From assembly GCA_949358305.1 (NCBI GenBank), contig OX442314.1, positions 4,467,087 to 4,531,086 of the forward strand: DNA of 64,000 nt, given 5' to 3'. Origin of the DNA: Strigamia acuminata. Lineage: Eukaryota; Arthropoda; Chilopoda; Geophilomorpha; Linotaeniidae. The notes under the pieces were generated by a model, which was given only the letters and a program-made list of their open reading frames with translations, did no database searches and was not told the DNA's origin. Numbering within the stretch: the stretch's first letter is position 1; each line of letters begins with the position of its first letter. Below are positions 1-64,000 of this stretch, piece after piece. Position numbers and translations under genes: made by a program.

Positions 1-2761
1 TTTGGTCCTGACCGGAAGCCAGGGTTGATGTGGAGCCACACTTGCTTTATGCGGTCCACACCATCCCTTCGTCCAAAACCCATCTCGAAGTACTCCTGCG
101 GGTCTTGAGGCGTAATTCGAGCGAACACCAGGCGTTGATGCAGGATCCACGGCTGCTGTTCCTTGATGTGGTTTTCCAGCCACGCGAGGACTCGGTTGCA
201 TAAATCCTCGCTGTTCTGGAGAATCGTTTTCGTCGCGCTCGTTATGTAGCAAAAGGCGTATAATGAGCGCAAACGTTGATAGGCGGTGAGGTGGGTGGCC
301 ATACTCGATCCCCTATCTCTTGGCGGCGAATCCTTTGGAGGGGGCGGCGGTGGCGGCGACTTCTTGCAGATCGAGAGGGATCTGGATCTGCGCAAAGCCG
401 GGGTGCGCGTCTTTGGTCTGGCACCGCAGGCCACAGGCACGACGAACTCGCGATCGTCGCTGTCGAGCCACTCCATTGGAGACGAGATGTTGCAACTCGG
501 TGCCTCGGTCGCACGGGAAACACTCGACGTTGCCGTGATGGCAGCGTGGAGTGGAGCTGCGGATGACGGTGGTGCGCCAGCGGGACGGGCGGTGGCTCGT
601 TCTGCTGCGCGTCGCTGCTTCAGCGCAGCCCATTCCTGCCGTAGTCGAATGGCGGATCCAGCCGGAGTTTCGCCAGTCGCCTCGGCTTGTTGCGTCAATT
701 CGGCGAGCATCGTTGGAGGATCGGGGCGAACTGACTCCCAATCGTCCAGCAAGGCTCGTGGAAGCCCTAGCGGCACGGTCCACAATCGAGTGGCGGCGGC
801 CAGAGCAATCTGTGGGTCGGGAAAGACTCCTTGGAACAGGATTCGAAGAAGTCCCTCCGACAACTTTCTGTTCATCTTCTGCAGCGTCCGTTGCAGTTGC
901 TTGTCGGACTTGCACGACGTAAGCTCTCGCGCAAGCCATTGCCATTCTTTCTCTCCTTCGCGGATCTGAGCGAGTTGGTATTCGTCCAGATGCGCGAGGT
1001 ACATCGTTTGGGCTGTCTCGGGAAACGATGAGAATCGCCTCCAGAGATCAGCGCACTCCTGTGCGGGAAATGGTTCTTGAGAGACGTATCCCTCAAAACG
1101 GATGACCGATGTCACGTGTGGCACGGGCACCGATGGGTCTGGTCGCATGTCGCTGGTGACTGGACGGCAAGCGAACGGCAAAGAGGTGTTGACGTCTCCT
1201 TGACCGGCTTGCAATGCGGCGATGCGTCGATCTTCTTTCGCTATCTCGTCCGACCAGTCAATTCGGCCGGAGGAGGAAGCGCTAGGCTGTGAAGCGTTGG
1301 ACCTTTCTTCACGCGATGAGAGAGAACTCCTCGTGGAAGATTGGCGCGATTGCACTCGAGGTCGGCTTCGGGATGTGGGTCTCGACACGGACTTCGAATG
1401 TCTTTTTGGCGGCGTCGACTCGCGTCGGTGATGCGAGCGATGACGAGCCTTCTGGAGTGGAGGTAACCCTCCAATGGCGCCTTCCCCCGACGACTGTGTT
1501 GGGGAGGAGCGACGGCCACTGTAGGGCGACCTCGATGATCGTGACCTCGACGTGGAGCGCGGTGGCACCACGTGGATGGTGGAAGCGACCTGTACCCGGG
1601 GCTCAGGCTCTGGATACGGGTTTGGCACAAAATCAGCATGGAAACATCCGCCCATGGCTAGCTGATGCATCTCCGATTGGCATGTCGGCACCCAACGTTT
1701 CTTTCCGTCCGTTGTTACACGGAAAGATTCGTGGTAGAGGCGTACAACCTCGGCCTTGGTTTGGTCCAAGCGTTGGAAAATGTCCTCCAAAATCTGTCGA
1801 CGCTCCCACGCAGGAGCGTTGAAGTAACGGCGATGGTCTCGCGTTTCTTGATTGATCACTGTGAAGGCGAAGTCGAGCAACACGTTTCGCAGTGGTCCGA
1901 AGGTGTCGCGCTTCATTGCCCACTCGAGGGCGTCGCGATGACCGAATCCATCGATTAAATAGGCGATCCGAAACTTCGTTCCCCATCGCTTGTTTAAGGC
2001 TTTTGAGAACTTGTGTCGGGCCGCCCAAAACGTCAGTCTTCCTTTAGACTTTATGATCTCCGGTGGCAAAGCGTGTCGCCAGACACCGGGAGCGGTTGGA
2101 ACATCGGAGTGTAGTTCGAGATGCGTTTCCCGAAGCTGGATGATCTGTAAAAATATTCGAAGAAATAATTAAAATCCATTTTTTCGTGTAAAATAATTAT
2201 TTCCGAATTTTCAGTGAATAAAATCACGGGTGAGATTTCATTCGACAGTTTAGATTCATTAAATCTTTCAAAATATTTGAAAAATCGTGAAAAACGTTGT
2301 TTCCGACGGCTATGTTTCAATGTTTGGAGCGTTGCCGTAGCAACGCCTCAAAAACGAGACACAGCGCCATCTGATGATAATAATGGCGGCGCCTTCTTGC
2401 GAAGGCGTTACCAACGAACTTTTCGCTTTTTCCGAGTGAAAATGCACTTTTAATTACTTTTCATGACTGAAAGGTAATTTTATTTTAATTTATTTACCCG
2501 GTCGTGTCTCTGTGCACGAGTTTCGCCGTTTGGATCGGCGAATAGGCCTCCTCGAAGTTGTGGTCGGGGCGGCGCGACTGGCAAACGGGCTGCAGCGTCG
2601 GCCAGAGCGGCTTGAGCTTCGGCGGACGCTTCGGCGGATTCTTCGGTGACATCCACGGATGTATTCGAAGTATTTGCGGAACCAAGCAGCGTCGAATTCG
2701 TTTCTAATTCGAGGCTGTTGGCGCCGGCTTCGCTTCCTTCTTTCGGTTCTCCTTCTTCCAT
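1..2761 (-). CDS. Spliced third ORF (ORF3) of element 1, env position, function unknown, 3' partial
   Basis: Exon 1 is 2761-2498 (ATG at 2761) and ends at a GTAAAT donor. Exon 2 starts at 2144 after a TTTTACAG acceptor and is open without a stop to base 1, in the same phase, giving more than 800 codons. The long reading frame has no internal ATG start convention, so it is only obvious after splicing. Exon 1 is acidic. Exon 2 has a globular N-terminal part, an Arg/Ser-rich stretch (about 1560-1300), and a C-terminal helical-looking part. No signal peptide, furin site or membrane segment was seen, so it is unlike a retroviral envelope. Blocks such as RWVP...SEMHQL, GVFPDPQ...LPRALLDDW and VLAWLENH have counterparts in the third ORF of element 3 (56759-60223). 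Function unknown; a nucleic-acid-binding or accessory particle protein is speculation. Confidence 0.75.
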
Positions 2762-2769
2762 TTGAACGA

Positions 2770-2847
2770 CTAATCCAAATGGAAAAGAAAAACGAAAATT
2801 AATTTATTAGTTTTTCCTTGGAAAATTCCAAAGAAAAAACTACTTAC
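2770..2847 (-). promoter_or_regulatory. Possible splice sites upstream of ORF3 start
   Basis: On the minus strand a donor-like TTGTAAGTAG (GT at 2847-2846) is followed by a pyrimidine-rich stretch and an acceptor TTGGATTAG ending at 2770, only 8 bases before the ORF3 ATG at 2761. The acceptor could receive a subgenomic RNA from an upstream donor, as for env in errantiviruses, or the pair could be a short 5' UTR intron. Predicted from sequence only. Confidence 0.35.
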
Positions 2848-2971
2848 AATTGAAGAATCTCGTTGAAATAATCCGGTTGTTTCGCTTTTGGTTTTTTGGA
2901 GTTGAGCACTTAACACACGTGTGAGATCGAAGTGAACTCAGACGCGAAGTGATCAGTTCAAATACCGGAAG

Positions 2972-5900
2972 TTACGTTTGGGTAACGTCGCGGTTAGTGA
3001 CGTCATCCAATCTTATTGTTTGATTGGTTTGCGTATGGCTTGGGGAATTGCTCCTTACGTCATACGGCTGATCCCTGGATCTCGAGGTTAGCGAGGGGAG
3101 AAGACACATGTTGTTTTTTCCTCTCGGTTTACGAGTCCGAAGATTATATCTCTTTGTCGGCGAGGGATTTATTGTATTTAAATCGCCATCTTCATTGTCA
3201 TCGGAGACTGAGTCAGATGAGTCTTTTATTTCAGATGTTTTTTGTTTCTTTTCTAAAAACACCTTTTTATTTAATTTTTTAGCAATTTCAAGCTTTTTGA
3301 AACTGTCACGAAGTTCAACGTCGTTATTCACGAGGTCTGACTCCATTTGTGGTTTGGATGAATTATCGACAGGTATTTTCTTTAATTCATCGTCATCTAA
3401 CGTATTAATTATATTTTCAGTTTTTTGACCGACTTCTTCGCCTTCTAACCATACTTCCTGATCGAAACTCGGGAAATACGGAGTTAATTCAGACGAATGG
3501 ACAGCTGGAAATATTTCGTTATTTTCTAGCTTTCTCAATTCTACGGATCCTCCCTGTAATACTTTGGTTATTACATATGGTCCTGTTCTTTTATCAGCGA
3601 TGCCAGCTGCAATGCCGCGGGCAGCGCTCGACAAAACATGAGAATCTCTCCAAACTAAATCGTTTAATTTAAAATTGGAGAACTTCTCACCTTCTTTTTT
3701 AAGATTAACTCGTCTACGCAAATCTAACACGTGTGACATCATGTGCTGATATGTTTCGGCGATAACGGCTTCTAATTTTTGCACGTATAAATGTGGGTTT
3801 TTTGGATCTACGACCAAAATTCCTTCAGGTATTCTTGGATCCCAAGGTACTCTGAGTTCGCGAAAAAAGTTAAGAAATGCGGGAGAGAAGTCTCTTCCTC
3901 TCGTCACCGTAGTTCTCAAACTAAATGCAAATTCACGCAAATATTCGTCCCATTTGGAATGAACCGATGAATAAATTGCAACCAAATATTTGATGTCACG
4001 GTTAACCCTTTCAACCGGGTTAGCTTGTGGGTGATACGTTGAAGTTGGTGTTGGAACCATCTTGAACTTTTCACAAAATTTTTTAAAGACTTGGGCTCGA
4101 AATTGCGGGCCGTTGTCAGAAATAATTTTACGAGGGAATCCCATGCTCATGGAAAGGTGATAAATACAATTTGCTACTTTTCCAGCAGTGGGGTTACACA
4201 TTGGATATAATTCTGGCCAATGAGTTGCCACGTCAAGTATGACTAAAATATGTGTGTTGTTTTTGCGCGTCCGAGGTTTCGGGCCGGTCAAATCAACACT
4301 TAGGCAGTCAAATGGGCTGTAAGGACCCATTTGCGCTGCTTCAATTTGTCCTTTCGTTCGAGGCTTGCAAGCTTGACAACGCTCGCAATGTCGAATGAAT
4401 CTCGTAATGTCCGATTTCATGCCTTTCCAGGTATAAATTCGGCGCGCTCGATAAAGAGTCCTTGCAATTCCTGGGTGGCCAGAAAGTGGGTGGCCATGCA
4501 TTAGCCAAATAATTTTATACTTCAATGTCTGAGGTACAAAAACTTTGAGTGCTCTCCCATCCTCCCCCAATTCATCAGACATTGTGGGATGAAATTGCAT
4601 TAATAAGTCATCTTCAATTAAGAAGGTGGTTGCGTGTTTTCTATATTGTTTCCTCTGGAGTCGCGTTGTGACGTCAGGCGGAAATTGATTACAATTTAAA
4701 AAATTACGCATCAATTGGCAAACTTTATCTTCTTTTTGGGCCTTGATTATGTCTTCCCTTGTGGGAGGTTCACAATCAAGACGTTCTACAATTTTGGCGA
4801 CAAATGCTTTTATTAAAACATTTGACGAAGGAACTTGGAATTTCCTTGAAATTTGCGCTCTTATGACGTCATCTGATTCCTCAGAGGAGTCATAAATTTT
4901 AGTCCAATAGTTGACGAATTCATGATCTTCCTTTTCCTCCAGTGTGGAGACAGGAAGTTCATGAAATTTTCCCATTTTCCAATTTCGTTGAGGTGATGGA
5001 CAGTAAGATAATAATTCATCATTATCTCCATCATCTTCAGGATTTTCCGGTTTGTCAATCGGTGATCTGGATAAAGCATCCGCTAAAACATTTAGTGGAC
5101 CTTTAATATATTGTATTTCGAAAGAGTAGCGCATTAGCTCCATTTGCCAACGCGCTAACCTTCCGGCAGGTTCGTCTAACTGCATCAACCATTTTAATGC
5201 TTGATGGTCAGTCCTTACTATGAATGTTGTAAATTCCAAGTAATGTCGAAATTTACGTAATGCCCAGATTACCGCTAGGCACTCCAATTCTGTGGCGCTG
5301 TAATTTATCTCAGCAGGTTGCAAACTTCTGCTGGCATAAACACAAGGCACTTCGATATTTTGATCATCGATTTCCCTCATTTGCATAAGCGCGGCGCCAA
5401 GTCCTTTTCTGCTGGCGTCGGTATGCACAATAAATGGTTCTGTCAAATCAGGCATGGCCATTGTTTCTGCATTCGTCAAAGCATCTTTTATTTGATCAAA
5501 AGCTTCTTGATGAATTTCTGACCAAATAAATTCCACATCCTTTTTGAGTAAAGGACGTAGAGGTTCTGTCATGACTGCTAGATTCTTGAGTAATCTGTGA
5601 AAAAAGTTCACCATTCCCAAAAATCTTTGCAACTCTTTCAAATTTGAAGGAGCTGGCATTTCTTTAATGGCGGCGACTTTTTTAGGGTCGACACTAACTC
5701 CTTGAACACTTAACTTGTAGCCAAGAAAAGTTAATTCTTTTCTGCCAAATTTTGATTTTTCTGGATGAACATGAAGATTTGCATTTTCAAGTTTACTCAG
5801 AATTTCTTCCAGATGAATCATGTGTTCTTCAAAATTTTTAGATATAATAATTATATCATCGAGGTATGCCCATGCGAATTTTCGATAGGCGTCCCCCAAA

Positions 5901-7420
5901 ATCTTTTCTATCAACTTTTGGAAAGTTGACGGCGCATTTACGAGACCAAAGGGCATGACTCGAAATTGTAGTCGACCCAAAGGGCTCCAAAACGCAGTTT
6001 TAGCACGGTCGTTCGGATGAACCTCTATTTGCCAATAGCCTTTTGACAAATCTATCGTTGTGACCCATTCAAATCTTCCGAGTTCTCGCAAGATTTCCTC
6101 AATGCTCGGCATTTGAGGAGGATCGTATAATGTATGTGCATTGAGTGGTCTAAAATCAATGCATAGTCTCGGATCACAATCCGGACGCATCACTAGAACT
6201 ATTCGCATTCCATAGTCTCCAGTGGCTTGTTCGACGTACCCATTATCCAACATATCTTGACAGATTTGACGGATAATTTCACGTTTCTGTGGATTTACGC
6301 TTTTAAACGGAACTCTAATTGGAACTTTAGTGTCCAGTTTAATTTCATGCCTAACGAGGTGTGTTCTACCTGGTCGGCGAGATAAAATCTTTTCATGTTT
6401 CTTTAATACTCTTTCAAGCATTAAATTATTTTCCATTGACAAATTAGCGTCGCTAACAAGTCTTTGTACTATATTTTCTTCATCGGCAACTTTAGCTTGA
6501 CATGCAGTGGCGGAACCAGCTTTCATGTGATTTGCTTTAATAAAGTCGCGTTTCATGATTTCTTCGGGTGGATCAAGGAACTCTTGATAACGATCAAGAA
6601 TCGCTTGAGGAACAAAAGGTAAATCTTCTTTCAAAGACTTGACAAAATTCCAAGACATGGTCTTAGGATTTGGTTGAATATTGAGTCGATTCATGAAATC
6701 ACATCCTAATAAAATAATAGGATATTTATTTCTTAAAATTATGAATGGATGACTTAACATCCTGTGAGTCCACGCAAAAGAAAGTAGGAGAGTTCTTTCA
6801 GGGACTACATCTTCTGAAGCAGTCGTAACTCTCACATCCGGTCCAATTGGTCGAATTTCGTCTTCCATCTTCAGTGAAATTACTACGGAGTAGGCCATGA
6901 AGCTTCGATTAGCTCCAGAGTCTAACATCCCTGTTATCATACCGTTTGCCGTCTGCAATCGAATTGTCGGCAAATCATTGCTGTTTGGTATGTCCGCGTA
7001 TTTGCATTTAAAACGTCGCGGTGGTTTAATTTCTATCGGCGGATCCAATGGTAATTCGTCCAATAAATCATTAGTGACTAGCGTTGTAGCCATTAATTTT
7101 TCAATACAATCGTCAAGACCAGGTAAATCAATTTTATCTGACCTTTCAACAATTTCAGGTGTTGGCCTAGCTTTTTCATCAAGTAAAGTAACAGCATCTT
7201 TTATTTTAGATTCCCAATCAACTTTTATTTGTTGAACTTTTTCTTTAAAAAATTCTTCAGTGATGTTTTCATTTTGCAGCACAAGCCTTAAACTGGAAAC
7301 ATCAATTTTTGGAAATACTAAATTATTTTCGATTTCTAATTTAATCTGAGTATTCAAAAATTCATCTAAAATTTGAGATGGTGTTAGTTCTTTTTCCGAG
7401 GCGTTGGGCGTCGCATCCAC
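2972..7420 (-). CDS. pol: gypsy pol polyprotein (PR-RT-RNaseH-integrase) of element 1
   Basis: An uninterrupted 1482-residue frame. Aspartic protease DSGAN is near residue 168. Reverse transcriptase has the MPFGLVNAPSTFQ block and catalytic YLDD near residues 519-522. RNase H starts near 662 (HTDAS, later TDHQALKWL). Integrase has an HHCC zinc motif around 975-1018 and a DDE core (D in SVDLTGP, D in SDNGPQF, E in NPVERVN near 1138). A GPY/F-type module (GPYVITKV) follows near 1255, then an acidic and basic tail. It starts 20 bp after the gag stop with its own ATG, so pol is not an overlapping frameshift ORF here; reinitiation, readthrough or splicing must be used. All catalytic residues are present, so it is probably functional. 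Confidence 0.95.
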   Translation of the reverse strand: MDATPNASEKELTPSQILDEFLNTQIKLEIENNLVFPKIDVSSLRLVLQNENITEEFFKEKVQQIKVDWESKIKDAVTLLDEKARPTPEIVERSDKIDLPGLDDCIEKLMATTLVTNDLLDELPLDPPIEIKPPRRFKCKYADIPNSNDLPTIRLQTANGMITGMLDSGANRSFMAYSVVISLKMEDEIRPIGPDVRVTTASEDVVPERTLLLSFAWTHRMLSHPFIILRNKYPIILLGCDFMNRLNIQPNPKTMSWNFVKSLKEDLPFVPQAILDRYQEFLDPPEEIMKRDFIKANHMKAGSATACQAKVADEENIVQRLVSDANLSMENNLMLERVLKKHEKILSRRPGRTHLVRHEIKLDTKVPIRVPFKSVNPQKREIIRQICQDMLDNGYVEQATGDYGMRIVLVMRPDCDPRLCIDFRPLNAHTLYDPPQMPSIEEILRELGRFEWVTTIDLSKGYWQIEVHPNDRAKTAFWSPLGRLQFRVMPFGLVNAPSTFQKLIEKILGDAYRKFAWAYLDDIIIISKNFEEHMIHLEEILSKLENANLHVHPEKSKFGRKELTFLGYKLSVQGVSVDPKKVAAIKEMPAPSNLKELQRFLGMVNFFHRLLKNLAVMTEPLRPLLKKDVEFIWSEIHQEAFDQIKDALTNAETMAMPDLTEPFIVHTDASRKGLGAALMQMREIDDQNIEVPCVYASRSLQPAEINYSATELECLAVIWALRKFRHYLEFTTFIVRTDHQALKWLMQLDEPAGRLARWQMELMRYSFEIQYIKGPLNVLADALSRSPIDKPENPEDDGDNDELLSYCPSPQRNWKMGKFHELPVSTLEEKEDHEFVNYWTKIYDSSEESDDVIRAQISRKFQVPSSNVLIKAFVAKIVERLDCEPPTREDIIKAQKEDKVCQLMRNFLNCNQFPPDVTTRLQRKQYRKHATTFLIEDDLLMQFHPTMSDELGEDGRALKVFVPQTLKYKIIWLMHGHPLSGHPGIARTLYRARRIYTWKGMKSDITRFIRHCERCQACKPRTKGQIEAAQMGPYSPFDCLSVDLTGPKPRTRKNNTHILVILDVATHWPELYPMCNPTAGKVANCIYHLSMSMGFPRKIISDNGPQFRAQVFKKFCEKFKMVPTPTSTYHPQANPVERVNRDIKYLVAIYSSVHSKWDEYLREFAFSLRTTVTRGRDFSPAFLNFFRELRVPWDPRIPEGILVVDPKNPHLYVQKLEAVIAETYQHMMSHVLDLRRRVNLKKEGEKFSNFKLNDLVWRDSHVLSSAARGIAAGIADKRTGPYVITKVLQGGSVELRKLENNEIFPAVHSSELTPYFPSFDQEVWLEGEEVGQKTENIINTLDDDELKKIPVDNSSKPQMESDLVNNDVELRDSFKKLEIAKKLNKKVFLEKKQKTSEIKDSSDSVSDDNEDGDLNTINPSPTKRYNLRTRKPRGKNNMCLLPSLTSRSRDQPYDVRSNSPSHTQTNQTIRLDDVTNRDVTQT

Positions 7421-7440
7421 TAGACCGTCTGGATGCGCGC

Positions 7441-10335
7441 TTACAAGTTTTTTAGAAGTTCGCCGATTGATTTCATCGATTTTTCGAACTCCTCAATGAT
7501 CTTGTCTTTGCTCGATTTCCTATCAGGACATTCTTTAGCCCAATGTCCCAATTTTTTACAAATATTACACGGGTCAGTAGCAGGCGATTTCGCGACTTTT
7601 GGCGAAGGCGAACTTGAACGTTTGGCTTCGTCCTTTTTAGGGGTCGGCGACTTCGATCTACTGAGCGCGTCTGTCTTTGGTGAACCAAAAGTAACGTTTT
7701 TAGGCGCCATCTTTGGTCCAAATTTTCGAGCTACTGCGTTATTACGGGCTAATAAAGCAGCTGCAGCCTCGCTTTCTGGTTCCGAGTCAGATTTCTCTGG
7801 TTCAGAAGCAGTTTCCATTTCAGTCACTTCGGCTAAGTGAGCTTTAGGGGTTGGATGTGGATTTTTCCCATCCGATCCCTTTTTAGATTCCTTAGCAGTC
7901 TCTGCCAAAAAATCTCCTCGTTTTGGGGGTTGCAAAAGAGGGGTATTAGCAAAACGTGTATCTTTAGCTAATTCCTTTCTCCGTTGCTGTCGCTTAGCGT
8001 ACGCAACTTTTTCATCAGCTGGTAGATAAGCTTTATAATTTTCGTCAATCCTTATTTGATTGGCTCGCATAAATTTGGCTAATTCAGCGAAACCACCCGG
8101 ATAAGGTGCTCGTACTGAAAGTAGAACATTTTTTGAATAATCTGTCAATCCACGTCGGAATTGACGATCAATGGCTGCATCTCCCATCGTATAAGGGAGA
8201 GTGACCAATAAATCCTCAGTCCTTCTTAAATAAGAGCGAAGACTTTCGCCTTTATTTTGAGAAAGATTATCCCACATTTGTAATAAGTCTTCACTTGACT
8301 CTCCATACTCAGTCATGAATTCTTCTACAAAGTGGTTCCAATTTTGAAATTGTTTAGAATAAAACCATTTCTCAGCTCGGTCTATAAGAGCTTTAGGTAC
8401 TACTCTTTTCAAAGCAGTGTGACATGCAATGCCATTCAACCTTGAAATTCGTAAAACTTCATCTAAAAGAGTGGATCCAGCTTCCCATTCTCCATCGAAT
8501 AAAGCGGGTTTGATGTGATCCCATCTAATAGTTCTTTCATCAACTAGATCGTGCGTCCAGTTGTTGGCAGTGTATTGAGCAATTTTCTGTCGTAGTGCAA
8601 TGTCAGCATTATCGGCAGTAGCGTCAGATCGATCGGAAGATCGACGATCAGCTAATAATCGATCAATTTCTTCAGCAGTGTAATAATGTGTATTACGCCG
8701 AGAAGAATGGCCTCGATGTCGACGTCGATGAGATCGATGTCGATTATCGCGTTCTTGTTGCGCATTCACATCAGAATCCGACCTTGAATCAGATTGTGAA
8801 TTTGAAGGCGTGTTAAAATGTGGTGTTTCAGGTGGGTCGGGTGGGTCGCCGTCATCGTCTGGCGGTCGACGTCCACCTCCAGGTGGTCCATCTCCATGTC
8901 CATCTGGATTTCCTCCATCTGGTGGATTTCTTCTATACTGACCCCCACCTGGCGGGCTTTCATGTCCGTCGGGTGGTTCGCGTGCTGGATTCGTGTCTCG
9001 TCGACTTCTTTTCGACGAGTCTTGCTGTTGAGCCAGTGGTATCATTCGAGTAACATGAATACCAGTTTCATGCCGCCTATTTCGATCATCTACCATTCCC
9101 AACAGTCGGTCACTGTTGTGAAAAATAGGATTTCGATTACCTGGGAGCGGATTGCGATCAGCTCTCCGTTCCTCGGAATCTGAAGGACGTTTTCTTTTTG
9201 AGCGATGGCGGCGACGCGAACGTTGGTCGTCATCACTCGATAATCCAGATTGGCTACTTAACTCTGAAACAACGGAAATTGTTATTGTTTCGGGAGTCAA
9301 AATAGGGACAGTTGGCGCAGCCATTTCTGGTTGCACCAATTGGTCAGTATAATTTCTTGCTTGCAAACGATCTTTCATTTCTGCAAGCTCTTCTTGAGCG
9401 CGCAACAAATCAGCTCGGAGAATTTCATTCTCATTTATTTGATTTTGCGATTCTTCTGGTTGTAATCGCTTAGCAGGGTTGCTAGACTTGACTTGTCCGC
9501 TCGTACTGGGTTGATCCAGCGAGTGGAAAATCTCGTCTTCACGCTTAGCTATTTTGCTTTCGCGAGTACGCTGTGTTTTAGCACGTGTGTCTAATTCAGC
9601 AGCATATCTCACTAGTTGATTATGATTGCGTTGGTAGTGGTCTGCCAAATCAATCAGTTCTTTATTTTTCTGCTCCAGTTTACTTTTGGTAAGCTCGAGC
9701 TGTCTTCGCGCCTCTTGGTGTGAGCGAATTGAAAGTTCATTTCTAGTATTCATTTTAGAAAGATCTTCCACTTCACCTTTTAATCTGTATTCTCTAGCTT
9801 TTTGGGCTAGAAATTCCTCATTTTGTCGATTGAGTTCCATATGTTGGAGCTCAACCTCCGCTTTTTGTTGTTGAAGCTCAGCTTCTTTTCGCTCCATTTC
9901 AAATTGTAAATTTGAAACGGCGCGGTCAGTGTGAAGTCGTATCATGGCGCGATGAATCTCTTCCACCGTCATGTCGTCCGTTATTTGGGCGCCATCCTGG
10001 CGTGCTTGATTTCTCAAAGCATCCAACATGGTCATGCGAGGAGGTGATTCGTGAGACGATTCACTTTCCATTTCACGTAACGTATTTTCCACTTCCTCCA
10101 GTGGAAGTGGCGGGAGTTCTTGGTCGTTAGAACTCGCACTTGAAGCGCTTAATGCTCTAGCAACTTCATTTTCAGCATCCTTAAGTTGTTTCGGATCTGG
10201 AACTGGTGTTATTTCTTCAGAAATAATTTTTTCCATAAGCATTTCAGGCTCGAGAGCCGGCAAAACCGTCGCTGCTCGTTTCTGAGTGCTTGGTCGACCT
10301 CGCTGTCGTTTTACAATTTGCATTGGCGTCGCCAT
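7441..10335 (-). CDS. gag: gypsy Gag of element 1, unusually long with coiled coil and CCHC knuckle
   Basis: A 964-residue frame starting 73 bp downstream of the primer site. The N-terminus is basic and includes RQRGRPST, which contains the RGRP core of an AT-hook (resemblance only). Residues about 130-290 are rich in Glu, Gln, Lys and Arg with heptad spacing and look like a coiled coil. A Pro/Gly-rich disordered stretch follows, then a capsid-like part (WDHIKPALFDG...) and a CCHC zinc knuckle (CNICKKLGHWAKEC) near the C-terminus. Typical Ty3/gypsy Gag is about half this length. The capsid-like part resembles that of the element 2 Gag (32975-35557), which supports one lineage. Confidence 0.9.
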   Translation of the reverse strand: MATPMQIVKRQRGRPSTQKRAATVLPALEPEMLMEKIISEEITPVPDPKQLKDAENEVARALSASSASSNDQELPPLPLEEVENTLREMESESSHESPPRMTMLDALRNQARQDGAQITDDMTVEEIHRAMIRLHTDRAVSNLQFEMERKEAELQQQKAEVELQHMELNRQNEEFLAQKAREYRLKGEVEDLSKMNTRNELSIRSHQEARRQLELTKSKLEQKNKELIDLADHYQRNHNQLVRYAAELDTRAKTQRTRESKIAKREDEIFHSLDQPSTSGQVKSSNPAKRLQPEESQNQINENEILRADLLRAQEELAEMKDRLQARNYTDQLVQPEMAAPTVPILTPETITISVVSELSSQSGLSSDDDQRSRRRHRSKRKRPSDSEERRADRNPLPGNRNPIFHNSDRLLGMVDDRNRRHETGIHVTRMIPLAQQQDSSKRSRRDTNPAREPPDGHESPPGGGQYRRNPPDGGNPDGHGDGPPGGGRRPPDDDGDPPDPPETPHFNTPSNSQSDSRSDSDVNAQQERDNRHRSHRRRHRGHSSRRNTHYYTAEEIDRLLADRRSSDRSDATADNADIALRQKIAQYTANNWTHDLVDERTIRWDHIKPALFDGEWEAGSTLLDEVLRISRLNGIACHTALKRVVPKALIDRAEKWFYSKQFQNWNHFVEEFMTEYGESSEDLLQMWDNLSQNKGESLRSYLRRTEDLLVTLPYTMGDAAIDRQFRRGLTDYSKNVLLSVRAPYPGGFAELAKFMRANQIRIDENYKAYLPADEKVAYAKRQQRRKELAKDTRFANTPLLQPPKRGDFLAETAKESKKGSDGKNPHPTPKAHLAEVTEMETASEPEKSDSEPESEAAAALLARNNAVARKFGPKMAPKNVTFGSPKTDALSRSKSPTPKKDEAKRSSSPSPKVAKSPATDPCNICKKLGHWAKECPDRKSSKDKIIEEFEKSMKSIGELLKNL

Positions 10336-10407
10336 TTTGTCAAATTGAAAAAGAACAATGGAAATAAAGGATTTTTTCGCAAAAATCGGATTTTAACAAT
10401 CAAAACT

Positions 10408-10425
10408 ATCCCGGACGGGCCCCCA
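10408..10425 (-). other. Primer binding site, tRNA-Pro type, element 1
   Basis: Minus strand TGGGGGCCCGTCCGGGAT, two bases inside the LTR end. It closely resembles the tRNA-Pro primer site known from murine leukaemia virus (TGGGGGCTCGTCCGGGAT). It fixes the inner border of the 5' LTR at 10428. Confidence 0.85.
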
Positions 10426-10427
10426 AG

Positions 10428-11334
10428 TGCGGCGATCCGGGTTTTTACTTATTAAATTATTTAAATTCAATAAGCAATCGTCGTAGAGATGCCGTACAGG
10501 ACTTCTACTCTGTGGCCAAATGTTTGTCTAGGGGAATGATTTTACACAGAGTAAAGGAAAAATTAGATAGTTTTAATCGTTCAAAATACAAAGGAGGTAT
10601 TATTTAAAATGTTTGGGGTCAATCTGGCTTCTTCTTCAAATATACACTCACAGTTGACCGTTGGCTCCAAGATGGCGTCGATGGCGTCGTGTGAGCGCGG
10701 GATTTTAGCGGAGTAAACTCAACGCTAAAATACGTTGCTAAAATATACTAAAAATCCTCGCGGAGCAAGCTCAACACGAGAATACGTCTTGCACACAGCG
10801 GTTTGATTATTACGGAGCAAGCTCGACGTAACAATCCGTCTTAACACAATCCGCCTTGTGGAGTTAAACTCAACACAAAGCCTTCAAATTGACAGAGCAA
10901 GCTCAATGTCAATTTACACACAGAAATGGCTTAAATTACGTGTAGTAATTCAAGCTAGAAAGTTGCTATTCCGTACAGTGGGTACAGACCAGCGATGAAA
11001 CTCAATTCGTCCAAGAATCACAGATCACACTTTGCAGTTTTGGCAGAAGTTTGACACGGTTGTGAACAGTTTGGAGGTGGAATCAAGAGTGCGGGAAGAG
11101 TGGGCCAAAACCGTTTGGCTCACTTCTAAATCTGCTCAGAAAAGCTGCGCAGATGACGAGTTGCACAAAGATCACACACGGCCGCCTTCGGGTCGTGTGC
11201 AACAATTGAGCCGGGCACGCGCGAGGGGAAGGGATGCTCCGCCCAGGCACACGCCTAGCAGCATCATCAAAGTAATGCACGCTGCAGCGCGATTGGTTGA
11301 CGCTGTTGCTGGGCCAAAACTTGCTGCAAAACAC
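10428..11334 (-). repeat. 5' LTR of element 1 (outer edge approximate)
   Basis: The inner border is set by the primer site. The outer border near 11334 is inferred from a CA end next to AT-rich host-like sequence; the partner LTR lies outside the window. The part proximal to the primer site holds a hairpin array at 10703-10915. No TATA box or transcription start could be assigned with confidence. Confidence 0.6.
10703..10915 (-). repeat. Array of five hairpins with shared apical loop in LTR leader
   Basis: Five successive inverted repeats have different stems around nearly the same 12-13 base loop (on the minus strand TTGAGCTTGCTC or TTGAGTTTACTC type). Stem pairs: 10703-10710/10723-10730, about 10753-10760+/10773-10780, 10805-10814/10827-10836, 10854-10860/10874-10880, 10886-10894/10907-10915. 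Stems 1 and 5 are perfect. Every mismatch in the others is C opposite A on the plus strand, which becomes a G-U wobble in minus-strand RNA, the element's own transcript. The loop can itself fold as GAG-CUUG-CUC. Confidence 0.75.
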
Positions 11335-11522
11335 AATATTATTTGGGTAATATTGTGTCTTGTTTTATATTTTATTAATGTATGTTTTATTTCAATTTAC
11401 ATTGAAATAAAACATATAGGCTTGTTGAATATGTTTAAAAGACAATTTGGAAATATGGTGCGCACTCAAATAGGAATATTTGAGGTCACCACAACCTTGT
11501 CGCCATTTTCTATATTTTTCAG

Positions 11523-12445
11523 ACGATCTAATTCCCTACAAGAAAGACGACTACTCCATTCTGTTTGATTTTAAACCAAATTTTCTCTTTTGCTCCCCAA
11601 ACATCAGCGCATTGGTACGATCCATTTTTCAATCCTTTTAGCAATTCAACTAAACCCAAATCTTTTCTTTATCTTATCAAGTTCATGCTTCACAATAATG
11701 ACGACATCATTAATTACAAAATGTCGACTGGATTTCAGCATCACGAGCCACACACTGTGAAAAAATTTGGATTGTCCGCAAAAAGAGTTAGTTCTAAAAA
11801 TTGATTTTATTCAGGCTGATCAGTTTGTACGAACACGCTAGAGTCTAGGGAGTTCATAAACTTTTTAGCATTGCGACCCATTTTTAAGACGGGCGATCTT
11901 CCACATATGATTAATATCTTCAATATTTTAATGCAGTTCAGGATTTTGAATCGAACCGAACAACCATGCGACACAGGTAAAATTGTAAGCAAATGTGAAA
12001 TAAACTGCATTGAAAACGCCCTGAAAAACATCAGCCACTGCAGGTGAGAACAACATATCGAATCACAATTAATTAATTCAATTCAATTCAATTCAATTTA
12101 ATTACGTAATCAAATTATAGGTTTCCTTTCACTTCGCTTTCCGAGCTGCCGTTGTGCGCGAATGAAAGTGAAGCGGCTGCTGGGTGGTTCAACGCGATGA
12201 AATTGGCAATATCTTTCAACTATTTGGAAAAATGCACCTGTCCCAAAAAATGCGATGAAATACTGTACACTGAACATGTGAAAGAAAATGGGCCATCCCG
12301 TGATTCGCGATTATTCATCTACTTTGATGATAATGTGATCGAAGAAATCGAAGAGTCTTACAGCTACGGTTTGATCTCTTTCATGTGCGACGTCGGGGGC
12401 AATTTGGGACTTTTTCTAGGACTAAGCATACCTGCTGTGTTTTAG
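11523..12445 (+). CDS. DEG/ENaC channel gene 1, 3' exons only, early stop in TM2
   Basis: Exons 11523-11614, 11682-11786, 11937-12043 and 12121-12445 join in frame with the same phases as the homologous exons of genes 2 and 3. They encode the second half of the extracellular domain, a Cys-rich segment (CTCPKKC) and the DVGGNLGLFLGLS pore/selectivity motif of DEG/ENaC channels. The TAG at 12443 replaces a Gln codon found at this place in genes 2 and 3, so the end of TM2 and the cytosolic tail are lost although similar codons continue after it. The first exons, including TM1, are not in the window; element 1 lies directly upstream and may separate them. It may be a pseudogene or a truncated subunit. 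Confidence 0.75.
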
Positions 12446-13278
12446 CTTGTGGAGTCATTCGTCCTTTGCTCTTTCAAAAAATTGACATAATATTGATATT
12501 TATCACCTCATGTTATGCTATGATATCGTGTTGCACAAAAAATCATTCTGTAATAAAATAATTAAAAATTAATAATTAAAAAAAACCTTTGAACTGTAAT
12601 GTGATTTCTATTGGACCAACAAACAAAGTTAGAGTGCAACAACCACAGCACCATTCATATCACAAGAATAATATGCTCTTGAATAATTAAACTGTTCGAT
12701 ATATGAAGGTATTTAAGAGCATATTGGATTGAATCAACCACAGTAAATAACTTGGAAAAAAAAGATATGTAATTCTTTTTTTTTAAATTAATAATTGTAC
12801 CCGGTGAAACTTGGCATTTCCAGGTCCACACGACAACAACAACGTTGGTAAAAATCCGTAAAAATCACAAACGTGATATAAGAGTTAGTGCTCTTATAAA
12901 TTAAAATTGATTTAAGCTTACTCCAGATTATCAAAGAATCAACAAAGACTAGATTTTAATTATTTATATAAAATATTGGTTTCAATCTAAGGTATGAATC
13001 AAACACAAACAAAAGAAATGTGTTATCAAAGCGAATGCTATCAAATAATACTTAAATAATTAAACAGTTAATTTTAGTTACACCAATTAAATAAATATAA
13101 GAATATATGAACTTTTTTGTAATAATAAATTAAAAATTGATTTTTCAACCTATCACCTCCTATATTTGTAACATGTTCACATTTATACTGCAATGTGACT
13201 TCTACGTGACAATCTAATGGTACCACCACGACTTGTTGCTATGAATCATAGCAATCCCAGCTGGCAGAAATGTATGTG
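12446..13278. other. Intergenic, AT-rich, nothing recognised
   Basis: Between DEG/ENaC gene 1 and a MITE. Low-complexity AT-rich sequence with no supported coding exon. Any 3' UTR of gene 1 would lie at its start (AATAAA at about 12554). Confidence 0.5.
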
Positions 13279-13280
13279 TA

Positions 13281-13689
13281 AAGGTGGAAACACAAGGGAG
13301 CAGGTAAAATTCCAAAGCTTGCTAGTACAAGAACAAGTTTTAAAAGGGGAGTCATTTAGACAAGCTCACTTGACCGCTTTTGGTTTACCAGCTTAACTGG
13401 CAAACTCAAGCTAGCTAGGTAGCTAGCCAGAAATTCCCGCCAAAATCTCCTCCAAGAATTTCCTCACGATTCTGATTGGCTGTCAAAGTCACATGACCAA
13501 AGCACCAGCAAGCTTGAAGCTGGTAAATCAAACTCAGTTTGATAGGAGTGGGTGAGTACAAAATCGCTTCAAAACAAAGCTTTGAATAAAAACGCAAACT
13601 TGTGTTTGCTCAAGCAGGTGAGATTTTAGCCGCTTTTTCTACTAAAAGCAAGCTTTTAAATTTTACCCGTTCCCTTGTGTTTCCACCTT
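13281..13689. mobile_element. MITE with about 40-bp TIRs, TA target duplication
   Basis: Left end AAGGTGGAAACACAAGGG and right end CCCTTGTGTTTCCACCTT are inverted copies; TA occurs at 13279-13280 and 13690-13691. There is no transposase. It sits between DEG/ENaC genes 1 and 2. The TA target is that of Tc1/mariner-type transposases. Confidence 0.8.
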
Positions 13690-13823
13690 TAGACTCATAC
13701 AAAATGTTAAACTTCTACTTCTAATTGCATTAATCATTAATTCTATCTAATTACATAGGTAACACACCCTCAGAATATACCAGGAAAAAATTAGCCTTCA
13801 TAAAGTATCAGAAAACTTCCACT

Positions 13824-16620
13824 ATGCGAAAGGATATGGACCGCGAAGCCAACGCTTTGAAGATATATATTGAAGGCCTTTATCGTGTTCTCAATTCAAA
13901 AAAGGGATTCGGTTATAATTTCCTTTGGTTTCTAGTAATTTCATTCAGTGCTCTTACTTGCTTATATCAAATTTACGATCGATTTAGCGTATTTTTATCG
14001 CGCCCCATTGAAACCAGAGTCACTTTGTCTCGTAATTCGTCCGTAAAGTTTCCATCCATAACTCTATGTCCCGTCAACAACAACTATATACCTTTAGCTA
14101 TGATGAGATACCAGAGAGCAATTAAAACAAAAGAGAAAAATCTCTGTAAAGTAAACTATTATAGTTTTCTAAACGACACGCTTAACGTTTCAACTCTATG
14201 GGACCTTATGTCCTTTAACGGCACATTGGAAAAGGCTGGAGTACATTCTGTAAGAGATTGAAAAGAAAATAATTAATTTTTTTCTCCAAATTCTCATTCG
14301 ATTTTTCAACAGAGATCTTCAATAATCATTCAACAAAAATTAATGGGTTTGCCAACTCTCCCGGTTGAAATTATTACAAAAACTGTATTGGGCTCATGCT
14401 TCACATATTCCTTCAGTAAGTTTATATTCGTACATTAATTTCCTCTTCCTTTACTGAAATTTCCAACATATTCTTCAGAAAATCTTATTCGCTTTCGAAA
14501 AGATGACTTCATGATTGTGTTTACTTTATACCAGAACCGCCCCGGTAAGGACACACCATTTTGTACTCCATGTTTCACAACATGGGTAAGGATAACAATC
14601 GTATTACCATACTTTAAGTGGCATGCCGGTATAGCCTGGGTTTGACCAGACTGCCGGTAAACCCCGTTTCACCGGCTTGTGCCATTATGATAAAATACAA
14701 TTCAACGAAAATTAAATCAAAGCAAGCTATAAAAGCGTTTTTAGATGTCCAAAATGCAAGTAATTAGCCTAAGTTTTCACAAATTTTAATAACAACCTTC
14801 AGAAAATTTAAAAAAATCAAATTTCTTGCCAGAATTCCAACATTTGGGCATTGTTGGTTTTTCGCTGGTACTAGCATGTTTCACTTTATACTGGCTTTCG
14901 GGTAAAACCTTTGTAACTAAAATTTTCAAAAGTTGGTAATTTCCTGCACCGGTTTGCTGCTTAAAGTGGGGTAAAATTGTACTTAATTGTCCAGCTCTAG
15001 CTGATACTAAAATCATGCCGTTTCTTCCTTCAATAAGTTTATGCTGCACAATCACGATGACATTATTAATTACAAAGTATTAAATGGGTTTAGAGCTCAC
15101 AAACCAAACACCTTTCACGCATATGGATTGTCTGCAAAACAAGTTGGTTTTTCCAGTATTTTCCTTTAGAAATTTGAAATTTATTTATAATCTCATTAGT
15201 TTAAAATTTTGAATCGACTCAAACGACCCTGCGATTCAAACAAAGTTGTAAGCGAGTGTGAAAAAAACTGTCTTGAAAATGTCCTCAAAAACACTAGCCA
15301 TTGCAGGTAAGAACTACAATTTGCGCCCAGTATCTTGATGCTAAATTCGTACTGTGCGTCCCATTGTGCGCAGACGATTTTCTAATTCTAGTTGTTATTT
15401 AGCAGTATTAAGCCTAATATTAGGCTTAATAATGTGACCGCTTGGCCACCCACAGGTTACCAGCGTCACTGCCACACGCCGCCCAATGGCCTTAAGGTCA
15501 TCCCTCCTCGCGGATTGGTATGACCCAGTATAGGGAAGGAGAGAGCTGAGTGGTGTGCTGAGGAGAGAGAGTGTAGAAGAGCGCTGGGTCTCAACCGAGA
15601 CAGTTGTGTAGGAAGTAAGGTCTTGTAAGGCCAACAAGGGTAGTCGTGCCCTGAGTTGACTCTGCTCTCCTCCCCATTCACCACTGTGATGCTCAGTAGT
15701 GTGATGATGGCTCTGCTAAAGCCTCCATGAGCGATTGCATGTGTCGCACAGGTAAGTACGGCAGAATGTTACGTTTGACCGGCCATGTAATACATGAGGT
15801 TCTCACCCTGTTTGACGGGTCAGTTGTTGGTGTGGCATGCCTTCGCGGCACTGCCAACACGCGGGTAGACGAGTCTCTAACCCCTAGACAAACGGATTAA
15901 AGGCCAACAACCAACAATCTAGAGTCTCTAGTCTTCTTTATGTGAGTGTCCCAAACCACGGTAACCAGTCCGCTGGCTGCCATGGCAAAGACCATACCAG
16001 TCACAATAATGCTAAAATAAAGGAAATAAAGCAAATAAACACATTATTAACAGCAATTTACACTGTAGAACCAAAATATGGCTGTTTATTTGCTTTATTT
16101 TAGCATTATTAGGCCTAATGTTATGCTTAATAATTGTCTGCGCAAAATGGGATGCCCAGTACAAATTTAGCATCAAGATATCAAGACAAAACGAATTGAA
16201 TTTAATTTTTGCTTACAGTAGAATGCTATTCTTGTTTATTAAAGATTGCCTTTTGTTTCTTTCTCCAATCTGCCGTTGTGTGTGAATGAAAATGATGCAA
16301 TAGATGCACACTTGAAAGCAGAGCAGCTGGCTATTACTTTTGATTATTTAGAACAATGCAACTGTTCTAAAATATGCGATGCCATTTTGTACACTGATCA
16401 TTTGAAGGTGATCGATAATTCTGACAAGTCAGTGTTAGCCTTCTATTTTGACGACAATATGATTGAAGAAATTGAAGAATATTACAGCTACACGTTGATT
16501 CCCTTCATCTGTGATGTTGGTGGAAATTTGGGTCTTTTTCTCGGATTAAGCATCCCTGGCTTATTTCAGGTTATGGAGTCATTCGTTGCTTACTTTTTCA
16601 AAAAACCCACCTCAAATTAA
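13824..16620 (+). CDS. DEG/ENaC sodium channel gene 2, complete, six exons
   Basis: Exons 13824-14249, 14313-14415, 14479-14585, 15038-15142, 15200-15306, 16245-16620 join to 1224 nt, 407 residues, with every junction GT-AG and in frame. TM1 is at about residues 32-53 (NFLWFLVISFSALTCLYQIY), followed by FPSITLC, the family's FPxVTxC motif. The extracellular region carries Cys pairs including CNCSKIC. The pore region is DVGGNLGLFLGLS with the GxS selectivity signature, then TM2 and a short tail. At the usual N-terminal His-Gly gating motif the sequence reads EG (IYIEGLYRVL), so the His is not seen. The protein is shorter than typical 500-700 residue family members. Trimeric cation channel of the plasma membrane expected; ligand unknown. 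Confidence 0.88.
15331..16180. mobile_element. MITE in intron 5 of DEG/ENaC gene 2, carrying a nested solo LTR
   Basis: Terminal inverted repeats of nearly 50 bp begin TATCTTGATGCTAAATT and end with the inverse. The interior has further inverted segments (around 16010-16040 and 16083-16104). A solo LTR (15434-16005) splits it. No transposase frame. Confidence 0.7.
15434..16005. repeat. Solo LTR (572 bp) with ATAA target duplication
   Basis: Starts TGTGACCG, ends CAGTCACA, flanked by ATAA at 15430-15433 and 16006-16009. Related in sequence to the larger solo LTR at 40431-41747, with shared blocks near the start (GTCACTGCCACAC) and near the end (GGCAAAGACCAT). No internal domain remains. Confidence 0.75.
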
Positions 16621-16676
16621 ACTTAACAACTTTATTGACTATTGATTATCATATCATTCAATGTATCTTTGTTATT

Positions 16677-17055
16677 AAAGGGTTTCACAAATGAAACGCT
16701 GAAGGCGCTAAAATGTGTGTTCCAATAATCACAATCAATGCATTATTGAGGACCCACGCCAGGTTCAATTGATTATTTTGCAAGTCATATAACTTTTATT
16801 TATACTTTATTTTATTTTTGTTATTTATTTATTTGTTTTTGTTGAATTAAATTGATTATTTATTTAATAATTTACAACAAATTCTCTTTTTCCTTATTTT
16901 AAGCATACTTCAGCACTAACAACTCCTTTTCAGACGATTATACATAAGTGCTGAAGTGCTGAAGCGATTATTCATGTGATTGGCCCAAAAGGTCACATGA
17001 CAATTGTTTTAGCAGAATAATCGGCGCCTTCAGCATATCACTTTTGAAACCCCTT
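16677..17055. mobile_element. MITE downstream of DEG/ENaC gene 2
   Basis: Inverted ends GGGTTTCA...GAAGGCGC and GCGCCTTC...TGAAACCC, about 30 bp with one gap. AT-rich interior, no ORF. The exact ends are uncertain by a few bases. Confidence 0.6.
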
Positions 17056-17926
17056 TTTGTATTATTATCATGTTGCTCATGCTTTACGCTACATCGATCA
17101 TGTTAATGTCTTGTTGTGCTTTACTAATGATCTAAATAAAAGGAAAACGCTCTTATTAATTAAGTCCAAGTATAAATTGTGCACTCTATCTATTCACGTT
17201 GAACGAGGCCATTTTGTGTTCTGTAAATTACCTCACTAAGTGCATTCGAAAAGTCATTAAAACGAATGTAAACACATTTAGACTCGTTTTTGCACAGCAT
17301 TTAAACAAATTAATTCATGTAAATGTAAATGTAATGTAAAAGCAATTGTTTTTTATACATACCTACTTAATTGCATTTATCAAAATCAAAATTTAATTTA
17401 CAGCAGCAAGATATAAAATTTATAGCGAACATTCAACTTTTATTTTGAAAATACGGAGTAGCAATTTTTAATCAAAATATTTAAATAGTTATTCTCGTTT
17501 TGTTCTATTTTCAATTCATAAATTGTGTGTACTCTGTCTATGTATCTCTATGTGATTAATTTATTAGGTCAATAAAGCAAATCCAATTAATCTTGAGGAA
17601 AGGTGCTTCAAAAACTAATTTCACTTCAATTTAATATCTCCTTTTAAATTTTTAAAACTTGTTCAACACACAAATTTTCTTCTCTCCAACCTAAAATTGA
17701 ATTTCCAAATAAAAAGATTTTTATGTACACAAGTCTCAATCTCCAACCAGTCAATAGTCAAACAGTCCACATCATTGAGACCACCACCAGTTCTTTTTCA
17801 GTTCAACAAAAAAAGCAAAAAAAAAAAAAGATTTTTTTCTGCAGTATTTTCAATCACAAAAGCAATGAACCAAACCAAAAGACTGTAAAAAAAAATAATC
17901 CATTTTAAATCTGTACTAATACCGGT
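17056..17926. other. Intergenic, AT-rich; first copy of a direct duplication
   Basis: No supported gene. A segment at about 17575-17760 is repeated in the same orientation at about 18178-18360 (shared TCCAATTAATCTTGAG, TTAATATCTCC-type and AAAATTGAATTTCCAAA blocks), with moderate divergence. A MITE (17928-18111) lies between the copies. Confidence 0.5.
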
Positions 17927-17927
17927 A

Positions 17928-18111
17928 CAGTCAAAACTCTTTATTACGAATCGCCATATAACAAATTATCGATATAACAAATACCTAAAAATGGCTGGTT
18001 TGGTTGGCTGACCATAGAACACCATGTTAAAAAATTTAAGTATAACGAATTCTCGTTGTAACCAATCGATTTTTCGGATTCCTTGCGATTCGTTGTAAAG
18101 AGTTTCGACTG
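17928..18111. mobile_element. Short MITE (184 bp), pogo/Tc1-like ends
   Basis: Ends CAGTCAAAACTCTTTATTAC and its inverse (one or two mismatches), flanked by TA at 17926-17927 and 18112-18113. No coding capacity. Ends beginning CAGT and a TA target fit the pogo/Tc1 superfamily. Confidence 0.75.
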
Positions 18112-18712
18112 TACTTATAACTACCGTACTCGTACGTGTCTCTCTACATGCATCTGTGTGCGATTTCTTTAACGAGACAATAAACCCAATCCAATTAATC
18201 TTGAGAAAAACTGCTGTTAAATATTTCAAAAAGTAATTTCATCTCAAACCTAATATCTCCTCTTTAATTTTTAAAACTTAATCAAAACAACAATTTTCTT
18301 TGTTCGACTTAAAATTGAATTTCCAAACAACAAATTCTTATACACACAAGTCTCAAATTAATTGAAAAAAAATTCTAAAATCAATTCTTTTCAGTAATCT
18401 GTTAAATATTTACAAACTTTTAAAAAAAACTGTTCCCAATTCTTTACTTCTGATCTAGAAAATAAGTTATTGAATTTTGGATCCACAATAAAAAAAAATA
18501 ATACCTCTTGAGAATGGATGTGCTCCTAAATATTTAATCAGGCAATTTCATTTCAATTCATGTCATTTTTTTTAAAGAAAAAATGATTAAAAATATAATT
18601 CACTAATTATATTTCTTTCAATTGAAAATTGTATTTCCAATCAATAAACTGCCAACTTTCTACCAAAATTTCCTGTGTGATTATCTTCACTTTCATCCTA
18701 GACATCATTAAG

Positions 18713-20713
18713 ATGCCACCTCGACCGCCGCAAGTTCGACTTACTCTTCACACCAATACATGCTGGGCAAAAAGTATACTTGTAGTAAGAATACCGGTAT
18801 GCAATAATGATATTAACTTCACTGTTTTTCCAACAGAGAGCACTAAAAAACTAAATATTAAGAATCAACATGATCGAGAGAATGCTTACAACAATGCAAT
18901 CCCAGGCCTAAAGCCAGGCAGAGGCTTCGTTTACAATTTCCTGTGGATTATACTTGTTTCTTTCAGCACACTCGCTTGTTCTTATCAAATTTACGATCGA
19001 TTCTGCTTCTTTCTATCTCATCCGATTGATACCAAAGTCCGTTTAATTCATAATTCAACCATCAAGTTCCCATCAATAACTTTATGTCCATACATCGACA
19101 ACTACGTGCCTTTGGTTGGCGTTAGAAAAGAAAAAGCAATAGAAAGAGGAATGAATATCACAGAGTTTTGCAAAGTACACTATTTTAGTTTTCTAAGTGA
19201 TTCTTTTAACATTACGACCTTGTGGGAACATATGTCTTTTACTGGAATCATGCAGAGAGCCTATGACCTTTCGGTAAGAAAAGAGCGGCATTATAAGAAC
19301 TATTTATCCTAAAATACAAAAAAAAAAAAAATTTAGACATCCAAAAATCACACAGATGCAAATGGATTACACGATTCGCCTTTATTCTCTGTCAAAACTG
19401 ACACGAAAGCTATATTGGGGACTTGTCACACGTATTCCGTCAGTAAGTTCCATAACAAAATTTTCTAATTTTTTTTAAATCGATATTTGATTATTGCATG
19501 TTTGTTTTTAGAAGATCCTGTTCTCTTTGAAAAAGATGATTTCATGCTTGTGTTTGCGTTCCAAAAAGAATTGCCACTTTGCGCAGATAATGACATTGCC
19601 ACGGTAACAAAAAAAATAGAAATGAATATTCAAATAAATTTAATTCCTGTTTTAAAATAAGTTTGTGCTGCACAATGATGACGACATTATGACTTACAAG
19701 TTGTCCACAGCTACCATGCTGAAGCCTCGCACCAGACTAGTGTATAGCTTGTCTGCTAAGAGAGTTAGTTTTGTGATTCTCAAGTGCAGTAGAGCATCGA
19801 TTATCAAAACACCGGTTATCCGAACAATCGGTTATCCGAACAACGGTGATCCGATTTTTATCGATGTTTAATCAAATTTTAATGCTTTTTAATTGTTTTT
19901 GTCCATTTTTGATTGCTTCTTAACAATTTTTTATAAATTTTTTATTTACTGTATGTATGCAGTACAGTATGTATATAAAAGTAATGTTCGATTATGCAAA
20001 CAAATTGGTTTTACCAACACCTAGAATGTACTTCCTAACTGTGCTGAAACCGGCACAATTCCTTGTGGTGCTAATACACCACAGTCTCCCAATTAGTTCG
20101 GATAATCGATGGTCTACTGTATGTATGATGTCAAATTAACTACTAACATTTCATTTATTAAAGTTCAAGATTTTGAATCAAACAACGAGCCCGTGCGACA
20201 CTGTTAAAGCTGTAAGCGAGTGTGAAAGAAACTGCTTTGAAGATGCTTTGGAGAATGAAGTTGACTGCAGGTAAGAGATTGAGAAATATTTCTACTGTCA
20301 CATAAAAATCACTTAAAAAAATCAACAGATTACCAATGTCTTCTGTCTCGGAATTGCCGATGTGCTCAGAGTTCTTTGAAGTGCTTATTTCGGGCATACA
20401 AACATTGGACCTCACCCTTTCGTTTGATTACACAGAAAAATGCGATTGTCCTAAAGTATGTGACGAAATATTGTACACTGATCACTTGAAAGAAATTGAT
20501 CAATCCAATCAATCAATCTTATCCCTCTACTTTGAAAATAATCTGATGGAAGAAATCAAAGAGTATTACAGCTATCAGTTCACATCATTTATCAGTGATG
20601 TCGGTGGGAATTTGGGTCTATTTTTAGGATTAAGCATTCCTGGCATTTTTCAACTTGGACAATTTATCATTGTTTATGCTGTGAAAAACATCAATTGCAA
20701 AATGAATTTTTAG
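18713..20713 (+). CDS. DEG/ENaC sodium channel gene 3, complete, six exons
   Basis: Exons (start)-19273, 19337-19442, 19512-19603, 19662-19763, 20164-20270, 20329-20713 join in frame with the same phases as gene 2. With the ATG at 18713 the product is 450 residues; an upstream in-frame ATG at 18629 would add 28. A further intron ending at an acceptor near 18835 is possible because CTTGTAGTAAGA at about 18780 resembles a donor, so the N-terminus is the least certain part. TM1 is near NFLWIILVSFSTLACSYQIY, followed by FPSITLC. Extracellular Cys motif CDCPKVC. Pore motif DVGGNLGLFLGLS, TM2, short basic tail. It is the closest paralogue of gene 2 in the cluster. Plasma-membrane cation channel subunit expected. 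Confidence 0.85.
19787..20119. mobile_element. Pogo-like MITE in intron 4 of DEG/ENaC gene 3
   Basis: Ends CAGTAGAGCATCGATTATC and GATAATCGATGGTCTACTG are inverted with one mismatch. Internal GGTTATCCGAACAA repeats. 333 bp, no transposase. The flanking TA is clear only on the right. Confidence 0.65.
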
Positions 20714-20989
20714 CACTATATACAAATTAAATTTAAAAAATTAATTTGTGTACTTGTAGAATATACCACTCTTTTACTACGTTTACATGCACCAAATATT
20801 TTGAATGGTGAATAATTTGAGTAGTGAAAATCAAATTGTTGTGTTTACATGCAGAAAATAATTCGCAATTACTTTTGGTTTTTGACCAATGGGAAAGAAT
20901 AAGCGCGAAAAAATATTCCACGCTTATTCATTTGCCTTTATTCATTCGCCTTTATTCATTTTGCGGTTGCGCAATTTCTATATTCTGAA

Positions 20990-22309
20990 TTCCAAAGAAT
21001 AATAATAATAATTAATAAATAAATAAATAAATAAATAAATAATGATTTATTCCTCAAGAATTAAATTGAGTGGGTGCCCCTCAACAGCCAAAGGCCTACA
21101 GGGAGGGACACCCCGACAAGTAAATCCAAAGAAATAGACAACAAACTAAAGACAAAAACACTTAGACTAGGACATTAAAAAAACACAGACAACCATCGCG
21201 CAAAGAGCAGGAGAAAAAAATCCAGACCCACCAAAGAACTATTACAATTGGACATAATACCGGTACGACCCACCGGAAGATGTGGATCTAAAACAGCAAA
21301 AAGCTGCGAGGCTCTACGCATAAAAAAGGAGGCCGGCAATCTCAAAGAGAGCAGAGCTAGAATGTCTAAAGCCGTAATACGACCGTGAAATAAACGAAAG
21401 GCAAAGACACAATTGGCCTTCATCAAAGCCGAAGAAATCGGGATCAAATTCAAACGAGACTTAACCAAAAGAACAAATAGGAGACGCAGCGAACACAAAG
21501 ACTTCAAAGAAAACACAACCTGTAAATAATTCCCAAATATCTGGCACAACGCGCAACAACACCGTTAACGTGGGAACAAAAAGTAAGCCCGTCATCGATA
21601 GTCACACCTAGGGTTCTACAAGTAGAAAGCCAAGGTATCAGAGTGTCCGCAAAACTGTAAGAGAAACAAATCTTGACCTTCTTACGTGAAAAAGATAGCA
21701 CCATAGATTTTTTCAGATTGACAGACATACGGTTGACAGACATACGGTTCACGGACATCCACTCAAGAATCTCATCAAGACAACACTGAAGACAAACACA
21801 ATCCGCAATCGAACACACTCTAACACCCACCTTAGTGTCGTCTGCAAACAAGGCAAGATGATAATGTTGTTATTTTGTGTCACCTGGTCCAATGTCTTTG
21901 AAATCCCGTATGAGGGTCTCCCACCGCCAGGGGGAGTTGAATGTACCACTGACCAATCACGCGACTTCCGGTTACGTTGCGGGAACGTGGAGATCGTTGC
22001 TATAACGTGCGAGCGGAATAAACGAAGTATATCAGCAACAATCCATGCCATCTCTTCTCATTTAATTCCAACAGATAATCGTGAATAAAGCCAGAAAGGT
22101 CGTTTATGAAAATTAAAAACAAAATAGGACCAAGAATGGACTCCTAAGGAACTCCAGTGGCACAGGTAAAAGGAATAGAACAGACAGAGTCCCCACATTT
22201 GACAAAAGCCAAGCGGGAGCTTAAGAAACTCTCAAACCAAACACAATAGCGGGAGGTCAGACCATAGAAAGACAATTTAGTCAATAGCAGAGAATGATCA
22301 ATCGAATCA

Positions 22310-22340
<31 letters not shown>
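20990..22340 (-). mobile_element. 5'-truncated LINE (non-LTR retrotransposon) remnant
   Basis: On the minus strand, fragments of a non-LTR reverse transcriptase are readable: a KLSFYGLTSR-type block, GVP followed by a stop and ESILGPILFLIFINDL, then LFADDTKV with the catalytic ADD, then DLGV-type and HVN blocks. A stop codon and frame breaks show it is dead. The frame runs LSGFIHDY, is broken by a 209-bp solo LTR (21865-22073), and resumes at HLALFADD. The 3' end is an AAATAAAT-type microsatellite at about 21000-21045. Jockey/CR1-like by style; the exact clade is not resolved. Confidence 0.7.
21865..22073. repeat. Solo LTR (209 bp) inside the LINE, GATAA duplication
   Basis: Starts TGTTGTTATT and ends TTCCAACA, with perfect 5-bp inverted ends (TGTTG/CAACA). 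GATAA occurs on both sides (21860-21864 and 22074-22078). Removing it and one GATAA restores the LINE reading frame across the LFADD region, which confirms both borders. Confidence 0.85.
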
Positions 22341-22341
<1 letters not shown>

Positions 22342-22612
22342 TAATATTAATAATAATAATAATAAGGGGAGGCAGCGCCCCCCTTGACCCCTGTGAACCT
22401 AACCTTACCCGTTTTTTTTTAAACAAATCCTGCTATTGACATTTTTCAGTATATGATCTGAATAATCGTGGAATGAATAACAGCGGAACTTAAAAATCGG
22501 TTATTGATTAACCTCAGAATTGTAAAATGGGAAATTGTCAATAGCGGGATCTGACAAAGAAGATGATAATCTGATGATAATCAGATGATAATCTGATGAT
22601 AATCTGATTGTT
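22305..22612. repeat. TAA microsatellite and short TGATAATC repeats
   Basis: A (TAA)n stretch at about 22305-22365 with interruptions, then unique sequence, then about five copies of a TGATAATCTGA-like unit at 22563-22612. Nothing else recognised in this stretch. Confidence 0.6.
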
Positions 22613-22708
22613 GCGATCCACCATGAAAGGCATTAACACTCCAACAGTATACAAATGTCTCAAATGGAAAAAATAACAAGAAAATATTAAACTTCCTAAT
22701 GCAGTCCT

Positions 22709-22939
22709 TGTGAGAACCGAGTTGATTGAAGATTGAGCAACTACTGAGTTTTATTCTGGTGAATAATATTTTGGGAAGGGTTGGTCAAAGTACAAGTACA
22801 AAGTACAAAGTTTGTTATTCGATATTAAAACAATGAGGCGATATTATTCGATATAGCTGGCAATATTATTCGATTATACATTTAAACTAAACAAGCGATA
22901 TAAAACGTATATAGGGAATATTATTATTTAATTTCCACA
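22709..22939 (-). repeat. 3' LTR of element 5
   Basis: 231 bp, TGTGAGAACC...TTTCCACA in plus-strand sense. Contains short repeats of AAAGTACAAGTACAAAGTAC and TATTATTCGAT. Confidence 0.9.
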
Positions 22940-22971
22940 CGGCCATTGACTGCTGTTGTGAGCGTCCTCGG

Positions 22972-25950
22972 TCACAGTGGCGGATCCTCCTGGTCGTTGT
23001 AGAGAATTCGAATTTGGCTGGCATGGGCAGTTTGTTCGTGGTCGTCATCCTCTGCTCGTAAAATGTAGGTGTCCTCGCCTAGTGCTTTTGTGATGACGTG
23101 TGGACCTGCAAATAAACAACTAAATTTTCCCTGGCATGCACCCTTGGAGTAGAGTACTCGTTGTCCTATTTGGATAGGGGATTTGCGGTGATGAGCATCG
23201 TACCGGGTCTTCTGTGCGTGTTGCGCTATACGCAATTTCTTGTGTGCTTTTGATGCAATTTCGTTCATTACGTTCTGCATAATGTATGGGGCTGGAGCAA
23301 GGCCCATGGGCATGCGACAAAATTTCATTGATCCAATGGGTGTTAAAAATTCGGTTTTGTGTCGATCACTGGGCCTGATGGGAATGTGATAAAATGCCAT
23401 CTTGATGTCCGTTGTGCTAAATATTTTACCACCAAACCCAACAAGAGATTCAATTGTTTCATCAATTGCCGGCATAATGTAGAATGATAAGTCAAGAATT
23501 TTGTTCAAATCTTGAAAATCAATCACCGGGCGTCGAGGCGTGCTTGGATGATTCGGCTGGTAAACCATGAATAGTGGAAAAGAGTACCGTGAGTTTGAGT
23601 CTTGGCAAATACCCAATTCCGTCCATTCCGTAATTGTATCTTGCAAAAATTGTTTGTCTGCTTCATTATACCGAGATGGTTTAATTCGTATTGGTGTATC
23701 GTGTTGCAAAGGAATTTTGCATTCCTCGTCTGAGCATAGGCCTAATTTTCGTCGATAGGTAAATGCTTCAATGTTGAGTATCAAAATGTTGCGTAATGTT
23801 TCACTTTGTTTGGATGACACAGGAATTGTTACTGCGGTCATCACGGCCTGCAAATCGTCGAGAAATTTTTGCGGTAGGGCCTCGTTTGAATTCGTGTCTG
23901 ACTCTTCGTTTTGTGCCATAATTTCGAATTTGTGTCTAGCGTCGGTCGTCGCGTCATTGCATGTTCGTGTTGTGATGTCACTCGTATCGGTCGGTGTATC
24001 ATCGCGTGTTTGTGGTTTGATGTCCCTTCTTTCGGTTGGTGCATCAACTTGTTCCGTTTTGGTGATGTTGCAACTGGTTTCAGTCAGTGCTGCATCTCGT
24101 TGCGTTGTTTTGATGTCGTCACTTGTATCGGTCAGTGGTGCATCTCGTTGCGTTGGTTTGATGTCGTCACTTGTATCGGTCAGTGCTGCATCTCGTTGCG
24201 TTGTTTTGATGTCGTCACTTGTATCGGTCAGTGGTGCATCTCGTTGCGTTGGTTTGATGTCGTCACTTGTATCGGTCAGTGCTGCATCTCGTTGCGTTGG
24301 TTTGATGTCGTCACTTGTATCGGTCAGTGCAGCATCTCGTTGCGTTGGTTTGATGTCGTCACTTGTATCGGTCAGTGCAGCATCTCGTGTTGTATTTCCG
24401 TTGGTGTTGCTGGAATCCGTTAGCAATCCACGAATTACAATATATGACATGTTTGGCTCGTGGTTGATGGCTTTAAACAGACTTAGATCGCCATTTTTGT
24501 CTTGCAGCCAAGCAATGCCTGCTTGTGCTTTCCAATCAGTCCCAATGATGAGAGGAACAGGCGAATTCTGAATTACAGTTGCGTTTTTTATTCGGGTTTC
24601 AAATGTTCCGATGTGGATGTCCAAATCGACGGTTCCAATGGTCGGAGCATTTCCATTTGCGGTGTTGATGACAGTCGAAGGTGGTGACAATCGAATTTGT
24701 GTCTCGGGCAGCAAAAAGACTTGATCAATCATCGTGGAATTTGATCCGCTGTCAAAAAGTGTTTCTAACTTCTTTCCCGCTTGCACGACGTGGCAATCGG
24801 TCACAGAAAGTCCTTTATCCGGCCATTTCGATTTGATTGTGCACAAATTAATTTTGTCACCTGTTTTGAGTGGCTGATGAGGTACGTTTTTGTTGCTGGG
24901 AGTCGTTTTCTTCTTCGTGGGGCGAGAAGTGCGCGTGTCGGGCAGTGAACAATCACTCGAAATGTGCCCAACGGCTTGACATCGATAGCACGTGACCTTT
25001 GATTTGTCCATACCTCGGTGATAACGTGCACTCATCTCGTTCTTTTGTGTCGTTGAATTTTCCGTGGATGATGGTTTCGTATATTTTTGATTTTTGTTAT
25101 CAAAATTCGTAATTTGATTCCCAGTATGCACATCTTTTCCGCCTGCAGTGGTCAGCTTTCGACGACAGTCTAAAATTTGTGCCTTTTCTGTCAACTCAGC
25201 GACTGACGAATAGGAGTGGGCAGCGAGAGGGTTTGCCCAAACATCTGATGTAATGCCCGCAAGAATGAGAGAAATGCGCTCATCGGTCGAGAGTTTGTAT
25301 GGCGCTTTTTCTAACATTGCATTCTTGTCATAGATGTACGATGTAATTGTTTCAGACGGTGAGAGCTGGCGTGCAGCTTGATAAGTGAAAAAGTCCTGCA
25401 GTTGCATTCGATGTTTAAAACGGTTGCAAATTTTGTTTTTCCATAGGTCCCATGTTGAAATCGTTTTTCCACATGTTTTCTGCCAATTTGATGCTTGACC
25501 TCCAAGTCGAGTTGCAGCATTCAACATCGTGAGAGGTGGCGTCCAGTTTGCCAGAGTGGACACTCGTTCAACCTCCTTGATCCATTCAGCAACGTTGTCA
25601 TGTTTTTCTCCGTTAAAAACATGAATCGCTTTTGCCGTATCCATCGTGGAATGAATTTGAATAGGATTTGAACTGTTGAGCTGGGCAGCAGCAAGTTGTT
25701 TGGTTAAGTTGGTCAAACTCGTCAACAGATCGTTGGACGTCGTGGGTGGTAGTGGGTTTGAAAATTTTGCCAAATTTTCAACAATCAACAAATCAATCAG
25801 TTCCTTTTTATGTTTTCCGTTTGTGTCCATATTTCGAGAGTTGCACTCATTTCTGATAGCATCAATAGTCATTAGGTTCAAAACGTTTTCATCAGTAGAA
25901 AGAAAAATCCCATGTGTAGCGGAAGCCATTTTTGGAAAGGAAAAATACAA
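22972..25950 (-). CDS. Gag-PR-RT(partial)-IN(C-terminal) fusion polyprotein of element 5
   Basis: An open 992-residue frame. Gag-like part to about residue 320, then a CCHC knuckle (CYRCQAVGHISSDC, 321-334), protease FDSGSN near 399, then about seven copies of a 16-residue repeat (RDAALTDTSDDIKPTQ) at roughly 522-640. Reverse transcriptase begins near 730 and reaches the MPMGLAPAPYIMQNVM block near 890. There it stops before the YxDD catalytic box and joins directly (about residue 898) to the C-terminal part of integrase (ARYDAHHRKSP-like region, GPHVI). RT palm and thumb, RNase H and the integrase zinc and DDE core are absent, yet the frame is kept. The product could be a functional Gag-protease but cannot reverse transcribe or integrate alone. 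The codon at 25950 is ATG; another in-frame ATG follows 7 codons later. Confidence 0.92.
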   Translation of the reverse strand: MYFSFPKMASATHGIFLSTDENVLNLMTIDAIRNECNSRNMDTNGKHKKELIDLLIVENLAKFSNPLPPTTSNDLLTSLTNLTKQLAAAQLNSSNPIQIHSTMDTAKAIHVFNGEKHDNVAEWIKEVERVSTLANWTPPLTMLNAATRLGGQASNWQKTCGKTISTWDLWKNKICNRFKHRMQLQDFFTYQAARQLSPSETITSYIYDKNAMLEKAPYKLSTDERISLILAGITSDVWANPLAAHSYSSVAELTEKAQILDCRRKLTTAGGKDVHTGNQITNFDNKNQKYTKPSSTENSTTQKNEMSARYHRGMDKSKVTCYRCQAVGHISSDCSLPDTRTSRPTKKKTTPSNKNVPHQPLKTGDKINLCTIKSKWPDKGLSVTDCHVVQAGKKLETLFDSGSNSTMIDQVFLLPETQIRLSPPSTVINTANGNAPTIGTVDLDIHIGTFETRIKNATVIQNSPVPLIIGTDWKAQAGIAWLQDKNGDLSLFKAINHEPNMSYIVIRGLLTDSSNTNGNTTRDAALTDTSDDIKPTQRDAALTDTSDDIKPTQRDAALTDTSDDIKPTQRDAPLTDTSDDIKTTQRDAALTDTSDDIKPTQRDAPLTDTSDDIKTTQRDAALTETSCNITKTEQVDAPTERRDIKPQTRDDTPTDTSDITTRTCNDATTDARHKFEIMAQNEESDTNSNEALPQKFLDDLQAVMTAVTIPVSSKQSETLRNILILNIEAFTYRRKLGLCSDEECKIPLQHDTPIRIKPSRYNEADKQFLQDTITEWTELGICQDSNSRYSFPLFMVYQPNHPSTPRRPVIDFQDLNKILDLSFYIMPAIDETIESLVGFGGKIFSTTDIKMAFYHIPIRPSDRHKTEFLTPIGSMKFCRMPMGLAPAPYIMQNVMNEIASKAHKKLRIAQHAQKTRYDAHHRKSPIQIGQRVLYSKGACQGKFSCLFAGPHVITKALGEDTYILRAEDDDHEQTAHASQIRILYNDQEDPPL
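24079..24390 (-). repeat. 48-bp tandem repeat inside the element 5 ORF
   Basis: About six and a half near-identical 48-bp units encode a 16-residue acidic/Thr-rich repeat. Units alternate between two slightly different types (Ala/Pro at one position, Lys-Pro/Lys-Thr at another), as if pairs were duplicated together. The unit length keeps the frame. Confidence 0.85.
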
Positions 25951-26183
25951 ATTTTGTGATAAAATGTCCTACTTTGCAGTGCTCGTCGTTTACACTGGTC
26001 GGTTTTGGTTTCACTTTCTCACAAACACAACTTTGGTCGGGTTTCCTCGTCGTTGCACCTCCGTTGGTGTCGAATTTCAGTTCCAAAGCAAGCCAAACTT
26101 CTACTCACGATTTTCGCTCACTGATGTTTAAATTCAAAGTTCACTTTTTCCCTCAGCATTTGTTAGTTTCGTCGACTGCGCCA

Positions 26184-26414
26184 TGTGAGAACCGAGTTGA
26201 TTGAAGATTGAGCAACTACTGAGTTTTATTCTGGTGAATAATATTTTGGGAAGGGTTGGTCAAAGTACAAGTACAAAGTACAGAGTTTGTTATTCGATAT
26301 TAAAACAATGAGGCAATATTATTCGATATAGCTGGTGATATTATTCGATTATACATTTAAACTAAACAAACGATATAAAACGTATATAGGGAATATTATT
26401 ATTTAATTTCCACA
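26184..26414 (-). repeat. 5' LTR of element 5
   Basis: 231 bp, about 98% identical to 22709-22939. Primer site immediately inside. Confidence 0.9.
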
Positions 26415-26456
26415 GTCCTCAAGGAGCAAATTAAGCAATGTAATAAAAACTCTTAC

Positions 26457-26580
26457 CTTCCTTGTGAAGTCTCAAACTAATGCATCGTTCATCGTGTTTT
26501 TCATCCATTTGGCCTAACTTGCAAAAGTCGTTTGATGATGGATTATGTTTAATTTCATCATCGTTCAGACGAATGGAGAC
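26457..26580 (-). CDS. Possible host exon, gene unknown
   Basis: On the minus strand a TTTTTTTAAG acceptor is followed by a 124-nt segment open in one frame only (VSIRLNDDE...LRLHKE) and an AAG/GTAAGAG donor. No partner exon could be assigned; the next sequence downstream is element 5. I do not recognise the family. Confidence 0.35.
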
Positions 26581-26589
26581 CTTAAAAAA

Positions 26590-26965
26590 ATAATACTATT
26601 GGTCCATTACATTACAAAGTACAAACATATAATAAGAACTCGCAATTGGATTAAAAGAATATAAATTTTTGTACATGTACGGTATTCTTTGGGATTAAAG
26701 GACATGCACGTATTATTTTAAGACAATTATAAATGCTAATTTAAACGTGTAAATTTTACATTTAATAATAATGATTTTATCAATGTGCCTAAATGCGCCT
26801 GGCATTAATTTTTTATAAATTCTTCGAATAAATCCTTTCCCAATTTCTATTTAATACCGAATTTTGAACTCGCATGTCACAACTCAAAGAAATTAATACT
26901 AAGAATAATGTGCTCCTAAATAATTCGACAAGTAATTCCATTTCAAATTTTAAACTGAAAATAGT
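26590..26965. other. Unassigned AT-rich stretch
   Basis: Between the possible exon and the minisatellite. No supported gene. A block near 26905 resembles sequence upstream of DEG/ENaC gene 3 (GTGCTCCTAAATA, about 18520). Confidence 0.4.
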
Positions 26966-26969
26966 ATTT

Positions 26970-27605
26970 ACAGGGTCCCCCAAAGGCAAATCTCCAAGGA
27001 TCCCCCATGAGAAATCCCTTAGAGTCCCCCAAGGAAAATTCCCAAGGGTCACTCAAGAGAATCTTAGAAATTTCTCTTGGCTGTCCCTTGGAGATTTTCT
27101 TTCAGGGATCCTTCAAGATTTTCTTTCGGGATCATTCGAGATTTCCCTTGGGGAACCCTTGGAGATTTCCCTTTGGGGACCCTTAGAGATTTCTCTTGGG
27201 GGATCCTCGGAGATTTTCCTTTGCGGACCCTTAGAGATTTTCCCTGGGAAATCCATGGAAGAATCTTTGAAATTTCTCTTGGAGGACTCTTGGAGATTTC
27301 CTCTGGGGAATACTTAGAAGAATCTTAGAAATTTCTCTTGGGGGATCCTTGGAGATTTCCCTTGGGAGACCCTTGGAGATTTTCCTTAGAGGATCCTTGG
27401 AGATTTCCCTTTGGGGACCGTTAAAGATTTTCCTTGGGAAATCCTTGGAAGAATCTTAGAAATTTCTCTTGGGGGACTCTTGGAGATTTCATTGCGGGTA
27501 TCCTTGGGGATTTCCCTTGGGGGACCCTTGAAAATTTCTCTTGGAGGACCCTTGTGGATTTTCCTTAGAGGATCCTTGTAGATTTTCCCTGGAGAATCCT
27601 TAGAA
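26970..27605. repeat. 24-bp minisatellite
   Basis: About 25 imperfect copies of a unit like TTGGAGATTTCCCTTGGGGG plus ACCC, with occasional 35-bp variants carrying AAGAATCTT. Because units are multiples of three, long spurious ORFs (LEISLG-type) appear on both strands; these are not regarded as genes. Confidence 0.9.
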
Positions 27606-27751
27606 GAATCGGGTACCCGTTCTAATGGCGAATCGCCCAAAGGCAAATTTTTGATAGGCTTTAATTTAAGTTATATTTTATCTTATGGTTATTGTAAATA
27701 TTATTGTTTTTATTTATAATTAAACCTCTATTAATGTTTTAAGCAATTCTT

Positions 27752-27793
27752 ATTTCTTGAGTATGCAGAAGATCGTCTGCATACTCAAGAAAT
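27752..27793. repeat. Perfect 18-bp inverted repeat with 6-base loop
   Basis: Arms 27752-27769 and 27776-27793 are exact inverse copies (ATTTCTTGAGTATGCAGA) around AGATCG. It lies just before an LTR fragment; it could be a small foldback end or a recombination product. Confidence 0.75.
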
Positions 27794-27796
27794 AAT

Positions 27797-28037
27797 TAAG
27801 AGTTTCTTAATTGCGGTTTTATGCGGTTTTGCGGTTTTTTTGCGTTTTTTTTGCGGTTTGCGGTAAATCGCGTTACGGTTTTTTGTAAATATCGCAGTGC
27901 GGTTTTTGAAATACTAAAACCGCGGTGCGATATTTTGCACTCGTGAACAACCCTACTCTTAACTAATTTGTAGTTCGCTTGACGGTGAGGAATTTGCTGT
28001 GTCTTGTTGTACGTTTGCAGTTCTGCCTTGAAAAGGG
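27797..28037. repeat. LTR fragment A, copy of the start of 31261-31711
   Basis: About 241 bp nearly identical to the left part of the LTR at 31261, including GCGGTTTT-rich sequence and GACGGTGAGGAATTTGCTG. The match ends at GAGACCCCA, where the CCAATATTGG repeats begin. Confidence 0.75.
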
Positions 28038-28042
28038 AGACC

Positions 28043-28615
28043 CCAATTGTTAGCCAATATTGGCTGTCGGTAGGCAGCCATTAATTGACCAATATTGGGG
28101 ATACAATATTGGCCCAATGTTGGCTAAGGATTGGCAAGCCAATATTGGGTTACCACGCCAGACCCAATGTTGGCCCGATATTGGCCGGCAATATTGGCCC
28201 AATATTAACTAGCCAATTGTTAGCCAATATTGGCTGTCGATAGGCAGCCATTGATTGGCCATTATTGGGAATACAATATTGGCCCAATGTTGGCTAAGGA
28301 TTGGCAAGCCAATATTGGGTTTCCACGCCAGACCCAATGTTGGCCCGATATTGGCTGGCAATATTGGCCCAATATTAAATAGCCAATTGTTAGCCAATAT
28401 TGGCTGTCGGTAGGCAGCCATTGATTGGCCATTATTTGGAATACAATATTGGCCCAATATTGGCTAAAGATTGGCAAGCCAATATTCGGTTGCAATGTCT
28501 GAGCCAATGTTGGCCCAATATTGGTTGTTGATATTGGTCCAATATTAAATAGCCGTTTGTTAGCCAATATTGGCTGTACGTTGGTTGCCATTAATTGGCC
28601 AATATTGTAAATCTA
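28043..28615. repeat. 170-bp tandem repeat rich in CCAATATTGG
   Basis: Copies start at 28043, 28213 and 28383 with a partial fourth at about 28553. Each unit contains several near-copies of CCAATATTGG and TTGGCCCAATATTGG. Open frames across it on the minus strand (ANIGPIL-type) come from the repeat and are not genes. Confidence 0.9.
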
Positions 28616-29205
28616 ATAATGGATCAATCTGGCCACGGTCACTTAGAAATTGGAATTATCAAAAACTGACCAAATTTTTGAATTCCTTGGTGTTTTTTAC
28701 ACTTGTCTCTAAAAATTAGGCTGAAATATTGAGAACATAAATTTTTATGCGAAAAAATGCTTTTTTGATCATTTTGTAAAAGTCTGGAACAATGTCTGGA
28801 TTCCAACCAAAATAATGTATATTTCTTTAGCATGGAGGTTTTAGCATTTATACTTCAACACTTAATTAATTTATCATTGCTAGAGTCAGATGAAATAAAA
28901 AGTTGTACCAAATTCTTTAATTTTTTATTTTAATTATTCATCTAATGATAGGAACACCATCGCAATTGATGCGAGTTTGTATAACTGCCTTCTGCAGATT
29001 TTGCTTTACTTTTATATTGTAGCTGTGGATGAATACTCCAATGTTTGACTTTTACAAAGTTTTAACAAGGCCTTTTCTGATGATTTCTATAAAATTTCTA
29101 AGAAATTTTTTATGGGATTAATTTTCATTGGATTTTATATAAGGTTTTCACTGTTTTTTTTGTCATTAATAAACACTGAAAATTTTATTATTTTTTGTAA
29201 ATAAT
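28616..29205. other. Unassigned AT-rich spacer between CCAATATTGG blocks
   Basis: No gene, tandem repeat or terminal repeat recognised. It separates the two CCAATATTGG clusters and may be the interior of one element. Confidence 0.4.
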
Positions 29206-29603
29206 TAGAAATAATGGTTCACGATTGGCCTGTTTAATATTAGACCAATATTGATCCAATAAATGTCAGGATGTAAGAAAACACCAAATTGGCCCAACAT
29301 TGTGACACTATATTGGGCCAATGTCAAGATGTAAGAAAACGTCAGATTGGCCCAATATTGGTTATGAGTATTGGCCCAATGTTGGCACACAATATTGGGC
29401 CAATGTCGGGATATAAGAAAACGCCAGATTGGCCCAATATTGGTTCAAAATATTGGCCCAATATTGGTTACGAGTATTGGCCCAATATTGGGAAACAATA
29501 TTGGGCCAATCTGGCGTTTTCTTACATCCCGACATTGGCCCAATATTGTGTCCCAACATTGGCCCAATATTTTAGCCAATATTGGGCCAATGTTGCGCCA
29601 ATA
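29206..29603. repeat. Second cluster of CCAATATTGG motifs
   Basis: Alternating TTGGCCCAATATTGG and related palindromes, partly arranged as an inverted pair around 29490 (GACATTGGCCCAATATTG on both sides). Together with 28043-28615 there are at least a dozen perfect CCAATATTGG decamers. Confidence 0.85.
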
Positions 29604-29605
29604 TA

Positions 29606-31245
29606 CAACTACATTTCAAAAGTTTAGAAAGTGAGTGAAAAATTCACTCACTTTGTGAATAACACCAAAAATATGACTTAAAAGTTAAGCAAAACCAATT
29701 TATACCATCAGATTTGAATAAAACAATTATTTTTCATCTAAAATAGCTTATAGTTACATATATTTAGTTATATAGTTTAGTTACAAATCAAGATTTTCAA
29801 AACCTCACTTGTGTCAAAAGTTTAGAAAGTTGAAAAAATCATTTCATAAGTTTAGAAAGTGCAACATAATTCCTTTATTTCAACTTGAAAATAGGACATT
29901 TTTATTTTTTTGTTTAGTATTTTGTTGGATGATCTTTGCATCGTATGACCGCCTTCAATCTGCGAGGCATTGTAGACAATATAGTAGGGGGCAAAACAAT
30001 TGCGACATGTTGAATCTCATGGCTATATCTCGATAAATAAAGGAGGAAAACCAATGAAATTTTAAGTGAATATTAGTCCAACATTCTGCTTTGTTCATCT
30101 AAAATTTTATGACAATCTATCCATTAGTTCTAGAGAAAAAAAATTATTTTATGAAGTGACTGCTCTGAAAAAATAGTTCAGTGTTGGTTTGGGGATGCGA
30201 AAGGTTGGAAATCTCCAATCCATTGAAGAAATAATGGATACTAATGTTTACAGAGACAATTTAGAAAGAAATCTTGAGGAATAAAAAAACATTGGGGTTG
30301 GTTGTAGCAACAGGATAACAACCAAAAACATACATCAAAATTTGCGTGTGAATATTTCACACCAAAAAAAATCAGACATCTTCAATGGCCTTCTCAGTTA
30401 TTTGAAACTTAATCCAATTGAACAGTTATGAGATGATTTCTTGATTTAAACCAAAAAGTTTCTCTAGAGTTGAGAAAAAAATGTTCCAAAGTTGAAATTA
30501 GCTTTGCTTGATGTTTGGGTGCAAAGTATTTCTAAAACAGTGCTACTAAAATTGCTTGGAAGTCTGGCTGAATAATTGAAAGCAATGATACAAGCTAAAG
30601 GAAGGCCAACAAAGCATTAACAGACATTGTTGTAAGGTTTCTCGATGGTTAACAGAGTTTGTTAACTTACCTTTGCCTCTTAAATTTTGATGTCACTTCA
30701 TAAAATAATTTTTTCCTCTAGAACTAATGGATAGATTGTCATAAAATTTTAGGTGAACAAAGCAGAATGTTAGACAAATATTCAGTTAAAATTTTATTGG
30801 TTTTCCTCCTTTATTTATCGAGATACAGCCATGAGATTCAACATGTCGCAATTGTTTTGCCCCCTACTGTATTGTCTACAATGCCTCGCGGATTGAAGGC
30901 GGTCATACGATGCAGAGATCATCCAACAAAATACTAAACAAAAAAATGAAAACGTCCTATTTTCAAGTCGAAATAAAGGAATTATGTTGCACTTTCTAAA
31001 CTTATGAAATGATTTTTTCAACTTTCTAAACTTTTGACACAAGTGAGGTTTTGAAAACCTCAATTTGTAACTAAATTATATAACTAAATATATGTAACTA
31101 TAAGCTATTTTAGATGAAAAATAATTGTTTTATTCAAATCTGATGGTATAAATTGGTTGTGCTTAACTTTTAAGTCATATTTTTGGTGTTATTTACAAAG
31201 TGAGTGAATTTTTCACTCACTTTCTAAACTTTTGAAATGTAGTTG
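29606..31245. mobile_element. Tc1/mariner-like transposon copy A (1640 bp), dead
   Basis: Ends CAACTACATTTCAAAAG and CTTTTGAAATGTAGTTG, TA at 29604-29605 and 31246-31247. Long terminal inverted repeats (over 400 bp) contain GTTTAGAAAGTG twice. The middle (about 30180-30620, plus strand) has remnants of a Tc1-type transposase: VWG block, an HTSK-like and a WPSQ-like block, with several stops. The same family and exactly the same length as 38616-40255. Confidence 0.85.
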
Positions 31246-31260
31246 TATAATGCTACCTGG

Positions 31261-31711
31261 GAAGAGTTTCTTAATTGAGGTTTTATGCGGTTTTGCGGTT
31301 TTTTTGCGTTTTTTTTGCGGTTTGCGGTAAATCGCGTTACGGTTTTTTGTAAATATCGCAGTGCGGTTTTTGAAATACTAAAACCGCGGTGCGATATTTC
31401 GCACTCGTGAACAACCCTACTCTTAACTAATTTGTTGTTCGCTTGACGGTGAGGAATTTGCTGTGTCTTGTTGTACGTTTGCAGTTCTGCCTTGAAAAGG
31501 GAGACCCCAAGCTTTAATGCATGAAAGTCATGCGACTGCCCGAGCCAATAGCAACTAGGACAACGTCCTTCAATTCCCCCTAGGACACACACCTGTTTAT
31601 AGAAGTGGGTCCTGAGAAAAGGGAAAAATTACCTTTTTCAATGGTGACTCAAAAAGGGGTCAACACCAAGAATTCCCTCTTGTGTTAACCCGGCATTTCT
31701 GGGTCACCACA
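31261..31711 (-). repeat. Gypsy-type solo LTR or LTR fragment B
   Basis: On the minus strand it starts TGTGGTGACCC at 31711, like the LTRs of elements 2 and 3. Blocks such as CTGACGGTGAGG...TTGCTGTGT are shared with the LTR of element 3 at about 56450. The left end is ill-defined. It was inserted three codons after the start codon of an inverted DEG/ENaC copy. Confidence 0.7.
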
Positions 31712-31937
31712 CTTTTCATGGTTTTGGTTATTTGCGAGACAAATGAGTATAAAGGATTAAGTGGCTAATAATTACATTTATTATATTGACAAATGTGTTC
31801 ATAAACTTGTGAATTTTGAGTCCTGTATGCAGAAGAGATATTGTGTGCTTTTGAGTTGATTTGGCAGCTGTAGTTTCTGCTGTTAGACTCTTGCCGAGTT
31901 CAAGGTGAACTGACAACACCTGTGTATTCACACATCG
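31712..31937 (-). pseudogene. 5' end of an inverted DEG/ENaC paralogue, cut by an LTR
   Basis: The minus-strand sequence matches the region before and at the start codon of the two-domain channel gene (36825-37059) in inverted orientation: shared GAACTCGGCAAGAGTCTAAC, AAAAGCACACAATAT, AATAACCAAAA then ATG (31719-31717). The LTR at 31711 follows after two codons. It and the segment at 36259-36450 are the two halves of one arm split by element 2. Confidence 0.7.
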
Positions 31938-32567
31938 TGTCGTAACCTTGATTCCGGTAAATAAACTTACACAATATCTTACAATAATAACCTTTTTATT
32001 GAACACTGTAATATTACAATAATACTTAACAATGTTGTGGTCTCGGATCCTTGTCGGCGGATACGATTTGTTGCTGCACGGCAGTCTTACACGTGGCTTC
32101 TGGTTGTCTAGGGTTAATGGCGTCCTGGCGAAACACGTGTTCGCAAAACGCTTCGGCGATGGTGAGATATTTCGGTCGTAGTTTTGCTACGACAAATATC
32201 TTTGGCTTGGTGTTACAGATGACTTGGGCAACTGGCATCGGTCCTCTATCAATCCGTGGTGTTCGGCCTGAAAGGTGAGGTGTGATGCTACTGTTGCTGC
32301 GATATATCTGTAAGTGGCGCTTCCGGTCAAAACACGGGTTTAAATACCCCTAGTGACCGGAAATGACGTATTTGCATAAATTCGGGGAATTATGCAAATG
32401 GTTGACGTCATCATTACATTGATTCCGCAGAAATGGTAAAACTAGTTTAGCTAGTTTTCTTTGTAATAATCATTTCGTGTTACATTTCAGATCAAAGAAT
32501 AATATAATTCATTTATCATACACCCATATATTTTACTAAAACATTTTGTGACCTCGTGGTCACCACA
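31938..32567 (-). repeat. 3' LTR of element 2
   Basis: 630 bp; plus-strand sense TGTCGTAACC...GTCACCACA. Contains a strong hairpin at 32165-32101+ (arms AGATATTT 32165-32172 with AAATATCT 32194-32201, and TCGTAG 32176-32181 with CTACGA 32187-32192). Confidence 0.92.
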
Positions 32568-32645
32568 CGTCCCCTCCTCAGCAATGTCGTTATAAAATTA
32601 AAAGATAAATGACATTGCGAAATTTCTCTTTAAAAATGTTTTTGA

Positions 32646-33113
32646 CTACATCTTCCTTTCGAGTGACTCCTTGAGGGCACTCACAGGAGGAGGTGGGGTG
32701 GTTTTTCTTCTGCCGGTGGTTGAGCCACGGTATTTGCGTTTTTCGGTGGTGAAGTAGGCGATTTTCTTGTTTAGTTCCTTAATTTGTTTTTCTAGCCATT
32801 CGGTATTTAACCATTTCTTTTTGATTTCATCCTCCGATTCATCAGTCGAGTCGTTTTCCAGTTCGTTGTCTAATTCGACGTTTAATTCGTTTTTTCCGGT
32901 AGTAATTATTTCGTTAGTCGGTGTATTATTCGTCTCGTCAGGGGTCTGGTCATCCGGGCGTGTAGCAGACAGATTTAGTTTTTCTCTGTCTGCTTCAACC
33001 AGTTTTTTGTTATTTCGTCGAATTTCGCTGTTAGCTTTTCTAACATTGCGGCCATTTCGGCGGCTCTTTTCTCTTCCTTCCTCTTTTTTCGTTTCGTACA
33101 GTCTCTCCTCCAA
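32646..33113 (-). CDS. Small ORF2 of element 2, overlaps gag, function unknown
   Basis: 155 codons in a different frame from gag, overlapping its 3' end by 139 nt and ending close to the polypurine tract. Highly charged: basic N-terminus, acidic middle rich in Asp, Glu and Asn, then a Lys/Glu segment (WLEKQIKELNKKIAYF) likely to form a coiled coil. It could be made by frameshift from gag or by reinitiation; no slippery site was established. No similarity to pol was seen. Confidence 0.5.
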   Translation of the reverse strand: MEERLYETKKEEGREKSRRNGRNVRKANSEIRRNNKKLVEADREKLNLSATRPDDQTPDETNNTPTNEIITTGKNELNVELDNELENDSTDESEDEIKKKWLNTEWLEKQIKELNKKIAYFTTEKRKYRGSTTGRRKTTPPPPVSALKESLERKM

Positions 33114-35557
33114 TGTCCCAGCTCATTACAATAATTGCAAGGTCTTGTGGTAGAGCTTTCCGCCCGCCTGAATGATCGTTTCGTGAAATCCCTTTTTTCG
33201 TAAGGCTTGTCATTCTTTGGGTTGCGATGCTCGGTTTTGTTCGCGTCGCCTTCTGAGTTTTGCTCGGAGTTGTCTTCTTCACTTTCCCTCCCGTCTTCGA
33301 AGTTAGGTGTATGGGTTTCCGTACTAGCTTGATAAGCTTTTGGGGCTGGGATCGGATTAGAAGTCGACTTGTCGCTGGGTTTCTTCGGTGGGGCCGCCTC
33401 TATGTCTCCGTTTAGGAACGTTCGCGACCGGATTAACCGCCCCGCGTCGTTATTTCTGGCGTGGATTCGCTGTATGCGAAGCTGGACCAATTTTCTTTCT
33501 TCCGGTGTCAGAGCGTCTGTATACCGGTCATTTACTTCTTCGTGACGTTTATCGACAAATTTCAACAGCTGTTCGAAGCTGTCGGTTGTTGGAGCGTTCA
33601 TGTCGCGAAGCACCTTTTTGGATGCTTCGTTCAATCCTTTATCAAAAATTAGTCGTTGAGCGTAAGCGTCCAGCGGAGTATACAGTTCATTGAAAAGACT
33701 TTTAGCTCGCAGAAAATAGGCTCGTAGCTCTTCTCCGGTCGCCTGCTGCATGAGACTGACTCGTTGTCTAATCTCTTTCTGTGTCTCGCCATATTGTGTA
33801 TTGAAGGCGACCACAAATTGCTCCCAATACTTCAAGTTCGCCTCCACATACCATTCTCTCGCCTCTCCTACCAGCATTTCTGGCAGTCCCTTAACTACCA
33901 TTTCGTCCGGTTCGGCTCCGAGTCTCGAGATGGTGAGTGCCACCTCATTTAGAAATTTATTTCCTGCCCTCCACGTACCGTCGAATTTCATCAGGCGCAG
34001 CTGGGGCCACTTGATGTTTCGGTCTTTGTTATCTAGCGCCCAACGGTCGGCTGAATATTTTCGGAGTAGGTTTTCATTCCGTTCGTCTCGTTCATCCAAG
34101 TCTTGGTTTCGGCCGGTCCGTGAATCGGCACGTATGTGTTCTTCTATCATTCGTAATCGCTCTTCCAGTATGGGGTCGGATTGGCTCTGACTCCCATAAT
34201 TCGATGAAATATTTCCGTTTGGAGGAAGGAATTGGTTATTTTGCGAAGAATTCTGGTGTTGGGGAGAATTTTGATTGGTTAAATTTGGAGAACTCGCGGC
34301 TAGTTGAGTTCCGGGGGGAGAGATTCCATTTACGGCTGTTCCGCTCAGGACTCCATTGTTCTGTTTTATCAAGACAGTTGATTTCCTCCCTCCGTATGAC
34401 TGCGAATTAATCTTTGCGGCTTCTCTCTCGGCGTCGTTGGCAGCTTTGATATTGGCTTTAGCTGCCTCGTTAGCTGCGTCGACGTTGGCCTTAACCACTC
34501 TGATGTCTTCAAGGCTTGGCATTGCCAACCTATCTTGTCCCTGTTGATTTCTGACCTGGTTTTTTTGTTTAATTAACCGTACCATTTTGGAATTTGGGTC
34601 GTTCGGCGTTTGGCTGGTATGGCCAGCTTTAGCGGCGAAAGATTGTGCGAAAGCCCACGATTGTCTTCCTCGATTGTTGCGACTATCCTGCTGAAAAGCT
34701 TCCAAGAATTCGTTCTGCACTCCGACTGGCTCGTCCACGATACTAGCCCATCCCTGGACGTTAATTCCTTTCGAATCGAGCGAATCAGCTTCGCTTTCGT
34801 CGTCCGCGTCGGAACTGGTTCGGGTCGAGTCGTACGAGTCGGTCGTCTGGTTATTCGTTTTTTGACGTTTGACAGCCTTCTTCCCTCGTCGGATAGCTCT
34901 TTTTTCCGCCCGTTCTCTTGTCAGCCGGAGTATCGTTTCCAACTGGGCCAATGGGTCTCCATTTTCGTCAAACGGTATCCCCTCCAATCGGGCGATCGCA
35001 TAGGCTTCCATACATTGATTAATCTGGGATCGCGTTGAATTATAGCTGTGTTGGATGGTTACTCGATTGCGTTGAGTTCCGTCGTCGTCTCTATCGAACA
35101 GGCTAAACCCATTTTCATCCTTGTCGGATTCTTCTTCTATCGTTTCCGTAAAGTCGGGTTGCGTATTCTTGTTCGATGGTTTCGGAGTTTTTTCGATCGG
35201 TGTTTTGCCGACAGACGTTCTTTCGACGTGATTCGGCGTTTTTTCGATCAGTGTTTGTCCGACAGACGTTTTTCCGGCGTGGTTTGGAGTTTTTCCAATC
35301 GGTGTTTGTCCGACAGACGTTTTTTCGGCGTGGTTCGGAGTTTTTCCAATCGGTGTTTTGCCGACGGCCGTTTTCTCGACGTGGCTCGGCGTCTTGGTAA
35401 CTCGGTTTCTTTCTACGGGTTCCGGCGGCGTCGTATTTAACTTCGGGCTGGCTAACGCTTCGGCTGCCGCCTTGGCTTTTTCCATGGCGGCTTTTCGGGC
35501 GCTTGCGGTCGGAGGTTTTCGGTTCTTATTACTTTTCGTCATTTCGATGGTTTGCAA
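32975..35557 (-). CDS. gag: Gag of element 2
   Basis: An open 860-residue frame starting 52 nt inside the primer site; the first methionines are at 35557 and 35542. The N-terminal part holds a degenerate repeat of about 20 residues (KTPIGKTPNH.EKTSVGQ, DNA 35170-35400). A Gln/Asn-rich disordered stretch and a charged helix follow. The capsid-like part (WPQLRLMKFDGTWRAG...) matches the element 1 Gag (WDHIKPALFDGEWEAG...) in pattern. A CCHC knuckle (CNYCNELGHWRRDC) sits near residue 810, then a basic coiled-coil tail. The intact frame in an element without pol suggests that Gag is useful to its own mobilisation. Confidence 0.9.
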   Translation of the reverse strand: MQTIEMTKSNKNRKPPTASARKAAMEKAKAAAEALASPKLNTTPPEPVERNRVTKTPSHVEKTAVGKTPIGKTPNHAEKTSVGQTPIGKTPNHAGKTSVGQTLIEKTPNHVERTSVGKTPIEKTPKPSNKNTQPDFTETIEEESDKDENGFSLFDRDDDGTQRNRVTIQHSYNSTRSQINQCMEAYAIARLEGIPFDENGDPLAQLETILRLTRERAEKRAIRRGKKAVKRQKTNNQTTDSYDSTRTSSDADDESEADSLDSKGINVQGWASIVDEPVGVQNEFLEAFQQDSRNNRGRQSWAFAQSFAAKAGHTSQTPNDPNSKMVRLIKQKNQVRNQQGQDRLAMPSLEDIRVVKANVDAANEAAKANIKAANDAEREAAKINSQSYGGRKSTVLIKQNNGVLSGTAVNGISPPGTQLAASSPNLTNQNSPQHQNSSQNNQFLPPNGNISSNYGSQSQSDPILEERLRMIEEHIRADSRTGRNQDLDERDERNENLLRKYSADRWALDNKDRNIKWPQLRLMKFDGTWRAGNKFLNEVALTISRLGAEPDEMVVKGLPEMLVGEAREWYVEANLKYWEQFVVAFNTQYGETQKEIRQRVSLMQQATGEELRAYFLRAKSLFNELYTPLDAYAQRLIFDKGLNEASKKVLRDMNAPTTDSFEQLLKFVDKRHEEVNDRYTDALTPEERKLVQLRIQRIHARNNDAGRLIRSRTFLNGDIEAAPPKKPSDKSTSNPIPAPKAYQASTETHTPNFEDGRESEEDNSEQNSEGDANKTEHRNPKNDKPYEKRDFTKRSFRRAESSTTRPCNYCNELGHWRRDCTKRKKRKEEKRAAEMAAMLEKLTAKFDEITKNWLKQTEKN

Positions 35558-35608
35558 AGTTCAAACCGTAAGATATGTTTATTTAAAATAGTTTGAATGT
35601 TCAAAACT

Positions 35609-35626
35609 ATCCCGGACAGACCCCCA
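35609..35626 (-). other. Primer binding site, tRNA-Pro type, element 2
   Basis: Minus strand TGGGGGTCTGTCCGGGAT, two bases from the LTR. Two changes from the element 1 site. Confidence 0.8.
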
Positions 35627-35628
35627 CG

Positions 35629-36258
35629 TGTCGTAACCTTGATTCCGGTAAATAAACTTACACAATATCTTACAATAATAACCTTTTTATTGAACACTGT
35701 AATATTACAATAATACTTAACAATGTTGTGGTCTCGGATCCTTGTCGGCGGATACGATTTGTTGCTGCACGGCAGTCTTACACGTGGCTTCTGGTTGTCT
35801 AGGGTTAATGGCGTCCTGGCGAAACACGTGTTCGCAAAACGCTTCAGCGATGGTGAGATATTTCGGTCGTAGTTTTGCTACGACAAATATCTTTGGCTTG
35901 GTGTTACAGATGACTTGGGCAACTGGCATCGGTCCTCTATCAATCCGTGGTGTTCGGCCTGAAAGGTGAGGTGTGATGCTACTGTTGCTGCGATATATCT
36001 GTAAGTGGCGCTTCCGGTCAAAACACGGGTTTAAATACCCCTAGTGACCGGAAATGACGTATTTGCATAAATTCGGGGAATTATGCAAATGGTTGACGTC
36101 ATCATTACATTGATTCCGCAGAAATGGTAAAACTAGTTTAGCTAGTTTTCTTTGTAATAATCATTTCGTGTTACATTTCAGATCAAAGAATAATATAATT
36201 CATTTATCATACACCCATATATTTTACTAAAACATTTTGTGACCTCGTGGTCACCACA
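35629..36258 (-). repeat. 5' LTR of element 2
   Basis: 630 bp, about 99.8% identical to 31938-32567. Confidence 0.92.
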
Positions 36259-37056
36259 ATAGTTTTCCAGCAACATGTTGACTGATTATAGTTCAGTGCA
36301 ACTTTCTTTGTCCTGCTATTCAAAAATTAATTGGAAAATTGTGGGTTGAATTATTTATGTTATGACAGGAAAAAGCAAGAAAAACCGATAATGAGCTTAT
36401 ATAGGAACTTTGCAAAGACTTTCTTTGTTTCAATGAAAAATTAATAAAATGACGCGAACAATTAACTATGATTAACCGAAATATTGTAAAAAGATCACAG
36501 CTTTTGTCTTCAGTTGGGAGCCTATACATTTTACAAAAGTTACTCGTACATCTTAAATACAAAATTTAAGTTCTAACAACGTTATAAAAGTTACATACTC
36601 TAAATTGCTCGCGTGATTTTGTTAATGTTTCATTGATACAGAGGCAGTAGCCCAGTTGCAAACTTGGCAAAGTTCCTAAAATTATTATCGGTTTTTCTAG
36701 CTTTTCCCTTCTGTCACAACATCAATAATTCAACCCACAATTGTCCAATTAACTTCTAAATAGAAGCCAACGAAATTTGCACTGAACTATAATCAGCCAA
36801 ATGTTTCTGAGAAACTATGTGTGAATACACACATGTTGTCAGTTCACCTTGAACTCGGCAAGAGTCTAACAGCAGAAAATACAGGTTCCTACTCAATTCA
36901 AAAGCACACAATATATCTTCTGCCTAACGGATTCTAAATTCACATGTTTGTGTTACTACACATGAACAACTGCAATCAGATTTGTCAACTGGATAAATGT
37001 AATTATTAGACAATCTGTTTTTTTATTCCTAATTTTTCGTGCGAATAACCAAAATT
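36259..37056. repeat. Head-to-head inverted 5' flanks of two DEG/ENaC copies
   Basis: Segment 36259-36450 is an imperfect inverse of about 36620-36830 (shared TTCAGTGCAA/TTGCACTGAA, TGAATTATT, AAACCGATAAT blocks). The inversion continues to the left at 31712-31937, beyond element 2. The centre (about 36450-36620) may be a shared promoter region of two divergent genes. Confidence 0.65.
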
Positions 37057-40000
37057 ATGGAGAATATTGAAACCACAAGAAGAAACAAAAAACTGCGTCT
37101 AAAAATTCATCAATTAATGAGAGATGATGCGAAGAAACCAATTTGCCAATTAACAGGTTTGGATGATTTCATTAACAGTAAACAACGGTGGAACAACCAT
37201 CACGCCCTATTATGGCTTCTTTTGTTCATATTTTGCACAAGTATTCTCACTTACCAAGCTTACGACAGAGTAATGCATTACTTAAGTTATCCCACGGCTG
37301 TTGACGTATCGAGTGGATCGGAAGATGTCATTTTGCCGTACTTGATGATCTGTAGTGGACATACAAAAGAAATGGCCAGGCTTTGGAATAAAACCCATGC
37401 ACATAGCAAAACTTATGAAATGGACGAATCAGGCAACCTTAAGTCATTTGATTGCCTAAACATGGTGAAAACTCTTATGGCAACCCCAACTCAGCACATG
37501 GATGAAGTTTGGAATGCAACCAATTTGACCAAGGAAATACACAGCATAAAAATGAAGGTAAAAGCAAAAATAAAAAACTACCGGTATTATGAACAATAAA
37601 ATAACTGATAAGTTAAACTTCTTTAGGGATATACAAACAACAGCTTTGTCCAGACGGAAATCGAAAGCTCTTTCGGAATTTGCTCAGCATTTAAATTTAG
37701 TAAACACTACAGATAGTAAATAATTTTCACTCCAGAGTGTACCAGTTGAATAATTTTTGTAACAATTAGAGATAGTAGCTGCATTCAAAAACTCTAAAAC
37801 GTATGCAAAACTCGTTTCGTGTCTGTATGTGTGACGTCATTCCCATTGAATAACATGGGAATGACGTCAAATGTACAAACACGAAACGAGTTTTAGAGGC
37901 GTTTTAGAGTTTTTAAATGCAGCTACTGTGAATTTTTTGACATAGTTACTGTAAACAGGAAGTGGTGAGTGCCCATTACAATGCTGCCTCTAAAAATATC
38001 CTGCAGTTCTTCCGAAGATATATTTAATTGATACACTTAAATTGAAACAACCGGTTAACTGTATACGGATTACCGGTTGTTTTACTAGCAGTCCTTTCTG
38101 GGCTGACTTACTTGGTACTGCATCGGTACATGGTTTATATATAAATAGGCGTATACACGTATATTATTGCTTAAAAGTTATCTTTCGCTTTTGGTTAGAT
38201 GAGAATTCTAGTAAATCATTTGTTGGAAAAACATTAACAGTCAATTTTGAAAAATTTTATGACGATTTCTGCCCGTTTTCTGGATACCGGGTAATATTTA
38301 AAATATTGTCAATGACAACACAATTCTGATAATTCTCTTTTCTTTTTGATTAGATTATGTTGACATTATACAATTTTGGACAACTCCTTATGAATATGTA
38401 TAAACCCAGTGGTGCAACAATGAACATCAATTTGGGTTATGACAAAGTAACAAGAACATGATTAAAAATAACATCTACACTAATTAAATCTATTTTAAAT
38501 TTTAGTATATCTTTCTGAACTCCTCAAAACATCCATGCTCCGATGAAAACGAATTCAGAGATTGCTACCAAAAGTGCTTGATTAATGCATTGGAAAACAA
38601 ACTGACCTGCAGGTACTACTACATTTCAAAAGTTTAGAAAGTGAGTGAAAAATTCACTCACTTTGTGAATAACACCAAAAATATGACTTAAAAGTTAAGC
38701 AAAACCAATTTATACCATCAGATTTGAATAAAACAATCATTTTTCATCTAAAATAGCTTATAGTTACATATATTTAGTTATATAGTTTAGTTACAAATCG
38801 AGATTTTCAAAACCTCACTTGTGTCAAAAGTTTAGAAAGTTGAAAAAATCATTTCATAAGTTTAGAAAGTGCAAAATAATTTCTTTATTTCGATTTGAAA
38901 ATAGGACATTACATATAATTTTGTTTATTATTTTGTTGGATGGCCTCTGGATCGTATGACTGCCTTCAATCTGCGAGGTATTGTAGTCTGGGGCAAAACT
39001 AAGTTAACAATTGCGACATTTGAATCTCACGGCTGCATCTCAAGAATAAAAGGAGGAAAACCAATGAAATTTTAACTGAATACTAGTCCAACATTCTGCT
39101 TTGTTCACCTAAAATTTTATGACAATCTATCCATTGGTTCTAGAGAAAAAAATTATTTTATGAAGTGACTGCCCTGAAAAAATAGTTCAGTGTTGGTTTG
39201 AGGATGCGAAAGGTTGGAAATCTCCAATCCATTGAAGAAATAATGGATACTAATGTTTACAGAGACAATTTAGAAAGAAATCTCGAGGAATAAAAAAATA
39301 TTGGGGTTGGTTGAAGCAACAGGATAACAACCAAACACATACATCAAAATTTGCGTGAGAATATTTCACACCAAAAAAAAATCAGACATCTTCAATGGCC
39401 TTCTCAGTTATTTGAAACTTAATCTAATTGAACAGTTAAGAGATGATTTCTTGATTTGAACCAAAAAGTTTCTCTAGAGTTGAGAAAAAAATGTTCCGTA
39501 GTTGAAATTAGCTTTGCTTGATGTTTGGGTGTAAAGTATGTCTAAAACAGTGCTACTAAAATTGCTTGAAAGTATGGCTGAATGATTGAAAGCAATAGTA
39601 CAAGCTAAAGGAGGGCCAACAAAGCATTAACAGACATTGTTGTAAGGTTTCTCGATGGTTAACAGAGTTTGTTAACTTACCTTTGCCTCTTAAATTTTGA
39701 TGTCACTTCATAAAATAATTTTTTCCTCTAGAACTAATGGATAGATTGTCATAAAATTTTAGGTGAACAAAGCAGAATGTTGGACAAATATTCAGTTAAA
39801 ATTTCATTGGTTTTCCTCCTTTATTTATGGAGATACAGCCATGAGATTCAACATGTCGCAATTGTTTTGCCCCCCACTGTAGTGTCTACAATGCCTCGCA
39901 GATTGAAGGCGGTCATACGATGCAGAGATCATCTCACAAAATACTAAACAAAAAAATGAAAATGTCCTATTTTCAAGTCGAAATAAAGGAATTATTTTGC

Positions 40001-43000
40001 ACTTTCTAAACTTATGAAATGATTTTTTCAACTTTCTAAACTTTTGACACAAGTGAGGTTTTGAAAATCTCGATTTGTAACTAAACTATATAACTAAATA
40101 TATGTAACTGTAAGCTATTTTAGATGAAAAATGATTGTTTTATTCAAATCTGATGGTATAAATTGGTTTTGCTTAACTTTTAAGTCATATTTTTGGTGTT
40201 ATTCACAAAGTGAGTGAATTTTTCACTCACTTTCTAAACTTTTGAAATTTAGTAGTATATCTTTTGTTGCATCTGGTTTTCCATCCAAGGCACCAAGCCC
40301 GTGATAATACATGTGGTGTGTGGCATTGTAAACAATCCCACAAAACGCTAACCGCCAGACACAGTTAAGAATGCTGAGTTGCTGTTTTGACATACTGATA
40401 GAAATTGTTGGAGGGAATTCGCAGATATTGTGTGACCGTCTGGCCACTCAGGGTGACCTATGTACGTCACTGCCACACACCGCCTTACGGACCTAAGGTC
40501 AAACCCTATTGGGTGAAGTGACCTAGCCTGGGAGAAGAGCGGCAGAGCAGAGTGTAGAGAGTCTGTCACCGTGGAGCAGTGCTGGACTGACCCGGCGGGC
40601 TACCAGGAGTTTCCCGATGGCCCGTGGCTGCTGTGGTCTGTCGCGGCCTGCTGTGGCCGGTCCCGATTTCATTAATTGTGGCTTGGACACGCAGATTTTC
40701 CCGGCAATAAATTTGTTCCCAGTCCAGCCTGCCGTGGAGGGACAAAGGGCTCTCTCCGACCGTGAGAGCAAGAGAGGAGCTGTAACCATTTAAGGAACAA
40801 GGCATGTCCCGGGCTGTGGACTCTGCACTCCTCGCCATTCACCACAGCGACGCTCAGTGCTATGGCGGTCTCAATAGTATATTCTCCATGAGTGGCTGCT
40901 GCGGGTCGTAAGTGAGTACGACATGAATGTAATGTTGAACCGACCACGTCACCCAGTGGGCTCACGCCCTGTGTGTGATAGGTCGGTTGCCGGTGCGGTG
41001 TTCCATCGTGGCACCCCCACAACGAGTGATGGGATTCCCCATAGCCCTACACTGGGAGAAATAATAGGTGTAAAAAGGTGCCTTTTAATTTTTTTAACAC
41101 CTACAAAGGTGTTAAAGAGTGTAACAGGGAGGTGTGAACGAAAATGGAGTAAAAATGGTGTAAAATGGCAAAGTTACACCTTCGGATAAAAAGGTGTAAT
41201 TCTTCTAAAAGGTGCATATAGTTGTTGCAAGGTGTAACTGGGAGGTGTGAACTGATGTGGGTGTGATGCTACTCCATAGTGGGGCAAATTTACACTTATT
41301 TTATAACACCTCAAAGTTGTGTATACCGTACTCTCTAATAGAGTTCTTTTACACCTGTTAATCAACACCTCAAAGGTGTAATATTACTACATAAAGGAAT
41401 CTACTTACACCTTTTTTTGAAAATAGTTTAAAGGAGTAAGTTTCCACCTAAGGATGTACCATGACACCCACAAGGTGTAAACGCATGAAGATGTAATATT
41501 TACACCGCATGTTCATTACACCTCAATGATGTAAGTTTACTCAAAAAAGGAGTCTGTATAGGGACAAGTGTTTTACACCTATAAAAGTGTAACTTCACAC
41601 CTTTTAACACCTATATTTCTCCTGGTGTAGACAACATTAAAGACCAACAACCAATAATAGGGAGTTTTCGTCATTTATTATTGAGTATGCGTCCACACCA
41701 GGCCTACTGGTTCCCTAGTTAACATGGCAAAGACCATATTAGTCACAATTGTTTTAGACTTAAGTCGTTTATTTCATTCCACTCGCATGACCTGCACGTA
41801 CTGGCTCCAAAAGCAGAAATCTCCAAGTCATGTTCTGGGTCGTGAGATTACACAACAACTCTCCCTGGCGGGAATCAAAGTGACACAAATCACAACAACA
41901 CAAACTGTTTTGTCTGCGTTTATTCCTTCACTGAGCAAAAGTATACAAAAATTAAACAGAAAAAAAATCACTTTTGCAAATCACTTTTTGCAAATGGATA
42001 CAATGATCATCAAACAACTTCATTGTTCATTGTGCTCTCCAATTTTGAGATCTATATATACTTTTAATTTTTATACTCTAATTTCTTATATAAGACCTGG
42101 TTTAAATCCCACTTTTGTCAAATCTCACACACAATCCCTTAAGTTGCAAAGCACAGACGAACACAGAATTTAAAGCGTGCCATTTGCCAGATAACCCAAA
42201 TTGTCAGTATTGGCCACATCTGATCAACCGGCCTCCAAAGGGCTCAATAGAACAATGGCCAAAAATCGGGTTGATTTAATGGTGAATCCTAATCATCTTA
42301 ATCCTATGATCAATTTCCTAAACAGGAAGTGAGTGTCAGATAATAGAGAGATTCAGAGAGTCAACACTTGCACTAGTATTATGAAAGAGGAGGTCCTTCC
42401 TAATTGAATGTCATTTTCTATCTTTAAGATTGCCTTTAGTGAAGATGAATTTACCACTTTGTAAATGTTCAAACGCTATACACGATCAATATGGCGTCAT
42501 AAATAAATTGATTGACACCACAGATCCAATTACTACTTGTTCGTGTCGTCGTCCATGTCAGCAGTTAGCTTTTACACCGTACACAGATCCTGGTGATTCA
42601 GGTAGTCACAAACTAATGACCTTATCTTTTGAACTAACAAATGAGAATATCAACGTGTATGAAGAACGTTACATCTACGACATTATTGCCTTACTGTCAG
42701 ATTTAGGAGGCAATCTGGGCCTGTTTCTGGGTCTATCGTTGCTCTCATTACCTGAAATCACTTGGTATTTACATTGGATTGTTACAAATCGCAAAAAGAA
42801 TGTCGATGAGATTCACCATCTTTATGAGATGTGCAAAAAAGAAGTCATTGCAAGTGAAGAGCAAATTAAAACTGACGCAGTTTTAAGAAAGCTTAAGTTT
42901 GTGCTAGTTGTAATTAGTACAGGATTCACTCTATACTTGTTGCAATATCGCTTAAACTACTACTTGGAAGAACCTGTGTTAAAGGTTGTCACCGTAGTTC

Positions 43001-46000
43001 AACGTCGCCACACGGAATTTCCTACCGTCACACTTTGTGCTGAAAATCGTGCTGATAAAATGGAACAAGCCAGATTGCAGTTGCTTAACCAGAAAAACAA
43101 AACCTGCAATGAGATGTCACCATGGAAATTAGTCAACAATCAATTGTCTATGGAAGATGTTTGGAAGATTCTTAATGTCCATCCACTACTTCAAGTTAAT
43201 GACAATATGACTAAGGTATTATATCCTGCCAGACACATTTTCGTGGACACCATGTTTTAGCAAATTGGGATGCTGTTGGAATAAACAAAGATAAAAATCA
43301 TAATATTTACTTATTTTTGAATACAAAAATTAAAGGAAATCAAAATCAATACAGAAATAAACTTTTAGCAGCAAAAATTCATATTTTTATGGTGACACAA
43401 TTTTGTGGACACCCAAGACACAATTTTGTGGACACCTAAATCTGTTAGGTAATTTAAATTACAAAGAAAACCTTTAATATTTTGTTTGACCCTCTCTCTC
43501 TTTGATCACTTCCACTAGTCTATGGTTGTAATTCTTGAACATATTTGCAATTTTCTCTCTTTTTTGGCTGTTAAGCACTTCCACTGCCTTCTCAATCTCA
43601 TCCCATAGCTGAATTTGTGAATTAAACTGTTTACCACCGTAAACTAGATCACTAAGCATGTGCCAAACATCCTCAGTCAAGTTTAAATCAGGGCTGTGAG
43701 CAGGCCAGTCAATAACATCAAAATTTGCTGTCTGGAACCACTGCTTCAAATTTTAGCAGTGTGAACACTGGCATTGTCTTGTTGGAAATAATATTTGCTA
43801 TCCTTAAACTTATTGTCCAGGATAGGCTTCACTTTGTTCTGTAGGTAATCAACTGCTTTCACTCGTCCTGTCATCAGGACAAACGAGTCCCCAGACCATT
43901 ACACTTCCTCCGCCCATTTGTCACAATATGAGCCAAAATTATCAGGTCCATCAAATTAAAACTTCTTCCTATCACTAAAAACAGTTTTGTCAAAAGGATG
44001 ATTTTCAGCAATCCACTTTATAGCTGATTCCAGTCGGTTTTTCTTATGCTGTTTGGTCAAAGGTAATTTTTGCACAACATGCTTGTAAACAAACCCTTCT
44101 TGGGCTAATTCACGTTGCACAGTCTTAACTGAAACAGATAAATCGCAATTTTCCTTGATTTTTCTGGCTGTAACCTTCTCATCCTCTCTTTATCCTGGTT
44201 TTTTCCTTCTGTTTCAACTTAAATTTAAGTCCTCTTTTCTTCTTAACTTTCTCATAATCATTTCTCACCATTTTATGCACTGAACTTTTGAGAAGTTTGA
44301 GATCACGGCTTATTTGTCTGATCCCATGGCCACTCGCAAATAATTCCTTCACTTTGGCTATAACATCTTTCTCATACATGGCTGCATGTATTTACTAGCT
44401 TGTCTGATATCAGATTACCATAAACTGATAATTTATTCAAAGTTTGGTTGAATACATTAGCGTATTTAGGTGTCCACAAAATTGTGTCACCATGAAAATA
44501 TGAATTTTTGCTGCTAAAAGTTTATTTCTGTATTGATTTTGATTTCCTTTAATTTTTGTATTCAAAAATAAGTAAATATTATGATTTTTATCTTTGTTTA
44601 TCCCAACAGCATCCCAATTTGCTAAAACATGGTGTCCACGAAAATGTGTCTGGCAGATAGATAAAACAAAACAATTACCATACAAAGTATAATGTATAAT
44701 TTATATTTATAGCACATTCTTGGTTATAAAACAGTACTAAATATAACAAGTAGTTTTATCCTGTTGCCTTTTGGTAATTGTTCACAAGTGAGGACAGGTA
44801 ATGTAACTTATGTGGGAAAGTTGTATCAGTAAATTCCGTAAATACTTGTACACATTGTGCTCGATTGATTGTTGCCTTTAAGTCCACCCTAAACTTCTTC
44901 AGAGTTACAATCAGGCTAGAACATTCGTGCTGATCTATTTGTTCCGACAATCACTAATCTTGCATGGTCTATTACTAGCTAAACGGTTTTAGCACGCAAG
45001 AGTATTTGAGCCACAAGCTTTTCTGGAGTCCTGCACATGTTGATAGATATATTGACATAGATTTTTCAAATTTCTTTAGAAAAATCAAACTACTTAACAG
45101 CAGAACTTATGATTGGGTTTGTAGGACTTTATCCTCCGGAAGTTTGCAATCAACATGTCTGGGTATGATTAAATTAAAATTAAAGCACAAATCATTTATC
45201 TAACTAATCTAACTAACAAGCAAGTTGACTAATTTAATAACCCCCATCTTTGACTCATTTTCCATCCAAGGATGACTTAAAGTTCCCAAACTCAAAAATT
45301 GCCCAAGAAAACTATTCTTATCCCCTAATGTTTATTGTTCCTAATAAGCGCTTCACATCCCAACCTATTTATCCCAATTATTGCCAAATTTACCCAGATT
45401 CTTATTTTTATTGTGAACACAATACTCTCTTAGCTTTTGATAGGTGGCCAAGATGAAGTTTCTGACCAATAGGTACAGATGCTCTACAACTTTCTAGCCT
45501 GATTGATTTAAACGTTAGAAAGTGAATGATCTTGAAAATGACCTCCAAGGTCATATTACCCAACTTCTTATATGAGTCTAGATGCAGTTGCTTCAGAAAT
45601 ATTTGGTGGAAACCAGACTTTCAGGACAACCTGTATAATTATTTGTGGCATGTCAAAATTGAAAACGATGACTAGAGCCATGGAGCCATGGAACCCGTTC
45701 CATGGCTGCACATTCCCTGGGTTTGCAGAGATGTACGCTTGCAATCCCTGATAAAAAATATAATTGTTCTTCCGGCAGAGGCCAAAACTGTACCCATTGG
45801 TCCGAAACACCATCGAGGAAAACTTGATAACATTGTGCTTACAATAAAAATAAAAATAAGAATTTGGGTACATTTGACAATAGTTTGGGTCAATGTGGAT
45901 GTGGTGGGATGTAGAATCTTTATTAGGAAGAAAAAACATGAGGGAAAAACAATAGTTTTCTTAGGGAGATTTTGAGCCGGGGAGTTTATGTCATTCTTGG

Positions 46001-47398
46001 GAGTAAAATAAGACAAAGATGGGGATTTACCCCATCTTTGCTGCCTTTTAAGTTATAAAGTTACAAAGAAGGTTTAGTGAACTCTATATGCCCAGAGAAA
46101 CCACTAATTTCAAGCAAATTACAATAGCTGCATTCAAAAACTCTAAAATGTATGCAAAACTCGTTTCGTGTTTGTACGTGACGTCATTCCCATTACATAA
46201 CATGGGAATGCAGCTAGTACATCTGAAATTGCATCTGAAAAGGTCTGACAACTTGTTACTATTTTTAAAAGAGAGAGAGAGTTGATTACAGCGCTTGATT
46301 GGCTGAGATGGACACCCGATCGATTCCTTTGTGGCAACGAACTGGCATATAACAGCCAGATAATACAAATGAGTGGATTCTCTAGGCCGAAAAGGGTTTA
46401 TGGTAATATAAATAATCTAAATAAAGTGGACTAACTCTTTCAAGTTTACTCAACAGTCAACACACATTTCAATGGCAATAAATAATCTTTCAGTTTTTTC
46501 TAAATGATCCAAAAGACGAAGTTAATATTTTAGCACCGCTGATGAGAAACTACAGTGGAGTGAATACGATATTTATTCGAATATTTAAGGTAACAAAATG
46601 TTAGTGCATTCAAAGTTTTAGTTTTGTAGTTTTTACAATCTGTTGTAACTTTGACAAAACCTTTTTTAAAAAATTTTAAAACTATGCTTGTCTTAATTTT
46701 ATAAACAGACCTTACGTAGAAACACCAAACATCACCCTTGCGAAAAAAACAAAACCGCTCATTTCATGTGTAAAACTGCTTGTAGAAAAAACAATTTATT
46801 TCGAAAGATCAACTGCAGGTATTTTAGAAGCCGTTACAAAACAATCTGATAAAATTTGATTGTAATCCAATCCAATCGTTTTTAAACTAAAAGAAGATTG
46901 AGACTCACTCAAAATCCCTGTAAAAATAAGTGTGGATTACAAACAAAATTTAACAGGAGTATTTATACATAGGTTTGATTACAGTACAGTAAGCCAACTT
47001 ATTTCAGATTACCGTACATGTCAACATCTAATTTGCAATCTTGCAACACAACAGAAAACGTTACTGGTGCACATTTCACGTATTTGAATAACTCTAACAC
47101 AAATCAAAAACAATGCAAATGTAAACAACCTTGTTCAAATATTTTTTACAAACCTATTTTGCACGGAAATAATGTCTTAGAGGCATTTAAGTTTTATACA
47201 TTTTTGCAGTTTCTATTTGCTGATAGTTTTATCCAGATTACGGAAGAAAAAGAAAAATATCCAACATCTCAGTTGTTAAGCGATGTCGGAAGCATTGTAG
47301 GATTAGCATTAGGAATGTCGTTACTTTCCTTGCACATGTACATTTTAAAAGGTTATAAATGGGTTCGATACAATCTGGTTGGTCGATTTCGCCAATAG
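37057..47398 (+). CDS. Two-domain (tandem-fused) DEG/ENaC channel gene, eleven exons
   Basis: Exons 37057-37557, 37627-37699, 38199-38290, 38354-38446, 38506-38612, 42429-43215, 44713-44773, 45080-45162, 46494-46589, 46709-46818, 47008-47398. All introns are GT-AG, all junctions are in frame, and the total is 2394 nt (797 residues). Domain 1: TM1 near residues 48-70, LPYLMIC, CSCRRPC, pore LGGNLGLFLGLSLLS. Exon 6 carries TM2 of domain 1, a cytosolic linker of about 45 residues (NRKKNVDEIHHLYEM...), TM1 of domain 2 and its FPTVTLC motif without a stop. Domain 2 ends with CKCKQPC and DVGSIVGLALGMSLLS. Exon phases of each domain copy those of genes 2 and 3. Both termini of this family are cytosolic, so the fusion is topologically sound. 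The exons at 44713 and 45080 are less conserved and the least certain. No His-Gly motif is seen in either domain. Confidence 0.85.
37774..37927. mobile_element. Short palindromic MITE in intron 2 of the two-domain gene
   Basis: Almost the whole 154 bp is an inverted repeat (AGTAGCTGCATTCAAAAACT...AGTTTTTAAATGCAGCTACT) with centre near ATGGGAATGACGTCA. A truncated relative lies at 46127-46215. Confidence 0.75.
38616..40255. mobile_element. Tc1/mariner-like transposon copy B (1640 bp) in a splice donor
   Basis: Same family and length as 29606-31245. TA at 38614-38615 and 40256-40257. The left TA overlaps the 5' splice site of exon 5: the donor GT is 38613-38614. The transposase remnant is broken by stops. 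Confidence 0.85.
40431..41747. repeat. Solo LTR (1317 bp) in intron 5, ATTG duplication, with nested MITE
   Basis: Starts TGTGACCGTC, ends TTAGTCACA, ATTG at 40427-40430 and 41748-41751. Relative of 15434-16005. The MITE 41050-41627 accounts for part of its larger size. Confidence 0.78.
41050..41627. mobile_element. MITE made of GGTGTAA-type repeats
   Basis: Ends CACTGGGAGAAATA and inverse (TATTTCTCCTGGTG), TA on both sides (41048-41049, 41628-41629). The interior consists of many forward and reverse GGTGTAA/TTACACC motifs, so almost any part can pair with another. Confidence 0.75.
41752..42428. other. Rest of intron 5, nothing recognised
   Basis: Ends at a TCTTTAAG acceptor. An open frame at 41724-42173 has no family features and begins in the solo LTR, so it is not counted as a gene. 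Confidence 0.5.
43226..44656 (-). mobile_element. Tc1-like DNA transposon in intron 6, broken transposase
   Basis: Inverted ends CTGCCAGACACATTTTCGTG and inverse, about 200 bp long. Minus-strand fragments: an N-terminal helix-turn-helix part (44179-44379, GIRQISRDL...SSVHKMV) and a C-terminal catalytic part (43474-43749, WPAHSPDLN...EDVW), separated by frameshifts and stops. It begins 10 bp after the exon 6 donor. A TA target is not clear. Confidence 0.85.
45470..45645. repeat. Diverged half of a foldback element
   Basis: Resembles the right arm of the foldback at 47782-48540 (CTTGAAAATG.CCT.CAAGGTCA, CCCAACTTC.TATA, TAGATGCA.TTGCT). No opposite arm is present. It lies in intron 8 of the two-domain gene. 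Confidence 0.55.
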
Positions 47399-47779
47399 AC
47401 CTTTGGAAAATCATGATGTAATGATCTTTGGCACCGCCCACAATAATGTGATGTATTTTGAAATTGCATTGTGAATGGTTTTTCTCGTCGAGGGGGGGCA
47501 ACAATTGTTTTAAAATACAGGAAAATGCAGAAAAAGTGCAATTTTCGTGTAAAAAAAATGCAATTTTGTGTGAAAAAAAAACAATTTTGAGTGAGAATAT
47601 GCATTTTTGGAGTCAAAAAGTGCTATTTTTGGGTCAAAGAGTGCAATTTTTGGGTTAAAAACTCTCAACTTTTGTCAAAATGTAATGTTACTTCCAAGCC
47701 AAACTGCAACTTTTACCTAAAATATTCAATTCTCACTTAAAAGTACAATAGTTACCTTAAAAAATTAATTTTACAAGTA
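47399..47779. repeat. 3' flank of the two-domain gene with a 25-bp A/T minisatellite
   Basis: At 47515-47680 about six degenerate copies of a unit like TGCAATTTTTGGGTNAAAAAG. Possible polyadenylation signals were not singled out. Nothing else recognised. Confidence 0.55.
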
Positions 47780-47781
47780 TA

Positions 47782-48540
47782 CAGGGTGGAACAAAAGTCT
47801 GTTCCCCTCAAATATTTCCTGAGCAATTGCATCTAGGCCAACTTTGATGAAGCGATCGTATAGGAAGTTGGGTGAGAGCAATCCAATGATGTCATCAAAT
47901 TTGACCTTGAAGGCCATTTTCAAGGTTATTCACTTGCTAACTTCTAAACCAATCAGGTTAGAGCAAAAAAGTCAATTACAAAGTTGTAGAGCATCATCAA
48001 ATTAGTACTATCCAACTTATCTTAGTCATCTTAAGTTAAATGTTTTCCTTTTAAAAAGAAGACAAATCAGCTGAAATAAAGCCAGCCATTGTGACAAAAC
48101 TTAAATTTCTATCACAAAAATACTGAATTACTTAAATAAACATATTCAAATGTGTATCATTATGCAAGTAAACAAGAACAACCACTGCCTTTTTTTAATG
48201 CCCTAATAATTATTTTATCACAAGAATAAAAAATTTCACTTTGCTGATTTTTTTCTGATTTGTCTCCTTTTGAAAAGGAAAACATTTAACTTAAGATGAC
48301 TAAGATAAGTTGGATAGTACTAATTTGATGATACAACTTTGTAATTGACTTTTTTGCTCTAACCTGATTGGTTTAGAAGTTAGCAAGTGAATAACCTTGA
48401 AAATGGCCTTCAAGGTCAAATTTGATGACATCATTGGATTGCTCTCACCCAACTTCCTATACGATCGCTTCATCAAAGTTGGCCTAGATGCAATTGCTGA
48501 GGAAATATTTGAGGGGGGAACAGACTTTTGTTCCACCCTG
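47782..48540. mobile_element. Foldback element 1, about 290-bp arms
   Basis: Ends CAGGGTGGAACAAAAGTCTG and inverse, TA on both sides. Arms 47782 to about 48071 and 48253-48540 are nearly perfect inverse copies around a 180-bp loop. No ORF of its own; a transcript would form a long double strand. Confidence 0.88.
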
Positions 48541-48544
48541 TATA

Positions 48545-49865
48545 CTAGTCAAATCCATATATCCTCATACTCCTGTGAAAGTGAAAAAAATAAAATATTT
48601 GGATTGACCTAAAATTAAATCTAGTTTAAATTAAACCTTGAAATTTTAAGCAGTTAAATAGATACATCTGAAGAAAGTACACACAAAATTTCATGCCAAT
48701 CGGGCTTAAAATAATAAAACTAGAAGCATATTTCAAAATAACATTTGATTCATATATCCTCATACCAGCTTGCACATGGTACAAATATCTTCATACTGCT
48801 TATTTTAATGTAAAATTTTTTACATTTACACAAAATTTTTATGTGAATGTGATCATATTAGTTAAAATAGCATGTAACATTTCAATTATAGATCATTTGT
48901 CAGTAAAATGGCACCAGGAAAGGCTGTTTTCTGCACAAATACATGCCTGAAATGGCAAAGTTGCACATTGACCGGGGTATTTTCCTTTTAAAACTTATAG
49001 TATTTCCTTAAGAATAGCAGTGTATACTTTAATTTTATCCTTTATCATATTGCTACAGGATAATGAGTTCTTATGACCTCTGAAAAAACTTTATATCGGG
49101 TTCATCATGGCCTGAAAATTCCATCCAAATGTGCCATAGAAGTGCCAATCATTTTTTCACCTATTTGCATATATCATCAACTTCCAGTCATGCCAATCGC
49201 TTCTCCTACATGTAAATTGAGTGTTTTATCCAAAAATGTGACAAAGTACATTAATACATCAAGAACATTGTGTTTTTCATGTGATGATCAAATGGTCAAT
49301 TTTTATTTTTCTCTGCTAGTGGAGCTCTGATTCCTGTGTAATTGTAAGACACATAAAAATAGTACAAGATGAGCCCGAAAGCACTATTTTATCTGACATT
49401 TTCCATGCTGCTAGCCTAGCAAAGTTACCAGGGCCCAAATCTGTCATTTGGTTCTGGTCAATGTGCAACTTTGCCATTTCAGGCATGTATTTGTGCAGAA
49501 AACAGCCTTTCCTGGTGCCATTTTACAGACAAATGATCGAAAATTGATATGTTACATGCTATTTTAACTAATATGATCACATTCACATAAAAATTTTTAC
49601 ATTAAAATAAGCAGTATGAAGATATTTGTACCATGTGCAAGCTGGTATGAGGATATATGAATCAAATGTTATTTTGAAATATGCTTCTAGTTTTATTATT
49701 TTAAACCCGATTGGCATGAAATTTTGTGTGTACTTTCTTCAGATGTATCTATTTAACTGTTTAAAATTTCAAGGTTTAATTTAAACTAGATTTAATTTTA
49801 GGTCAATCCAAATATTTTATTTTTTTCACTTTCACAGGAGTATGAGGATATATGGATTTGACTAG
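48545..49865. mobile_element. Foldback element 2, about 420-bp arms
   Basis: Ends CTAGTCAAATCCATATATCC and inverse, TA at 48543-48544 and 49866-49867. Arms 48545 to about 48975 and about 49447-49865; the loop of about 470 bp has no recognised gene. Only TATA separates it from foldback element 1. Confidence 0.88.
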
Positions 49866-49867
49866 TA

Positions 49868-50684
49868 GTGTAAATTATCTGTATTTATCTCAAAAATTTC
49901 AAATTGTGAATATCAGCTTGTTTTTAATATTCCATCCATATTTCCATTTGGAATGAGAAAATCAAAGTTGTTCTGTCAATATTGCAAGTTGTTTAAAGGT
50001 CTAGTACATTGTTAGTTTTCTTGCAAGTTCGCCACAATGTATTCATCATTTTCATAATTTTTTTTTATAAAACGATGCACAGAAAACTAAAAAAATTGGT
50101 AAATAACCCTCGCAGCCCCAACCTAAAAAAAATCTCTTACTCACCCAACCCGGGTCATTTTTTACCCCAAGCCGAAAAAATTTTTCCAAAAATGAGTGAA
50201 AATGATTTTATTCTCTGAGTATTTCATGTTTATGAAGTAATTTAAGCAATTCGGTATTTGTCAAAAGAGAGCGACAGAAATAATTGATATTGCATTAAAA
50301 ATTAGGGAGTAAACAAAGGAATTTCGTAAAAAAAAAATTTTGCGATTTTTAAATCTATTATTTTTTTTATTGTTTGTTATGATGTTAAATGAAAATACAT
50401 AAAATTTCAGAATAAAAATCCCAATAGTTTTTGAGAAAAAAAATAAAAACTTTTTTGCAGGTCAAAATTGACCCTAGGTTGGGGTGGGGAGGAATAAACA
50501 ACAAAAATAATGTTAAAATTGTGATATTTGCCCCCTCACCAGTTGCAGCATTGTTATGATCACATGATCTTATCACCTGACCTCATTTTTTCAAAGGTCT
50601 ATTGTAGGCAATTACATGTTTCATTAATTCAACATTGGATTGTTCCAAATGTTTGTTCACCATTACAATTTTGCACAGACTAAT
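49868..50684. other. Intergenic, AT-rich, nothing recognised
   Basis: No supported coding region or terminal repeats. The ORF at 50009-50218 has no family features. Confidence 0.5.
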
Positions 50685-50686
50685 TG

Positions 50687-51219
50687 TGTCGCGTCCTACT
50701 TGGTATAGGTTTAAATAGCGCTAACGTGTAATACTTTACCTGTGATCAATTATGTAAATACCCAAATGAATACCAAATGTATGTAAATAAACAGGTAATT
50801 TATTCACCAGGCTTTATGCCTTTAAAATACACTCAGTAACAATTCTAGAGTCGACGTGGTCAGCGTCGAACAAAGGATTTCTCAAGATGGCGTCGTCGAT
50901 TCCGCGTGGTCGGCGGAACAAAGGCGGCGTCTCGAGTTGTCGTTAATTCGTCACGGATTCGTCTTCACGGACGCGGTGGAATGCTCTTTCGAGTCTTCTA
51001 TCCGTGCCTGTTGTCTAGGGTTTGTTTAGCGTCGCAGAGGCCTCGTCTAGGAACTTTGGGGTTCCCTACAAAGCACTCGGACACTTACTTCGGCGAATAA
51101 TCGTCTGGGCGATTATTCTGGGTGATTTCACAAGGGCTATTCTCGTGCTTTCGCAGGAATAGCTCGCAAGTGACTTCGTGAGAGTTACAGTTTGCACTTT
51201 ACTCAGCGATCCTCGATCA
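50687..51219 (-). repeat. 3' LTR of element 3, distal part
   Basis: Plus-sense start TGTCGCGTCC resembles the LTR start of element 2 (TGTCGTAACC). It contains several hairpins at 50851-51163. The outer edge may be two bases earlier. The remainder is at 56428-56714. Confidence 0.7.
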
Positions 51220-51765
51220 TGTAGCACTGTGGCGCAATAAATGCACGATAAATCGTGCTGGAAGCGTGAAAATAACGTGCTCACGGCAATGCATGAGCTG
51301 GAAAAATTGCCGTGATGCGTAAACGCGAGTTCGGGTCTGTATTGGGCCAGAAAACGCGTGTACCACACTTATAAAGACGTGTGGCACATAAACTAATACT
51401 GATAATTAACAAAATACACTTTAATTCGAGAAAACTTACATAATTGATCCAAAAACCATTTGAAAACATAGAGAAACACACTGGCTGTGTGCGCGGCCAT
51501 TTGCAAAGTGCCAGAGACATCTGGTGGCCGAAAATGGAAACAATAATAATGAAAAACATAAGAACAAGATAGAGGATGCATGAAACCTAATGTATTGAGT
51601 ACATTTAACCCGGTATCATGCATTCTCCTTACAAACAAGCATGAAAACACTGAATAACCCAGGAAAATGGAAACAATTACCGATAAATGATAAAATAAAC
51701 ATTTTAAAGCCATTTCACATCAAAAAACGATTTAAATAACTGAAAAGTGGTTCCAAAGTCCAACA
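51220..51765 (-). repeat. 3' LTR of copia element 4
   Basis: 546 bp, TGTAGCACTG...GTCCAACA in plus sense. Confidence 0.93.
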
Positions 51766-51812
51766 ATTCCCTCCTTCGATGTAAAATGTCGGTGTTAAAC
51801 GATCGAAAAAAG

Positions 51813-54800
51813 TTATTTCGAGACGAAAATTCGGGATAATAAATTTCGAAGACGCTCTGAACTGAGCCACTTGGTGAAAATGTCGGATACATTTATCTCA
51901 CCCGGAATCTTGCGGAGTTCGAAACAACCGGCAATATGCCACTCACGAAGCCAGTGAAACTTCACTCGAATATGTTTCGTTTTCGAGTTCTCGATGTCGT
52001 TGTTCGTGAACTGAATCGAGGCGAGGGCATCGGAAAATATGATCGGTTTCGATAATCGACGTAAAGGCGGAAATACTTGATAAATACTGTCCAACCAGTA
52101 TAATTCTTTGACGATTTCGACTAATGCCACAAATTCGGCTTCCATAGTGGAGCAGGCAACGCTGGTCTGTTTCTTGCAGCTCCAGCCAATGGGCACACTT
52201 CCGATGTAGACAATGTATCCGCCGAATGATCTCGATGTAGCGATGTCGGAGGCCCAAGAGGCGTCTGTGCAACCCCACAGTTGACTCGAATCGCATTTCG
52301 AAAGTTCGATGGAATAATTACTCGTATTGGCCACATATCGAAGAACTTGAAGCAAACACTTAATGTGGCTTTGGTCGTAGCAGTTGTTGTACTGCGAGAG
52401 AGCGATGACCGAGTATAAGATATCGGGACGAGTGCGAGAAGCGAGGAAAAGTAATGATCCGATGAGCGACCGATACGGGAAATCCGGAAGATTGTCCAAC
52501 GAGCCTTTCACGAGCGTGGTTCCCGGTGTAACAGGCACTTTAATGAGTGCATCGGACGAAACATTAAACTTTTTGAGGAGTTTATCGATGTAATTGCGTT
52601 GAGTCATGAAGACTTTCCCGTCACGACGCTCGAATTCCACTCCGAGCAACTTGGTTATCGGGCCGAGGTTGACGATTTCGAACTTGCTCGTGATTAACGC
52701 AAGAATACGGTCTCGGATGTTCTCCGACGCGTAAAATAAAACGATGTCGTCAACGTAAACTAACATGATGGCCGAATGTCCAAATGCATAAACGCAATTA
52801 CAAGCCGGAAATTTCTGGAATCCGAGTCCGGTTAATGTCTCGTCGAGCTTTTGGTACCACATGCGCCCCGACTGATGAAGACCGTAAAGCGACTTGGTCA
52901 ACAACCAGACGTTGTCGGGCGAGGAGCATGTGGCACCGGCGGGAATCCGCATGTAGATTTCGTGGTCGAGGTCGCCGTAGAGGTAGGCACATTTTACGTC
53001 GAGATGAGTATCCCTCCATCCTAACAAGACGACTAGAAGACAGAAGAAGAATCGGATGAGCACGAAGTTAACTACCGGGCTAAAAACTTCATCGAAATCA
53101 ACGCCCATTGTTTGGCGGAAACCTTGTGCGACAAGTCGGGCACGGTATCGATGAATTGTCCCGGTGGCGTCCGATTTTAACTTGAAAATCCACTTGCATC
53201 CTAGGACTGTCTTATCGGGTGGACGCGGAACCTCTTTGTAAACCTCGCGCTTCTTGAAAGTAGAAAGCTCCTCGTCGATTGCTTCGGTCCATTTCGGTGC
53301 TTCGGGCAATTTAACTGCTTCGGCATATGTGGCCGGTTCCCGAAAACACATGAAGACACGATGAGGCGATGGTGGAACATAGGGCATGTGGTGTTCCAAA
53401 TTGCCAAAAAAGAAAATAGACTCGTCATACGGTAGCCGATGTGCGAAACAATAAGCGGCGATATCGTTTTGCGACCGCAAGCGGACACCGTGTTCCGGAT
53501 AATAATAAACGTCGACCTTGATCTTTCCCGGGATTTGATCTTTCCGGAGATGTTCCTCTCTCCTCCATCCGCTGAAGGGCGAAACGCCGCCAATAAAACT
53601 CCAAGGGCAATGAAGAGCACGTAAAGGGGCCAAATTAGGCGTACCCGGAGCGGGAATAGGCAAGGCGGCCGCTTCGTCAAGAAGGTCGTCGTCAAAGTCA
53701 GAACCCTGTACAGACATCGCCGTGGTATCGTCAAGACATGGAAGAGTTGGGTAAGAGATCGAACGTCGCAGCTGGGGTAAACGCGTGGAACGTATGGTTG
53801 GAGAAAATTGGCCATGTCCTGCAACGGTCGCTGCAGTAACGGAGTCATCGGCAGCGGTCACGGAGCCATCAGGAATAGCCTCACCATCCAGAGGCACGCT
53901 TGCAGCGGCGGACGGGGCAAATGAAGCGAAAGACGGAGCGGTCGAAGCGACAGACTGAGCACGACTGATAATTCCATCATCGTCACTACTGCCGGCGGAA
54001 GAATCGTTATCCGAATCGCGACGTCGTCGAGGCCAAGGTTGAGTTGGGAAATTATCATGAAAAGTGACACGCGACGGGGTGTGGCCACGAGCAGGCTCCT
54101 CCATGGGTGGAGCATTGTCATCCGGATCCGGAACATAAAAGGGCGAGCGTTTAAAGTTCTGCCGTTCATCGATTTGGACGTGGACAGTTTCGGTGACAGT
54201 GTTCGTAGCCGGATTCAAAACACGATATCCTCGAGTTCCAGACGCGTAGCCGACGAGAAATCCCTCCCAAGCTCGAGGGTCCAGTTTATTGCGTCCAGGT
54301 GCGGTGAAGTGCACCCAGCACTTGGAACCGATTTTACGAAAATGTCTGACGGAGAGAGCTCGCTGGCGCCACAAAATGTACGGGATTTCGTCGTTGAGCT
54401 TCGAATGTGGACTTCGGTTCTTGATGTACACGAATGTCACAGCAAGTTCGGCCCAAAGCGTATGCGGAAATCCGGTTTCGGATCTAACGGAGCGGAGATA
54501 ATCGCCCATCGTCCGGTTCAGGCGTTCGGCGACTCCATTCATCTGTGGGCTCGCGGGGTTGGTCCGTTGCGCAACAATACCCTTGTCGGCGAGATAACGG
54601 TCAAAATCCCTTGAAATGAATTCTCCTCCACGGTCGGTACGAATCGTTTTGATCCGGCAATCGGCTATACGTTCGACACGGGAAACAAAGTCTTTGAACG
54701 TAGCGAAAACATCGGATTTACGGGCAATCGGGAAAAGCCAGGCATACCTGGTGGCGTCGTCGATAATGGTGAAGGCGAAATTAGCGCCACCAATGGAAGG

Positions 54801-55847
54801 CAGTCTCGACGGGCCCCAGACGTCCATGTGAAGCAATTCAAGCGGTTTCGTGGTCGAAGGCGCGGAAATCGGCTTATGCGAAGCACGCGTAGACTTGGCG
54901 ACACGGCACGTGTTGCATGAAAGTTCCTGTCGAACAGCAGCTGGATCAAGTCCGTAAACCTGGGAGTTAGCAGCCAAAGTCCGCATGGCTTTGGTGTGCA
55001 GGTGACCCAGTCTGCTGTGCCACAATCCCGTGGCATCCGCGACGTTGACCGACGTAGTAACCGGTTTAAGAGGTGATGTTGCATTTGACTTAGCAACAGG
55101 AGGAGGTGGTGTTGCGTTTGACTTGGCAACGGGAAGAGGAGATGTGAGGGCATTGGAATACATCCGGATCTGTTGAGGTTGGGATCCGGGAATAGGAGCA
55201 GGACTGGTAGGAAAAAGTGAAGGGACCAGTAAGGTGTTGGAGGAGACGGGCAAGCGGAAATCGGTCATATTGTCAGCCGACTTCGTCTTAGCCTTGTTGG
55301 AAGACTTGGGCAATGCGGGAAAGTCCTCTTCCTTCGTCACTAGAGTGGTCGGTGTCGGAGTCGGAGGCAACGATGAAACGGGTGGAGAACTCGAAACATT
55401 AGTCGGAGCGGCGAATGGCGAGATAAGCCCATCCACGAAATAAAGTCCAGACTTCTGTTTCGCCCGAAGAACACTTAGTTTGATATCCGTTTCATACGTG
55501 TGCAATTCCGAGTTGTGAATGTGGATGTGATGTCCGCATTTATCAATCCGAGAAACCGAGATAAGATTGGCGCCGAAGTCAGGTGCGAATAAGACGTCGC
55601 GTAGCATTACGGTGCATTCGCAGCCATCGATGAGCGACTTGACCGGAACGTCACCTTTGCCTGTGACCTTCGAACTGCCTTGTCCTAACTCGATGTTAAA
55701 CGGGACAACGGAAACAAAGTTCGTGAACCACGCTTTAACGTGCGACACGTGGTCGGTTGCGCCGCAATCAACGATCCATTCGTGGGATTGGAGGAAATGC
55801 ACAGTCGGTGCTGTAACAACTGGTGGCGCAGACAAGAAACGAGGCAC
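51813..55847 (-). CDS. pol: copia PR-INT-RT-RNaseH polyprotein without Gag
   Basis: An open frame of about 1344 codons. Protease DCGATDHVS is near residue 32. Integrase has HHCC (HSRLGHLH...CNTC) and a DDE core (MDVWGP, TDRGGEF, NGVAERLNR). Reverse transcriptase has RLVAQGF, LDVKCAYLYG and catalytic YVDD. RNase H has TDASWA and TMEAEF. The domain order with integrase before reverse transcriptase is that of copia. No capsid region or CCHC knuckle precedes the protease, and the frame starts just after the primer site with no ATG (GTG at 55847; an in-frame TAG lies within the primer site). The gag was apparently deleted between the leader and protease. Enzymes look intact, but the ORF has no obvious initiation site. 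Confidence 0.92.
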   Translation of the reverse strand: MPRFLSAPPVVTAPTVHFLQSHEWIVDCGATDHVSHVKAWFTNFVSVVPFNIELGQGSSKVTGKGDVPVKSLIDGCECTVMLRDVLFAPDFGANLISVSRIDKCGHHIHIHNSELHTYETDIKLSVLRAKQKSGLYFVDGLISPFAAPTNVSSSPPVSSLPPTPTPTTLVTKEEDFPALPKSSNKAKTKSADNMTDFRLPVSSNTLLVPSLFPTSPAPIPGSQPQQIRMYSNALTSPLPVAKSNATPPPPVAKSNATSPLKPVTTSVNVADATGLWHSRLGHLHTKAMRTLAANSQVYGLDPAAVRQELSCNTCRVAKSTRASHKPISAPSTTKPLELLHMDVWGPSRLPSIGGANFAFTIIDDATRYAWLFPIARKSDVFATFKDFVSRVERIADCRIKTIRTDRGGEFISRDFDRYLADKGIVAQRTNPASPQMNGVAERLNRTMGDYLRSVRSETGFPHTLWAELAVTFVYIKNRSPHSKLNDEIPYILWRQRALSVRHFRKIGSKCWVHFTAPGRNKLDPRAWEGFLVGYASGTRGYRVLNPATNTVTETVHVQIDERQNFKRSPFYVPDPDDNAPPMEEPARGHTPSRVTFHDNFPTQPWPRRRRDSDNDSSAGSSDDDGIISRAQSVASTAPSFASFAPSAAASVPLDGEAIPDGSVTAADDSVTAATVAGHGQFSPTIRSTRLPQLRRSISYPTLPCLDDTTAMSVQGSDFDDDLLDEAAALPIPAPGTPNLAPLRALHCPWSFIGGVSPFSGWRREEHLRKDQIPGKIKVDVYYYPEHGVRLRSQNDIAAYCFAHRLPYDESIFFFGNLEHHMPYVPPSPHRVFMCFREPATYAEAVKLPEAPKWTEAIDEELSTFKKREVYKEVPRPPDKTVLGCKWIFKLKSDATGTIHRYRARLVAQGFRQTMGVDFDEVFSPVVNFVLIRFFFCLLVVLLGWRDTHLDVKCAYLYGDLDHEIYMRIPAGATCSSPDNVWLLTKSLYGLHQSGRMWYQKLDETLTGLGFQKFPACNCVYAFGHSAIMLVYVDDIVLFYASENIRDRILALITSKFEIVNLGPITKLLGVEFERRDGKVFMTQRNYIDKLLKKFNVSSDALIKVPVTPGTTLVKGSLDNLPDFPYRSLIGSLLFLASRTRPDILYSVIALSQYNNCYDQSHIKCLLQVLRYVANTSNYSIELSKCDSSQLWGCTDASWASDIATSRSFGGYIVYIGSVPIGWSCKKQTSVACSTMEAEFVALVEIVKELYWLDSIYQVFPPLRRLSKPIIFSDALASIQFTNNDIENSKTKHIRVKFHWLREWHIAGCFELRKIPGEINVSDIFTKWLSSERLRNLLSRIFVSK

Positions 55848-55862
55848 TGGTGTCTTTCCAGG

Positions 55863-55874
55863 CCTCTGCTACCA
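55863..55874 (-). other. Primer binding site, initiator tRNA-Met type, element 4
   Basis: TGGTAGCAGAGG on the minus strand, two bases inside the 5' LTR. Confidence 0.8.
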
Positions 55875-55876
55875 CT

Positions 55877-56422
55877 TGTAGCACTGTGGCGCAATAAATG
55901 CACGATAAATCGTGCTGGAAGCGTGAAAATAACGTGCTCACGGCAATGCATGAGCTGGAAAAATTGCCGTGATGCGTAAACGCGAGTTCGGGTCTGTATT
56001 GGGCCAGAAAACGCGTGTACCACACTTATAAAGACGTGTGGCACATAAACTAATACTGATAATTAACAAAATACACTTTAATTCGAGAAAACTTACATAA
56101 TTGATTCAAAAACCATTTGAAAACATAGAGAAACACACTGGCTGTGTGCGCGGCCATTTGCAAAGTGCCAGAGACATCTGGTGGCCGAAAATGGAAACAA
56201 TAATAATGAAAAACATAAGAACAAGATAGAGGATGCATGAAACCTAATGTATTGAGTACATTTAACCCGGTATCATGCATTCTCCTTACAAACAAGCATG
56301 AAAACACTGAATAACCCAGGAAAATGGAAACAATTACCGATAAATGATAAAATAAACATTTTAAAGCCATTTCACATCAAAAAACGATTTAAATAACTGA
56401 AAAGTGGTTCCAAAGTCCAACA
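55877..56422 (-). repeat. 5' LTR of copia element 4
   Basis: 546 bp, about 99.8% identical to 51220-51765. Confidence 0.93.
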
Positions 56423-56427
56423 GATCA

Positions 56428-56714
56428 ATCCTAACTTGTAGTTGAAGTTGGCCTGACGGTGAGGTAGTTGCTGTGTTCTTGGTGTCGTTTGTGTAAGTTC
56501 TGACTTTAGGCGGGAAACACAGCCTTTTATGCAGTGGGGTGAAGGGCCGGCGATCAACCAATGGGGGCTGACCATCAGCCGCTTCCTCCCCCTCGGGGCA
56601 CACACCTGCCATGGGGAGGTGGAGCCAACTCGGGGGGGAACGACTCTTCAATCACAGTGACTCAGAGGACAAGCATCCGCCCTGGGGGGACACTTATCCA
56701 ACTGGGTCACCACA
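56428..56714 (-). repeat. 3' LTR of element 3, proximal part (U3 start)
   Basis: Minus-strand start TGTGGTGACCCAG at 56714, directly after the polypurine tract. Interrupted at GATCA by element 4. Confidence 0.8.
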
Positions 56715-56758
56715 CGTCCCTCCTCCAGCTTCGATCTCGGATCGGAGCGATCTCAATT

Positions 56759-59700
56759 TTATCGCTCTCCTCTGCGAAGAGCCGGCAGCACTCCTCTGCA
56801 TGGGCGGAGGATCACTGGTGGCACTGCCGGGGGCGGCGGTGGTAAATCCGGGGGCAGAGAGGTTGTCAGATCCGCAGGATTCTGTCGCTCGTTGATGAAG
56901 TACTGCGGGTGACCGCCGACCGGCTCGCCAATCAGTCCCGTACGTTCGTGGATCCAAATCCGGGTGGATGCCGGGAATCGGTCGGGAACGAGCCGGATCC
57001 TTCGCGACTCGGCGCTCGATCCGGGTTTCCGGTGGGCTCGCAAGATTCGGCGATGGAAGACGGCGTCCATGGTAGATCGGGCCTCTCTGTTCAGCCATTT
57101 GAGGACCGACTCGCCGTGATCATCGGAGTCAATGATGCGTTGTCGCGTGAACTCCGACATCTGAAGGAAGGGGTATTCCACTCCCAGCCTCAAATAAAGC
57201 TGCGCTGCTGGGGGCGGCGGAGGCGATGGAGGAAGTGGAATCTCCATTGGACTCTCCAACGGTGGCGTAGCCGGCTCTGTTGTAAGAGCGGCCAGCTCGG
57301 CCGCTGGTGGCGAAGGAGAGGGCAGCGGAGGAGTTCGCGGTCCTCGGTTGGAGCGCTTCGGAATCAATTTGGGTCGATTCGCATACCGCTTCTCCTTTGG
57401 GAATACCGGCTTTGGGGTCGGTATGTATGGTTGGACCGCCGCCTCTGGGGGGGCGGTCTCGATGGCCTGTGGGAGGCTCGCTGTCGTTCCCGGTATCTCC
57501 GGAGCCTCCCGAATTGTTCGCAACAAGGAAGGGTGGACTCCGGGGTTCCGGTAGCGGAATGCCAACGAACGCATCTTCGAAAACTGCAGGCCTGGGTTCT
57601 CCGTATTCCTGGCCAGGTCGAAGCGCAGCGAGGCGGGCTCAGGAGTCCATCCGGCCCATACCTGGTACAACGCCCGAGGAAGGTGAACTCCCTCACGGTC
57701 GACGATTGTCCAGGCCGCCATAGCCTGCCGACTGTCCAAGAAGACGCCCAGGGACAGCAGCTGGGCCATGACGTTCGTCACTGCCAAATTCAAACCGCTC
57801 CGATGGCAGGGGTGAGCGCGGTCCGGATTGCCACTGAATTGTTGTGACAGCGTCCGCATCTGTTCGATCGCCCAATTGATGTGGTGGGTTTGGGCGGCGT
57901 CGGCCTGTCGTATGGCCAACTCGGCAATCGCGGGGTTCTCGTATTCGGCCAGATATTCTTGTAGCTCGCTGAGTGGGGGATAGGCCGCTTCACGCCGGCA
58001 TCGAGCGTCCATCTCTCGCTGGGCGTACCATTCGGCGTTGCGATAAGGTCGACACACTCGTGGCGTTGGGGGTGACGGTGGACGGCCCAGCCCGGGTAGA
58101 TTATCGTATCTGACCCGCTTCGGAGCTGGATCCCCCACCGGAATCATCCGGGGAGGGGTCCAAGCGGTCACGGCTGGGTTTGTACCCTCGAGGAGTGGCG
58201 GCCATCGCGATTGCACTTGTGGGGGCACAAGCGCGGTGGGCACAGCCGGTGTTGAGCCCGACGGCCGGTTGGCCGCGTATCCTCGGAAGGCGTTCTTCAA
58301 TGCTACGGCCAGATCCTGTTTTGTAACCGGCCCATCTTTGTCCGACTCATCTGGGGACATTTGCTCTTCCGTCAACTCTCCCAAATCAATCTCTGCTTGG
58401 CGCCTGGACGGTCCAGCCGTGGGTCCGAGACTCTGGGGTTCGGACCGTTTCGCGGCGGCCATCTCTCGCTCCTTCTCTAATCCCTTAGCTATCAGGGATT
58501 GTGCTCGCAACTTCTGACGTACTTTGCGCTTTCGATTCCTCCGGGTGCTGGCTGCGACGGATCTTCGTTGGGCCGTCCTCTGGGGGACGTCCGTCGGAGA
58601 ATTCGGTCTCTGGTGTGATGAGACGGTTCGTCGCGACGAGGATTGATCTGACGACTGTGTGGTAATCGCCATGAACAACGAGGATCTTTTCTTTCCTCGA
58701 TCTTGGTGTGTCTCGGTCCTCGCAGCCCAGTGGGCGGAAGATTCGACTGTTCGCTCAGCCCGCGCGTCGTCTGGCGAGGCAGGCTCGAGCGTTACTACTC
58801 GGCGACACTCCGAGCGCACGACAACTCGAGTTCGGGAACTGGAGCTGCTCGAGCGGCTGCGGTAGTCGCGGCTCGTTGACGGGCCGGCCTCTATTGGGGA
58901 GACGGCCTGTCTTCTTCGTGCGGGTCCGCGTGGGGCGGACTCCGCCGGACGCTTCGATCTTCTGTGATGGCGGCGACTTCCCAGGATACCAGCGTGGTAT
59001 AACTGCCACATCTCAGACTGCGTGGCCGTAAAATTCGCCGGCGGTATCCATCTGGGTGTCAGATGATCTTCTTCGATGTCGCGAAGCCATCTACGGATTT
59101 CTTCGGGGGAGAAACCGTTTCTCTCGAGAACTCGGGTTACTCCGTGAGTCTCGGTGCGCTTTAAGCGTTTGATCTCGTCGTCCACTATTCTCTGGCGGGC
59201 TGCCAAGGTCGGGGCCTCGCTCCACCTATGGGAGGTGTGCAGCTCGGCCACCGTGCCTGGGTAAGCCTCTTCCAGGTACCCGGAGTAAACGGGGCTCGGC
59301 GGATCCGCATCGGGTGGGATCCGCGGCCCCACTCGCTCCCTCATCTCCTTCGTCATGCACTCGACCAGCGTTTTTGATCGCTCGAATTTTTCCTCGAGGG
59401 TCCTGGAATACATCAATCGGATTTTCCAGGCGCTGGTCTCTGCAGGATAGGCCTGCCGCAGGTAAATCGGCAGGGCTCCGCGAAAGATGTTGTTGGCGGT
59501 TGACGCCGTCGGAGGCAGGGCGTCCCACGATTCTAGCGGGTCGACCTGAATAATTTTAGATCACAAGATTAATATAATAAATCCCAGTTAACGATGGGGA
59601 TCAGAAATATGCTCAAGATCGACGGTGGCAGCAACTCCTTTCTTTTGTTGCGGCCGTCGGTCTTATTTTCTTGTTTCGCAGTTCTGCGATGATCTCCGCC

Positions 59701-60223
59701 GTCGTAGCGCTGATCCAACACTACTTTTGAACTCAGGTGATCCGCTTTTTTGGAAGGGGTCGCAGGCAAAACCGATCGTTAAATTTTAATTTCTTACGCT
59801 AAACTTTTTTATTTTAACTCTAATCGTATTTTAATTTATTACGATGTTTAAATTTAAAAGAAAGAAAACCTTTAGTTTTGGTTTTGGTTTGCCACGACGC
59901 CATTCCGCGAACACTTCCTTTGTTCTAGTTTTTTGGCGGCCTTGACTCCGAGGTGAATCTGGGTCCACTCTCGGGTTTTTAGCCAGCCTTAAATCAACAA
60001 TAAAACAGAAAGAAATATATCAGTCACAAGTCACGCTCCAATCTGGGTTGGATGCAACAGATTCAAAGAATTATGTGATTTCTCTGGGGAAATCACACTA
60101 ATTTACCTGCAACGGCGGTTGTTCGTCCCAATTCTCATCTTCTTCTGCATTTACGATTAGGCCGTCGCTCTCGTCTCTCGACGATGCGCTCGGCTCTAAT
60201 CGTGGGTTGCGTCGATCGGCCAT
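56759..60223 (-). CDS. Spliced third ORF (ORF3) of element 3, env position, function unknown
   Basis: Exon 1 is 60223-60107 (39 codons, acidic, MADRRNPRLEP...), ending CAG/GTAAAT. Exon 2 is 59545-56759, after an AAATTATTCAG acceptor, in the same phase; total 967 residues. It fills all the space between pol and the 3' LTR. Parts in order: a globular N-terminus, RWIPPAN...SEMWQLYHAG near 59030, an Arg/Ser-rich stretch near 58800-58900, a basic helix (RKRKVRQKLRAQ), a Pro-rich centre, a helical C-terminal part with GVFLDSRQAMAAW...LPRALYQVW near 57700, and VLKWLNRE near 57100. The blocks match ORF3 of element 1 in order and spacing. No membrane segment or signal peptide. Not an envelope that I recognise. 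Confidence 0.8.
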
Positions 60224-60603
60224 TTCAATTTAGGAAAATGAAGTTTTGTTTGAGAGGTCTTTGTCTTTCTCTTTGGGGGAGAAGCAAAAACACGTCTCGT
60301 CGTGTTAAAAACAGTCGGAAACTGGGCCTATCGACGCTGAGAATTGTGGGTCTCGAACGCGTCTCGTATTTTGCGAGATCCGCCGTGCTGGCAATGACGC
60401 TACGGGGTCGACCGCGTGGTTTCGTTGTCACGTGGTCGCCCGCTACGTCATAACTTCTCGTCTGTTAGTGGTGACTGCGACAATTCGTTGCGAAGTTTGG
60501 ATTTAGCTAATTTTTCGCGTCTCAACATGTGCAGCAGCTCTCGTAAGTAAATCTTTTTATTTTACAAGGCCTCCGCTCCATGTTATCACATTTTCTTTTA
60601 TTT
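60224..60603. other. Leader between pol stop and ORF3 of element 3
   Basis: About 380 bp without an ORF of note on the minus strand. It could hold the splice acceptor or promoter for ORF3; no convincing acceptor was found near the ATG. Confidence 0.4.
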
Positions 60604-63600
60604 TTAGTTCTTCCCCACGACTTTGCCGTCCCGAATGAACGGATTATTGCTTCGTCGTGGTCGAAGGTTGATTTTCGACGTGCTCGTAGATCGTGACTCT
60701 ACTTGCTCGTTCATCTCCGATGTGTTGGCATTTTTCTCATTACTAATTTTTTTATTTTCCATTTCAGAAGTACTTTCTTCTGCTTCCTCCCTCTCCGAAA
60801 TTGCTTGCTCCGGCTGTGCTGGAGCCTCGTCGGCCGGAGATTCGGCGTCGAAGAATTCATCCTCGTCCTCCGCTATATTTTCAGCTTCATTTGTTTTTTG
60901 GAACGTGTCGACCACGGTGCCCCCTTGGCCGCTGTGTGTCTGACCTTCCAGCCAGATTTCTTGGGGAAACTCTGGCAGATATGGCCTTAAATCTCGGCCA
61001 TGTATCGACTGAAAATTTTTGTTGTCCTCTAAGCGGCGTAGTTGGTATGCGTTGCCGCCGTGTTCGGCCACAATTACATAGGGACCGTCCCTCTTGTCGG
61101 CTAAACCTGCGGCGATGCCCCTCGCTGCATTGGACAACGTGTGTGCCTCCTTCCACACTAGATCATTCACTTTAAAGTTCGCGAAAGCGAGATCGCCTTC
61201 TTTATCTGCGATTCTTTCTCTCATGTTGAAAATATGCGCCATCATATGCTGGTATGTGTCGGATATAGTCTGTTCCAACCGGCACACGTACTCGTGTGGG
61301 CTCGATGGGTCTAATACGTTAACAGCTTCGGCAACGCGTGGGTCCCATGGCATCCTTAATTCGCGGGCGAAGTTGAGGTACGCCGGTGAGAATTCGCGTG
61401 TTCTTGACACGGTTGAGCGAATGCTGAAAGCGATTTCTCGCAGGTATTCGTCCCATCGATTGTGAATATCGGTGAATACTGTCAGCGCATATTTTATGTC
61501 TTTATTTAATCTCTCGACTGGGTTTGTCTGAGGATTATACGTGGGGGTGTTTGATGCATCCATTTTAAATTTTCTACAGAAGTCCTTATATATTCTCGAT
61601 CGGAATTGGGGGCCGTTATCCGAAATGAGTTTTCTGGGAAACCCAAATCGCATTGCCACGTCGTAAAGGCACTCGACTATGTTTTCAGCCGAGGGCTTCG
61701 CGAGGGCGTACAGCTCCGGCCATCGGGTGGCCACGTCCATAATTACGAGAATATACATGTTCTTGTTTCCCGTTGTGGGCTTGGGGCCCATCAAGTCTAT
61801 GCTTAAGCAGTCAAACGGTGCGTAGGGTCCGAGAGACATGGCGTTTCTGGCCACTTTATCTCGCGGTCTGCACGCTTGGCACCGGGGGCAGTGTCGGATA
61901 AATTTCGTTATCTTTTGCCGCGCGCCCGGCCAGAAGAAAAGTTGTTTTACTCGATAAAGGGTCCTCGCCACGCCAGAATGGCTGGCGAGCGGGTGTCCGT
62001 GCATCAGCCACAACAGTCGGGTGTGCAGCGATGCCGGCACGACCACTTTAACCGAGTTTCCCGCTCCGCTGAGGTCATCTTGAAACGTCGGGTGGTATTT
62101 TACCAGGAGTTCATCATCTATGAGGTAGCTTGTTGCTTCTTTGACGAACTGTTTCCGGCGGTGTGGGTTTGTCATCCCTTCCGGAAATTCGCCGTTCAGC
62201 AAATATTGCGTTATAATTTGACATTTTGTGTCTGCTGCCTGGTGTTCGACGAACTCACGTCTCGTGGGTGGAGCGTATTGTGTTTTTTCTTCAATTTTTG
62301 CTGTGAAGGCGCGTAGTAGTGTTTTGTGGGTTTCTCCGGGGGGCGGAGATTGAATTTCGGATGTTGAATTGTTTGTCCCAGCTGGCTGGTATGTTCGAGT
62401 CCAAAAACCACAAAACGTTCTATCTTCAGGCTCCATCACTGGTAGCTCGTTCGCCTTTCGCAAACGCCATATTCTCCGTGGAGTCGGGCAGTACAAGAGG
62501 TGGGTGTCGTCCTCGCCGTCGTCGTCTGGTCCTTGGGGGTCAGAGGCTGGGGCTCTCGAGAGGGCGTCGGCCACATGATTGTACTTCCCGGGGCGGTACG
62601 TAATTGTTATATCGCACGCCATTAACTCCAGTTGCCATCGTGCGAGTCGGCCGGAGGGTTCCTTGAGCTTCATCAACCAGCTTAGTGCCTGGTGATCTGT
62701 CTGAACCTCGAAGTTCGTGTACTCCAGATAGTCGCGAAATTTCCGAACTGCCCAAATTACGGCTAGGCATTCTAGTTCCGTTGCCGTATAATTTTTCTCC
62801 GCGCCCTGTATTTTTCTGCTTATAAACATACAGGGTACTTCTTGCGAGATTCCGTTGTACACGTGGGTCTGCAGAAGGGCTGCACCCAGTCCGATTTTAC
62901 TCGCGTCGGTGTGCAACACGAACGGTCGGTTTAGGTCCGGCAATGGCATCTTTTCGACGTCAGCCAGCATTTGCTTGATAGTGCTAAATGCGGCCTCGCA
63001 CTGGACCGTCCACTCAAACTCTTTATCCGTTCGTAAGAGATCCGTTATAGGCGCGGCCACTTCAGCCAGACCAGAGAGTAGTCGGCCGAAGAAATTGACC
63101 ATGCCCATGAATCTCTGGACACCTTTTATATCTTCGGGGGCGGGGAATCCGTTTATTGCTTTGACTTTTTCGGGGTCAATCGCGATTCCCTCGACTCCTA
63201 TTCGATATCCTAGGAAGGCAAGCTCTTTCCTGCAAAACTTGCTCTTCCCTGGATGGATGTGGAGTCCTGCCTTGGCTAGGCGAGAGACCACTCTATCGAT
63301 GTGGTCTATATGTTCTTCGAATGTGTCCGACGTTATTATGATGTCGTCGAGATACGCCCACACGAAGTCGTGCAGCATATCTCCCAACACGCTTTCGATC
63401 AGTTTCTGGAACGTGCTCGGGGCGTTTACAAGCCCGAACGGCATCACGTTGAACATTAGTCTTCCTATCGGGGAGTAGAAAGCCGTTTTCAGTTTGTCTT
63501 CGGGTTTTAGCTCCACTTGCCAATACCCCTTTGACAGGTCCATGGTGGTTACCCACTTGAACGGGCTCAGTTCCCGGAGGATCGAGTCTATAGACGGCAT

Positions 63601-64000
63601 CTGAATCGGGTCTATAACCGTTATCGCGTTCAGGGGGCGATAATCAATGCATAGTCGAGGTTCCGAGCCTGGACGCATCACCAGGACGATCCGCATGGCG
63701 TATTCGCCCAGGGCTTGCGTTACTATGCCCTTGTCGAGCATGTCTTGGCACATTTGCGTCACGATGTCTCTTTTCTGGGGGTTCATCCCCTTGTAAGGCA
63801 CTCGAATCGGCTTGTCTGTGGTTAAGACTATTTCGTGTGTTGCTTCCGTCGTTCGACCAGGTGTCTTGGTCAGAATTCTTTCATGCTTTCGAAGCACTCG
63901 CCTTAGTAGCGATGCCTCGTTAACACGCAGTGCTGCCTCCCCGACCAGGGTGTCCACGACGTTACTCCTCTGTAATTCCAGAGTGAAGGCTGCGAAATCG
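60604..64000 (-). CDS. pol: gypsy pol polyprotein of element 3, N-terminus outside window
   Basis: The frame is open to the window edge; the apparent GTG start at 63957 is internal because in-frame codons continue upstream (..LELQRSNVV). The protease must lie outside. Reverse transcriptase has MPFGLVNAPSTFQ and YLDD. RNase H has HTDASKIG, TATELECLA and TDHQALSWL. Integrase has HHCC (HGHPLASH...CPRCQAC) and a DDE core (SIDLMGP, SDNGPQF, NPVERLN). A GPYVIV module and an acidic tail follow. It is clearly related to element 1 pol but diverged along its length, with a more GC-rich coding sequence. Catalytic residues are intact. Confidence 0.95.
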   Translation of the reverse strand, partial: DFAAFTLELQRSNVVDTLVGEAALRVNEASLLRRVLRKHERILTKTPGRTTEATHEIVLTTDKPIRVPYKGMNPQKRDIVTQMCQDMLDKGIVTQALGEYAMRIVLVMRPGSEPRLCIDYRPLNAITVIDPIQMPSIDSILRELSPFKWVTTMDLSKGYWQVELKPEDKLKTAFYSPIGRLMFNVMPFGLVNAPSTFQKLIESVLGDMLHDFVWAYLDDIIITSDTFEEHIDHIDRVVSRLAKAGLHIHPGKSKFCRKELAFLGYRIGVEGIAIDPEKVKAINGFPAPEDIKGVQRFMGMVNFFGRLLSGLAEVAAPITDLLRTDKEFEWTVQCEAAFSTIKQMLADVEKMPLPDLNRPFVLHTDASKIGLGAALLQTHVYNGISQEVPCMFISRKIQGAEKNYTATELECLAVIWAVRKFRDYLEYTNFEVQTDHQALSWLMKLKEPSGRLARWQLELMACDITITYRPGKYNHVADALSRAPASDPQGPDDDGEDDTHLLYCPTPRRIWRLRKANELPVMEPEDRTFCGFWTRTYQPAGTNNSTSEIQSPPPGETHKTLLRAFTAKIEEKTQYAPPTRREFVEHQAADTKCQIITQYLLNGEFPEGMTNPHRRKQFVKEATSYLIDDELLVKYHPTFQDDLSGAGNSVKVVVPASLHTRLLWLMHGHPLASHSGVARTLYRVKQLFFWPGARQKITKFIRHCPRCQACRPRDKVARNAMSLGPYAPFDCLSIDLMGPKPTTGNKNMYILVIMDVATRWPELYALAKPSAENIVECLYDVAMRFGFPRKLISDNGPQFRSRIYKDFCRKFKMDASNTPTYNPQTNPVERLNKDIKYALTVFTDIHNRWDEYLREIAFSIRSTVSRTREFSPAYLNFARELRMPWDPRVAEAVNVLDPSSPHEYVCRLEQTISDTYQHMMAHIFNMRERIADKEGDLAFANFKVNDLVWKEAHTLSNAARGIAAGLADKRDGPYVIVAEHGGNAYQLRRLEDNKNFQSIHGRDLRPYLPEFPQEIWLEGQTHSGQGGTVVDTFQKTNEAENIAEDEDEFFDAESPADEAPAQPEQAISEREEAEESTSEMENKKISNEKNANTSEMNEQVESRSTSTSKINLRPRRSNNPFIRDGKVVGKN

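Follow-up and report, generated by a model that had tools for sequence, protein, structure and literature searches.

A gene of Strigamia acuminata predicted to encode two DEG/ENaC channel domains in one chain

The window analysed here, a stretch of 64,000 nucleotides from Strigamia acuminata, holds three neighbouring DEG/ENaC genes (A, B and C) and a plus-strand gene, gene D (37057-47398), which, as read from the DNA, is well supported as a single gene for two complete channel domains. The tandem two-domain arrangement had been noticed in an earlier note on this DNA, and our analysis of the sequence confirmed it. We consider it likely, with room for doubt, that gene D specifies a natural two-domain DEG/ENaC protein which arose by deletion and would fill two places of a trimer.

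Gene model and the two channel domains

When gene D was derived afresh, the 11 exons proposed in the earlier note were recovered at the same coordinates and joined to 2394 nt (797 aa), with no internal stop or frameshift across the 797 codons and GT-AG ends at all ten introns. Successive exons end in phases 0,1,0,0,2,0,1,0,0,2, followed by the stop codon; each half repeats, as had also been claimed, the series 0,1,0,0,2 of the single-domain neighbours, which was found in B and is given by the exon lengths of C (with exon 1 ending at 19273, the frame stays open for 450 aa). Neighbour A is probably a pseudogene. When a profile built from all five domains of the cluster was searched against 2523 six-frame segments (at least 15 residues each) of the whole window, the 25 segments that passed inclusion all lay within genes A to D, and no further domain emerged above the threshold. 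Eight weak rows fell below the threshold; two hold exons 3 and 7 of gene D, and the best of the other six (0.026) is on the minus strand inside the frame 22975-25968.

Table 1. Features of the DEG/ENaC cluster, in positions of the window
Feature	Positions	Strand	Description
Neighbour A	11523..12445	+	exons 3-6 alone recovered; TM2 interrupted by a stop codon
Neighbour B	13824..16620	+	single-domain DEG/ENaC gene, six exons, 407 aa
Neighbour C	18713..20713	+	single-domain DEG/ENaC gene, six exons, 450 aa
Exon 1	37057..37557	+	half 1 start codon, N-terminus, TM1, first part of ectodomain; end phase 0; open frame, GT donor, PF00858 match
Exon 2 (half 1)	37627..37699	+	end phase 1, equal to B and C
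Exon 3 (half 1)	38199..38290	+	end phase 0
Exon 4 (half 1)	38354..38446	+	end phase 0
Exon 5 (half 1)	38506..38612	+	107 nt, likewise in A, B and C; end phase 2
Transposon in intron 5	38616..40255	.	arms 38614-38910 and 39961-40257, 99% complementary
Fusion exon 6	42429..43215	+	last exon of half 1 (cysteine-rich part, pore, TM2) and first exon of half 2 (TM1, FPTVTLC); end phase 0
Linker	42784..42882	+	33 aa, residues 408-440, from half 1 TM2 to half 2 TM1; no stop, no N-glycosylation sequon
Tc1-like transposon in intron 6	43226..44656	-	arms 98% complementary; transposase in pieces over several minus-strand frames
Exon 7 (half 2 exon 2)	44713..44773	+	end phase 1; lacks a Cys present here in B, C and half 1
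Exon 8 (half 2 exon 3)	45080..45162	+	end phase 0
Exon 9 (half 2 exon 4)	46494..46589	+	end phase 0
Exon 10 (half 2 exon 5)	46709..46818	+	110 nt; end phase 2
Exon 11 (half 2 exon 6)	47008..47398	+	cysteine-rich part, pore with G-x-S, TM2, stop codon TAG; PF00858 match

The two PF00858 matches foreseen for the spliced product were obtained (cut-off 23.6 bits), each half matching on its own, half 1 with 5.9e-27 and 95.2 bits over residues 31-400 and half 2 with 4.9e-25 and 88.9 bits in two stretches; PF00858 was found in all four domains tested (halves 1 and 2, B and C). One domain per chain is the rule for DEG/ENaC proteins, and the 797-aa frame of gene D holds two. The hydropathy profile has four peaks (residues 50-68, 374-392, 444-462 and 763-781), that is, two TM segments around a large ectodomain in each half, and the N-glycosylation sequons of both halves all lie between TM1 and TM2. 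The selectivity motif in TM2 reads GLS in half 1 and GMS in half 2, with G390 and S392 invariant in the halves, B and C; the cysteine-rich part likewise has eight Cys that are invariant in these four domains. For the 12 ectodomain Cys columns common to B and C, half 1 has 11 aligned and one placed by eye, and half 2 has ten aligned and one placed by eye, with none in column 232. In DEG/ENaC channels an N-terminal His-Gly motif precedes TM1. Here it is replaced by Thr-Gly in half 1, Glu-Gly in B and Pro-Gly in C, and the linker ahead of half 2 has no Gly; as the motif is altered in all four domains, family membership of the halves is not excluded by it. Each half counts as a DEG/ENaC member domain, and the novelty of gene D is the two-domain chain. 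Half 2, without one conserved Cys and the N-terminal Gly, is by its residues more derived than half 1, and it forms the longest branch among the seven tree rows.

The fusion exon and its linker

The earlier note saw no stop in exon 6 between the pore and TM2 of half 1 and TM1 of half 2, and we indeed found a single open exon of 262 whole codons. It sits in a stop-to-stop frame of 291 codons, a length that none of 500 dinucleotide shuffles of 36001-48000 reached (maximum 195). Openness of the linker is weaker evidence, since, if stops were as frequent as in the introns of B, C and D, a run of 35 codons would be open by chance in 9.8% of cases, or 3.3% if also in frame. The in-frame codon score of the linker, 0.159 with a training set of only B and C, was equalled or exceeded by 1.4% of 1011 overlapping 99-nt pieces from gene D introns, although its three reverse-strand frames (0.07-0.12) also score above the intron mean. 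A hidden in-frame intron could be formed by 16 GT-AG pairs in the linker with a length divisible by three; their donors are weak by eye, and each would preserve the frame. The single-sequence structure model of exon 6 had a mean pLDDT of 35.8 and is useless for interpretation. Exon 6 gave no match among phage records, and the search of viral and prokaryote contigs gave no confirmed relative, as expected of an animal gene. Rfam at gathering thresholds gave 0 matches.

The gap from TM2 to TM1 in gene D is about 100 nt, compared with coding-end gaps of 1379 nt from A to B and 2093 nt from B to C. As half 1 does not end in a stop codon and only this distance separates it from TM1 of half 2, there is no space for a gene boundary. 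We think it improbable that half 2 is additionally or chiefly expressed by itself, from an internal start with its promoter within the exons of half 1, the functional products then being separate subunits. An in-frame ATG at 42829 (the M of YEMCKK), with G at -3 and 18 codons ahead of TM1, would give a short but possible N-terminus; half 1 would nevertheless read into half 2, and the promoter would need to lie in conserved pore-coding sequence. Less probable still is an assembly artefact, the collapse of intergenic sequence that separated two neighbouring genes: repeats and transposons abound at this locus and the analysis covered one assembly, but the join is in frame and stopless with a coding-like linker, and a tandem-repeat scan found no array between 41996 and 47530.

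Origin of the fusion and condition of the gene

Over 352 aligned residues the two halves agree at 79 (22.4% identity), so that each of them is closer to neighbour B (25.6% and 26.4%) than to the other half. They do not pair in the trees, and forced pairing was not rejected (p-AU 0.259 and 0.205). The proposal of the earlier note, tandem duplication followed by loss of the stop, stands only in part, given the low identity and the unpaired tree positions, although pairing was not rejected. Recent self-duplication as the simple origin was set aside because the halves are so little alike. Probably two diverged neighbours were fused by deletion, or else the duplication is old; the partners of the fusion may be two paralogues that had parted long before. 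Such a deletion would have run from the last exon of one cluster member to the first exon of the next, taking out the stop, the UTRs, the promoter and the start and leaving one hybrid exon.

Several features of the locus would suit a recently dying or non-functional fusion, a deletion product no longer under selection. Transposons with 98-99% complementary arms sit in introns 5 and 6, and the TA flanking the first overlaps the exon 5 donor. Only one of the ten gene D donors has G at +5, compared with 12 of 13 in A, B and C. Neither AATAAA nor ATTAAA occurs within 600 nt past the gene D stop, the first being at +677, while A, B and C have one each, so polyA signals lend no support to the fusion. 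Neighbour A is already pseudogene-like, and the Cys and N-terminal Gly missing from half 2 point the same way. On the other side, the long frame is intact and all its introns are canonical, the total U1 match of the donors is about equal to that of B and C donors, and neutral drift that erased the +5 Gs should have added stops too. A gene in decay is in our view an unlikely explanation.

Proposed subunit assembly and comparison with known channels

How the subunits of the gene D protein are arranged is pure inference. In the two-domain protein that we favour, the chain would run TM1-ectodomain-TM2, a 33-aa cytosolic linker and again TM1-ectodomain-TM2; both halves would fold like ordinary subunits and occupy adjacent places in one trimer, the linker spanning on the cytosolic side from TM2 of one half to TM1 of the next. 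The third place would go to a separate subunit, which B or C might encode or a second copy might supply with one of its halves. With two joined halves and a separate third subunit, half 1 and half 2 would always be present 1:1 and in fixed order, and half 2, the more derived, could act as a modifying subunit.

DEG/ENaC channels consist of three separate subunits. Natural subunit duplication within one chain occurs in two-pore channels and K2P channels. Such fusion is familiar in fourfold pores, which two or four halves share out evenly, but whole two-domain chains cannot make up a threefold pore. In a threefold family such a chain cannot form one pore alone: it needs a partner, or one of its halves stays idle, or the assembly becomes larger. 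A covalent dimer would, by sound inference, impose an unusual stoichiometry. More tentatively, and with the balance somewhat against it, we suggest that gene D makes a natural concatemer of the DEG/ENaC family, a single chain acting as an obligate heterodimer, which would hold two neighbouring positions of the threefold channel and have to recruit a separate third subunit. No natural concatemer of this family is described among the literature matches listed, in a search where the slash spelling of the family name was unsearchable and subscription papers were mostly outside the scope. Gene D would be a natural test of subunit order and stoichiometry in DEG/ENaC channels, and it shows an exon-level route from a tandem gene cluster to a new architecture.

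The closest solved relatives of the cluster are the centipede channels BRTNaC1 (PDB 8ymr and others) and then PDPNaC1 (PDB 9jf7). BRTNaC1 ranked first for the three queries searched, the full gene D protein, gene B (residues 16-396, 3.8e-26) and half 2; with profile A1 its value was 3.8e-36. BRTNaC1, broad-range thermal receptor 1 of a centipede, has one domain of 431 aa per chain and is described as trimeric (PMC12804983); the gene D chain has two domains. PDPNaC1 of Scolopendra subspinipes mutilans, a proton-dissociation-permeated sodium channel, also differs from gene D, being a single-domain homotrimer of 421 aa with nine exons (PMC12714832). This homotrimer and the derived state of half 2 would fit a real protein with its halves used otherwise, either half 1 homotrimers carrying half 2 as a non-conducting or regulatory appendage or three chains making two linked trimers. 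Half 2, however, still carries the G-x-S motif of the pore and, counting one that was placed by eye, 11 of the 12 ectodomain Cys. We regard such use as possible but rather unlikely; it overlaps our best explanation, so the probabilities of the two are not additive.

In engineered ASIC concatemers, subunits joined in one chain via cytosolic linkers form functional trimers (PMC10329638, PMC8871370), and those whose subunits keep their own tails and gain 19-aa linkers in addition are functional (PMC10329638). Because such linkers add to existing tails, they are no proof that 33 residues suffice. The engineered chains are man-made with three subunits each, whereas gene D would be natural, with two domains and 33 residues in all from TM2 to TM1; if true, the concatemer would be evolution's own counterpart of the laboratory one, with a built-in heteromeric stoichiometry.

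Gene structure and cluster

Independent re-derivation of gene D from the raw sequence gave 11 exons and ten GT-AG introns, with a coding length of 2394 nt (797 codons, no internal stops). This is the same model of eleven in-frame exons as that of an earlier note, which had proposed one gene with two complete DEG/ENaC channel domains in tandem. In Pfam searches PF00858 matched the whole product at 5e-51 and each half separately (first 413 residues, 5.9e-27; last 384 residues, 4.9e-25), in line with the two hits that the note had expected; with the open 797-codon frame, this bears out the observation of two channel domains in one gene. Hydropathy analysis gave four peaks (residues 50-68, 374-392, 444-462 and 763-781), all N-glycosylation sequons in both halves lie between TM1 and TM2 of their own half, and G-x-S is present in 4/4 domains (half 1, half 2, B and C). 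The two-domain architecture is present in the DNA, and D is probably the gene of a real two-domain protein.

Three relatives on the same strand, A, B and C, were found upstream of D by tblastn and profile search; A is probably a pseudogene. The exon phases of the single-domain neighbours B and C recur in each half of D, in agreement with the earlier note, and exon 5 has one length in A, B, C and half 1 (107 nt) and is slightly longer, 110 nt, in half 2.

Features of the DEG/ENaC cluster and of the surrounding DNA (window positions)
Feature	Position	Strand	Description
Open frame	3-2168	-	722 codons; no Pfam match at 0.001
Retroelement frames	2975-10392		upstream of A
A	11523-12445	+	only exons 3-6 found; TAG inside TM2
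B	13824-16620	+	407 aa; six exons; phases 0,1,0,0,2
C	18713-20713	+	450 aa; six exons; phases 0,1,0,0,2
Minisatellite region	28043-28607		rich in CCAATATTGG-like words; period 85 or 170
Minisatellite region	29262-29604		rich in CCAATATTGG-like words; several periods, 11 to 106
D	37057-47398	+	two-domain gene
Transposon	38614-40257		intron 5 of D; 297-nt arms, 99% complementary; flanking TA within exon 5 donor GTA, GT left intact
Scattered repeats	41060-41640		intron 5 of D; ACACCT-like word, dense, both orientations
Exon 6 of D	42429-43215	+	last exon of half 1 fused to first of half 2; ends in phase 0, like exon 1 of neighbours
Linker	42784-42882	+	33 residues; no stop codons
Tc1-like transposon			intron 6 of D; arms 98% complementary
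Copia-type retroelement frame	51816-55868	-	1351 codons; methyl-CpG binding domain PF01429 between integrase and reverse transcriptase (1.7e-5, 24.8 bits, cut-off 21)
Open frame	56762-59560	-	933 codons; no Pfam match at 0.001

The fusion exon

Half 1 has no stop of its own ahead of half 2 within exon 6, which confirms the reading of an uninterrupted junction. The open linker by itself could be chance, as 35 open codons are expected with a probability of 9.8%, or 3.3% when the right frame is also demanded (stop codons being as frequent as in the introns of B, C and D, 10169 bases). Its codon score, trained on B and C only, was 0.159, and among 1011 overlapping pieces of intron of equal length 1.4% reach this value, but the reverse-strand frames score 0.07-0.12, which counts against the weight of this result. 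Stronger evidence is the missing stop of half 1 together with the spacing of about 100 nt between the halves, whereas coding sequence is interrupted for 1379 nt from A to B and for 2093 nt from B to C; so short a stretch appears too small to accommodate a start and a promoter along with UTRs and a tail. The stop-to-stop frame around exon 6 extends over 291 codons, a length reached in 0/500 dinucleotide shuffles of 36001-48000 (maximum 195).

Proteins with two domains of this kind appear in domain databases, and many of these are fusions made by gene prediction. For helminth genomes, fused gene models are described as a known artefact of annotation (PMC12964723), an explanation that is not directly applicable to D because the junction lies inside a single exon. 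Among the papers listed, none described a DEG/ENaC concatemer of natural origin in its title or the start of its abstract. This is a weak absence, given that the slash spelling of the family name is unsearchable and that the name written without the slash appeared in no paper of two of the listings.

Origin and integrity of the two halves

Identity between the two halves is 22.4%, and B shares 25.6% with half 1 and 26.4% with half 2, C 23.7% and 24.1%, as compared to 49.0% between B and C and 59.6% between A and B. In a 7-row tree, to which parts of BRTNaC1 and PDPNaC1 were added, half 2 grouped with A, B and C, and half 1 with the two centipede channels, a grouping whose support was weak (77/83). 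These placements are unsure because the branch of half 2 is the longest, A is incomplete and long branches come together. When PDPNaC1 was left out, half 1 grouped with BRTNaC1 (89/86). Constraining the halves together was not rejected (p-AU 0.259; 0.205 without PDPNaC1). From the low identity and the trees we read the fusion as having joined two diverged neighbours or else a very old duplicate pair. The reading of the earlier note is mostly sound; a simple origin by recent duplication is unsupported, with halves of such low identity.

Twelve ectodomain Cys columns are common to B and C. Half 1 has 11/12 as aligned, and its twelfth, in a column that the aligner had split, was placed by eye; half 2 has 10/12, one of these placed by eye, with the Cys of column 232 missing. 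Both halves lack the TM1 Cys common to B and C (column 100), and the N-terminal Gly that half 1, B and C have ahead of TM1 is missing from the linker. G at donor +5 occurs in 1/10 donors of D versus 12/13 donors of the three neighbours (Fisher p 0.0001), but D donors fit the U1 consensus about as well as theirs (4-7 of 9 in D, 5-7 in A, 5-8 in B and C). Unlike A, B and C, D has no AATAAA or ATTAAA within 600 nt after its stop, the first AATAAA being at +677. Together with the two intronic transposons, these features leave room for relaxed constraint on D, mainly on half 2.

Assembly and known channels

Of the channels with solved structures, BRTNaC1 and PDPNaC1 from centipedes rank first, followed by ASIC5, FaNaC and ASIC1-2; no confirmed relative was found on viral and prokaryote contigs. 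PDPNaC1 is described as a homotrimer of 421-aa chains (PMC12714832) and BRTNaC1 as trimeric (PMC12804983). In the product of D, TM2 of half 1 would join TM1 of half 2 on the cytosolic side via the 33-aa linker, and adjacent places in one trimer would therefore be the natural arrangement of the halves. Two-domain chains cannot fill three places evenly, and a further chain would be needed for the remaining one; B and C, from the same cluster, are candidates. We hold this two-plus-one trimer less firmly than the gene itself; alternatively, half 2 may be a silent appendage, or three chains of D may build two linked trimers. As to the linker, engineered ASIC concatemers, described as functional with 19-aa linkers on top of the subunits' own tails (PMC10329638), show that such a topology is possible, though not that 33 residues are enough for it.
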